A stretch of 33,522 bases of DNA, taken from positions 1 through 33,522 of the forward strand of contig JAGGXF010000020.1 in NCBI GenBank assembly GCA_021163205.1, read 5' to 3'. The position numbers and the translations under genes were made by a program. The DNA is from Candidatus Aenigmatarchaeota archaeon (GTDB lineage Archaea > Aenigmatarchaeota > Aenigmatarchaeia > GW2011-AR5 > JAGGXF01). A model generated the notes under the pieces. It saw nothing but the letters and a program-made list of their open reading frames with translations, searched no databases and was not told the origin of the DNA. Positions 1 to 33,522 of this stretch are shown here, in pieces (positions within the stretch are counted from its first letter, which is position 1; each line of letters opens with the position of its first letter).

Positions 1-318
1 GACAAGGCAGGAAACCTAATCTTGATTGGTGGACCTGCTGTGAACACGCTAGTAAAGGACTTGTTGAACAACGAGTGGAACGTCACAGATTCGCAGGCTG
101 CATGGCTAGACCACTTCAGCTCTGGCGAAGCAATGATAAAGCTTGTAGAGGACGCATTTGGAGACGGTTCTCTTGCTTTGATCGTTGCCGGTACAGATGC
201 TGCGGACACAGTGGAAGCATGCCATGTCTTGCAGCAATATGACAACTACGCTGACGAATTCGCAGACAAGACAGAAGTCAAGGTAACCACAGAAGCAGGC
301 ACAGTAAATATCGTGTAA
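1..318 (+). CDS. S-layer protein, C-terminal fragment (5' partial)
   Basis: An open frame enters at base 1 and stops at 316-318, leaving 105 residues. The segment NLILIGGPAVN followed by a short acidic alpha/beta region ending in a strand-rich tail (KVTTEAGTVNIV) resembles the C-terminal region of archaeal S-layer-like proteins, where a 'GGP-x-x-N' motif is typical. Such proteins form the outer cell coat. Codon use is richer in GC-ending codons than in the following genes, as expected for an abundant protein. A strong hairpin terminator follows directly. The N-terminus, signal peptide and total size lie outside the window. Family assignment is from motif resemblance only; the partial nature is certain. 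Confidence 0.7.
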   Translation, partial: DKAGNLILIGGPAVNTLVKDLLNNEWNVTDSQAAWLDHFSSGEAMIKLVEDAFGDGSLALIVAGTDAADTVEACHVLQQYDNYADEFADKTEVKVTTEAGTVNIV

Positions 319-325
319 GAAGCTG

Positions 326-375
326 AAGGTTAGCTCGCTTTTGCGAGAAACCTTTTCTTTTTTTATTTTATATTT
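326..375 (+). terminator. Hairpin terminator after the S-layer gene
   Basis: AAGGTT (326-331) and CTCGC (334-338) pair with GCGAG (343-347) and AACCTT (349-354) around a TTTT loop. A T-rich tract follows. It starts 7 bases after the stop codon. Confidence 0.75.
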
Positions 376-457
376 GATTTTTATTCTTTGATTTCAGAGT
401 ATACTTGCTTTGTTTGTTTTGGTTCTCAGCTCTTGGCATAGGATCTTTAGCATAAAT

Positions 458-466
458 TTTATATAT
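458..466 (+). promoter_or_regulatory. TATA box for a possible leaderless transcript
   Basis: TTTATATAT is centred near 462, 28 bases before the ATG at 490. This is the usual distance between an archaeal TATA box and a leaderless start. Confidence 0.45.
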
Positions 467-489
467 GGCTTGACAGCAAACTCATTTCT

Positions 490-552
490 ATGAGAGCAGT
501 CGATTTTACCAGCAGCAAAGATTTGCTAAGACTTACAAGAAGAACTTGGTGA
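490..552 (+). CDS. Possible 20-residue leaderless micro-ORF
   Basis: ATG at 490 lies where transcription from the TATA box at 458-466 should begin. The frame encodes 20 residues rich in Arg, Ser and Thr (ends RLTRRTW) and stops at 550-552. The stop overlaps a GGTGAT ribosome-binding-like sequence in front of the 34-residue ORF that follows. It could be a leader peptide coupling translation of that ORF, or only a short chance frame at the start of a non-coding transcript. No family is recognised. Confidence 0.25.
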   Translation: MRAVDFTSSKDLLRLTRRTW

Positions 553-556
553 TGAG

Positions 557-661
557 ATGATAAACATGGGAAACCCGGGCAGTTATTTTGCATGGGTTGT
601 TATTATATTATCTCTGTTCGGGATATTCTTTGTGCTTAAGGTCAGAGCTAGTCTTTCGTAG
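557..661 (+). CDS. Possible 34-residue single-span membrane micro-protein
   Basis: Starts are possible at 557 and, in the same frame, at 566. The latter lies 12 bases after GGTGAT (548-553), which matches the anti-Shine-Dalgarno sequence. The product has a short polar N-terminus (MGNPGS), one hydrophobic span of about 18 residues (AWVVIILSLFGIFFVLK) and a basic tail, fitting a small inner-membrane protein with a cytoplasmic C-terminus. No family is recognised. The interval 319-714 otherwise holds only the terminator, the TATA boxes and the 20-residue frame. Confidence 0.35.
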   Translation: MINMGNPGSYFAWVVIILSLFGIFFVLKVRASLS

Positions 662-714
662 GTTCTCGTGAGGCGCGGATAATTTATTTATCCTTTTTTA
701 TTTAATTATTCACT

Positions 715-1275
715 ATGACAACCAAAATTTTTATGTGCTATAAAGATTATAAAAAATATTTTTTATGCTTTCTGATTTTATTAGCTGTTTTCTCATCCAT
801 GTGCACTGAGAAGCAAGAGGGTTTGCATAATATTCGCATAGGAAACCATGTTTATGTATTTACATCAGATATTCGGGAAGCGATGCGCGTGTCCGTAAAT
901 GAGCCGATGAAAATAAAGAAGCTCATAGACAACGCGGACAGGATAGATGTTGTGTTCAATGCATCAGAAGAAGATAACAAGTACTTTGCTGTCGTCGGTT
1001 TTAATATCGTTTCAAAGCTCCAGACTTATTATGCATCGCTTGGCTGGGCAAAGGATTTTAGAGGTATGCCAATCGAAAACGCAACCTTCCAACATCCGAC
1101 AATTTTTTTGAGAGGGCCGTCAACAGGCGCTACAAACACAAGTGTCTGGTTGTTGTACACAAATAATACAAAAAATATTATAATTGTTCAAGGAAAAACA
1201 TTCGAGGACATGGAAAAAGCCGGCGATAAACTGGTCTTGACTGTTCTTGGTGTTAATGAAATAGTTACAAACTAA
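715..1275 (+). CDS. Hypothetical secreted or membrane-anchored protein
   Basis: The product has 186 residues: a basic N-terminus (KDYKKY), one hydrophobic segment at about 16-28, and a soluble remainder. The segment ends in SSMC, close to a lipobox, but Met in the -1 position is atypical, so lipid modification is uncertain. The rest looks like one mixed alpha/beta extracytoplasmic domain without repeats or known catalytic motifs. A TATA-like stretch (681-690) centred 28 bases before the ATG indicates a leaderless start. The UbiA-family gene follows after 19 bases on the same strand, so the two are probably co-transcribed. I do not recognise the family. Confidence 0.7.
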   Translation: MTTKIFMCYKDYKKYFLCFLILLAVFSSMCTEKQEGLHNIRIGNHVYVFTSDIREAMRVSVNEPMKIKKLIDNADRIDVVFNASEEDNKYFAVVGFNIVSKLQTYYASLGWAKDFRGMPIENATFQHPTIFLRGPSTGATNTSVWLLYTNNTKNIIIVQGKTFEDMEKAGDKLVLTVLGVNEIVTN

Positions 1276-1294
1276 ATGTCAGAACTCGTAAGAG

Positions 1295-2164
1295 ATGGAT
1301 AATATGTTAAAGGATTTCATAAGGCTAATGCGACCACATCAGTGGTATAAGAATCTTGTTATATTTGTCGCGCTTGTTTTTTCTCACAATCTGGCAAGCA
1401 TTTCACTCACAACTCGAGTTGTGTATGGGTTTGTGCTCTTATGTCTGATGTCTTCTGTCATCTATATTATAAATGACATTAAAGATGCCGAAAAAGACAA
1501 AAAACATCCGCAGAAGAAGAGAAGGCCGATACCATCGGGTGCTGTGACAAAAAAACAGGCTTGGCTATTTGGATTGTTTTTGTTTATTTTTGTATCGTAC
1601 CTCTCGTTCATATTTGACAAAATGTTCTTTTTTGGATTAATGGTGTTCTTTTTACTGGGTTTATGCTATAGCGTGAAACTCAAGCAGATATTCATACTAG
1701 ACGTGATAGTGATTAGCATCAACTTTGTCCTTCGCGCATTTCTAGGTGGCCTGCTTATACATGTTCCGGTTTCGTTATGGCTTATTTTATGTACGTTTCT
1801 TTTGGCGATGATTCTGGCACTCGGCAAAAGAAAAGCAGAGTTGGACATGCTCGGAAGCAAATCAATATCTCATCGTATCGCTTTGCGTATGTACAGCAGC
1901 GATGATAAAAGATTACTAAACAGCTTTATAACATTCTCTTTGAGTACTTTGTTCATTTCTTACGCAATATACTGTATAATGAAGGGAGAAGAGCTTATGA
2001 TAATAACTATGCCCGTTGCGCTGTTCTTGCTTTTCAGATACATGTATTTCGTCTCATGTCGCAAGGAAATATGCGCGAGCCCAAGCAAAATTTTTAAGGA
2101 CAAACAAATGCTGTTGGGCATAATATTATGGATTGTTATGGTTATTATTATCAATATGGGTTAG
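1295..2164 (+). CDS. UbiA-family prenyltransferase (decaprenyl-phosphate phosphoribosyltransferase-like)
   Basis: This is an integral membrane protein of 289 residues. The N-terminus RPHQWYKNLVIF (13-24), the aspartate-rich motif NDIKDAEKD (60-68) and the following HP-x-KKRRPIPSG (71-82) are the signature of the UbiA branch that includes 5-phosphoribose-1-diphosphate:decaprenyl-phosphate phosphoribosyltransferase. A second conserved stretch, YSVKLKQIFILDVI, follows about 50 residues later. Eight or nine membrane spans are visible. Such enzymes attach a group to a polyprenyl phosphate or diphosphate on the cytoplasmic face. The envelope glycosylation genes around it fit a polyprenyl-linked sugar donor, and the nearby prs gene makes PRPP, the sugar donor of that subfamily. 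Exact substrate is inference. Length is normal for the family. Confidence 0.85.
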   Translation: MDNMLKDFIRLMRPHQWYKNLVIFVALVFSHNLASISLTTRVVYGFVLLCLMSSVIYIINDIKDAEKDKKHPQKKRRPIPSGAVTKKQAWLFGLFLFIFVSYLSFIFDKMFFFGLMVFFLLGLCYSVKLKQIFILDVIVISINFVLRAFLGGLLIHVPVSLWLILCTFLLAMILALGKRKAELDMLGSKSISHRIALRMYSSDDKRLLNSFITFSLSTLFISYAIYCIMKGEELMIITMPVALFLLFRYMYFVSCRKEICASPSKIFKDKQMLLGIILWIVMVIIINMG

Positions 2165-2189
2165 TTTTCTACGGAAAGATATTGAAAAA

Positions 2190-2198
2190 TATATATAA
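2190..2198 (+). promoter_or_regulatory. TATA box upstream of the repeat/hairpin leader
   Basis: TATATATAA lies downstream of the UbiA-like gene. Transcription would begin near 2220-2225, just before the tandem repeats, giving a leader of about 200 bases ahead of the GTG at 2424. Confidence 0.5.
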
Positions 2199-2226
2199 TC
2201 TCGAGAAGCATATAAAGCAGGCATGA

Positions 2227-2319
2227 CATAATAGGAAGTCCTAGAAACTGCGAACGAAGTGAGTGGTGTCTTAGCATAATAGGAAGTCCTAGAAACTGCG
2301 AACGAAGTGAGTGGTGTCT
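2227..2319 (+). repeat. Two 45-base direct repeats in tandem (period 48)
   Basis: Bases 2227-2271 and 2275-2319 are identical over 45 bases and separated by 3. A degenerate third start (ATAGGAAGT, TAGAA) follows at 2322-2336. Each unit contains GCGAACGAAGTGAGTG and ends in GGTGTCT. The same GGTGTCT occurs in the ribosome-binding site of the gene at 2424. The frame across the repeats is open, because the period is 16 codons, but it has no start codon, so coding is unlikely. Confidence 0.9.
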
Positions 2320-2340
2320 AGATAGGAAGTTATAGAATTT

Positions 2341-2393
2341 CAGGAAAGCAGAGCTTTCCTGGATTTCCCGGAAACCTCTGGTTTCCGAGGAAA
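2341..2393 (+). promoter_or_regulatory. Two consecutive strong hairpins in a leader
   Basis: Hairpin 1 is CAGGAAAGC / GCTTTCCTG (2341-2361), a 9-bp perfect stem with an AGA loop. Hairpin 2 (2364-2393) is TTTCC-CGGAAACC / GGTTTCCG-A-GGAAA, 13 bp with one bulge and a TCT loop. The GGAAA/TTTCC arms of the two could also pair with each other. They end about 20 bases before the ribosome-binding site of the downstream gene. No T-tract follows, so a regulatory or stabilising leader structure, or part of a small RNA, is more likely than a terminator. Confidence 0.6.
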
Positions 2394-2423
2394 ACCGACA
2401 AAGAATATGATGCAGGTGTCTAT

Positions 2424-3359
2424 GTGATAAAGAATCTTGAAGGGTTAATCACAAAGTTTGCAATATTTGGAGTTCTGCTTTATTTTCTGATAATTGTCCT
2501 AGCCGATGCGAACCACGTTCTTGAAGCTTTGAGAAATTTTAATTTATCAATAGTTTTATTATCGCTGGTGCTAGTTTTTATTGGCTATATTATAAGAATG
2601 AGGAGGTGGACATATCTCCTTAATCTACTCAAAGTAAGATCTAAGATGAACAGATTGATATTTTTTTCAGGGCTTTCAATGACGATTACACCCGGCAAAA
2701 TCGGTGAGTTCCTAAAATGCTTTCTGTTGAAAAGGGCAGAAGGCGTGGACAAGAGTAAGACAGCACCTGCAGTGGTTATGGAAAGGCTCGGAGACCTTAT
2801 TGGTTTTTTTATGCTGTTGTTGTTCGCATCACCATTTTTTATTTATAGGCCGGTGCACAGTATTACTGCAGTTTCTTTACTTATACTCGCGATTTTTATT
2901 TTCCTAGCAGTTCTTACAACTGAGTGGTTCACCAAAAAAATAGAGTTCATCACACTTAAAATAACCGGAAAAAAGCTGAAAAAAACTAAGCAGTTTCAAC
3001 GATCAATGAAAAGGCTATTTAATAAACAGGTGATTGTTTACACGTCAATCATGGGTTCAGTTTCATGGTTCTTGGAAGGAATAGTTTTGTGGCTTATTAT
3101 ATCCGGATTTGGCTTCAGAGTACCGTTCATTCAGGTCATATCTATTTTTTCTTTATGCTCCCTATTTTCTGGAATAAGTATGATACCGGGTGGATTTGGG
3201 GTTGTGGAGGGAAGCTTATATTTTTTCTTGTCATATTTAAAGATACCGTTGCCAGTAGCAGCAAGCATTATAATAATTTTCAGGCTATGTACACTTTGGT
3301 TTGCTGTTATCCTCGGCACACTTAGTTTGCACCTTTTTGATAGAAGAGTAAAAAATTAA
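2424..3359 (+). CDS. AglD / lysylphosphatidylglycerol-synthase-like membrane protein (UPF0104)
   Basis: The product is an integral membrane protein of 311 residues with about eight spans. The stretch TPGKIGEFLKCFLLKR followed by the VVMERLGDLIG motif is diagnostic of the UPF0104 / LPG_synthase_TM family. That family includes archaeal AglD and flippase-like proteins that act in lipid-linked glycan transfer. A second conserved region near the C-terminus (SMIPGGFGVVEGSL) is also present. The start is GTG at 2424: the ATG two bases earlier runs into a stop, and AGGTG (2414-2418) has correct spacing. It lies between a polyprenyl-modifying enzyme and further envelope genes, so a role in glycolipid handling is likely. 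The structured repeat leader upstream is unusual. Confidence 0.85.
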   Translation: MIKNLEGLITKFAIFGVLLYFLIIVLADANHVLEALRNFNLSIVLLSLVLVFIGYIIRMRRWTYLLNLLKVRSKMNRLIFFSGLSMTITPGKIGEFLKCFLLKRAEGVDKSKTAPAVVMERLGDLIGFFMLLLFASPFFIYRPVHSITAVSLLILAIFIFLAVLTTEWFTKKIEFITLKITGKKLKKTKQFQRSMKRLFNKQVIVYTSIMGSVSWFLEGIVLWLIISGFGFRVPFIQVISIFSLCSLFSGISMIPGGFGVVEGSLYFFLSYLKIPLPVAASIIIIFRLCTLWFAVILGTLSLHLFDRRVKN

Positions 3360-3404
3360 AGAACTAACAAAACTTATTCAAATATCCGGAGGAGGTGTCG
3401 TCTT

Positions 3405-4469
3405 GTGGGTAGTAAAGTTGCTGTGCTGAAAACAAGTCCGGAAAGCGTTTTGAAAGATTATAGGAGAGTTATGAAAAAAGCAGAGTATAAAAAATATCTG
3501 CCGTCTAGTAAAGATGTAATTCTAAAGTTAAATCTCTCGTGGTCGCTTTATTTTCCAGCTTGCTCCACAGAGCCCTGGCAGCTTGATGGTGTTCTGAGGG
3601 TTCTGAAAGGAGATAAGTATTCTATAATAGCCGTGGAAAATAAAACAGTTGTCACCGACCCTTGGAAAGGTGCCAAGCAAAACAAGTGGATAGATATTCT
3701 AAGGAAAAATAACCTAACTTTTCGGTCCTTGACAAACTGCGATTGGATTGACTATATTCCAAAGCATGAGATGATAGCCATGTATGATATATTTCCAAGG
3801 GGCTTTAAGATTCCAGAAATTTTTATAGGAAGAAGTGTTCTCCACCTTCCAACCATGAAAACACATGGCCACACGACTATGACCGGAGCTATGAAAAATG
3901 CTTTTGGTGGTCTTCTGAGAGAGCATCGTCATCATTCGCATAAACTAATTCATGAGATTCTGGTTGATCTTCTCCAGATACAGAAAGAGATACATACTGG
4001 AATTTTCGCGGTTATGGATGGTACCGTTGCTGGTGATGGGGCTGGCCCAAGAACAATGACGCCTAAGATAAAAAACTATATCCTTGCATCAGGAGATCAA
4101 GTCGCTATAGATGCTGTTGCAGCAAAAATGATGGGTTTTGACCCACTAAAAATACCATTCATAAAGATTGCACATGACAGGGGACTTGGCATGGGTGATG
4201 TAGATCAGATAGATATCATAGGAGATGATATAACGAATGTCAATTTCCATTTTCATACCGAGAAAAGCCCTGTTATTTATTGGGACCAAATGTTTAGAAA
4301 AGGAAAGCTGAGTTTTCTAGAGCCCATAATATTTCACACACCAATATTCAAGATTCCCATCTTCCTTTCTGCATTTTATCACGACTTTTTGTGGTATCCT
4401 TTAGTTGGTAAGAAGCACATAAAGGAATTCATGAAGACAGATTGGGGCAAACTGTTCAAAACTTATTGA
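3405..4469 (+). CDS. DUF362 domain protein
   Basis: This soluble protein of 354 residues matches the DUF362 family in its layout: an N-terminal VAVLK, an early KLNLSW segment, and the central signature LPTMKTHGHTTMTGAMKNAFGG. It then has MDGTVAGDGAGP, a 'DQVAIDAVAAKMMGFDP' helix, and the terminal GMGDVDQIDIIG. The ferredoxin-like cysteine clusters of some members are absent. The start is GTG at 3405 behind an almost perfect Shine-Dalgarno sequence, GGAGGAGGTG. The family's biochemical role is not established, so its place among lipid and glycan genes is context only. It runs convergent into the GT39-like gene with a 7-base overlap of the 3' ends. Confidence 0.85.
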   Translation: MGSKVAVLKTSPESVLKDYRRVMKKAEYKKYLPSSKDVILKLNLSWSLYFPACSTEPWQLDGVLRVLKGDKYSIIAVENKTVVTDPWKGAKQNKWIDILRKNNLTFRSLTNCDWIDYIPKHEMIAMYDIFPRGFKIPEIFIGRSVLHLPTMKTHGHTTMTGAMKNAFGGLLREHRHHSHKLIHEILVDLLQIQKEIHTGIFAVMDGTVAGDGAGPRTMTPKIKNYILASGDQVAIDAVAAKMMGFDPLKIPFIKIAHDRGLGMGDVDQIDIIGDDITNVNFHFHTEKSPVIYWDQMFRKGKLSFLEPIIFHTPIFKIPIFLSAFYHDFLWYPLVGKKHIKEFMKTDWGKLFKTY

Positions 4470-5905
4470 TTTTCTTGGAATTTCCCCGGACCATATTTAT
4501 AGACTTTTACGGAGTAGTTGCCCTCCCTTTCCTCAAAAACTTTCACGAGGCTTTCATCATTTTTCAGCCAATTTTCAACATATGGGGAACATGGTTCTGA
4601 GTTCTCGTAAACTATGAAAGATATGTTATAATTCTTAAGAAGTGACGAAACCTCATCTTGATTCTTTGGATAGTTAATCACCCTACACTTTGTATAATAA
4701 TATAGCATAGGATAACTCTGTCCTATTATATAACAATTTTTTGGTGCCCTTGCTCTTATATATTCAGCAGCGTCACGAAGAGATATTCTTGAAGTCATAT
4801 TCTTGTAGGAAATGTGATAAGCAAAACAGGCAAATATCATCATTGCTATAACGAGCAGCGAAACTATGATTTTTTCGTATTTTTTCTTTCTGAAATTAGC
4901 TAAGTAATTTACCCCGCAAATAGACATGACTGTTACGGATGGCAGACTAATTAAAATATACCTGAAATGCTTTTGTCCGACAAATAGACTAAAAAATAAA
5001 AATACTACGAGTATCCACATAGCGAAAAAAATATCTTTTTTTCCCCGTTTTCTTAGTGTTACAAATAAACCAACAAACAGCAATATTGCCAGCACCTGAA
5101 GATGAGCCACAAGTTCTGATAGATAGAACAACGGCATATGCCAAGGTACTGTGTGATTAATTAAATTAAGATTGTAGATCGCTCCTCCCAGTGGGTTTCC
5201 GTAATTTTTATAATTCATGCCTACCCACGGCATTAACAGCAGTAGAAATGCAAACAAACCAAGAAGTGCCTCTCTGTTAGCCAGCTTCTTCGAACCTTTC
5301 CGATAGATTGCATAGATAATAAAGAATGGAAACAAAAGGCCGTTCGAATATCTCAACAAAAAAGCCAGAGCAGTTAGTATGCCAACATATGGATAAAACT
5401 CCTTTTTGTTTTTTTCGAACGCTATGTAGAACAGATAAAGAGAAGCGATGACAATCAGAATGCTTAAAGATTCTGTTGATATTTTTGAGCTCCAAAATAT
5501 ATACTCTGTGTTAGTGGCCATGATAAAAGACGCCAAGATGCCGTACTTTTTGTTATTATACATCTTAGTTATAATGTAATATATCATCGCGATACTGGTC
5601 AGAGAGGCGGTTATAGTTAAAAAAGTTCCTGCATCTTCGAAAGAGCCGAAAAAAGGACGCAAAATTGCTATCAATAGTGGCAGCAGAGGAGGTCTGAACT
5701 GTTCCTGGTTTATATTAAAATGGTAGATGTGGTCAGAATAGATATTTTCGGCCAACCCCAAATATACAGCCTCGTCCCACCACAGTGATCTTTTTTCAGG
5801 CATCTGAATTTTTAGAGCAAACGAGAAGATTAGAATTAAAAAGAGCATTTTTTCATATTTTGATATTTTCAGATGTTTTCTCATAAATATGAGAGCATTG
5901 TTCAT
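4463..5905 (-). CDS. GT39 / PMT-like membrane glycosyltransferase
   Basis: This is a GT-C type glycosyltransferase of 480 residues. After one N-terminal span comes the first extracytoplasmic loop with LWWDEAVY (Asp44-Glu45), the catalytic acidic pair of dolichyl-phosphate-mannose:protein mannosyltransferase / ArnT-like enzymes, then FRPPLLPLL (70-78). About ten to twelve spans follow, ending in a soluble C-terminal domain of about 100 residues. Such enzymes use a polyprenyl-phosphate sugar to glycosylate a protein or lipid outside the membrane. The DPM-synthase-like GT2 of the same operon could make its donor (inference). Its start codon overlaps the stop of the thioredoxin-like gene by four bases (ATGA), so it is translated in coupling. 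It is the last gene of the minus-strand operon. Confidence 0.85.
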   Translation of the reverse strand: MNNALIFMRKHLKISKYEKMLFLILIFSFALKIQMPEKRSLWWDEAVYLGLAENIYSDHIYHFNINQEQFRPPLLPLLIAILRPFFGSFEDAGTFLTITASLTSIAMIYYIITKMYNNKKYGILASFIMATNTEYIFWSSKISTESLSILIVIASLYLFYIAFEKNKKEFYPYVGILTALAFLLRYSNGLLFPFFIIYAIYRKGSKKLANREALLGLFAFLLLLMPWVGMNYKNYGNPLGGAIYNLNLINHTVPWHMPLFYLSELVAHLQVLAILLFVGLFVTLRKRGKKDIFFAMWILVVFLFFSLFVGQKHFRYILISLPSVTVMSICGVNYLANFRKKKYEKIIVSLLVIAMMIFACFAYHISYKNMTSRISLRDAAEYIRARAPKNCYIIGQSYPMLYYYTKCRVINYPKNQDEVSSLLKNYNISFIVYENSEPCSPYVENWLKNDESLVKVFEEREGNYSVKVYKYGPGKFQENQ

Positions 5906-6561
5906 AATTTCAATATTTTTTCCAAGTCCGACCTACTTTTAAGCCCCTCATACTTTTTCTCGTTTATTACTAGAACAGGCTTGGTAACATTTTTTATGTC
6001 ATATAACCTTTTCATGAGTTTCATCACATTCATGTCTAGGTCAGAGTCAAGCGATATTACTTTTATCGAAGGATACTTTCTCTGCATGTAGGTGAGCACA
6101 GACCCTTGTTGGTTGCAGTCATTGCAGTACTTATTTGAATAAAAATAAAGAATTATGCTCATATTTGAGTTGCAATTTTTTTTAAATTCTTTAAAGAATA
6201 GCCAGTTTCTTATAAGCAATGATGTATATTTCTTTTTTAGGTCTTTGAATTCCTTTGTATAGATTTTTCCAGATTCTTCATATCTAGCAACCTCTATTCT
6301 TGTTTGCTCTCCGGTTTTTCCAAGCGTTGTAATTTCATAATCTAGAAGGTCGCATGTGTTATTTTTCCCAGCCCTTTCCAAAAGCAGGAATTCAAGTTGT
6401 GTGTTTGTTTGCTCTTCTTCTATTTCTCTGATGTAGTTAATCAGGAGCTCATTCTTTGTGTTTGTTAGCATGCGGTCTAATAATATACCCGTAAAAAATA
6501 TTATCATTGTAAAAAATGCTGCCAATAGATAGATTTTCGTGTTTATTTTTCTTTTTACCAT
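5902..6561 (-). CDS. Membrane-anchored thioredoxin-fold protein (CxxC)
   Basis: The product has 219 residues. A basic N-terminus and one span (about 9-29) anchor it. A helical, partly coiled region (35-125) with Cys70 and Cys130 follows, then a thioredoxin-like domain from about 133. That domain contains the strand ILYFYSNKYCNDC, with redox pair Cys146 and Cys149, and a TKPVLV segment whose Pro195 is in the expected cis-proline position. By topology (positive residues before the span) the domain faces outside, so it may form or exchange disulfides in surface proteins. The cysteine-rich pilin-like proteins encoded further along are possible clients. It overlaps both neighbours by a few bases. 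Confidence 0.75.
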   Translation of the reverse strand: MVKRKINTKIYLLAAFFTMIIFFTGILLDRMLTNTKNELLINYIREIEEEQTNTQLEFLLLERAGKNNTCDLLDYEITTLGKTGEQTRIEVARYEESGKIYTKEFKDLKKKYTSLLIRNWLFFKEFKKNCNSNMSIILYFYSNKYCNDCNQQGSVLTYMQRKYPSIKVISLDSDLDMNVMKLMKRLYDIKNVTKPVLVINEKKYEGLKSRSDLEKILKL

Positions 6562-7796
6562 TTAATAGCATCTCCGAATAGATGTTTTTTGAGACCCACA
6601 GTCCAGAACACGGTAATCATGATAGGATATAATAAAATAAACAGCAGGTATGAGAGACAATCCTTTATCTTTATTTTTTCTCCAGATACTTTCACGCTTA
6701 CAATAATTGTTACTATGGAAAGTGCCGAAAATATAGCAAAAAAGACGGAATAAACACTCAGATTCATAACGCTTGGAAGTTCCATTCTTGTCACTAGAGG
6801 AAATATATCATTATTCACAAGAGCAATTGTCTCAGCAGAGTTGATAACCGTGCTTATAACATTAAAAAGAAAGCTGGATGTAATAAATATCATTAATATA
6901 ACCCAAACATAGTTCATTGGTAGAAGAAAGATACCAAGATTTCCAAACTTTTTATTGAGCCGCATATGAGAATATTGTGCAACCGTCTGAAAATACCCCT
7001 TGTACCATCGCAGTCTCTGTTTGAGCAGATCCTTGAAATTTTTTGGCGTTTTCGTATATACGTACGCGTTTTCACAGTTGTCCAGTTTATATCCTTTGTC
7101 AAAAAATCTGAATGCTATTTCCATGTCTTCTACGATACTATTCGTGTCAAAGCCCCCAAGTTTTTTAAGTATTTCAGTCTTGTACATCGAACCCGGGCCA
7201 GGTGCGACATACTGAGAGTCAAAAAAGCTAAATGCTTTTCGCAAGAAAATTGAAAACAGATATTCAACATATTGTATTTTTTCTATCCAGTTGTCCTTTT
7301 TCATAACCTTTGGTGCTGGAGTAATTATACCAACGTTTTTGTTAGCGTATCTTACCATTTTTCTGAGAAATTCTCTCTCCGCGACAGAGTCAGCATCCAT
7401 CGACACAACATAGTCTGTTTTTACATACTTCAATGCGTTATTCATTGCGGCTGCTTTGCCCTGATTTTTCTGGTTTATCAGTCTGATAAGCCCTCTTTTC
7501 GCATATCTTTCGCATATTTTTTTTGTGTTGTCTGTCGAGCCATCGTTCACAACATAAATCTTAAGCAGGTTTCTTGGGTAGTCTAAATTCAATAAAGATT
7601 CTATACAATCTCGGATGTTTTTCTCTTCATTGAAAGCCGGAACTATTATTGACACACTAGGTAGTTTCACGGCGACATTTTTTCTAGTGCTACTTCTGTA
7701 GTTCGTAAAGAACACGAGAAACCATAGTGTTGAACAGTACAAAATTATAAAATAGACAATCATATATACTATATCCAATGGCGTCATTTCCATCAC
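6555..7796 (-). CDS. Processive-type family 2 glycosyltransferase, membrane bound
   Basis: This GT2 enzyme has 413 residues: one N-terminal span (about 10-30), the nucleotide-sugar domain VSIIVPAFNEEKN (48-60), VNDGSTD (83-89), the metal-binding DAD (134-136), the acceptor-site ED (223-224), and QRLRW (260-264). The last is the Q-x-x-R-W signature of processive synthases such as poly-N-acetylglucosamine and hyaluronan synthases. Three to four spans close the protein. It would polymerise or transfer sugar at the cytoplasmic face, possibly with export. The start is GTG at 7796 or, in frame, ATG at 7793; both overlap the truD stop (TGATG). Its 3' end overlaps the thioredoxin-like gene. Product unknown. 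Confidence 0.85.
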   Translation of the reverse strand: MMEMTPLDIVYMIVYFIILYCSTLWFLVFFTNYRSSTRKNVAVKLPSVSIIVPAFNEEKNIRDCIESLLNLDYPRNLLKIYVVNDGSTDNTKKICERYAKRGLIRLINQKNQGKAAAMNNALKYVKTDYVVSMDADSVAEREFLRKMVRYANKNVGIITPAPKVMKKDNWIEKIQYVEYLFSIFLRKAFSFFDSQYVAPGPGSMYKTEILKKLGGFDTNSIVEDMEIAFRFFDKGYKLDNCENAYVYTKTPKNFKDLLKQRLRWYKGYFQTVAQYSHMRLNKKFGNLGIFLLPMNYVWVILMIFITSSFLFNVISTVINSAETIALVNNDIFPLVTRMELPSVMNLSVYSVFFAIFSALSIVTIIVSVKVSGEKIKIKDCLSYLLFILLYPIMITVFWTVGLKKHLFGDAIKW

Positions 7797-8833
7797 TTAG
7801 CTTTCCAATCAGTTTTGTTTCCGGTGATTTGTCCAACCAAAACAGTCGCATAACTTCCTTTCGGTAAAGTAAAATTTAACAAGAGATTGTTATACGGCCC
7901 TGACTTATAATTAATATCAGAAACCTTAATAAACATTTTTCTTCTTTCCCCGCGTGGGCATATTACTTTGATGTGAGAGTTCTTAAAATCTTGGATTTTT
8001 AGATTGAGATTTTTCATAACCCTCCTTATTATGTCGTCTATTTTATTTTTTCTAAGCGTGGTTTTCCACCCAACAACTGATATTTCTTTGTAGTATGCTC
8101 TGTCTTCAACCGCGAGCCACCTATTTATGGTTTCGTTGAATATCCAAGATTGAAGTGCGTGGATATAGAATTTGAGGAGGTTTTTCGGCACGCACTCAAG
8201 AGTTTTGTATGTCTTTTTACAGGAGCTATTTATCATTGCTAGTGCTTTTTTCCTGTCTTTTATTAACCAGTATCCGATTATGTGGTTCTTCTCGGAGAAT
8301 CTTTGCGGTCCAAAATAGTTGGGCATGCCGCGTTTTTTTATTATGCTTATATTTTTTTCTATTTTCTTGATGTCTGTCATTTTCTTAAGCTGAAGTCTAA
8401 TGATAAACTCATTTCCAAGAAGGTCTCCGAGGAAAAGTCTTTTGTTAAATGGCCTAGTTTCAAGAATATCGACACTCTTAAGATTTAGTTTTTTTATATC
8501 TCTTTGGTTTGCTTTTATAGAAAACCATTGCTCTGTCACGGCATTTTTATCTTTGTTGCCGGCAAAGGTTACATCATTCTTTGGGATGCCAAGTTTTTTA
8601 GCCACTGCCTTTTGCAAGTCCATTGTATTCCAGCCTTTTTTCCTTATAAGTGCAAGAGTCCAAGAACCGTCCATTCTTCTTATCTTGCTACCAGATCTGA
8701 TAAATTTTCTTTTTATTTCTGGTAAAGGTATTTCTTTTACAATAAAATCTTCTTTTCTGGAAAGAAAGCAGCGAACGGGTTTAATATCAGTCCAACAGCG
8801 GTAACGAACCGGTAACCTTATCAATTTTAGCAC
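7793..8833 (-). CDS. truD: tRNA pseudouridine(13) synthase TruD
   Basis: The product has 346 residues. KEDFIVKEIPLPE marks the conserved N-terminus, DVTFAGNKDKNAVTEQWFSI carries the family motif with the catalytic aspartate in KDK, and MPNYFGPQRFSEKN is the second TruD signature. The enzyme isomerises U13 in tRNA (U35 in some archaeal tRNAs). It is somewhat shorter than many archaeal homologues but complete. The only ATG before the conserved N-terminus lies 47 bases inside pth2, so either the genes overlap that far or a non-ATG codon nearer the KEDF segment is used. Its position between glycosyltransferase genes looks incidental, but the overlaps imply co-translation. Confidence 0.9.
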   Translation of the reverse strand: MLKLIRLPVRYRCWTDIKPVRCFLSRKEDFIVKEIPLPEIKRKFIRSGSKIRRMDGSWTLALIRKKGWNTMDLQKAVAKKLGIPKNDVTFAGNKDKNAVTEQWFSIKANQRDIKKLNLKSVDILETRPFNKRLFLGDLLGNEFIIRLQLKKMTDIKKIEKNISIIKKRGMPNYFGPQRFSEKNHIIGYWLIKDRKKALAMINSSCKKTYKTLECVPKNLLKFYIHALQSWIFNETINRWLAVEDRAYYKEISVVGWKTTLRKNKIDDIIRRVMKNLNLKIQDFKNSHIKVICPRGERRKMFIKVSDINYKSGPYNNLLLNFTLPKGSYATVLVGQITGNKTDWKAK

Positions 8834-9164
8834 CTCTGGCAGGACCTATGCCTAACGCAGTAACAGTACCTGCTTCTATTTCCGTGAGCCCGGCATCTCT
8901 TATTAAAACATTCGGAAGTTTCAAAGAATCTGCCTTTCTTTTAAGTGTCATGATTTCTTCCAGAGACTTTGCACGCAAGACAACCTTTTTTTCTCCGGTC
9001 ATTTCCCATGCTTTTCTAGCCAACCTGCCTGCTTTTCTGTAGGCGCCAATAGATGCATGAGCAACTTGCGCGGCAATTTTACCTTTTGACATCTTGAGAT
9101 CTTTTCTTATAACAATAACCTGTTTAAACACGCACAACACCACGTTCTCTAACCTAATTAACAC
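8787..9164 (-). CDS. pth2: Peptidyl-tRNA hydrolase Pth2
   Basis: KQVIVIRKDLKMSKGKIAAQVAHAS and the C-terminal DAGLTEIEAGTVTALGIGP are the two hallmark regions of archaeal/eukaryotic Pth2, which releases peptide from prematurely dropped peptidyl-tRNA. The listed start (GTG, 9164) directly follows the stop of the upstream glycosyltransferase and adds about 11 atypical residues. An in-frame GTG at 9131, immediately before the FKQVIVI strand, would give the family's usual length of about 114 residues and may be the true start. The 3' end overlaps the truD start region by 47 bases. Confidence 0.92.
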   Translation of the reverse strand: MLIRLENVVLCVFKQVIVIRKDLKMSKGKIAAQVAHASIGAYRKAGRLARKAWEMTGEKKVVLRAKSLEEIMTLKRKADSLKLPNVLIRDAGLTEIEAGTVTALGIGPARGAKIDKVTGSLPLLD

Positions 9165-9827
9165 CTATCCTTTCAAAACCTTCAATATAAAAAATCCAGC
9201 TATCTTCAGGCTTTCCTTGAAAGGCATTCTGCTCCCTCTTTCGTAGTTCGCCGAAACTGGTACAGAGGTTATTTTCATTTTTTTCTTAACGGCCTTTAGT
9301 ATCATCTCTATCTCTATTCTGTATCCATCTTCTTTTAAGTTCATTGAAAGGAAGGCACGCTTCTTTACAGCTCTGAAACCGCATAAGATATCCCCAAATC
9401 TCAACCCGGTTAGCATATATGTTGCTATCCGGCTCAATCTATTTGTAAATCTCCTACGATGAGGCAGTGTCGAAAAATTTCTTTGCCCTATAACCATATC
9501 GCTGTTTCTCAGCTTTTTCAGAAATCTTTTGATTTCTGATGCGTGATGCTGCCCGTCACCGTCAATAAAAATAATATTTTCTGTTTTTGCTTTTTTGGCA
9601 CCAACCCTGAGCGCATATCCTTTTCCGTGGTTTCTTCTTAGGTTCACCACTCTCAGTTTTTTATATTTCTGTTTCATTTTTTTCAGCAGCTCTAAGGTGT
9701 TATCTACTGACCCATCGTTGACAACTATTATTTCTTTCAATCCCGGAGGACTTCTTTTGGTCAGGTCCCTAAGTACCATCCTAACGTGTTTAGCTTCATT
9801 GTACATAGGCACAACAACAGAATACAT
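9165..9827 (-). CDS. DPM-synthase-like family 2 glycosyltransferase
   Basis: A single-domain GT2 of 220 residues: YSVVVPMYNEAKHV, then IIVVNDGSVDNT, NHGKGYALRVGA, and the metal-binding FIDGDGQHH. CGFRAVKKRAF and a C-terminal amphipathic helix follow, without membrane spans. This layout is that of soluble dolichyl-phosphate mannose/glucose synthases, which move a nucleotide sugar to a polyprenyl phosphate. It could feed the GT39-like transferase of the same operon. ATG at 9827 is preferred over an in-frame TTG at 9836, since it directly precedes the first strand. The stop is adjacent to the first possible pth2 start. Confidence 0.85.
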   Translation of the reverse strand: MYSVVVPMYNEAKHVRMVLRDLTKRSPPGLKEIIVVNDGSVDNTLELLKKMKQKYKKLRVVNLRRNHGKGYALRVGAKKAKTENIIFIDGDGQHHASEIKRFLKKLRNSDMVIGQRNFSTLPHRRRFTNRLSRIATYMLTGLRFGDILCGFRAVKKRAFLSMNLKEDGYRIEIEMILKAVKKKMKITSVPVSANYERGSRMPFKESLKIAGFFILKVLKG

Positions 9828-9848
9828 TTGTATCAACTTTTTGTTTGT

Positions 9849-10469
9849 CTACACATTATCTTTTAACAAGACCCTAAGTTCTGGTATCCTAGTTTCTATT
9901 CTCACCCTGCCAGATTTAATAGCTTTTTTGATGTCCTCAACGCTTTGGGCATCCTCTATGGTCGTGAAGCACGAGCCAATACTGGATGCAATGTGCGCAT
10001 CTGAGCCAGCTGTGCCGGGGAGATTTTTTTCCTTTGCGAATTTGATGGCTTTCTCATTTCCAATTCTACCCACACCTCCGTTCAATACCTCGATAGCGTC
10101 AAAATCATAGTCGTCGAAATCAACTACAAAAGGTCTTGGCCAATACCCACCAAATGGATGAGCTGCTACAGCTAATCCACCAACCTCGTGTATCTTTTCT
10201 ATAATTTCTTGCGGCATTCCCGTAAAAGCCTCATCTACGTCTATAGCCAGTATATCACCATTGGGTGTCGATATTTCTACACCAGGTATCACAAGAAACT
10301 CTTTGTCTATGCTTTTGATAATCTTCCTGGCGAATCGTGAAGATTCTACTGTATCGTGGTCACTTATCATCATCCCATTCAGGCCTATTTTAACCGCCTG
10401 TTTTAATACATCCCTAACAGAGTTCAAACCGTCTGAAAAGTTCGTGTGAACGTGAAAGTCTATTTTCAT
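9849..10469 (-). CDS. PHP-domain metal-dependent phosphoesterase
   Basis: The product has 206 residues. FHVHTNFSDG (the HxH pair near the N-terminus), ISDHDT, PGVEIS, AHPFGG and GSDAH are the successive metal-ligand motifs of the PHP (polymerase and histidinol phosphatase) fold. Stand-alone members hydrolyse small phosphate esters; the substrate here is unknown. ATG at 10469 is chosen because it directly precedes the first strand. A TATA-like stretch on the minus strand (10486-10499) is centred 26 bases upstream, giving a leaderless start. Longer in-frame extensions add a non-conserved hydrophobic tail. It heads the minus-strand operon running to 4463. A paralogue lies at 13716-14369. Confidence 0.85.
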   Translation of the reverse strand: MKIDFHVHTNFSDGLNSVRDVLKQAVKIGLNGMMISDHDTVESSRFARKIIKSIDKEFLVIPGVEISTPNGDILAIDVDEAFTGMPQEIIEKIHEVGGLAVAAHPFGGYWPRPFVVDFDDYDFDAIEVLNGGVGRIGNEKAIKFAKEKNLPGTAGSDAHIASSIGSCFTTIEDAQSVEDIKKAIKSGRVRIETRIPELRVLLKDNV

Positions 10470-10569
10470 AAGAATAATAAAGCAGAAATAAATAAAAAGT
10501 GTGTTTTCAATGCCTTTCATCTCTTTTAGCCAAGCAAAACAATTTAAAATAGTCACTATAATTTAGATT

Positions 10570-11112
10570 ATGCCATTTGACTTTTTGCTGTGGTCGCAGG
10601 CATTTATAAGAGGATTTGGTTATCTCGGTCTTTTTATAGTCAATTTCGTGGGCTCAGCTTCTATTATGTTTCCTTTGCCCAGCTTTGCCACTGTGTTCAC
10701 GATGGGCGCTGTTCTTGATCCACTGCTTGTTGCCCTTTTTTCGGCTTTGGGTGCTGCAGGAGGAGAGATGATAGGATATATGTTAGGCTTCGGAATAGGG
10801 AAAGGTATAAGAAGGTTGGTATCAAGGCGAGCAGAGAAGAATGATGTAAAGTCGAAGCAGCTGAAGACGAAGATCCAGATATTTCTTCAAACTCGTCGAT
10901 GGATAAAAAAGTACGGTGCATTCATGACCATAATTATATTTGCAGCCACGCCACTGCCCACGGATGTTATAGGTCTTCTCTCGGGAGCCTTCAAATATGA
11001 CTATAAGAAATTCTTTCTGGCAGTTTTCGTAGGCAAACTCATACTTTATTTAATTCTTGCATATTCCGGCTTTTACGGTGTACACTGGGTTTTGAACTAT
11101 TTCGGGGGATGA
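10570..11112 (+). CDS. DedA / VTT-family membrane protein
   Basis: The product is a membrane protein of 180 residues with about five hydrophobic segments. The VTT-like elements are the GYLGLFIVNFVGSASIMFPLPS region near the N-terminus, the glycine-rich helix with GAAGGEMIGYMLGFGIG, and the conserved proline-rich re-entrant segment AATPLPTDVIGLLSG. DedA-family proteins act in phospholipid or polyprenyl-phosphate recycling across the membrane. Recycling of the lipid carrier used by nearby glycosyltransferases would fit, but this is inference. A TATA box (10542-10550) is centred about 25 bases before the ATG, indicating leaderless translation. The start codon of the following GT4 overlaps its stop by four bases. 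Confidence 0.8.
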   Translation: MPFDFLLWSQAFIRGFGYLGLFIVNFVGSASIMFPLPSFATVFTMGAVLDPLLVALFSALGAAGGEMIGYMLGFGIGKGIRRLVSRRAEKNDVKSKQLKTKIQIFLQTRRWIKKYGAFMTIIIFAATPLPTDVIGLLSGAFKYDYKKFFLAVFVGKLILYLILAYSGFYGVHWVLNYFGG

Positions 11113-12245
11113 AGATGAAAATTGCTATGTTTACAGATTCATACGAGCCACAAATAAATGGGGTTGTCACGTCTATAAACAACTTTACAAGTGAACTTAG
11201 AAAAATGGGACACGAGGTTCATATATTTGCTCCAAAAGATCCGAAATATAAGCCAAAAGACAGGTTTGTCCATTGTTTCGATTCTTTACAGTTTAAACCA
11301 TATCCTGAGTATAGAATAGGTCTAACACATTCCTTTTTAATTAACTCGTTATTCAATAAAACAGACTTCGATGTTATCCATGTTCATACACCATTCACGC
11401 TTGGTATAACTGGGTTGTTGCTGGCAAAATCTAAGAGAATACCGATAATCGGTACATTTCACACACTTATATCAGAGTATACTAAATATCTTGTGAAAAT
11501 AGAAAAACTTGAAGAAATAGGGAAAAAAACGGCGTGGGCATTTACCTCCTGGTTTTATAATAATTGTGATATTATCATAGTGCCCACAAAAGAGATAAAA
11601 AGAGTTGCTATCAAGAACGGTCTTAAAAAACCTATCAAAATATTACCAACGGGAATACGGCTAACGAGAAAAAAATACGATAAGAGAAGACTGAAGAAAA
11701 AATACAAGCTTGACGATAAAACTGTCTTACTTCATGTCGGCAGAGTTTGTAAAGAGAAAAATATAGATTTTATAATAAAATCTATGAAATATGTGCCAGA
11801 GGGAATAATCCTTATTATCACTTCTGACGGTCCAGCAAAAAAAGAACTAGAAAAAATGGTCAAAGAAGAGGCACTATCTGAAAAGGTTGTGTTCACAGGA
11901 TATCTTTCTAATAAAAAACTAGATGAAATATATGGTCTGTCTGACATTTTTCTTATGGCCTCGGAGACGGACACACAAGGTCTTGTTCTTTTAGAAGCCC
12001 TGCAACACGGTCTCCCCCTAGTTGTAACAAAAGCTCCAGTTATATCGGATTTTGTGAAAAAAAATAAAGTAGGACTAGTGTCGAGAAGAAACCATAAAGA
12101 GTTTGCTGATAAGATTATAAAACTTTCTAAAGACAAAAGACTTTATAACCAACTTTTGAAAAACAAAGACAAAACACTTGAAACATATGACATTAAAAGA
12201 TGCACAAAAGAACTCCTGAAGATATATCATATGGCCACTAGCTAG
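11109..12245 (+). CDS. Family 4 (GT-B) glycosyltransferase
   Basis: The product has 378 residues in two Rossmann-like halves. The N-terminal half begins KIAMFTDSYEPQINGVVTS, with the glycine-rich acceptor loop, and contains DVIHVHTPF and GTFHT. The C-terminal donor-binding half has LLHVGRVCKEKN, TSDGPAKKELE and the SETDTQGLVLLEALQHG segment carrying the E-x7-E pair of GT4 retaining transferases. The sequence style is closest to diacylglycerol glucosyl- and phosphatidylinositol mannosyltransferase-like enzymes, so a glycolipid product is plausible. Translation is coupled to the DedA-like gene by an ATGA overlap. The 3' end overlaps the convergent GT2 gene by four bases. Confidence 0.88.
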   Translation: MKMKIAMFTDSYEPQINGVVTSINNFTSELRKMGHEVHIFAPKDPKYKPKDRFVHCFDSLQFKPYPEYRIGLTHSFLINSLFNKTDFDVIHVHTPFTLGITGLLLAKSKRIPIIGTFHTLISEYTKYLVKIEKLEEIGKKTAWAFTSWFYNNCDIIIVPTKEIKRVAIKNGLKKPIKILPTGIRLTRKKYDKRRLKKKYKLDDKTVLLHVGRVCKEKNIDFIIKSMKYVPEGIILIITSDGPAKKELEKMVKEEALSEKVVFTGYLSNKKLDEIYGLSDIFLMASETDTQGLVLLEALQHGLPLVVTKAPVISDFVKKNKVGLVSRRNHKEFADKIIKLSKDKRLYNQLLKNKDKTLETYDIKRCTKELLKIYHMATS

Positions 12246-12931
12246 CCACTCCAATATTTTGGATAGGACTTATGTTTTAGAATGAAAAAAAACGACATTT
12301 TTAGATATATTAAAAAAAATTTCCAAAAGCCAAAATTTTTTATTCTTCTAGAAGAAGTCAGAACCTTTACATCAATCATACCAAATCTGGAGATTTTTCC
12401 TATTCTAATTGCAAGGTCTTGATCTTCACATGTTAATAGTTTTTCGTTGAATCCACCCATTTTTTCGAAGAGATTTTTACGGTATACAAACAAGCTACCG
12501 TTTGTCATCCCTATTCCAAGTTTGTGAGAAATTTTTACAAAAAAGCTGAAAATATTGAGTAGAATACAATATCTTTTTCTTGCGTCATAAAAATCAAGTT
12601 TGCAGACCGCTCCGCCCAGACCTTTAAATTCCTTTTTTATTTTTCTCAAGGAGCCTTTCGGAAAAATCACGTCAGCATCAGAAAATATGAGTATCTCGCC
12701 CTTTGCATGTTTTGCTCCGACGTTTCTCGCAATAGCCGGTCCCTTCCTTTTATCTGTCAGGACCTTGTCGGCGTATTTTTTCGCTATCTTTACAGTATTG
12801 TCCTTAGAGCCGCCGTCCACAACTATAATCTCATAGTTTTTGTAGCTCTGCCTTTTTATGGACTTCAGGCAATTTTCTATATAACCTTCCTCATTTAATG
12901 TGGGGATTATTATGGATATGAATGGTTTCAT
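12242..12931 (-). CDS. Family 2 glycosyltransferase A (paralogue pair)
   Basis: This is a GT2 of 229 residues. FISIIIPTLNEEGYIENCL is the nucleotide-binding first strand, VVDGGSKDNTVKIA follows, IFSDADVIFP is the metal-binding D-x-D region, and LLTCEDQDLAIRIG is the ED acceptor motif. A hydrophobic C-terminal segment (FFLIYLKMSFFFIL) may attach it to the membrane. The first 36 or so codons are identical at DNA level to those of its upstream paralogue. The middle and C-terminal parts have diverged. Six bases separate it from that gene, so they form one transcription unit. Sugar specificity cannot be read from the sequence. Confidence 0.88.
   Translation of the reverse strand: MKPFISIIIPTLNEEGYIENCLKSIKRQSYKNYEIIVVDGGSKDNTVKIAKKYADKVLTDKRKGPAIARNVGAKHAKGEILIFSDADVIFPKGSLRKIKKEFKGLGGAVCKLDFYDARKRYCILLNIFSFFVKISHKLGIGMTNGSLFVYRKNLFEKMGGFNEKLLTCEDQDLAIRIGKISRFGMIDVKVLTSSRRIKNFGFWKFFLIYLKMSFFFILKHKSYPKYWSG
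12822..12928 (+). repeat. 107-base perfect repeat, copy 1
   Basis: This stretch is identical to 13524-13630, in the same orientation and 702 bases apart. It covers the 5' coding ends of the two GT2 paralogues. A weaker match continues further into the genes (around 12760-12795 against 13464-13497). Confidence 0.95.
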
Positions 12932-12937
12932 CTATAA

Positions 12938-13642
12938 TCATCTATAATTGTTGAATTTGTGATAAGATTTACCATTTAAAAAGTGAAGTGTTCCTATAGA
13001 ATATTCTACCAATGTTCTTAAGATTCCGGCTTTTTTTAGTCGTCTGCAAGATGTAAAAACAGGGAAATATATTAATTTTATTTTTCCATAATGCTTTATT
13101 TCAGATGCGAGTGCATGGTCTTCACATGGAATTATATGTTCGTCATAACCCCCCACTTTTTCAAAAACGTCTTTTCTATATGTTGGCGCCACCGTTGATG
13201 TGGGAAAATTAAGAATTGTTGCAAGAAAAAGAAGAATGTGGGATATTTTGAATAAGATTTTATGAAATATATTATTTGAATCAGACGGATATGGTATAAA
13301 AGATAGTCCCACAATATTTTGGTCCTTGAATCCGTTAACAACTATTTCTAGAAAGTTCTCATCCAGAATACTGTCAGCACCACAAACTACGATTATCTCC
13401 CCTTTTGCTTTTTTAGCCGCCTGATTACATTGGTAGCCTATATGTGCCCTTTTACAAACAATGACCTTGTCAGCGTATTTTTTCGCTATCTTTACTGTTT
13501 TATCTTTTGATTTTGCATCCGTGACTATAATCTCATAGTTTTTGTAGCTCTGCCTTTTTATGGACTTCAGGCAATTTTCTATATAACCTTCCTCATTTAA
13601 TGTGGGGATTATTATGGATATGAATGGTTTTCTTTTATTCAT
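12938..13642 (-). CDS. Family 2 glycosyltransferase B (paralogue pair)
   Basis: This GT2 of 234 residues shares its N-terminal strand and helix (PFISIIIPTLNEEG onward) with its downstream paralogue. The metal-binding region reads VVCGADSIL, with only one acidic residue before the serine rather than D-x-D, and the acceptor motif is IIPCEDHALASEI. ATG at 13642 is preferred: the segment AAGGTG (13657-13652, minus strand) makes a good Shine-Dalgarno sequence 9 bases upstream, while the GTG at 13654 lies inside that sequence. A hydrophobic segment near 120-145 may contact the membrane. It is transcribed divergently from the second PHP gene. Confidence 0.86.
   Translation of the reverse strand: MNKRKPFISIIIPTLNEEGYIENCLKSIKRQSYKNYEIIVTDAKSKDKTVKIAKKYADKVIVCKRAHIGYQCNQAAKKAKGEIIVVCGADSILDENFLEIVVNGFKDQNIVGLSFIPYPSDSNNIFHKILFKISHILLFLATILNFPTSTVAPTYRKDVFEKVGGYDEHIIPCEDHALASEIKHYGKIKLIYFPVFTSCRRLKKAGILRTLVEYSIGTLHFLNGKSYHKFNNYR
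13524..13630 (+). repeat. 107-base perfect repeat, copy 2
   Basis: Second copy of the repeat at 12822-12928. Identity over 107 bases, against strong divergence elsewhere in the two genes, points to recent gene conversion or strong local constraint. Confidence 0.95.
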
Positions 13643-13715
13643 CTTTTCACACACCTTAGAATATTCTCAATACTTTCTTCAATACTTTAATACTTTTTCT
13701 TGCTTTTTATTATCT

Positions 13716-14369
13716 ATGCGCATCGATTTGCATATCCATACAAACCGCTCAAAATGCTCTTCCATGCCTGTGAAGGATTTGATAAAAATAGCCGCGCGCT
13801 GTGGCCTTGATGGTATAGCCATAACAGACCATAACACTATAAAAGCGTGGAAAGAAGCGAAGAATCTTCTGAGGCGTTTGGATAGTTCCCTAATTTTTAT
13901 CAGAGGAGAAGAGATCAGTAGTAAGGATGGGCACATACTTGCGCTAGGCATACAGAATGTCATAAAGAGGAACATGTCAGCAGAGGAAACCATAGAAAAG
14001 ATACATGAGCAGGGCGGCATTGCTATTTTTGCTCACCCATTCGACTATTTTCGTCAGCACACCACAGAAGAAAAACTTCGTGGACTCGAGATTGATGGTA
14101 TAGAGGTTTTCAACTCTCGTTGTATTCTCGGTTATTCAAATTCGAAGGCAAAGCGGCTCGCAGCAAAAATGCGCGTAGCACAAGTCGCTGGCTCAGATGC
14201 ACATTTTTCAGGTGAGGTGGGCAACGCCTACACTATTTTTAAGGATGCCCATTCAGAAGCAGATGTAATCAAAGCGATAAAAAAATGTCAGACAATACCT
14301 GCCGGAAAAAATTCACCGATTTTTGTTCATTTGGAGACGTGGCTCACGAAAATAAAAAAGAGATTATGA
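13716..14369 (+). CDS. PHP-domain metal-dependent phosphoesterase (second copy)
   Basis: The product has 217 residues. The ordered PHP motifs are all present: DLHIHTNRS, AITDHNT, GEEISS, IFAHPFDYF and AGSDAHFS. It is a paralogue of the PHP protein at 9849-10469, with the same overall layout. ATG at 13716 directly precedes the first strand and lies 27 bases after a TATA-like CTTTAATA (13685-13692), so it is leaderless. The longer in-frame extension back to 13602 would overlap the divergent GT2 gene and carries no family homology. The tRNA-Arg gene lies on the opposite strand just downstream. The substrate is unknown. Confidence 0.85.
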   Translation: MRIDLHIHTNRSKCSSMPVKDLIKIAARCGLDGIAITDHNTIKAWKEAKNLLRRLDSSLIFIRGEEISSKDGHILALGIQNVIKRNMSAEETIEKIHEQGGIAIFAHPFDYFRQHTTEEKLRGLEIDGIEVFNSRCILGYSNSKAKRLAAKMRVAQVAGSDAHFSGEVGNAYTIFKDAHSEADVIKAIKKCQTIPAGKNSPIFVHLETWLTKIKKRL

Positions 14370-14387
14370 TTAGTGCCCCCATCGGGA

Positions 14388-14449
14388 ATTTCATAACCCT
14401 TCTTTTAATAGCCGAATGACCTAAGTTTCTTTACAAAGAAAAGGGTTAG
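14388..14449 (-). other. T-loop intron (59/60) of tRNA-Arg
   Basis: 62-base intron bounded by a textbook BHB: outer helix TCGGG/CCCGA, bulge AAC, central TTCA/TGAA, bulge ATT, inner 8-bp TAACCCTT/AAGGGTTA. Confidence 0.85.
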
Positions 14450-14492
14450 TTTGAACCCGAGTTAAGAGGTCCGCAACCTCTTGTGCTATCCA

Positions 14493-14515
14493 TTGTAGAA
14501 CCTTTGTACCGGCTT
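14493..14515 (-). other. D-loop intron of tRNA-Arg
   Basis: 23-base insert. The central helix GTAG/CTAC (extendable to TGTAG/CTACA) and inner helix AGCC/GGTT enclose 3-base bulges. The outer helix is missing, so it is a relaxed BHB. Exact ends could shift by one base. Confidence 0.7.
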
Positions 14516-14637
14516 AGCTACACTATGGGGGCATTGATAAATCATAGAGGAAGAACAATTTAAAAAGATTGTGCCTAAAATAAACTATGAATCTTTGATA
14601 ACAGCCATGCAATAGAAAATACAAATCAGGTGTCTAT

Positions 14638-15546
14638 ATGATAGTAATTGGCCCGAGAGACAGATTTTCCGATAAATTAGCTGAGAACTTGGGCTGCGAA
14701 TTTTTTGAGCTTGAAAGAAAGACATTTCCTGATGGGGAGATACGTCCAAGGATTCTTGGTGTAGAGAATATTAATAGTCCGGGTCGTGTGATTCTTGCGA
14801 GCCGTCTGGAAAGGCCGCTTGATCCGAATAGGTATCTTGTAGAAATTCTCCTGACCGCGAAAAACATCAAATCCTTGGGTTGTGATAGTATTACTCTTGT
14901 CATGCCTTATATGGTGTACGCGCGCCAAGACAAAATCTTCAGACCTGGCGAACCGTTGTCAGCCGCTTATATCATGGAACTTCTGAGGCACGCCGGTATT
15001 GACAGGCTTGTTACGGTGTCCTGTCATTTCTCAGGTATCGAAACATTCTGTCCTGGACTTAAAGCCACAAGCATATCTGGATTCAAAAGCATTGGTAAAC
15101 ATCTTGTTGAAATGGGGCTGAAGAATCCGGTTGTTATCGGACCGGACAAAAAATCAGGAGCATGGGCAAAGGAAATTGTTGATATCCTTGGTTCTGGTGA
15201 ATATACGTTCCTAGAAAAACACAGAGACAGGAATAGTGGTGAGGTGCAGACAGAAGAAACGCTTTCTGTCGACACGAGCGGAAGAGATGTTATTATAGTA
15301 GATGATATAGCATCAAGTGGTGGAACGCTTGTCAACGCCATCAATATAGTTAAAAAGCATCAGCCGAAAAAAATCATTATAGCTGTTGTCCACCCAATTT
15401 TATCTGGTGATTGTATCGAGAAGGTCAGAACTGCGGGAGCAGATATGTTCTTGGCAACAGATACGATCCCTTCTGAAATTTCAAAAATCTCGGTGATTGA
15501 GGATATTGCTAGATTTATAAAAACTTGCGAAGCAAAGGAGGTTTGA
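14638..15546 (+). CDS. prs: Ribose-phosphate pyrophosphokinase (PRPP synthetase)
   Basis: The product has 302 residues. FFELERKTFPDGEIRPRI is the N-terminal substrate region, MPYMVYARQDK (89-99) the ATP-binding flexible loop, CHFSGIETF carries the catalytic His130, and VIIVDDIASSGGT (218-230) is the PRPP-binding loop. The enzyme makes PRPP from ribose-5-phosphate and ATP for nucleotide synthesis, and possibly for the polyprenyl phosphoribosyltransferase-like gene of this window. The start is ATG at 14638 with AGGTG ten bases earlier. The 11-base context CAGGTGTCTAT is identical to that of the gene at 2424. It is co-transcribed with aEF1B (3 bases between stop and ATG). Confidence 0.93.
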   Translation: MIVIGPRDRFSDKLAENLGCEFFELERKTFPDGEIRPRILGVENINSPGRVILASRLERPLDPNRYLVEILLTAKNIKSLGCDSITLVMPYMVYARQDKIFRPGEPLSAAYIMELLRHAGIDRLVTVSCHFSGIETFCPGLKATSISGFKSIGKHLVEMGLKNPVVIGPDKKSGAWAKEIVDILGSGEYTFLEKHRDRNSGEVQTEETLSVDTSGRDVIIVDDIASSGGTLVNAINIVKKHQPKKIIIAVVHPILSGDCIEKVRTAGADMFLATDTIPSEISKISVIEDIARFIKTCEAKEV

Positions 15547-15548
15547 AC

Positions 15549-15803
15549 ATGGGAGACGTTGCAATAAAACTGAAAGTTATGCCTGATGGTCCTGAACAAG
15601 ATATAGAAAAGATAAAAAAGGATATAGAAGAAAAGGTTAACCCAAAACAAATCGTAGAGAAGGACATAGGTTTTGGTCTGAAGGCGCTGGAGGTTATGGT
15701 TGTTCGTGCGCCAGACAAGGGCGGAACAGATGATTTAGAAAATGCCTTGTCAGAGATAGAAGGTGTTGCATCAGTTGAAACCGAGTCCGTCACCTTGATA
15801 TGA
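15549..15803 (+). CDS. Translation elongation factor aEF1B (EF-1 beta)
   Basis: This small protein of 84 residues is the guanine-nucleotide exchange factor of aEF1A in archaea. MGDVAIKLKVMPDGPEQDIEKIK, then IGFGLKALEVMVVRAPDKGGTDDLE and the ending VASVETESVTLI match the compact alpha/beta fold of the family over its whole length. ATG at 15549 is preferred over an upstream in-frame ATG, because AAGGAGGTT (15535-15543) ends 5 bases before it. It sits directly after prs, with which it shares a transcript. Confidence 0.9.
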   Translation: MGDVAIKLKVMPDGPEQDIEKIKKDIEEKVNPKQIVEKDIGFGLKALEVMVVRAPDKGGTDDLENALSEIEGVASVETESVTLI

Positions 15804-15960
15804 TTCAAATCACGTAATCAGAAGTTTAGAGTAAGTGCCACAACGAAAGACGCATGCGAACGAAAGATGAGTGTCCACTCCTCGATTGAGAGTGAACTAA
15901 GAAGTAAACATGTCTTGTACCTGTTATGCATGCAAATAGGTGCAAGAACAAACTTGCGCA
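15804..15960 (+). other. Structured intergenic stretch with alternative hairpins
   Basis: No gene is seen. CACT-C-CTC (15876-15883) pairs with GAG-AGTG (15888-15894), and the same CACTC can pair with GAGTG just upstream. CTTGTACCT (15914-15922) pairs over 9 bp with AGGTGCAAG (15938-15946), whose GTGCAAG can instead pair with CTTGCGC (15953-15959) over a 6-base loop. GCGAACGAA and TGAGTG around 15856-15873 resemble the repeats at 2227-2319. It may be a 3' UTR structure of prs-aEF1B or a small RNA. Confidence 0.45.
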
Positions 15961-15993
15961 AAGTTTTATCAATTTAACCGGGTAATTATTTGT

Positions 15994-17007
15994 ATGGGTG
16001 TTCAGATATCGCGCCTGGTCGAGTCAGAAGAGATAGAAATAAAAGACCTTCTCGGCCGAAGGCTTGCAATAGATGCGTTTAATACTATTTTTCAGTTCCT
16101 CACAACTATAAGGCAATATGATGGCACACCATTGATGGACTCTAATGGCAGGATTACTTCTCATTTGTCAGGTTTATTCTATCGAACAGCCAAGTTTATG
16201 GAGGCAGGGATAAAACCGATATTTGTTTTTGATGGCGAGCCACCCATCTTCAAGAACAGGGAGATTAACCAGCGCCGGGAAAGAAGAGCAGAAGCTCATA
16301 AAAGGATGGAAGAAGCCAAAGAAAGGGGGGATTTTGTAGAAGCGAGAAAATATGCACAGCAAGCGGCATCACTGACAGACGAGATGATAAAGGAGTCCAA
16401 AATGCTTTTACAGGCTATGGGCATACCAGTTGTTAACGCACCATCAGAAGGCGAGGCAGAGGCAGCTTTTCTTGTTCAACAGGGGCAGGCTTGGGCATCT
16501 GCCAGCCAAGATTACGATTCTCTACTTTTCGGAGCACCGAGACTTATTACAAATCTTTCCATATCAGGCAAGAAAAAGCGAGGCTCTTCTTATGTTCAAA
16601 TTAAGCCGCAGTTGATTGATCTAAAGAAAACCTTGAACTACCTTGGCATTAAAAGGGATCAGTTAATATTGCTTGGTATACTTGTTGGTACAGATTATAA
16701 TCCTTCTGGTGTAGAGGGAATAGGTCCTGTCAAGGCACTTCAGCTTGTCAAGAAATATCCAACTCTTGAGAAGCTCGTAGAGAACATAGAATGGAAATTC
16801 GATGTGGATATAGAAAAAATATTCAATTTCTTCAAAAACCCCCCAGTAAAGGAAGTTGAGATAACATTTGGAAAGCCGGACGAGGGCGAAATCAAGAAAC
16901 TACTCGTTGACGAGCATGATTTTTCAGAAGATAGGGTGAACAAAGTTATAGAGAGAATAACGGGACTCAAGCGAGAATCTTCGCTCGATCGGTGGATTAA
17001 GAGCTAG
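15994..17007 (+). CDS. fen: Flap endonuclease FEN1
   Basis: This XPG/FEN1 nuclease of 337 residues trims 5' flaps in Okazaki fragment maturation and repair. Metal-ligand aspartates and glutamates are in place: Asp27 in LAIDAFN, FVFDGEPP, APSEGEAEA, SQDYDSLLF and GTDYNPSG, with the H2TH region EGIGPVKAL. The C-terminal tail ESSLDRWIKS is where the PCNA-binding box lies, but the usual Q and final aromatic are replaced by E and I. ATG at 15994 gives the canonical MGVQ-type start and lies 27 bases after TTTTAT (15964-15969), so it is leaderless. An upstream in-frame ATG would add 18 unlike residues. Confidence 0.95.
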   Translation: MGVQISRLVESEEIEIKDLLGRRLAIDAFNTIFQFLTTIRQYDGTPLMDSNGRITSHLSGLFYRTAKFMEAGIKPIFVFDGEPPIFKNREINQRRERRAEAHKRMEEAKERGDFVEARKYAQQAASLTDEMIKESKMLLQAMGIPVVNAPSEGEAEAAFLVQQGQAWASASQDYDSLLFGAPRLITNLSISGKKKRGSSYVQIKPQLIDLKKTLNYLGIKRDQLILLGILVGTDYNPSGVEGIGPVKALQLVKKYPTLEKLVENIEWKFDVDIEKIFNFFKNPPVKEVEITFGKPDEGEIKKLLVDEHDFSEDRVNKVIERITGLKRESSLDRWIKS

Positions 17008-17210
17008 ATTAAACCGTTGTCAAGTAACCCGAACCGAAGGCGAGAAAAGTGCAAGGGGCTGAGGAGTGAAGCGAGGACGATATCTTAATGTGATGTTCCG
17101 GAAGGGAAAATCTCGAGTTTTATGCTTCTACAATTGGCATTATAAATACTATACTGATACCCAGAATATCTTGAGAAATAACATAGAGTATTGGTTTTTG
17201 CCACTCTGTT

Positions 17211-17552
17211 CTATCGCGTCATGTTTAATGGTTTGCACTGCGGGCACAAATGGGCACAGTCTTCATGTGTTGAAATAGCTGCTTTAAGCTGACAAACCTC
17301 ATACAGGGAATCGGGCTCACCATTTCTGTCATGATCAAATCCCGGGATTATTATGTCTTCAACCGTGTCAGGGTCGCAGTTATGTAGTATTGATAAGCTG
17401 TTACAGCCTTTTGTGAACGCGGTCTCTACATCTATTGTTCCTGTCTGTTTAAACCAACCGGGCATGAAAAATGCTAGAATGACCAACAGAGCCAACACAG
17501 CTATTATCATTATTATAATCATGTTTATAGGTAGAGAAACACCTTTTTTCAT
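17211..17552 (-). CDS. Cysteine-rich pilin-like protein with class III signal peptide
   Basis: The product has 113 residues. MKKG followed at once by a hydrophobic helix (VSLPINMIIIMIIAVLALL) is the archaeal class III (type IV prepilin) signal, in which a FlaK/PibD-type peptidase cuts after the glycine and leaves the helix on the mature protein. The small exposed part has six cysteines, three of them in DCAHLCPQC near the C-terminus, so three disulfides or a metal site are possible. AGGAGGT lies just before the ATG. A TATA-like TTTTAAATA is embedded in the inverted repeat upstream. It is the last gene of the filament/secretion run, separated from the rest by Alba. The family is not recognised. 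Confidence 0.75.
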   Translation of the reverse strand: MKKGVSLPINMIIIMIIAVLALLVILAFFMPGWFKQTGTIDVETAFTKGCNSLSILHNCDPDTVEDIIIPGFDHDRNGEPDSLYEVCQLKAAISTHEDCAHLCPQCKPLNMTR

Positions 17553-17601
17553 TTCAAGAACCTCCTGAACGTTTCAATAAAATATTGACGGACCTGGTAT
17601 T

Positions 17602-17634
17602 TAAAATTTTTGTTTAGTGAAAACAAAAATTTTA
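17602..17634. repeat. 14-bp perfect AT-rich inverted repeat
   Basis: TAAAATTTTTGTTT and AAACAAAAATTTTA flank a 5-base spacer (AGTGA). It overlaps the TATA region of the pilin-like gene at 17552. It could be an operator, or a second terminator behind Alba. Confidence 0.6.
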
Positions 17635-17707
17635 TTGTGTGAATTCTTATCTTCTGTCTTATTTTCATCATTTATCAATACCAGAAAAAAGAGAAAAAGT
17701 CGCAAAG

Positions 17708-17750
17708 CAAAAAAGAAAGAATAAAAAGCCTTGCCTACTCCTTGGCAAGG
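17708..17750 (-). terminator. Hairpin terminator of Alba
   Basis: On the minus strand CCTTGCC (17750-17744) pairs with GGCAAGG (17735-17729), and CTTTTTATTCTTTCTTTTTT follows. The Alba stop codon lies at the edge of the stem. Confidence 0.7.
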
Positions 17751-18031
17751 GTTATAGTTATCGTGGAGACATTCACCTTTTCTTTGTTCTCGTTTTCTAT
17801 TTGATCTGTTCCTGTTTCAATGCTTTTTATTTTTGCTTCCGGAACAAATTTGTTTTTGACGATTTCCGCGACATCCACTGCCTTGCTAATTGATCTTCCT
17901 CTGGCCTTCAAATAAATTTCTTTTTGGCCATCACCAAATTGCGTTACTGCTGCAAGGACATAAGACATGCTTGGTTTCTTTCCAATGAAAACGGTGTTAT
18001 CGTCTGCCTTTTTTGATGCTTCTTCTGCCAT
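17735..18031 (-). CDS. albA: DNA/RNA-binding protein Alba
   Basis: The product has 98 residues. NTVFIGKKPSMSYVLAAV carries the adjacent lysines of the nucleic-acid-binding loop. EIYLKARGRSISKAVDVAEIV and the ending VSTITITLAKE complete the Alba fold. Alba dimers coat archaeal chromatin and RNA. ATG at 18031 is chosen because AGGGGGT lies 7 bases upstream; the in-frame ATG at 18067 would add 12 unlike residues and leave no room for the TATA-like ATAATTAATT near 18066-18076. The gene has its own promoter and terminator although it lies between two pilin-like genes. Confidence 0.92.
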   Translation of the reverse strand: MAEEASKKADDNTVFIGKKPSMSYVLAAVTQFGDGQKEIYLKARGRSISKAVDVAEIVKNKFVPEAKIKSIETGTDQIENENKEKVNVSTITITLAKE

Positions 18032-18103
18032 TTTCTTACCCCCTATTTCATTGATTTTGCTGTTCAATTAATTATACCTATGGGCAAAAGTTTTTTAAAG
18101 TGT

Positions 18104-18424
18104 TCACTTGGTGCCTGGGCAGGCAATATCACAGCACTTTTTCACGCACTCCACGGTAAGCGAACCGCTGCAACCGGGATATTTCAGCTGTTGGCAGACA
18201 TTGGCCAACTTTTCGGTAACCTCATCTTCAACTTGGTCAACATCTTCGCATTTCGGGTCACTCTTAACGTACGCGTTGCACAAGCTTATTCGTTGCTGGT
18301 TGGCTTTTATTTCATTTATACCTGGCGTTTGTCCATAAATAATTCCCAGCGCTACGAGAAGAACGACAACAGCTATTATTAGCAGAATTAATTGATTTAT
18401 CGCTAGCGATATCCCTTTTTTCAT
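18104..18424 (-). CDS. Cysteine-rich pilin-like protein with class III signal peptide
   Basis: The product has 106 residues and begins MKKGISLAINQLILLIIAVVV, almost the same signal and helix as the protein at 17211-17552, so the two are paralogues in their anchors. The exposed region is short, acidic in the middle (EDVDQVEDEVTEKL) and carries eight cysteines, including ECVKKCC near the end. AGGGTGAT precedes the ATG at good spacing. A class III peptidase would cut after Gly4. It is either a minor filament subunit or a membrane-held partner of one. No family is recognised beyond the signal type. Confidence 0.75.
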   Translation of the reverse strand: MKKGISLAINQLILLIIAVVVLLVALGIIYGQTPGINEIKANQQRISLCNAYVKSDPKCEDVDQVEDEVTEKLANVCQQLKYPGCSGSLTVECVKKCCDIACPGTK

Positions 18425-18461
18425 TATATCACCCTCTTTATCTTATTAAATAAATATATCA

Positions 18462-19199
18462 TCATTTCTCTATTTTAAACTTTAGCGTGAACGGTTTCTT
18501 TCTTATGCTCCCGTCTTTGCTTATGTAATTGTGTCGCGCCTCTTTCTCGGCTATGTTCACTTCATAGTATTCTTCCTCTTCATCTATGTTGATATCCACA
18601 CAATCGTTGGCACAGGATTTCATACTACCCACGTCTCCACGATGGTCCAGAACGCACAGACCAGCCTTTCTGAGTTCATCAAGCCTAACAGATACGCTTT
18701 TATTAAATTCAAAAATCTTGGTCACATCTGCGCCAGATGTGTGAACAGACAACTCATATTCTAATGACACGAACATATCAGAATCAGAAAAGGTCATGTT
18801 TTTCAGTGTTATTTTACCTATCGTAACATTCACGCCGTTGACAATCATGTACCTTTTTATGCTGAAAAACGTTTTCATGTTCCTTCTGACATACTCTTCC
18901 ATAACCTCTTTTGTCGGCCTGAACTCACTGCCTTGTATATACCAATATTCATGACCAAGCCCATTTTCAAGCGCTTCAAAAATGTTCTGCACCGTGCTCA
19001 ACGACCATGTTTTGTCGAGCGATTCTTTAGCAAGGTAAAAGGTGTTTTTAACTGTCAGGATTTCAACCTCTCTAAATGTCAGTAAATGCTCGTGCGTCTG
19101 ACCAAGTTTATAGACAGCATAGGTAAACAGACTTAGAAAAACCACACCAAATGCCAACATAATATAACTTAACGGGATCAATCCTTTTTTTCTTCTCAT
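18462..19199 (-). CDS. Pilin-like secreted protein, 245 residues
   Basis: MRRKKG is followed by LIPLSYIMLAFGVVFLSLFTYAV, a class III-type signal with cleavage expected after Gly6. The mature protein has a long exposed part. It contains an N-terminal helix (about 30-75), a beta-rich central domain with alternating hydrophobic residues, two cysteines close together in CVLDHRGDVGSMKSCANDC (third cysteine six residues on), and a very acidic stretch DEEEEYYE. The start overlaps the previous stop by four bases, and AGAGGT precedes it. It is the largest pilin-like exodomain of the run, perhaps a tip or adhesive subunit (inference). Confidence 0.72.
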   Translation of the reverse strand: MRRKKGLIPLSYIMLAFGVVFLSLFTYAVYKLGQTHEHLLTFREVEILTVKNTFYLAKESLDKTWSLSTVQNIFEALENGLGHEYWYIQGSEFRPTKEVMEEYVRRNMKTFFSIKRYMIVNGVNVTIGKITLKNMTFSDSDMFVSLEYELSVHTSGADVTKIFEFNKSVSVRLDELRKAGLCVLDHRGDVGSMKSCANDCVDINIDEEEEYYEVNIAEKEARHNYISKDGSIRKKPFTLKFKIEK

Positions 19200-19687
19200 G
19201 TAATAACCTCTACCACCAGTCTTCCAACTCTGTTTTTATAGAGCAGCGGTGTTTCTGCCTTAAAGCTTTCCAACCTCTCAATATCGACGTTCAATTTGCT
19301 TATTATCGTTCTTTCTTCGTCACCTTCTTTTATGTAAACAATATAGTGAAAGTTATATCTGTCAAGAAAGTCCTTTAAGAAATTCTTGAAGTCTTCATCT
19401 GTTTTGTTGCCAAGCCAAATATCGTAGAAATAATCTATCCCACGACGGCCGTTGTAATCGAGGTTGGTTATGCTATCTGCAATAAGATAAGGTCTGTTTA
19501 TGAAGGTTTCTGTTTCTACAGGAGCCTTTATAACGATTGGTTGACTACTACCGCCTTTTATTTTACTTGGTAGCCACTTGACTATTTTAGCGCCTTTTAA
19601 GAAAAATGTCAGGAATAGTCCTGCAACAATCATAATAATTATTACAAAAAGCGCGGTTACCAGTTTTTCCATTTGGCCTTTTCTCAT
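19196..19687 (-). CDS. Pilin-like protein, 163 residues
   Basis: MRKGQMEKLVTALFVIIIMIVAG shows a class III signal (cut after Gly4) with Gln at +1 and Glu at +3 of the mature chain. This fits the G/Q-x-x-E pattern seen in archaeal prepilins, where the Glu helps docking in the filament. A basic, glycine- and serine-bearing linker (KIKGGSS) follows. The exposed domain is alpha/beta, with many aromatic residues and no cysteine. GGTGAG precedes the ATG, and both ends overlap the neighbouring genes by four bases, so the four genes from 20668 downwards are translationally coupled. Confidence 0.73.
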   Translation of the reverse strand: MRKGQMEKLVTALFVIIIMIVAGLFLTFFLKGAKIVKWLPSKIKGGSSQPIVIKAPVETETFINRPYLIADSITNLDYNGRRGIDYFYDIWLGNKTDEDFKNFLKDFLDRYNFHYIVYIKEGDEERTIISKLNVDIERLESFKAETPLLYKNRVGRLVVEVIT

Positions 19688-20286
19688 AGCTCACCAAATC
19701 TCCTACAAACTTTTTTAGATTTTCCAGATATGCATGTATTTTCTCCTTCTTTTGTGACGGTGAAGATGCAGACATTTCCACCTTTTGGATTATAGCAAGG
19801 TATTTTTGCTTCTGTGCCATTAATTTTACAAAAAGCCTTTATTATGTTGCCTGTTTTCAGAAATATTTTCATTTCTGCAGGCGCAAAGTGGTCTTCGTAT
19901 CTAATAGAGACGGGATATGTAGCTCCGTTTTCTCCTTCAGCGTCTTTGTAGCCAAAAGACCACGTGTTGTTGTTCGTCAAATCGGTTATCTCGACAAGGT
20001 AGGCATAAGAACAAAGCTTTACAGGTTCTATATTTGTGTCCTGATATTTATCCAGCTGGTTCTTGTCAAATATGGATTTTTTATATGTTAGGTTAGACGA
20101 TAAAATATTTTCAGTAAGCTGGATAGCCGTTCTCGATATCTCCTTTTCAGATACTTCTATTCGGATTTCTGAATAAGATGTGAAAACAGAGTATATCGAA
20201 GTGAAAAATACAGCTATGATTAAAGTAAATATAACTAAATCTGATGGAGCATCAAGCTGGCCTTTGGTGTGTTTCAATTTTATCAT
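19684..20286 (-). CDS. Pilin-like protein, about 200 residues
   Basis: The N-terminus KHTKGQLDAPSDLVIFTLIIAVFF resembles a class III signal with cleavage after Gly, then Gln at +1, a polar stretch and a hydrophobic helix. The start is uncertain: ATG at 20286 (or 20298) lies inside the upstream gene, whereas an in-frame TTG at 20277 has AGGATGAT at ideal spacing. The exposed domain is beta-rich with five or more cysteines, including PCYNPKGGNVC and TCISGKSKKVC pairs near the C-terminus. No family is recognised. It overlaps the downstream gene by four bases. Confidence 0.7.
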   Translation of the reverse strand: MIKLKHTKGQLDAPSDLVIFTLIIAVFFTSIYSVFTSYSEIRIEVSEKEISRTAIQLTENILSSNLTYKKSIFDKNQLDKYQDTNIEPVKLCSYAYLVEITDLTNNNTWSFGYKDAEGENGATYPVSIRYEDHFAPAEMKIFLKTGNIIKAFCKINGTEAKIPCYNPKGGNVCIFTVTKEGENTCISGKSKKVCRRFGEL

Positions 20287-20668
20287 CCTTTTTTTCAAAA
20301 ACTATAATTTTTTCTTTATCTTTTTCGCATGTGAAATTAGTAGGCTCTACTGGAATTCTGCTAATAAAATATGTTTGATAATAGTTATCTTTTTTTTCTT
20401 CTGTTTTCACAGTAACATAATTCTCACCAAGTTCTATTGAGCATGTTCCCTGCGGCAGTTTTATGTTTGCACTTATTGGATAGCTTGAAGATTCAAGAGA
20501 ATTTATAACGCTTGCGATAGTATTGCTCTGCCAATGCGCGCTCATCTGAATACTTTTGTCTACCATCATTGATGAAAACTCTGTCAGAGTCAAGACGAGG
20601 GTTATGCCGACAATGAGCCCTATGATAACACTGAGAACTAAATACTTGAGCGATATTATACCTTTCAT
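20252..20668 (-). CDS. Pilin-like protein, 138 residues
   Basis: MKG is followed by IISLKYLVLSVIIGLIVGITLVL, a short class III-type signal with one long hydrophobic helix. The exposed part is about 105 residues, beta-rich, with two cysteines (GTCSIEL and NFTCEKD) that could form one disulfide. The C-terminus is basic and acidic alternating, low in complexity (EKDKEKIIVFEKKDDK). The gene ends inside the start region of the next pilin-like gene, by 35 to 47 bases depending on the start used. It starts 18 bases after the 407-residue gene. No known family is recognised. Confidence 0.7.
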   Translation of the reverse strand: MKGIISLKYLVLSVIIGLIVGITLVLTLTEFSSMMVDKSIQMSAHWQSNTIASVINSLESSSYPISANIKLPQGTCSIELGENYVTVKTEEKKDNYYQTYFISRIPVEPTNFTCEKDKEKIIVFEKKDDKIETHQRPA

Positions 20669-20686
20669 AATTCACAACCACAAAAT

Positions 20687-21910
20687 TCAGTCAAACGGAT
20701 GTCTTGGCCAGGCCCATCTGGTTTCCAGCCATGACATACCAACATTGGATGCAGTCCTAGTAACGATAGTAGCCGACCCGGCGGTTACTATATCAGCACC
20801 TATTTCTGCCAGTACTATTAGTGCATCAGCTATATATTTTGCTCCTTGCGGTGATGTGTAGCAAAAATTATCCCCAGTTTCGTTAGTTATATCTTCCTTA
20901 TATATCTTTACTTTTAGGCATGGAATTTCTTCCGACCCTTTAAGTCTCCCAAGAGTAGATTTTTCACACACCGTTCTATTGGCTATCCACCTAAGCGTGT
21001 CATTTTTCTCATCATAGAAATAAACCGGTTCTTCCTTCACATCAGAACATTTACAAGTAGCGTGATAAATTCTGAACCGTGCCTTGCATGGGCTTGCCAG
21101 ATAAAAGGATTTATCTACACCAACAGAAAAAAAGTCTTTCACAGTCCCCCAATCAAATGTGTCGTGTATAGAGGCTCCCTTGCTAAGTTCCACATACATT
21201 ATGCCTCTTTTTTTACACTCATCCAACGGAAAGACTATTTTTTCATCCTTGGTTTTGAGGCATAACGATTGTGGTGAGCACACGCTAAACTTGTCCATGG
21301 CTCTATCAGCAGCTGATAAACTTTTCTGGTATATGAATGTCTTTCCGACCCAAGTGCCGAGATGCCCGCTGCTTTTAATTATATTAGGAAAAGCAGCTTT
21401 AACTCTTGATGCTGCCAACTCTGGTAGTTTGCTTGCTAGTTTTTTTCCAGCTTTTTTTCCAACAGACTCTGCTGCTTCTGACAGGCTTTTACCAAGAACT
21501 TTTTTTGCTACTATCCCACCAACCTTGTCTGCGCCAGGTATCTTTATCGGTACCAAAGCCAAAACCATTGAAATTCCTATGTAGTTGGACCACGCGAGGT
21601 CTTCTCCTTCTGGGAACGCCTCGTAGTAAAGGATGAACTGAGGGTCTTGCACAGAGCTGAAATATTGTTTTAGGAAAGACCTGTCTGGAACCTTTTCTGG
21701 CATGTTGACCTTAACATCGACATCTTTTCCTGTCATGCATGCAAAGTTCATCGCATCTGCTATGTCCTGTGCAGACGCTATTGCCAGCCTTTTTTGGACC
21801 TGATAATTATAACCAAGAATCACAACATATATTATATATAAGATAAATGCGAGGAGAATTATTCCAAGTAGCATTCTGTATGGTATATCTATCATTGCTT
21901 TTCTACCCAT
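20687..21910 (-). CDS. Large membrane-anchored extracytoplasmic protein, 407 residues
   Basis: MGRKAMIDIPYRMLLGIILLAFILYIIYVVI gives a basic N-terminus and one span; GRKA before the helix is a weaker class III-like site (Ala instead of Gly). A helical Ala/Lys/Gly-rich segment with hydrophobic character follows at about 115-190. A cysteine-bearing domain then follows, with CSPQSLC, CKARFRIYHATCKC, and further cysteines at CEKS, CLKV and CYTS. The C-terminus has another hydrophobic stretch (IADALIVLAEIGADIVTAGSATIV). GGGGTGAT overlapping the preceding micro-gene's stop serves as ribosome-binding site. I do not recognise the family; position suggests a structural or anchoring component of the system. 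Confidence 0.7.
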   Translation of the reverse strand: MGRKAMIDIPYRMLLGIILLAFILYIIYVVILGYNYQVQKRLAIASAQDIADAMNFACMTGKDVDVKVNMPEKVPDRSFLKQYFSSVQDPQFILYYEAFPEGEDLAWSNYIGISMVLALVPIKIPGADKVGGIVAKKVLGKSLSEAAESVGKKAGKKLASKLPELAASRVKAAFPNIIKSSGHLGTWVGKTFIYQKSLSAADRAMDKFSVCSPQSLCLKTKDEKIVFPLDECKKRGIMYVELSKGASIHDTFDWGTVKDFFSVGVDKSFYLASPCKARFRIYHATCKCSDVKEEPVYFYDEKNDTLRWIANRTVCEKSTLGRLKGSEEIPCLKVKIYKEDITNETGDNFCYTSPQGAKYIADALIVLAEIGADIVTAGSATIVTRTASNVGMSWLETRWAWPRHPFD

Positions 21911-21914
21911 TTTA

Positions 21915-22034
21915 TCACCCCGGGAGACCTTTTAGGAAGTTATCGACCGTGCTTACTATGTCTTTGTGAAGTAAAAGTATAATAGCTATAACTACTATGA
22001 GAATAACCAGTTTTATTATGAGTTCTTTTTCCAT
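21915..22034 (-). CDS. 39-residue single-span membrane micro-protein
   Basis: MEKELIIKLVILIVVIAII starts a single membrane span of about 17 residues; a polar tail (HKDIVSTVDNFLKGLPG) follows. It lies one base after the stop of the 56-residue gene, behind AAAGGGAT. Its own stop overlaps the ribosome-binding site of the 407-residue gene. Tight coupling on both sides supports it as a real gene despite its size. It lacks the KG signal of the pilin-like proteins, so it is more likely a platform-associated peptide than a filament subunit (inference). Confidence 0.65.
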   Translation of the reverse strand: MEKELIIKLVILIVVIAIILLLHKDIVSTVDNFLKGLPG

Positions 22035-22035
22035 T

Positions 22036-22206
22036 CTATCCCTTTTTGAATATTGAAGTCAGATTATAGAAAAGTATTGTTAACAACGAGTGTTGTTGCT
22101 CCATGTCTCCCTGCATTTTTTTAAGTACAAGAATCCCAAACATTATTACTATTACTAGAAAAAATACCATTATCACTATTCTTGCGACTTTGTTCATATT
22201 ATTCAT
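22036..22206 (-). CDS. 56-residue single-span membrane micro-protein
   Basis: The N-terminus MNNMNKVARI is followed by one span (VIMVFFLVIVIMFGILVL) and a soluble tail of about 28 residues with MQGDMEQQHS. The start at 22206 overlaps the stop of the 180-residue gene; an alternative in-frame ATG is at 22197. One base separates its stop from the ATG of the next micro-gene. The whole interval between its neighbours is filled by this frame, which supports it. No family is recognised. Confidence 0.62.
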   Translation of the reverse strand: MNNMNKVARIVIMVFFLVIVIMFGILVLKKMQGDMEQQHSLLTILFYNLTSIFKKG

Positions 22207-22741
22207 CTGTTGAAAAGGTTTGTTTTACCTGACCCAAGAAGCTCTCTCCGCACGTCAGTCCTATATCAAGAGCTGATGTTTCTTTTGAGCAGCCGTTGCT
22301 CTTGAACGATTCGTAAACCCTTTCCAGACAATCGCTATCGTCCCAAAACGAAACTTTTACCACATAATCCTTTTTTTCTGCTACTAATGAAATCTCTATG
22401 TCACCTTCCAGGAAATTGTCTATTTTTTTGATATTGCATACATAGTTTTCTAGATTGGAATAGTCTATTGCTTCTATTATAACTATGAGGTCAATGCGTC
22501 TTCCTTCTCTTGTTTTTGCCTCCACACTAAAATGGAACTGACCGTTTTCATAAGTCAATTCAGGTTCAGATGTGTTGTAGATGTCAAAATTTTTTTGAAC
22601 GCCAGGAGAAAATAGGTTTGTTCGTGTTTCTTCTGCTTTTTTGGTGACATTATTCACAAGCAGAAGTCCCAGAGCTAGAATAAATATTATCGAGAAAACC
22701 ATTAGTGCTGTATTAGTTGTCACGCCTTTCATCATAACCAT
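22199..22741 (-). CDS. Pilin-like protein, 180 residues
   Basis: MVMMKG followed by VTTNTALMVFSIIFILALGLLLV is a class III-type signal with expected cleavage after Gly6 and one helix. The exposed part is about 145 residues, beta-rich, with cysteines in YVCNI, DCLE, NGCS and LTCGE, so two disulfides are possible. Three closely spaced ATG codons make the exact start uncertain; the listed one shares one base with the stop of the preceding micro-gene. It is the first pilin-like gene downstream of the platform gene and so possibly a major subunit (inference). Confidence 0.72.
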   Translation of the reverse strand: MVMMKGVTTNTALMVFSIIFILALGLLLVNNVTKKAEETRTNLFSPGVQKNFDIYNTSEPELTYENGQFHFSVEAKTREGRRIDLIVIIEAIDYSNLENYVCNIKKIDNFLEGDIEISLVAEKKDYVVKVSFWDDSDCLERVYESFKSNGCSKETSALDIGLTCGESFLGQVKQTFSTDE

Positions 22742-22902
22742 CAGAATGGATTCAACATTTTGGCGATGGTGCTCACCAGCATAGCCGGAAGGCTAAACAT
22801 AAGCTTGAGTATCTCGGAAAACCCACCCTTAAGGAAGAATGTGATAAGAACTGCAGATACAGCAATTGCGAATATTGTTGTAATCAAAATCATTTTATCC
22901 AT
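22741..22902 (-). CDS. 53-residue membrane micro-protein
   Basis: MDKMILITTIFAIAVSAVLITFFL forms one span, then KGG and a second moderately hydrophobic, amphipathic helix rich in Met and Leu (LKLMFSLPAMLVS). AAGGTGAT (22912-22905) lies five bases before the ATG. Its TGA overlaps the ATG of the 180-residue pilin-like gene by one base. It has no class III signal. Conservation cannot be judged here; support comes from coupling and full use of the interval. Confidence 0.65.
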   Translation of the reverse strand: MDKMILITTIFAIAVSAVLITFFLKGGFSEILKLMFSLPAMLVSTIAKMLNPF

Positions 22903-22911
22903 ACCATCACC

Positions 22912-23037
22912 TTATTTCAATATTAATTTTATTATTGGGACAAAATTCTCTTTCTGGCTCCATATTACCCCAGTCAAGATTGTCATCACCAATATTCCTA
23001 GGATAAAAATAAACAAAATCTTCCAAATGTATTGCAT
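22912..23037 (-). CDS. 41-residue single-span membrane micro-protein
   Basis: MQYIWKILFIFILGILVMTILTGVIW is a single span and SQKENFVPIIKLILK the short tail. The ATG lies 29 bases after the stop of the T2SF gene, behind AGGTGA; an in-frame GTG 12 bases upstream follows AGGAGG and is a possible alternative start. Its stop overlaps the ribosome-binding site of the next micro-gene. It is the first of four micro-genes interleaved with larger genes behind the platform protein. Confidence 0.65.
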   Translation of the reverse strand: MQYIWKILFIFILGILVMTILTGVIWSQKENFVPIIKLILK

Positions 23038-23066
23038 TCTGGTCTTCACCTATTGCCTATTTCCTC

Positions 23067-25133
23067 CTAGCTTATTATCATATACGTCAGCGGTCCGAAG
23101 ATGCTGAGCGTGCCAAAAAGGGCTATAATATATATCAGAAGGCCCACTAATAAAGATTTCCCCATGAGATTATGCCTGCTTATGTCATCTTCTCCGTTTT
23201 CTATGCCGTTTATAAACATCGATAATAACACAGCTGTTTCTATAAAATATATGCCGACAATGAGCTGAAATGCACCCGGTGTTATCGGCACGTTGCCCCA
23301 CATGTCCAGTACGGTTCCGAAACCACCTGTTTGTATGTTTTGTATCTGCTCGCCAAGCGTGGCCAGTATGTTTATAATTATCGTTGCCATAGTTACGACT
23401 ATGCCGCATATAAATGGCGTCAAGAAAAATATCTGAAACTTTAATGAGCTAACAACATCATTGAGCTCCGTAGAAACTTCTCGGTCTGTTCTGTAGATAC
23501 CACGAAGATAACGAGATATTGCCAGCATTGACAAGCCAGCGATTTGCACTCCCTTTTTGCTGGAGTCGACGACAACTTTTATTATGGATCTTATCAAGTC
23601 AGAGTGGAAGTATCTTAAAGCCCCATGATTTTTGTCAAAGAATGCCTGCTCGAAGGTCATGCCCATCTTTTTCATATTATTGACGACAATTTTGAACATT
23701 TTTTGTATTTGAAGCGAGCCGATACTCTTGGCAGAACGCTCTACAGCAACCTCAGTTGGCAGGCCGCTTGCTGTTCGGTTGGCAAGCTGGAACAAAGCTT
23801 CGGAAAATTCTTTTTCCATCTGCTTGATTTCGTTGCGGATCTTGATAGCCTGAAAAGATATAAGGTAATAATATATTCCCAATGCCACAGCCACCCCAGA
23901 TATCAAGACGACAGATGGTCCAAGTTCTCCGCCAGATGTGGTAAAACCAACAATACCCATAAAGCACAAGACGGTTCCCAGAACAAGCGCAGGTATCCAG
24001 GCAGGTACGAAAAGCACACCATCCTTTGTGCTGAGAGCAAATTTTCCTTTAGGCGGTAGGTTCGGATTTGACGAAATATTGATATTACTGAATGTTACCG
24101 GTCGCATTTCGAGCGTGTTGGTTATGAAAAAGAATAGTAGTAGCGGCAAAACAATATCATAGCCAACAAAGAGCGCCATTGGCTTGATTACATCTGAGAG
24201 AAATATCGCGACAACAGGAAACATGACCATACCCATGATAGGTAATAGCACACCAAGTGCATGTATCATCATCACCGGCATCTTTAGTGACAAGTTATAT
24301 TCTCTTGCTTTCTCGCGCGTGCCGTCGAGTATCACATTAATAGCTTCGTCAAGCATATTTATCCTTCTATTCTCTGTCTGTGTGAGGCTCGTGCTAAGAA
24401 TCTGCATAGCCTCGACAAAGTCTTTATCATCTTTCCACTTTTCTAAATAATCTGTGAGAGCTTCATCTATGCTATTATACTTGCCAACTTCAATGTCCCA
24501 CAACAACTTTCTTATATCATAAGAAAGCGGTCCGCTAAGATTTTTCGCCGCAAAGCTCAATGCAGATTCCATGTTTGGAGAATTTCGCATGTATATGGAC
24601 ATGTACAAGACAAGCATCACTATTTCTGAGCCTGCCTTTATTCGGAAGCGCTTTTCAAGATGAACAGGATAAAGATACATGTAATAAGCGAATGGTAGCA
24701 CAATGAGAAATACTAGGATAGCATTACCAGGGCTTATACCGGGCAGTGGCGTAAACATACCGAGCAGAATGAAGAAAAATGTTATCATAGTCGAGAATAA
24801 CACTATAAGAATGCTGAGCGATACCACGCCTTCTGGGGTTATGTTAAGATGGCAGAAGTCAATGGACTTTTGAAGCTTTGCTCTGCTTTTTTCATCTGGT
24901 TCGATTCTCAGTATTTTTTCAGCTTTGTTGCAGAGCTTTTCATAAGTTGTCCTTGGTAAAGTTTTCCAGGTTTCCTCCTCTTTGAATATTCTATATTGCA
25001 GAGAACTTATGTCTGGTTTTTCTGCCGTTGCAGTCGGCATCGAAACAGTTTGATACTGTTCTAGAATTTCCTCCTTTAAAGTTTTCTTTTTTGTTATATG
25101 CCCTCTAAATAACTTTTTGAGCCAATCAAACAT
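23067..25133 (-). CDS. Type IV filament / type II secretion platform protein (tandem T2SF, TadC/ArlJ-like)
   Basis: This polytopic protein of 688 residues has a cytoplasmic N-terminal region of about 100 residues with an amphipathic start (FDWLKKLFRGH). Two spans follow, then a first T2SF domain with SIYMRNSPNMESALSFAAKNL, further spans, a second T2SF domain with FSEALFQLANRTASGLPTEVAVE, and closing spans. Duplicated T2SF domains in one chain are typical of archaeal platform proteins (ArlJ/FlaJ, TadC, PilC-like), which sit in the membrane above the ATPase and insert pilins. It lies 96 bases after the ATPase gene on the same strand. Its nearest functional class (archaellum, pilus or secretion) cannot be decided from sequence alone. 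Confidence 0.87.
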   Translation of the reverse strand: MFDWLKKLFRGHITKKKTLKEEILEQYQTVSMPTATAEKPDISSLQYRIFKEEETWKTLPRTTYEKLCNKAEKILRIEPDEKSRAKLQKSIDFCHLNITPEGVVSLSILIVLFSTMITFFFILLGMFTPLPGISPGNAILVFLIVLPFAYYMYLYPVHLEKRFRIKAGSEIVMLVLYMSIYMRNSPNMESALSFAAKNLSGPLSYDIRKLLWDIEVGKYNSIDEALTDYLEKWKDDKDFVEAMQILSTSLTQTENRRINMLDEAINVILDGTREKAREYNLSLKMPVMMIHALGVLLPIMGMVMFPVVAIFLSDVIKPMALFVGYDIVLPLLLFFFITNTLEMRPVTFSNINISSNPNLPPKGKFALSTKDGVLFVPAWIPALVLGTVLCFMGIVGFTTSGGELGPSVVLISGVAVALGIYYYLISFQAIKIRNEIKQMEKEFSEALFQLANRTASGLPTEVAVERSAKSIGSLQIQKMFKIVVNNMKKMGMTFEQAFFDKNHGALRYFHSDLIRSIIKVVVDSSKKGVQIAGLSMLAISRYLRGIYRTDREVSTELNDVVSSLKFQIFFLTPFICGIVVTMATIIINILATLGEQIQNIQTGGFGTVLDMWGNVPITPGAFQLIVGIYFIETAVLLSMFINGIENGEDDISRHNLMGKSLLVGLLIYIIALFGTLSIFGPLTYMIIS

Positions 25134-25229
25134 TTTAGTTCACTTTCTTACACGATTTGTTTAAGTCGATACTCATCTAAAATACCTAATAACATTAAAA
25201 CCTTCTATTGTCTAATAACATTATGCGTC

Positions 25230-27473
25230 TTATATCAAGCCAGGCTTTTTCACATAGGTTTTCTTGAACCAATCAAACCATCTTTCATATATGATTTTTT
25301 CATCTAGCACATCGATTTCTCTCTTAACGGATTCGCTTATTATGTGGAACTGATTATTCGAGTCAAGAACAGTGGGCGCTTCTAGTATACTTTTATCTTT
25401 TGTCTGTCTTGCGACATCGACAATGGTCTGTAAAATTTTTGCGCGCAGATTTATGTTACCCCAAACAGCATCCCAATCACCTTTCCATTCCCTCACGCGA
25501 TTGGCTATATCATTTAGTATCACACTCTCTCCAGTAAGCAGAGTTTCGCTTGGTTTTAGTGTATCATCTTTCGAAGAATATTGCATCAAGTCCACGAAGC
25601 CGCCCTCTGCGCTTGGGTCGTCTTTCCAATGCTTGCGTACCTCAGTTATGCTGATCATTCTTCTGAATGTGTGCAGACCGTCTGCACTCTTGAGCCTGTT
25701 TGCGATAACAACAATGTCAGTGGCTTTGAAACTCGTTTTTGGCACACCAAGGTCATTGACAACCCTATCAAATACGCCGTAGGGAGAGTCGCCGTGTATA
25801 GTACCAGCCACGACATTGGCCAGAGCACCAATTCGCATAGCCTCGTACAAGGCTCGTGCTTCAAGACTTCTAACCTCGCCTATGATTAGGCATGAGTCTC
25901 CAAGTCTCAGAGCCGTACGCAATGCCTCATCAGCAGATATCTCTGTTTCTATTCTTGTTATAACAGATCTCGATTTCAATCGTTCAATATTATAACCAAG
26001 TTGCATCAGTCTGACAACAGGCAGTTCCAATGTATCTTCTACTGTTATAATTCTAAGACTAGGCATAATTTGTAACATAAGTGAACCGAGTAGGCTGGAC
26101 TTACCGCTGGAACGCGTGCCTGCTATCAACATTGTCCGCGCGCCGTCTATGAGAAACCACAAAAGCCCACCAGCGAGCGAGTTCATCATCCGATTGTCTA
26201 TGAAAAGCGGGAATGTCCACGGTTTATCTCTATGCCTTCTAATTGCGAAGCCAAGGCCATCTGGAGAAAGCGTACGAGTAATGGCAGCTACTCTTGCACG
26301 CGCACCAGGCACATCCATTTCCGTGTCTAGCACGGGGTTTGCTTCATCCAAAGGTCGGCCAGATTGCAGACGAAATCGTGTTGCCCACGACTCGGCATCA
26401 TCTCGGCTTGGCACAAGATTGGTTTCACATTCTTCGAAGTCAGAATGAAAAACGAATATTGGTACCTTTCCAACAGGTGCATTTATGGATATGTCTTGGA
26501 TATGTTCGTCAGCAAGGAGAAGTTCAAGAATACCGAACCCGGCGGTGTATCTTGTTAAGATGTTTGCCAGTTTTTCTATCCTTTTCTCGCTCAGAGATAG
26601 GTTGCTTCTTTCAGCCATGTCCCTGAGCAGGTCTATGCCTATATTGTAGAAGTTTTCCCGGATTTTCTCAGGCTCTGCCAATTCCATTTCTTTTGGTTTG
26701 TGCGCACCGAGATAGCGTCGCGCCGCGTCCAGTAACGAATATTCATCTTCGGACAACCTAAATTCAGGTGGTATGACGTGATAATAGTATCTGACTTTTG
26801 AAGGCAGTTTATATATCTCAACCTTTGTATCCCCGACATCGTATTTGTCAACAGTCTCCGCATTTGCCGGGGGTAATGAGATGTATTTTGTGTACATAAA
26901 ATTCGGTCGAATGCTCGGGTGAAAAACTTCTCTATAAAAAGAACGGTCTTTGTATCCTATTTTTTCAGCCAGTTTTATCAACGTGCATTTGCTGAGCATA
27001 TTAATGATGGGCTCGAGTGCATGTTTGATATAATAATCAGAGCATCGAACACATTCTTCAGGCATTTTTTTCATCTTTATTTTAACGTGTCGAAGCTCCC
27101 GGACAAGGTTTTTATAAGCTTTGACAGGATCATATCTTATCAATGTAACATTATTCTGAAGAAACATGTATCTTTCAGGTACGCATTTCTCACATTTACC
27201 GGGTGTTATGTTATCTATCCTTACAATCTTTTCTCTTGCTATTCTTTCAACAACATTTGCTATCTCCATCAGCATTTTAACATCAGAGAAATCGTATTCA
27301 TACTCTCGCGTTTCGGCAAGTACGATGCCCGTCGCTTTTTTTACCTCAATGAGTTTGTTTATGGTTGTGGCCATGCACACATCGAAGTCTTCTATGCTAG
27401 AGCCATAAACACAGCCGAGGCAGTTAACTCTTATCTTCCCTGTTTCGTCATCATAGGTGTAATCGCAGACCAT
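25230..27473 (-). CDS. Secretion/assembly ATPase (GspE/VirB11/TadA-like) with cysteine-rich N-terminus
   Basis: The product has 747 residues. The core carries Walker A GTRSSGKS (452-459), the Asp box VEDT (478-481), Walker B CLIIGEVRS (528-536) and the His box AGTIHGDS (556-563), as in hexameric type II/IV secretion ATPases. The N-terminal 200 residues are unusual: three CxxC pairs (Cys18/21, Cys94/97, Cys141/144) plus single Cys33 and Cys163, suggesting bound zinc or another metal. About 115 residues follow the core region. A TATA-like stretch on the minus strand near 27484-27499 fits a leaderless start at 27473. It heads the filament run and would power assembly through the T2SF protein. 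Confidence 0.9.
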   Translation of the reverse strand: MVCDYTYDDETGKIRVNCLGCVYGSSIEDFDVCMATTINKLIEVKKATGIVLAETREYEYDFSDVKMLMEIANVVERIAREKIVRIDNITPGKCEKCVPERYMFLQNNVTLIRYDPVKAYKNLVRELRHVKIKMKKMPEECVRCSDYYIKHALEPIINMLSKCTLIKLAEKIGYKDRSFYREVFHPSIRPNFMYTKYISLPPANAETVDKYDVGDTKVEIYKLPSKVRYYYHVIPPEFRLSEDEYSLLDAARRYLGAHKPKEMELAEPEKIRENFYNIGIDLLRDMAERSNLSLSEKRIEKLANILTRYTAGFGILELLLADEHIQDISINAPVGKVPIFVFHSDFEECETNLVPSRDDAESWATRFRLQSGRPLDEANPVLDTEMDVPGARARVAAITRTLSPDGLGFAIRRHRDKPWTFPLFIDNRMMNSLAGGLLWFLIDGARTMLIAGTRSSGKSSLLGSLMLQIMPSLRIITVEDTLELPVVRLMQLGYNIERLKSRSVITRIETEISADEALRTALRLGDSCLIIGEVRSLEARALYEAMRIGALANVVAGTIHGDSPYGVFDRVVNDLGVPKTSFKATDIVVIANRLKSADGLHTFRRMISITEVRKHWKDDPSAEGGFVDLMQYSSKDDTLKPSETLLTGESVILNDIANRVREWKGDWDAVWGNINLRAKILQTIVDVARQTKDKSILEAPTVLDSNNQFHIISESVKREIDVLDEKIIYERWFDWFKKTYVKKPGLI

Positions 27474-27537
27474 TTAATCACTAACTATTTATTATAATTA
27501 GCTCCAATAAAAAGATTTTTTCTATTCCTAGAAAAAG

Positions 27538-27546
27538 TTATAAATA
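27538..27546 (+). promoter_or_regulatory. TATA box of the divergent coiled-coil gene
   Basis: TTATAAATA is centred 28 bases before the ATG at 27570 and 19 before the one at 27561, favouring the former as the leaderless start. Confidence 0.6.
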
Positions 27547-27569
27547 CTACTTGAACACAAATGAATTAT

Positions 27570-27944
27570 ATGGCCAGGGAGAACGAAACAGGTCTTATCA
27601 TACAGGAGCTTGTCAGGAGGGCAAACCGCAACAATAGACGTCTGCGGATGGTGGAGCAACGAGTAGAAACGATAGAATCCAGACTTGGTTCTTTAGAGCA
27701 ACTTGCAATTAAGCACAACTCGCAGTATAAGGAAAGGTTTTCTGGCTTAGAGGAAAAAATAAAATCTTTAAATGATAGGCTGACCAAGATAGAAAATAGT
27801 GTTGAGAAGATTTTCGACAAGCTGGAAAAGACAGCAACAAAAAAACAGCTCAACGAGCTAGAGAATGCTATGAATCTATTGAGCCCGATTGGACAACAGT
27901 TTGTGACCAGAGATGAACTTGAGAGAAAGTTGGGAATGAGATAG
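27570..27944 (+). CDS. Coiled-coil protein, 124 residues
   Basis: The chain is almost wholly helical and charged. Heptad repeats run from LRMVEQRVETIESRLGSLEQL through GLEEKIKSLNDRLTKIENSVEKIFDKLEK to the end. There is no membrane span, signal or cysteine. The start at 27570 (MARENET) is preferred over 27561 from TATA spacing. It is divergent from the ATPase gene and shares its promoter region. A cytoplasmic scaffold for the ATPase, comparable in role to archaellum ArlC/D/E proteins, is possible but only by context; no sequence likeness to those is claimed. Confidence 0.7.
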   Translation: MARENETGLIIQELVRRANRNNRRLRMVEQRVETIESRLGSLEQLAIKHNSQYKERFSGLEEKIKSLNDRLTKIENSVEKIFDKLEKTATKKQLNELENAMNLLSPIGQQFVTRDELERKLGMR

Positions 27945-28030
27945 ATTGATGGAGACATCCATATAGAAACAATCCAGATGAGCGGAATATACTACAGCCA
28001 TATAGAGCCCTTATGAAAGATGGAAAGGAG

Positions 28031-28048
28031 AATTATAAGTTTATAATT
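28031..28048 (+). promoter_or_regulatory. Palindromic TATA region
   Basis: AATTATAA-GT-TTATAATT is a perfect 8-bp inverted repeat with a 2-base spacer. It is placed about 31 bases before the GTG at 28071. Either promoter half or an operator covering the TATA box. Confidence 0.5.
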
Positions 28049-28070
28049 AACGATTTATGAGGTGGGTTAT

Positions 28071-28958
28071 GTGTTTCTTTTTGGCAAAAAAGATAAGACC
28101 AAGAAAAATGCGCTTGGGAGAATACGCGAACTAAGTGCGCAAAGAATGGGAGAAAAAGACATCATCAAGAAGCTTAAGGCAGAAGGATATTCTTTTCAGG
28201 ACATAGAAAGGGGAATGCTTGAAGCAATACGGCAGGGCGTTATAAAAGATAATAATCCTAACCAACCGGTTTCGGGGGGACCGCCCAGAGGACAACAAGC
28301 GTATGCACAGCCCCCCTACGAGCAGCAGTATCAACCTCCACAAGAACAGCCTGTTAATGCGGGCGGGTACGGTCAAGAATACGGAGATACATTTGATATG
28401 CCAAATGAGTTTGAGCAGTCATCGGAAGATTTTGGATATGGTGAGGAAGGTCTTGGTGAAGGGGAATTTGCACCAGAGATAATGCCTCCCGCCGGGTTTG
28501 AAGAGGGTGCCTTACAGACTGTGCCTCAGCCATCTTTACCAGATCTGCCTGAAACAGAAACATCAATGGAGTTTTCTCCTCAGTTGGCGATAGAAGAATT
28601 GATAGAAGGCGTTGTAAATGAAAAGTGGGAAAAACTTGAAAATGAATTTAAAAAAGTAAATGAAGATATAGATGCCATCAAGCAGTCTATGCTTGACTTT
28701 GAAGGAAAAATCAATGAGAAAATCGCAAAGGTAGAACAACCAAAAATGAAAAAAGAAATTGAGGCACTAGAGCAACGAATTGACGATATAGATGCGCGTA
28801 TTGGAGGCATTGAAAAGGCTTTCAAACAGCTTTTACCATCCTTAACAAAAAACATAGAAGAGCTTTCTTCTATGGTCCACGAAATAAAGAGAAGCACAGG
28901 AAAATCTTCCAGTAGTTCAGAAAGCGAATTTTCTGTAACCTCCTCGCAAATTTCTTAG
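28071..28958 (+). CDS. Coiled-coil protein with disordered linker, 295 residues
   Basis: Three parts are visible. A basic helical head (to about 60) has KDIIKKLKAEGYSFQDIERGMLEAI, resembling a small helical bundle. A Pro/Gln/Gly/Glu-rich linker (about 65-170) follows. A long coiled coil (about 185-270) contains EKLENEFKKVNEDIDAIK and IEALEQRIDDIDARIGGIE, and is closed by a Ser-rich tail. No span or signal is seen. GTG at 28071 is chosen from AGGTG (28060-28064) six bases upstream; an in-frame GTG at 28062 lies inside that sequence. It follows the other coiled-coil gene and faces away from the ATPase. Its role is unknown; a cytoplasmic partner of the filament machine is inferred from context. 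Confidence 0.72.
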   Translation: MFLFGKKDKTKKNALGRIRELSAQRMGEKDIIKKLKAEGYSFQDIERGMLEAIRQGVIKDNNPNQPVSGGPPRGQQAYAQPPYEQQYQPPQEQPVNAGGYGQEYGDTFDMPNEFEQSSEDFGYGEEGLGEGEFAPEIMPPAGFEEGALQTVPQPSLPDLPETETSMEFSPQLAIEELIEGVVNEKWEKLENEFKKVNEDIDAIKQSMLDFEGKINEKIAKVEQPKMKKEIEALEQRIDDIDARIGGIEKAFKQLLPSLTKNIEELSSMVHEIKRSTGKSSSSSESEFSVTSSQIS

Positions 28959-29076
28959 CTTGTTGCCTAAATTGGCAAGCACACAATGCCCAAGCCAGAT
29001 TTAAATAAGGGCTTAAATGAGTGCCCAGGCTGAACATTTTATGATTTTGAGTCACACCAGGATTTTAACCAAGAAA

Positions 29077-29086
29077 TTTTTAAATA
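29077..29086 (+). promoter_or_regulatory. TATA box of the first five-helix membrane protein
   Basis: TTTTTAAATA is centred 27 bases before the ATG at 29108. A second TATA-like TTTAAATA occurs about 75 bases further upstream (29002-29009). Confidence 0.6.
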
Positions 29087-29107
29087 GTTCGAGCCCAAAA
29101 TATTAGC

Positions 29108-29608
29108 ATGGCTCTGGAATTCATTGACCCAGAATTGATACCCTACATGGCATCATTCTTATTCACGTTTGCCGTTGTTTATGGCCTACTGATAATCACA
29201 GGTGTTTTTACTGACGCACAAGGCAAGAAAAATACAAATGTTATTACCGTCATCGCATTAGTGTTTGCTATTTTTTCTATTTTGTATGAACCGTATGTTA
29301 CAATACTCTACACAGTAATGCCTATCGCGACTGTAATACTCATAATATTATTTTTCATTTATCTTGTGAACGAGATGCGAAAAAAGACAAAAGGTGCTCC
29401 TCTTCCGGTGCTCGGCGTGTTGACACTGCTCTTAATCGTGCTTTCTGTAACATGGAGTGATATAGAGGCATACCTCCCGGCTGATTTCGCATCGGAGGAC
29501 ACCCTATGGGTAATAGGCATAGTTGTCGTATTGATAATGTTTTGGCTGGCTTGGTCTAGGCAGAGCAGCGAACCACGAAGAACATCAAATCCGAATGAGC
29601 CAGATTAA
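29108..29608 (+). CDS. Five-span membrane protein A (paralogous pair)
   Basis: The product has 166 residues. A short N-terminus (MALEFIDPELIPY) is followed by five hydrophobic spans: ASFLFTFAVVYGLLIITGVF, then two around residues 45-88 separated by EPYVT, then two near 100 and 135. A short Arg/Ser/Asn-rich tail ends it. The first span and the following polar loop (GKKNTNVITVIALVFAIF) align with the same region of the next gene (FAIVYAIL, AKNINGLIALIFAFF), so the two are related. It has no known catalytic motif. Leaderless by TATA spacing. Position next to the filament genes suggests a membrane component, but no function is recognised. Confidence 0.72.
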   Translation: MALEFIDPELIPYMASFLFTFAVVYGLLIITGVFTDAQGKKNTNVITVIALVFAIFSILYEPYVTILYTVMPIATVILIILFFIYLVNEMRKKTKGAPLPVLGVLTLLLIVLSVTWSDIEAYLPADFASEDTLWVIGIVVVLIMFWLAWSRQSSEPRRTSNPNEPD

Positions 29609-29697
29609 ACGCCTGTCTGAACAATCACACATTTATAAAAAGGTAAACTGCATATAATAATCATAAGGAATGTTGAATACTCATAGGAGGTTGAAAA

Positions 29698-30201
29698 ATG
29701 CCTTTAGGAATATTTGGGACATTAATCCAAAATCTTAACAACATGGGTTTCTATGGTTTCGTGCTACCATGGTTGCTCGTGTTTGCGATAGTCTACGCAA
29801 TTCTGCAGAAGACGGCAATCTTTGGTAAAGACGCCAAAAACATCAACGGCCTTATTGCTCTTATATTTGCATTTTTTGTGACAGGCTATGCTGGTGATGC
29901 TGTCGGTAAGTTCTTCATTAACATCTTCGGTGGAAGTTCAATAATATTCGGTGGCATACTGGTGTTTCTGCTTTTCCTCGGAATGCTCGGCTGGAAGCCA
30001 GAAAGTATTGGCGACAAGAACATGTGGGGCCTTGCCGCGTTGATTATAGCTGTCTTACTCTTCTTGGCAGTAGGAGGACCTTCGATCGCAGGAATCAAGC
30101 TCACAGATGAAACTATGGCAGCAATATTCATGGTCTTGGTCGTGGCGTTCGCGGTGATGTTCATAACTGGCGGTGGGAAAACAAAAACTGATCAAGGTTA
30201 A
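29698..30201 (+). CDS. Five-span membrane protein B (paralogous pair)
   Basis: The product has 167 residues and about five spans. It begins MPLGIFGTLIQNLNNMGFYGFVLPWLLVFAIVYAIL in outline: an amphipathic start, then span one. A glycine-rich segment (FGGSSIIFGGILVFLLFLGML) forms the centre. The C-terminus is short and polar (GGGKTKTDQG). It is a homologue of the gene just upstream. Unlike that gene it has a leader: TATA-like TTTATAAAA (29631-29639) and a strong AGGAGGT seven bases before the ATG, with a terminator at the 3' end. This suggests separate, perhaps stronger, expression. Function unknown. Confidence 0.74.
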   Translation: MPLGIFGTLIQNLNNMGFYGFVLPWLLVFAIVYAILQKTAIFGKDAKNINGLIALIFAFFVTGYAGDAVGKFFINIFGGSSIIFGGILVFLLFLGMLGWKPESIGDKNMWGLAALIIAVLLFLAVGGPSIAGIKLTDETMAAIFMVLVVAFAVMFITGGGKTKTDQG

Positions 30202-30212
30202 CCAGTTTTTTT
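30180..30212 (+). terminator. Hairpin terminator after membrane protein B
   Basis: ACAAAAACTG pairs with CAGTTTTTTTGT across the stop codon region, with two extra T; T-rich sequence continues for about 35 bases. The remaining interval to 30470 shows only a TATA box (30442-30449) before the lipoprotein gene. Confidence 0.6.
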
Positions 30213-30470
30213 GTTTCGCTGTTTATTTTTTTCTGTTTGTTTTTTATGTGGTCAGGTCTTCTTGTTTTTCTACGTCTTAAAATTTTTTGAATTCCGACAT
30301 ATTTCATATTGGATTTTGTAAACTTATTGTTGGCGAATTCATAAAATCTAAATCTGAATAAGGAATCAAACAGTCCAAGAGCGATCAACAAAGTTTGTCA
30401 GAAATCTGTTGTTATAAGCGGACTCGTTCTCGAAAAAAACATTTAAATAATTAAATTAAATTTTTAATTT

Positions 30471-30950
30471 ATGAAACCTGGACATGTTGGTATTGGAATT
30501 TTGGTTTTAGCAATAATCGGGATAATTCTTATAAGTGGCTGCGTTCAACAAAGTGGACAGGGGACTTACCAAGAAAGACAAGACCAAGAGATACAACAAC
30601 CGAAAACAGAAATTAATCTGGAAAACAACGGCCTTAAAGTAAAAATATCGCCCACAGAAGATAAAAAAGTCAGCGGGGTAATAACGGTGACCTTACAAAA
30701 TATTCCAACTAAAACCACAAAGATACTTGTTTCATTGGCACCACAGGGATTTAAAGGAGATTTGTATAGTGATCCAAATGTCATTATTCAATGGATAGAA
30801 GAGCCATCTATTGGTCAAGAAATTTTATTGGATACAACAAAAGTAGAGAATGGAGTTTATGGAATAGGTGTGTCAGCAACTTATGAGGGTGCCCCAGAAT
30901 CAAGCCCTTGGATAGCACTTGTTCAAACGCAAGTGAATGTGCAAAATTAG
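30471..30950 (+). CDS. Small predicted lipoprotein
   Basis: The product has 159 residues. A basic start and one hydrophobic stretch end in LISGC, a good lipobox with Cys24 as the expected lipidated residue. A Gln/Glu-rich low-complexity linker (about 25-45) follows, then a beta-rich domain with VSGVITVTLQNIPTKTTKILVSL and VYGIGVSATYEGAP, resembling an immunoglobulin-like or cohesin-like sandwich. It would sit on the outer face of the membrane. A TATA box is centred 26 bases before the ATG (leaderless). The domain type is only a guess from strand pattern. It is convergent with the phosphoesterase gene. Confidence 0.75.
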   Translation: MKPGHVGIGILVLAIIGIILISGCVQQSGQGTYQERQDQEIQQPKTEINLENNGLKVKISPTEDKKVSGVITVTLQNIPTKTTKILVSLAPQGFKGDLYSDPNVIIQWIEEPSIGQEILLDTTKVENGVYGIGVSATYEGAPESSPWIALVQTQVNVQN

Positions 30951-30983
30951 GAAATCTCGCTGACGCGGGCTTAAACGATAACT

Positions 30984-31376
30984 TCAGCCGTTACTACTAC
31001 TTGTTATTTGCTTTTTGAAAAACAGCCACGTCTTTGTTCCGGCCTTTTTGAAGCGTATCAGGCAATAGAGGCCTTTCAGCTTCTCGCCAGCGAGTCTGAA
31101 AACGAGTTTGTCCTTCGTTTTCTCTATCAATTCATAACTTCCTTTGTCCCAGATTTCTACTGTGCCTGCACCATAACCCTCTGATATCGTTCCTTCAAAG
31201 TTCGCATAGCTCAGGTCATGGTCATCCACTTGTATGGCCAAGCGCTTGGTGCCTGTTGACCTTGGAGGGGTTTTAGGCACAGCCCAGCTTTTCAGGACGC
31301 CATCCATCTCCAAACGAAGGTCATAATGCAAATGTGTCGCGCGATGTTTTTGCACAACGAAAATTGGTTTTGGCAC
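30984..31376 (-). CDS. Stand-alone LigD-type 3'-phosphoesterase domain
   Basis: The product has 130 residues. FVVQKHRATHLHYDLRLEMDG has the HxHYDxRxE set (His15, His17, Asp19, Arg21, Glu23). ISEGYGAGTVEIWDKGSYE and the final TWLFFKK follow, as in the phosphoesterase domain of bacterial LigD, which trims 3'-phosphates and ribonucleotides at DNA breaks. Here no ligase or polymerase domain is attached and none is encoded in the window. GTG at 31376 lies one base after the aIF5B stop (TGATGTG), so translation is coupled to that gene. Size matches the isolated archaeal members of the family. A role in DNA end repair is known for the family, not shown here. Confidence 0.9.
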   Translation of the reverse strand: MPKPIFVVQKHRATHLHYDLRLEMDGVLKSWAVPKTPPRSTGTKRLAIQVDDHDLSYANFEGTISEGYGAGTVEIWDKGSYELIEKTKDKLVFRLAGEKLKGLYCLIRFKKAGTKTWLFFKKQITSSSNG

Positions 31377-31377
31377 A

Positions 31378-33123
31378 TCAAACGCCCCAGAACTTGTCCT
31401 TGGCCTGCTTTATGTTCCTGATTTCTTCCAGTGTTGCTTTTTCTGACTCGCTCAGTAAGTCCTTATATTTTTTAAGCGTTTTGTACTCTTCGCTGGTCAA
31501 ATCCGTGATAAATATATCTCCTTCCTTGACATGTCGCCCAACGCTAATACCTATGAGCGATATTGCGACATTGTCACCCACCTTTGCCTCATCAACATTT
31601 TTGCCTTCTGACTGTATCTGCTTTATTTCTCCGGTTATATTTTCATCATCCTGTTTCACAACCTTTGCACCAGCCCTCACCAACCCACCAAGGACTTCAC
31701 AGCCTACTATTGCAGGGTTGCTTGCGCGGAAAACACAGCCGGGAAGAATCTTGAATTTAGCTGGCCGTGTGATACCTTCTATCTCCCTTTCTTTGATTTC
31801 TTTCTCCTTCTCTTTTCTGAACTCTTCGTATCCCTCCTTCAGCCTGTATATTATGTCGGAGTCGAGAATCTTTATCTTTTTATCCTTAGCCATCTGTACA
31901 GCATCGTCTGTCGCGGAAACATCAAAGCCAACAACAACGCGCAGAAATTCGTCTTTGTTAGCTTCAGCATCTATTATGTCTTTTTTTGTTATATCTCCTA
32001 TATTGGCTCTTTTTATCGGATAACCGTCAAATATATGAACAAGAGCTTCCAGTCCACCTATGGTGCTGGCTTTGAGAATGAGGCCTTCTTCTTCTGTTTT
32101 GATTTCTTTCAGCTCTTTTTTCATGTCGTTCGCAATAGTCTTTGCCTCTTCTTCTGTTGAGACTATCATGAATTCTGAACCGGCTATAGCCTTATCCAGC
32201 CCGGGAGCAACTATCTTTACACCCATAGCTGCTTCCACCTTGTCTATGGGTTTGAACTTACGTTCTGCTCTTATATCTCTTAGTGGCTCTGGCACAAGCA
32301 GAGCCTTTATTTTTGTTACAATAGGTTCATTTCCAGCGATAACCAAATAGTCATTCTTTTTCGCAGAGCCGTCATGGATTACCGTGTCTATCGTCGTTCC
32401 GAGACCGCGAACTTCTTTGACCTCAAGAATAAGACCTTTGCATTTCTCACCGACAGTGAGTCTGTTTTTGAGATATTGCTGCGCTAATCCGGTAAGTATT
32501 GTCAGCAGCTCAGGAACGCCTTCACCTGTCTTTGCAGATATTGGAACAATAGCAAGCTTTTTTGTAAAGTCTTCTATTCTATCGAATCTCTCAGCGTCGA
32601 ACCCATACTTAGAAAGGTCTCCCACTACTCTATAGAACATTTCCTCGAAGATCGCTTTGACCTCGTCTGTTTGGCTAGGATAGTTATTCAAGAAGCACAC
32701 ATCCCTATTTTCCCAGCCGCGTATCTTGTCTATTTTGTTTAGGGCCACAACAAAAGGTGTTTTTGTTCTTTTCAGTATTTCTATACTTTCTTCTGTTTGT
32801 GGTTTTACTCCCTCGTTTATGTCTATGAGTAGAACAGCGATATCTGCTATTGAGCCGCCACGCTCGCGCATGCCAACAAAACTTGCGTGGCCCGGCGTGT
32901 CGATGAAAAGCAGACCAGGTATTTCTATTTTAATATTGAATCTCTCGAGTAGTGGACCACATAGTTTTTTAATTGTTTCGACAGGAACTTGTGTTGTCCC
33001 TATGTTCTGCGTAATGGCTCCAGCCTCTTTTGCGGCGACAGTCGTATGTCTGATATAATCAAGCAAGGTTGTTTTGCCATGGTCAACATGTGCCACGACT
33101 GTTACTATCGGTTGTCTAATCAT
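31378..33123 (-). CDS. infB: Translation initiation factor aIF5B
   Basis: The product has 581 residues. The GTPase core shows G1 VVAHVDHGKTT, G3 DTPGHASF and G4 NKID near the N-terminus, followed by the beta-barrel and helical linker domains. A long charged helix (YEEFRKEKEKEIKEREIEG) and a C-terminal domain bring it to the length usual for archaeal aIF5B (about 590), without the eukaryotic N-terminal extension. The factor promotes subunit joining and initiator tRNA placement. ATG at 33123 precedes the conserved IRQPIVTV strand. A TATA-like TTAAAGATA (33155-33147, minus strand) is centred about 27 bases upstream, giving a leaderless start. The phosphoesterase gene follows with one base between. 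Confidence 0.95.
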   Translation of the reverse strand: MIRQPIVTVVAHVDHGKTTLLDYIRHTTVAAKEAGAITQNIGTTQVPVETIKKLCGPLLERFNIKIEIPGLLFIDTPGHASFVGMRERGGSIADIAVLLIDINEGVKPQTEESIEILKRTKTPFVVALNKIDKIRGWENRDVCFLNNYPSQTDEVKAIFEEMFYRVVGDLSKYGFDAERFDRIEDFTKKLAIVPISAKTGEGVPELLTILTGLAQQYLKNRLTVGEKCKGLILEVKEVRGLGTTIDTVIHDGSAKKNDYLVIAGNEPIVTKIKALLVPEPLRDIRAERKFKPIDKVEAAMGVKIVAPGLDKAIAGSEFMIVSTEEEAKTIANDMKKELKEIKTEEEGLILKASTIGGLEALVHIFDGYPIKRANIGDITKKDIIDAEANKDEFLRVVVGFDVSATDDAVQMAKDKKIKILDSDIIYRLKEGYEEFRKEKEKEIKEREIEGITRPAKFKILPGCVFRASNPAIVGCEVLGGLVRAGAKVVKQDDENITGEIKQIQSEGKNVDEAKVGDNVAISLIGISVGRHVKEGDIFITDLTSEEYKTLKKYKDLLSESEKATLEEIRNIKQAKDKFWGV

Positions 33124-33212
33124 TTCTATTACCAATACAGTTAGTATATCTTTAACCCTACGAATTTATATCTAAAGTTATTTATGAGCGAATAATTTAA
33201 AAAGTAATTTTC

Positions 33213-33374
33213 TTGAATAAGAAGGATATTATATACTCTGTTAGTTATGGTTTTTGGGACTTAACTGGTCACTATTTAGATTTAAAAAGTTTGTCTAGTT
33301 TGATAATCCCTATTGTCTTTATCATGATTTATCCAATGATCGTTACATCTCTGTTCTTTGACAGATTTTTCTGA
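33213..33374 (+). CDS. Doubtful 53-residue membrane ORF
   Basis: A TTG-started frame encodes a polar half (KKDIIYSVSYGFWDLTGHY) and one span (SLIIPIVFIMIYPMIVTSLFF). There is no ribosome-binding sequence, and the TATA-like stretch at 33190-33203 is too close for a usual start. It may be chance. The interval 33124-33396 otherwise holds only the aIF5B promoter. Confidence 0.2.
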   Translation: MNKKDIIYSVSYGFWDLTGHYLDLKSLSSLIIPIVFIMIYPMIVTSLFFDRFF

Positions 33375-33396
33375 ATTTTTTGTATCATATTCATAA

Positions 33397-33522
33397 TTAT
33401 CGATCTTTAAACAGCGTCCCATGATATGCATGTATAAAAGTTTTTACAAAAGTAACCAGCCAGAAAATAGCTAAAAGCCAGTATAATGCAAAACCAATGT
33501 AATCTATTAGTTGAATTTTAAA
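33397..33522 (-). CDS. C-terminal end of a membrane protein (5' partial)
   Basis: An open frame enters from the right edge and ends at TAA (33399-33397), leaving 41 residues. It reads as a membrane span (YIGFALYWLLAIFWLVTFV) followed by a basic/polar tail, KTFIHAYHGTLFKDR. No start codon occurs inside the window, so the gene continues beyond it. The family cannot be named from this fragment. It is convergent with the doubtful small ORF and in the same direction as aIF5B. Confidence 0.5.
   Translation of the reverse strand, partial: FKIQLIDYIGFALYWLLAIFWLVTFVKTFIHAYHGTLFKDR

Follow-up and report, generated by a model that had tools for sequence, protein, structure and literature searches.

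A tRNA-Arg(GCG) gene with two non-canonical introns in an aenigmatarchaeal genome in which every tRNA gene found is interrupted

Is a tRNA gene that takes its normal shape only after the removal of two inserts a working gene, and which enzyme would remove them? The question is raised by positions 14374-14532 of a 33,522-nt contig from a Candidatus Aenigmatarchaeota archaeon; the whole of that stretch is here called the window. A reading made from the sequence only had placed there a tRNA-Arg(GCG) gene with inserts of 23 and 62 nt, the first bounded by a relaxed and the second by a complete BHB motif, and with a spliced product of 74 nt. Coordinates, insert lengths, product length, anticodon and both motif classes are correct; the strand, which had been left unstated, is minus. 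We describe the gene, its setting in the genome and among relatives, and the splicing enzymes encoded alongside it.

The gene is 159 nt long, does not encode CCA and is the sole Arg(GCG) gene found in the genome; all its parts lie on the minus strand. Exon 1 (14516-14532, 17 nt) runs from G1 to U17 and supplies the 5′ strands of the acceptor and D-stems and the start of the D-loop. Intron 1 (14493-14515, 23 nt) lies in the D-loop, after U17 and before U17a-G18-G19. Exon 2 (14450-14492, 43 nt) carries the remainder of the D-loop, the anticodon arm with TTGCGGA (anticodon GCG), the variable loop, the 5′ strand of the T-stem and TTCAAA (positions 54-59). Intron 2 (14388-14449, 62 nt) follows in the T-loop at 59/60, and exon 3 (14374-14387, 14 nt) provides U60, the 3′ strands of the T-stem and acceptor stem, and discriminator A73. 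Site 37/38 has no insert, as the sequence-only reading had also noted. In the spliced tRNA, GCCCCCATAGTGTAGCTTGGATAGCACAAGAGGTTGCGGACCTCTTAACTCGGGTTCAAATCCCGATGGGGGCA (74 nt), every stem is paired and U33, A58 and A73 are present. Weak flanking signals on the same strand are a TATA-like box, TTTTTAAA, at -34 to -27 (14559-14566), and a T-run, TTTTTT (14354-14359), a possible terminator that lies downstream of the gene, where it overlaps the convergent ORF 13602-14369 at its end. At the other tRNA loci of the genome, a scan for such a box gave no sharp peak and no conserved TATA-box position.

Both introns show the hallmark of the BHB motif, two 3-nt bulges around a 4-bp helix at the exon-intron boundaries. 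At the D-loop intron the central helix pairs GTAG (14518-14521, tRNA positions 12-15) with CTAC (14495-14498, within intron 1), the bulges are CTA and AAT, the inner helix is AGCC/GGTT and the outer helix is absent, giving a relaxed HBh′ motif. At the T-loop intron the outer helix is the T-stem itself (CGGG/CCCG), and the central helix pairs TTCA (14452-14455, tRNA positions 54-57) with TGAA (14390-14393, within intron 2); AAC and ATT form the bulges and TAACCC/GGGTTA the inner helix, which makes this a complete hBHBh′ motif.

From this anatomy we infer transcription of the precursor, its cleavage by EndA and its ligation by RtcB. The transcript would fold so that each exon-intron boundary falls in a 3-nt bulge beside a 4-bp helix; the single EndA would cut both bulges of each motif, and RtcB would join the exons into a 74-nt tRNA decoding CGU and CGC. 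The T-loop motif draws on the T-stem and on the TTCA that is near-universal in T-loops. The D-loop motif occupies G12-U13, bases that overlap the D-stem, and so motif and D-stem are mutually exclusive; the D-loop motif forms in the predicted fold of the precursor, and its cleavage would have to precede formation of the D-stem. The sequence-only reading had seen this competition and had drawn from it an ordered removal. The competition is there, but it implies no order between the two introns, because on folding of either single-intron intermediate the other motif stays intact.

ARAGORN run without introns finds no tRNA in the raw window, and neither does Rfam, as expected for a gene with two long inserts. 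Once spliced, the sequence is called tRNA-Arg(gcg) by ARAGORN with a score of 125.5. We scanned the whole recovered genome in the manner of SPLITS, finding BHB motifs, splicing out one or two candidate introns and scoring the product by ARAGORN; the same 125.5 was the top score in the real genome, against maxima of 99.7 in the reversed genome and of 97.8 and 100.9 in two dinucleotide-preserving shuffles. A relative of the same order (G025) has an intron-free tRNA-Arg(GCG) (L124) of exactly 74 nt, identical to the spliced product at 64 of 74 positions, with AGCTTGGA in its D-loop and TTCAAAT in its T-loop, exactly what the two junctions predict. This ortholog fixes both junctions, and the intron boundaries of the window gene are not in doubt. 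The presence of two non-canonical introns in one tRNA gene, as the sequence-only reading had it, is thus borne out by the motifs, the spliced score and the ortholog.

The gene is no exception in its genome (811 kb in 42 contigs, about 91% complete, with one 2.7-kb contig masked). Over that whole genome ARAGORN without introns calls one tRNA, Gly(GCC), with a score of 103.9; taking out a 51-nt D-loop intron lifts this to 121.7. Candidate loci were taken from Rfam RF00005 and ARAGORN with introns, and from the SPLITS-like scan and a T-arm pattern; searched locally, they gave 41 tRNA loci, which between them serve all 20 amino acids and of which not one is intact in the recovered genome. This census was built with ARAGORN plus a simple scheme of scoring, in place of tRNAscan-SE, and boundaries in several of the other loci are approximate: Lys-CTT, Asn-GTT, Val-TAC, Val-GAC, Phe, Ser-GGA, both Pro D-arm cases and one Met were partly resolved by hand, and the 11-nt insert of Ser(CGA) is doubtful. 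At least two introns are present in about 20 of the 41 genes after curation, and Asn(GTT) has three. The sequence-only reading had singled out two introns in one tRNA as notable; that the two are present stands, while their distinction fades in a genome where about half of the tRNA genes carry as many and none is intact.

In the subset resolved confidently by the automatic procedure (26 genes, 36 introns), 16 introns fall in the D-loop, 11 at 37/38, 6 at 59/60 and 3 elsewhere. All six 59/60 introns in this subset have complete hBHBh′ motifs and the D-loop introns are mostly relaxed. The median intron length is 33.5 nt in the same subset; a median of 15 nt has been given for sequenced archaea (PMC3218864). 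With every recovered tRNA gene broken, all translation in this organism would depend on RNA splicing. A standard tRNA finder sees almost no tRNAs here; for small archaeal genomes, estimates of completeness and codon-tRNA analyses would be distorted as a result. At one locus, positions 8786-8938 of contig C6 (plus strand), the acceptor and T-arms of a tRNA are clear and the anticodon arm holds at least two inserts, the anticodon being uncertain.

Relatives share the pattern to differing degrees; all sampled genomes of the phylum come from one class. Matches to RF00005 are few in many genomes of the order and class: 8 (G005), 8 (G050), 10 (G002), 14 (G003) and 14 (G016). A further genome of the class, G037, has 41 such matches, many of 73-75 nt, which indicates that the search does detect intact genes where they are present. 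In G016, assembled in two contigs (72 kb masked), two tRNAs are convincingly intact and many others are interrupted. Orthologs of the window gene differ in their introns: G025 has none; G020 has one, at the same D-loop site; G008 has one, in the D-arm; G018 has one, at 8/9; G010 has two, at 8/9 and in the D-loop; and G017 has two. The G002 ortholog, read by hand, contains three additional stretches, which would fit introns in the D-loop, at 37/38 and at 59/60. Such differing sets among relatives point to frequent gain or loss of introns.

Some introns are shared between different tRNA genes. The T-loop intron of the window gene is 93% identical over 75 nt, common T-loop letters included, to the T-loop intron of tRNA-Ala(CGC) in the same genome (C2:4103-4175). 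A congener (G001) has 84-nt T-loop introns in Gln(CTG), Gly(CCC) and Arg(CCT) that match one another at 96-98% identity across 77-84 nt, and the T-loop introns of its Gly(TCC) and Asp show 100% identity over 91 nt; Gly(CCC) and Arg(CCT) of the window's genome have no T-loop intron. Judged from these sequences, the simplest reading is recent transfer of introns between tRNA genes, as has been described in Thermoproteales (PMC4033280), and the introns would then have been caught moving within one genus. As to the mode of movement, we infer that the motif itself makes the intron portable: positions 54-57 hardly vary from one tRNA to another, and one intron ending GAAAT or GAAAA would rebuild the central helix in almost any host. 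Such portability would yield closely similar introns in different tRNAs, here and in the congener.

The same likeness might have arisen by gene conversion that homogenised the T-arms of different tRNA genes, the T-loop intron not having moved as an element. We give this reading real weight and yet think it somewhat improbable. The shared stretch does take in common exon letters, GGGTTCAAA and TCCC, on either side; beyond those letters, however, the recipient exons remain distinct, and a related core hairpin, CCTTTTCTTTGTAAAGAAAAGG, is found with different ends in a D-loop intron of the congener (L145), which conversion of T-arms explains poorly. Transfer of the introns themselves thus stays the simplest reading. 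A wider dispersal of the intron core outside tRNA genes was considered and dropped, since it had one weak non-tRNA match in the genome and one match in a shuffled genome. The inverted-repeat core of this T-loop intron family, or a close variant, was seen in His of G001 (L145, D-loop) and in Thr of G010 (L136, T-loop), that is, at other sites and in other genera.

We turn to the splicing enzymes. The genome encodes RtcB (PF01139, E=2.6e-172) and one EndA, a 201-aa ORF on the minus strand (C18:10724-11218, or L031:1474-2079; PF01974, E=2.7e-28). A search of the 91%-complete genome with PF01974 and PF02778 (hmmsearch --max) gave no second EndA or separate beta subunit, and no further EndA is detectable in the two-contig relative G016; with the genome 91% complete, a partner subunit could be missing from the assembly. 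The protein has both the N- and the C-terminal domain; its AlphaFold model has a mean pLDDT of 83.7, and the best fold match is 1a79, the EndA of M. jannaschii (TM 0.85). It is not of the epsilon-2 type, its 201-aa ORF comparing with a three-unit protein of about 390 aa. Epsilon-like EndAs of 400-455 aa are found in some relatives only. EndA architecture within the one class is varied (L208-L218, in G011, G006, G055, G038, G034, G041, G047, G051, G032, G036 and G039): the forms seen are a single gene of 200 aa, a fusion of two domains with about 365 aa (G055, G038), two genes side by side (G034, G041, G047) and the epsilon-like protein, and some genomes have two kinds.

In an alignment of 29 enzymes (A1), the catalytic Tyr124 and His140 and the bulge-binding Arg are conserved. 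Position 171 is Ala in 27 of the 29, Ser in one and Thr in one, and the canonical Tyr-His-Lys triad is therefore not present; the corresponding residue is Lys in the sequences compared from M. jannaschii, A. fulgidus (K287), N. equitans, M. kandleri and ARMAN-2 (K282). The Lys is absent from every alpha-type EndA examined across 39 genomes of the phylum, with Ala in its place, or Ser or Thr in a few. Epsilon-type EndAs of G006, G011, G032, G039 and G051 keep it, which assigns the loss to the alpha-type lineage. G037, with its mostly intact tRNAs, also lacks the Lys; the loss thus predates the intron expansion and does not alone explain it.

Neither a CSL nor an ASL was found: in a profile alignment to M. 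jannaschii there is no insertion before the core of the catalytic domain, and the extra residues lie between Tyr and His. This Tyr-to-His loop carries an invariant GPK, lies at the place of I243-E248 of ARMAN-2 and has the length seen in N. equitans. We considered its LKKGPK as a CSL and rejected it, since CSL and ASL lie N-terminal of the catalytic residues and the loop corresponds to I243-E248 of ARMAN-2. The sequence-only reading had proposed inspecting the genome for its EndA type, and the outcome is the single 201-aa alpha-type enzyme just described, without CSL, ASL or catalytic Lys. That reading had also held that removal of both introns demands an endonuclease of broad specificity. The substrate side of this agrees with what we see, most D-loop introns being relaxed; no enzyme of a recognised broad type, (alpha-beta)2 with a CSL or epsilon-2 with an ASL, is encoded.

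The catalytic triad has been described as conserved in all four EndA types and alpha4-type EndAs as having narrow specificity (PMC6379350), and K282A abolishes cleavage by the ARMAN-2 EndA (PMC12397907). Given the missing Lys and the narrow specificity described for alpha4 enzymes, the single alpha-type EndA is the presumptive rather than the proven enzyme for these introns. The lysine of GPK, between Tyr and His, may take over the role of the lost Lys or that of the CSL or ASL lysine. Extended to the phylum, a tentative idea, which we consider rather unlikely as it stands, is that intron-saturated tRNAs are spliced throughout by a homomeric, rewired EndA that has lost the Lys and in which the invariant GPK (K135 of the aligned protein) supplies both the charge and a broad range in place of a CSL or ASL. 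A heavy splicing load on an EndA that lacks a supposedly essential residue bears on which residues EndA needs and on what permits relaxed motifs, both of which are testable.

Alternatively, the introns might be cut by some other nuclease, the single EndA being catalytically dead or serving another role. The substitution of the Lys by Ala, Ser or Thr in the alpha-type EndAs of 39 genomes, its retention in the epsilon-type paralogs of five relatives and the loss of ARMAN-2 activity in K282A speak for a dead enzyme. We nonetheless judge this improbable: the Tyr, the His and the bulge-binding Arg are kept, the EndA gene is strongly conserved, the introns carry motifs of the EndA type, and neither the genome nor G016 has another detectable EndA.

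ORFs of at least 200 codons in the genome of the window gene use CGT 729 times and CGC 803 times. The sequence-only reading had raised the possibility of a second, intact tRNA-Arg(GCG) elsewhere, and no second copy was found in the recovered 91% of the genome. Very probably, then, the window gene is the functional tRNA-Arg(GCG) of the cell, interrupted by two BHB introns that are cut out by the single EndA, with RtcB joining the exons. We think it highly improbable that the gene is a decaying pseudogene and the inserts unspliced debris. It is true that the gene is known from its DNA sequence and that ordinary tRNA finders are blind to it; but BHB motifs bound both inserts exactly, every stem of the spliced tRNA pairs, no other Arg(GCG) gene was found although CGC and CGT codons are in use, and to take insertion as a sign of decay would make pseudogenes of all 41 tRNA genes. 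That the interruption is an artefact of assembly or binning, a suspicion that a fragmented metagenome-type assembly (42 contigs, 91% complete) might invite, deserves scarcely any credence, as independent genomes of the genus, family and order share the intron-rich pattern, among them the two-contig genome with its two convincingly intact tRNA genes only.

Multiple-intron tRNA genes of Thermoproteales (Pyrobaculum, Thermofilum) were reportedly treated by Sugahara in 2008 and Fujishima in 2010, and the tRNA introns of ARMAN-1/2 with their epsilon-2 EndA by Fujishima in 2011 and Hirata in 2012. The gene itself thus belongs to a known class, and interruption of nearly all tRNA genes has been published before, for some Asgard archaea; what seems new is the enzyme context. 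Two non-canonical introns in one tRNA are known in Thermoproteales, ARMAN, N. equitans and others (PMC4033280). Thermoproteales resemble the present case in having up to three BHB introns per tRNA, many of them non-canonical, and similar introns in unrelated tRNAs (PMC4033280, PMC3218864), with more than 70 tRNA introns in P. calidifontis (PMC3218864). They differ in having an (alpha-beta)2 EndA with a CSL and the full Tyr/His/Lys triad, where we find a single alpha-type enzyme with neither CSL nor Lys, in a small-genome lineage with no intact tRNA gene found.

In the Asgard Atabeyarchaeia and Freyarchaeia the interrupted share is 92-95% of tRNA genes, the sites being often non-canonical and more than half of the genes having several introns (PMC11291895). 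The lineage described here is unrelated to them, each of the 41 tRNA genes found in it is interrupted, and movement of introns between tRNAs is apparent within a genus. It adds a third archaeal setting of extreme tRNA-gene interruption, beside Thermoproteales and Asgard archaea. ARMAN-1/2 are likewise ultrasmall archaea with relaxed motifs at various positions, but the ARMAN-2 EndA has three units, 390 aa, an ASL and K282, whereas the present one has one unit, 201 aa, no ASL and Ala for K282. By single-sequence search the closest PDB sequence is the EndA of N. equitans (3IEY, E=3.5e-34), which shares the long Tyr-His loop; that (alpha-beta)2 enzyme, however, retains the catalytic Lys (AHSTRKKM) and comes with a separate beta subunit, of which none was found here. 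The DPANN-like character suggested by the sequence-only reading is consistent with a 0.8-Mb genome, with relatives of 0.3-1.9 Mb and with the nearness of EndA to N. equitans in that search, without being proven by them. A limited literature search, no proof of novelty, found no paper on an EndA lineage without the catalytic Lys or on this pattern in the present lineage.

Two other features of the window, both on the minus strand, were noted by eye. Positions 17211-27473, probably a pilus or archaellum-like locus, hold a long run of small secreted or pilin-like proteins beside large ORFs resembling a type II/IV secretion ATPase and a TadC-like membrane protein. A short free-standing ORF at 30984-31376 resembles a LigD-type 3′-phosphoesterase domain.

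Follow-up and report, generated by a model that had tools for sequence, protein, structure and literature searches.

A type IV filament-like gene cluster retained across two DPANN phyla and its probable role in surface contact

DPANN archaea presumably live for the most part on other cells, and little is known of what they use for contact; in Nanobdella, a cultured relative, free cells bear, alongside archaella, a rough 15-nm appendage that awaits identification (PMC11104419). The closest described systems are two conserved type-IV-pilus-like loci of cluster-2 DPANN archaea (Hamm et al. 2024, PMC11291902). As presented in the text and legends of that article, these loci comprise a CpaF-type ATPase and TadC, together with coiled-coil proteins, one or two in each genome, that are likened there to a viral attachment protein; they occur in lineages including Aenigmarchaeota and Woese-, Pace- and Nanoarchaeota. 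Pili islands of DPANN, with ATPase/TadC-type genes and signal-bearing proteins unlike known pilins, were drawn by Makarova et al. 2019 (PMC6393860, Fig. 2A) as a mere example, the text around the figure giving neither gene families nor distribution. The association of ATPase, TadC and class III pilins is also that of the ten archaeal T4P variants of Makarova, Koonin and Albers 2016 (PMC4858521), a survey in which DPANN are hardly sampled and whose account of the variants names neither five-span nor coiled-coil proteins.

We analysed a window of 33,522 nucleotides, i.e. the whole stretch of DNA under study, from an Aenigmatarchaeota (DPANN) genome. It contains a cluster of about 13 kb, for which the parts list of the earlier note is borne out in every element: a T2SSE/CpaF-type ATPase, a tandem TadC (T2SSF) platform, eight pilin-like exoproteins with one N-terminal anchor, four micro-proteins, two coiled-coil proteins and two five-span (5TM) proteins (Table 1). 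Single-anchor genes are grouped beyond chance: of the 12 genes called in 17211-23049, 11 encode a protein with just one anchor, at its N-terminus, and in the rest of the window this holds for 2 of 30 (Fisher p = 2e-7).

Table 1. Positions of the features in and around the cluster.
Feature	Position	Strand	Remarks
PilA-like class-III pilin paralogue, 113 aa	17211..17552	-	6 Cys; shares 30% identity with the 106-aa protein
Alba gene	17735-18067		Pfam 1.7e-20
PilA-like class-III pilin, 106 aa	18104..18424	-	8 Cys; candidate major pilin
X245, anchored exoprotein	18462..19199	-	signal KKG|LIPLSY; in 4 loci; homologues of 245-756 aa
Anchored exoprotein, 163 aa	19196..19687	-	signal RKG|QMEKLV; kept by position
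X200, pilin-like minor subunit	19684..20286	-	signal KG|QLDAPSDLV; 24 members, 24 loci, two phyla
X138, pilin-like minor subunit	20252..20668	-	KG signal; 22 members, 21 loci, two phyla
X407, large anchored exoprotein	20687..21910	-	10 Cys; 10 homologues, 9 loci
Micro-protein 4, 39 aa	21915..22034	-	ORF; same position in L053-L057 and L059
Micro-protein 3, 53-56 aa	22036..22206	-	by position
Anchored exoprotein, 177-180 aa	22199..22741	-	4 Cys; class-III-like signal MKG|VTTNTALMV
Micro-protein 2, 53 aa, mini-pilin-like	22741..22902	-	position and build conserved
Micro-protein 1, 41-45 aa, mini-pilin-like	22912..23049	-	directly after TadC; position and build conserved
Tandem TadC/T2SSF membrane platform, 688 aa	23067..25133	-	11 predicted spans; Pfam T2SSF 1.5e-6
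Assembly/secretion ATPase, 747 aa	25230..27473	-	Pfam T2SSE 2e-14
Predicted divergent promoter region	27474..27560		read from sequence; TATA-like TTATAAATA before CC124, TTATAATAAATA before the ATPase
CC124, coiled-coil protein, predicted cytosolic	27561..27944	+	CC-family protein in 61/66 loci
CC295, predicted cytosolic	28062..28958	+	in 60/66 loci
5TM protein 1	29108..29608	+	five predicted spans
5TM protein 2	29698..30201	+	paralogue of 5TM protein 1

In this cluster the ATPase, TadC and coiled-coil genes are adjacent (positions 23067-28958 of the window), as in locus 2 of Hamm et al., and the sigma-1-like match of the coiled coils is reproduced. From this shared match and the range of lineages, we infer that the cluster is very probably their locus 2, with presumed orthology to NAR1_03220 / NAR1_01690. 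The system is thus less uncharacterised than the earlier note had it, loci of this kind being already reported (PMC11291902). Here the 5TM family, along with the two coiled-coil proteins, is named among the core parts of a known kind of locus, which makes concrete targets of them; the text and legends of Hamm et al. do not mention the 5TM family, the tandem TadC, the mini-pilins or the minor-pilin cassette.

The HMM searches proposed in the earlier note recover both core components: the ATPase matches Pfam T2SSE at 53.5 bits (cut-off 24.9), and the platform matches T2SSF in two stretches at 28.7 bits (cut-off 25.2). In the ATPase, an N-terminal domain of about 280 aa precedes the T2SSE/CpaF-type motor, in which the Walker motifs read GTRSSGKSS (A) and LIIGEVRS (B). 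Among PDB entries the ATPase matches archaeal GspE (2oap) and CpaF best, from residue ~281 onwards, and the N-terminal part searched alone against the PDB gave no match. On the tree the ATPase forms its own clade (64/64 members, support 0.975), on a long stem of its own compared with the variants of PMC4858521, and the group containing FlaI excludes it. CpaF being among the closest solved ATPases, the Tad/Flp pilus (CpaF, TadB/C and the mini-pilin Flp) also comes to mind, with its tiny pilin-like proteins and paired platform domains. However, the platform is here fused in one chain, the ATPase lies far below the cut-off of the TadA/CpaF equivalog TIGR03819 (111 bits against 373), and other Tad parts are unmatched in the locus.

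The ATPase is nearly universal in two phyla. A strong match, as a full-length orthologue, was found in 141 of 156 Aenigmatarchaeota genomes (~90%) and in all 39 of good quality; in the Woese-/Pacearchaeota phylum it was found in 227 of 236 genomes (96%), and in ~38 of the 236 it is the sole type IV ATPase detected. Its identity exceeds that of translation factor aIF5B in 77 of 78 genome pairs, with one tie (medians 58% and 48%). Conservation of this strength may be more in keeping with a general function in the cell than with a host-specific adhesin. The gene order is also maintained: among 66 relative loci, a TadC homologue is present in 56, CC295 in 60, a CC-family protein in 61 and a 5TM protein, linked to the ATPase, in 53; the coiled-coil pair adjoins the ATPase in ~60.

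Among the eight exoproteins, all within 17211-22741, there are class III prepilin signals with motifs such as KKG|(I/V)S..., as judged by pattern and alignment. None of the eight is matched by curated pilin models and their exodomains have no family match; a match to an already described pilus family, which the earlier note gave as its refutation, was not found. That note took the exodomains as mutually dissimilar, but the 106- and 113-aa proteins belong together in a single family, with the signal KKG(I/V)SL, one invariant Cys and another nearly so in the alignment. This PilA-like family has ~50 members in 30 of the 66 loci, in two phyla, with up to five copies per locus, which also makes the proposed lack of a single major pilin doubtful. 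The exodomain Cys counts are 6, 8, 3, 0, 6, 2, 10 and 4, which makes parity a weak argument. The homologues of X407 lie upstream of X138/X200 in the locus maps, and X407 is a candidate tip or minor subunit. The 163-aa and 177-180-aa proteins have no sequence homologue among the 66 relative loci; in the case of the former, relatives fill the slot after X200 with an anchored protein. X200 was the sole exodomain modelled, from three sequences (pLDDT 33.5), and the model was discarded; its match to MJ0754 (3q4o, E = 0.11) was not used either. The micro-proteins likewise have no sequence homologues in the 66 loci and are retained by position only: relatives with the same order have two micro-proteins ahead of X407, and those at matching positions are alike in build.

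The 5TM family was found in 143 of 151 Aenigmatarchaeota genomes and 98 of 100 of the second phylum, where it is usually present in three copies. The two exceptions (G191 and G227) have merely weak paralogue matches to the ATPase, which they lack. The AlphaFold model is helical (pLDDT 74, pTM 0.47); compared with PDB folds it gave no informative match (best E = 5.4), and the family profile gave chance-level hits only among PDB sequences. An ion-driven stator was considered for these proteins and rejected, since the spans are without any conserved acidic residue.

In CC295, a conserved helical N-terminal domain of ~45 aa is followed by a linker and the coiled coil. An anchor, signal or hydrophobic N-terminus was found in none of the 44 CC124 and 60 CC295 orthologues (0/104). 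By hydropathy both proteins are thus predicted to be cytosolic, unlike the reading given in the text of Hamm et al., and this lack of export signal leads us to read them as a putative scaffold. A resemblance of the CC295 N-terminus to another ATPase (L122) was dropped at 5% hhalign probability; a kinship between CC295 and CC124 was also set aside, their similarity being confined to the coiled coil, and CC124 has only generic coiled-coil matches in NCBIfam.

Altogether, the cluster probably belongs to the type IV filament superfamily, in a branch of the DPANN lineage, and serves most likely for contact with surfaces or hosts. The machinery, as predicted from its genes, is well supported: besides the component set, the conserved gene order, the near-universality in two phyla and the separate ATPase clade, four features of the superfamily are present, i.e. 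T2SSE-type ATPase, T2SSF/TadC platform, class III prepilin signals and, elsewhere in the genome, prepilin peptidase, with three A24 matches (two on contig C33, one on C14). A24 peptidases occur in 70 of 76 genomes of the Aenigmatarchaeota phylum. The prepilins would be inserted in the membrane and cleaved by these peptidases, then the CpaF/GspE-type ATPase would power the tandem TadC platform and a filament would be extruded. Its building block is likely the PilA-like 106/113-aa family, to which the mini-pilins of 39-56 aa may be added; X407, X138, X200, the 163-aa protein and X245 may serve in priming or at the tip. A lineage-specific scaffold round the platform, in the role of ArlCDE or PilMNO elsewhere, could be formed by the 5TM proteins together with the two coiled-coil proteins, predicted to be cytosolic. 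As to function, we infer that the filament most likely acts on the surface of another cell, in attachment, as the earlier note suggested for a host, or in signalling.

It is rather unlikely that the machine serves for secretion or envelope export through a short T2SS-like pseudopilus, in which case the many dissimilar anchored proteins would be pseudopilins or surface proteins on a tether, and long filaments would not be made. The several unlike anchored subunits, the large size of some exoproteins in relatives (around 900-1100 aa) and the conservation above aIF5B would suit it. So would the many second-phylum loci where no pilins follow the ATPase-TadC pair, an arrangement which suggests that the pilin cassette is located elsewhere or at times dispensable. 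Against it, there is no known cargo and the PilA-like family is a plausible repeated major pilin; the absence of the T2SS-specific secretin carries little weight, since it is not expected in archaea. We consider very improbable the reading, after Hamm et al. (PMC11291902), that the coiled-coil proteins are themselves exported by the machine as its host-binding, viral-attachment-like part. The CC295 profile does match reovirus sigma-1 (6gao, 3.2e-5), in line with that article, but spike HR1, GCN4 fusions, haemagglutinin HA2 and designed bundles rank similarly in that search, which indicates a generic coiled coil, and the 104 orthologues without anchor hardly suit export.

A DNA-uptake (competence) pilus, in line with the DNA traffic evoked in the earlier note, would befit a scavenging organism with a small genome and limited metabolism, and nutrient or DNA import has been proposed for DPANN pili (PMC9563170). 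We nevertheless regard it as very improbable, since a search of 76 Aenigmatarchaeota genomes found ComEC (PF03772) in none, with 10 of 14 controls positive; as none of the 4 archaeal controls was, archaeal DNA uptake may follow another kind of route. As for a divergent archaellum with rotary motility, the ATPase/platform superfamily is common to both, and the coiled-coil partners recall ArlC/D/E, 5 of 24 CC295 members weakly matching FlaC_arch (best 0.0013). However, the ATPase reaches 133.6 bits for a FlaI equivalog cut-off of 550, archaellin (PF01917) has no match in the source genome and marginally exceeds its cut-off in 3 of 151 genomes of the phylum, and no KaiC/ArlH-like gene was found among the proteins of the locus, a KaiC-like gene being present in another one (L019). 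An archaellum, which the earlier note had already set aside, is thus scarcely credible.

Coming back to a filament machine of a DPANN branch, we hold possible, a little short of evenly balanced, that it constitutes a type IV machine of a class of its own, near-essential and already present in the ancestors of two or more DPANN phyla. Its core would be the ATPase, the tandem TadC, a 5TM complex (usually of three paralogues) and the two coiled-coil proteins in the cytosol; the pilin cassette would be exchangeable, and the machine would act as a general contact or secretion organelle, sometimes with the sole type IV ATPase of the cell. The genes of the machine are retained in the tiny genomes of two phyla of probably host-dependent archaea.

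Two neighbouring genes stand apart: the Alba gene, though inside the pilin-like run, is no part of the system, and a lipoprotein at 30471-30950 was not counted among its parts.

The cluster is real and conserved, and it is not an archaellum. The earlier note had proposed a comparison of gene order, which was run on 66 loci around ATPase orthologues from two phyla, Aenigmatarchaeota and a second one that includes Woese- and Pacearchaeota (genes called by a custom script, stretches up to ~20 kb), and conservation was found in both. TadC, the tandem platform, occurs in 56 loci, the coiled-coil protein CC295 in 60 (a protein of the CC family in 61), and five-span membrane proteins (5TM) in 53, with 151 copies in all; genes missing from these counts are partly explained by contig ends. 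The usual order is, on one arm, 5TM, CC295 and the second coiled-coil protein CC124, divergent from the other arm: ATPase, TadC, micro-proteins, pilins, the exoproteins X407, X138 and X200, another anchored protein, X245 and small PilA-like pilins. Exceptions exist: gene orientation differs in several loci, 5TM can be distant from the ATPase (e.g. ~21 kb apart in the nearest relative, G080), and many loci of the second phylum have ATPase-TadC with no pilins behind. In one Pacearchaeota relative the last gene of the locus encodes a protein of six spans whose DIRTREIANW motif, judged by eye, looks typical of an A24 prepilin peptidase.

Taking as presence a match better than about 1e-90, and tallying both phyla by hand from tables, we find the ATPase in 141 of 156 Aenigmatarchaeota genomes, including all 39 with completeness of 90% or more and contamination of 5% or less, and in 227 of 236 genomes of the second phylum; in about 38 of these 236 no other ATPase of this kind was detected. 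The machine is nearly universal in both phyla, and these surveys establish its components, their linkage and their distribution. The protein is also well conserved: 102 of its 747 positions are at least 97% identical (65 loci, two phyla), and of the 78 genomes in which both it and aIF5B were matched, 77 show the higher similarity to the window copy for the ATPase and one shows a tie (medians 58% vs 48%). The nearest named relatives are Candidatus Aenigmatarchaeota MAGs, and in one of them the ATPase is 92% identical. In a tree whose small reference set comprised the aligned parts of three solved proteins only, all 64 of 64 sequences form a single clade (support 0.975, stem 1.49 substitutions per site), with FlaI, archaeal GspE and the genome's three other ATPases lying outside it; for the first ~280 residues no solved relative was found. 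Three further type IV-like ATPase/platform loci lie in the genome, L017, L018 and L019 (contigs C7, C18 and C33); in L019 a KaiC-like ATPase and an A24 prepilin peptidase accompany two separate platforms. A large insert apparently breaks the frame of the ATPase in roughly 20 relatives; the two that were scanned, L128 and L130, each carry an intein, with splicing and LAGLIDADG domains confirmed by Pfam. Two sites are used, behind the VED motif in L128 (and, by eye, L129) and within Walker A after GK in L130.

The 5TM family occurs in 143 of 151 Aenigmatarchaeota genomes, 39 of 39 of good quality, and 98 of 100 in the second phylum, mostly in three copies apiece. The two exceptions there, G191 and G227, have only weak ATPase matches, to a paralogue; this co-occurrence makes 5TM a core part. 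It matched no Pfam family above its cut-off, PDB sequences at chance level only, and no PDB fold. Its first span has conserved aromatics and a proline; a conserved acidic residue was sought in the spans and none was found, which argues against an ion-driven stator.

Neither a membrane span nor a hydrophobic N-terminus was seen in any of 60 CC295 and 44 CC124 orthologues; CC295 begins with a short, conserved helical domain. In a PDB profile search with CC295, reovirus sigma-1 ranks second, amid spike, GCN4, haemagglutinin and designed coils: the published comparison is reproduced and proves not to be specific. An assembly order, a scaffold role and contact with a host are inferred for the system.

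The window is contig C36 of a genome of 811 kb in 42 contigs; tRNA and Rfam families were looked for within it and none was found. Every element listed in the earlier note lies where it had been placed, including the fourth micro-protein. A single N-terminal anchor is present in 11 of 12 genes called in 17211-23049 vs 2 of 30 in the rest of the window (p = 2e-7). Pfam bore out the ATPase and the platform. The pilin models matched none of the window's exoproteins, whose class III signals are visible by motif and alignment. By their size and position the four micro-proteins look like mini-pilins, and in some relatives they also have a KKG or RKG signal, but no clear cleavage motif is seen in the copies of the window itself. 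The Alba family occurs in 4 of the 66 loci, window counted.

Coordinates of individual features
Feature	Position	Strand	Remark
Fourth micro-protein	window 21915-22034		39 aa
Alba gene	window 17735-18067	-	between two pilin paralogues
Six-span protein	L013:11229-11813
Insert-bearing ATPase	L128:137-3880		genome G062
Insert-bearing ATPase	L129:154-3930		genome G148; insert site read by eye
Insert-bearing ATPase	L130:147-4286		genome G074
Glycosyltransferase gene	window 12242-12931	-	tandem pair
Glycosyltransferase gene	window 12938-13654	-	tandem pair
LigD 3'-phosphoesterase domain protein	window 30984-31376	-	stand-alone; adjoins aIF5B

The system had been called uncharacterised; it was in fact already noticed in earlier work, and what stands is that its parts are little described there. 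DPANN are almost absent from the ten archaeal variants catalogued in Makarova 2016 (PMC4858521); Makarova 2019 reported DPANN islands whose pilins are unrecognisable (PMC6393860). Hamm et al. 2024 describe two loci, conserved in cluster 2 DPANN as a whole, that encode CpaF, TadC and coiled-coil proteins, and report proteomic detection of several of the Nanohaloarchaeum proteins, coiled coils included; we think that the window cluster is probably their locus 2 (PMC11291902). Two T4P systems and a flagellum are cited in a single-cell study of Nanoarchaeota (PMC6142677), and Nanobdella bears a 15-nm appendage of unidentified nature (PMC11104419). A survey of Aenigmarchaeota recovered homologues of FlaG, FlaI and FlaJ from most MAGs and T4P from thermal ones only (PMC8407114); since the present locus is near-universal, our data suggest a wider occurrence of T4P-type genes.

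Outside the cluster, the two glycosyltransferase genes share a 168-bp patch at their starts with 91% DNA identity, their proteins being only 47% identical overall, which is likely the trace of a gene conversion. The neighbourhood of the LigD-type phosphoesterase and aIF5B is also kept in L007.
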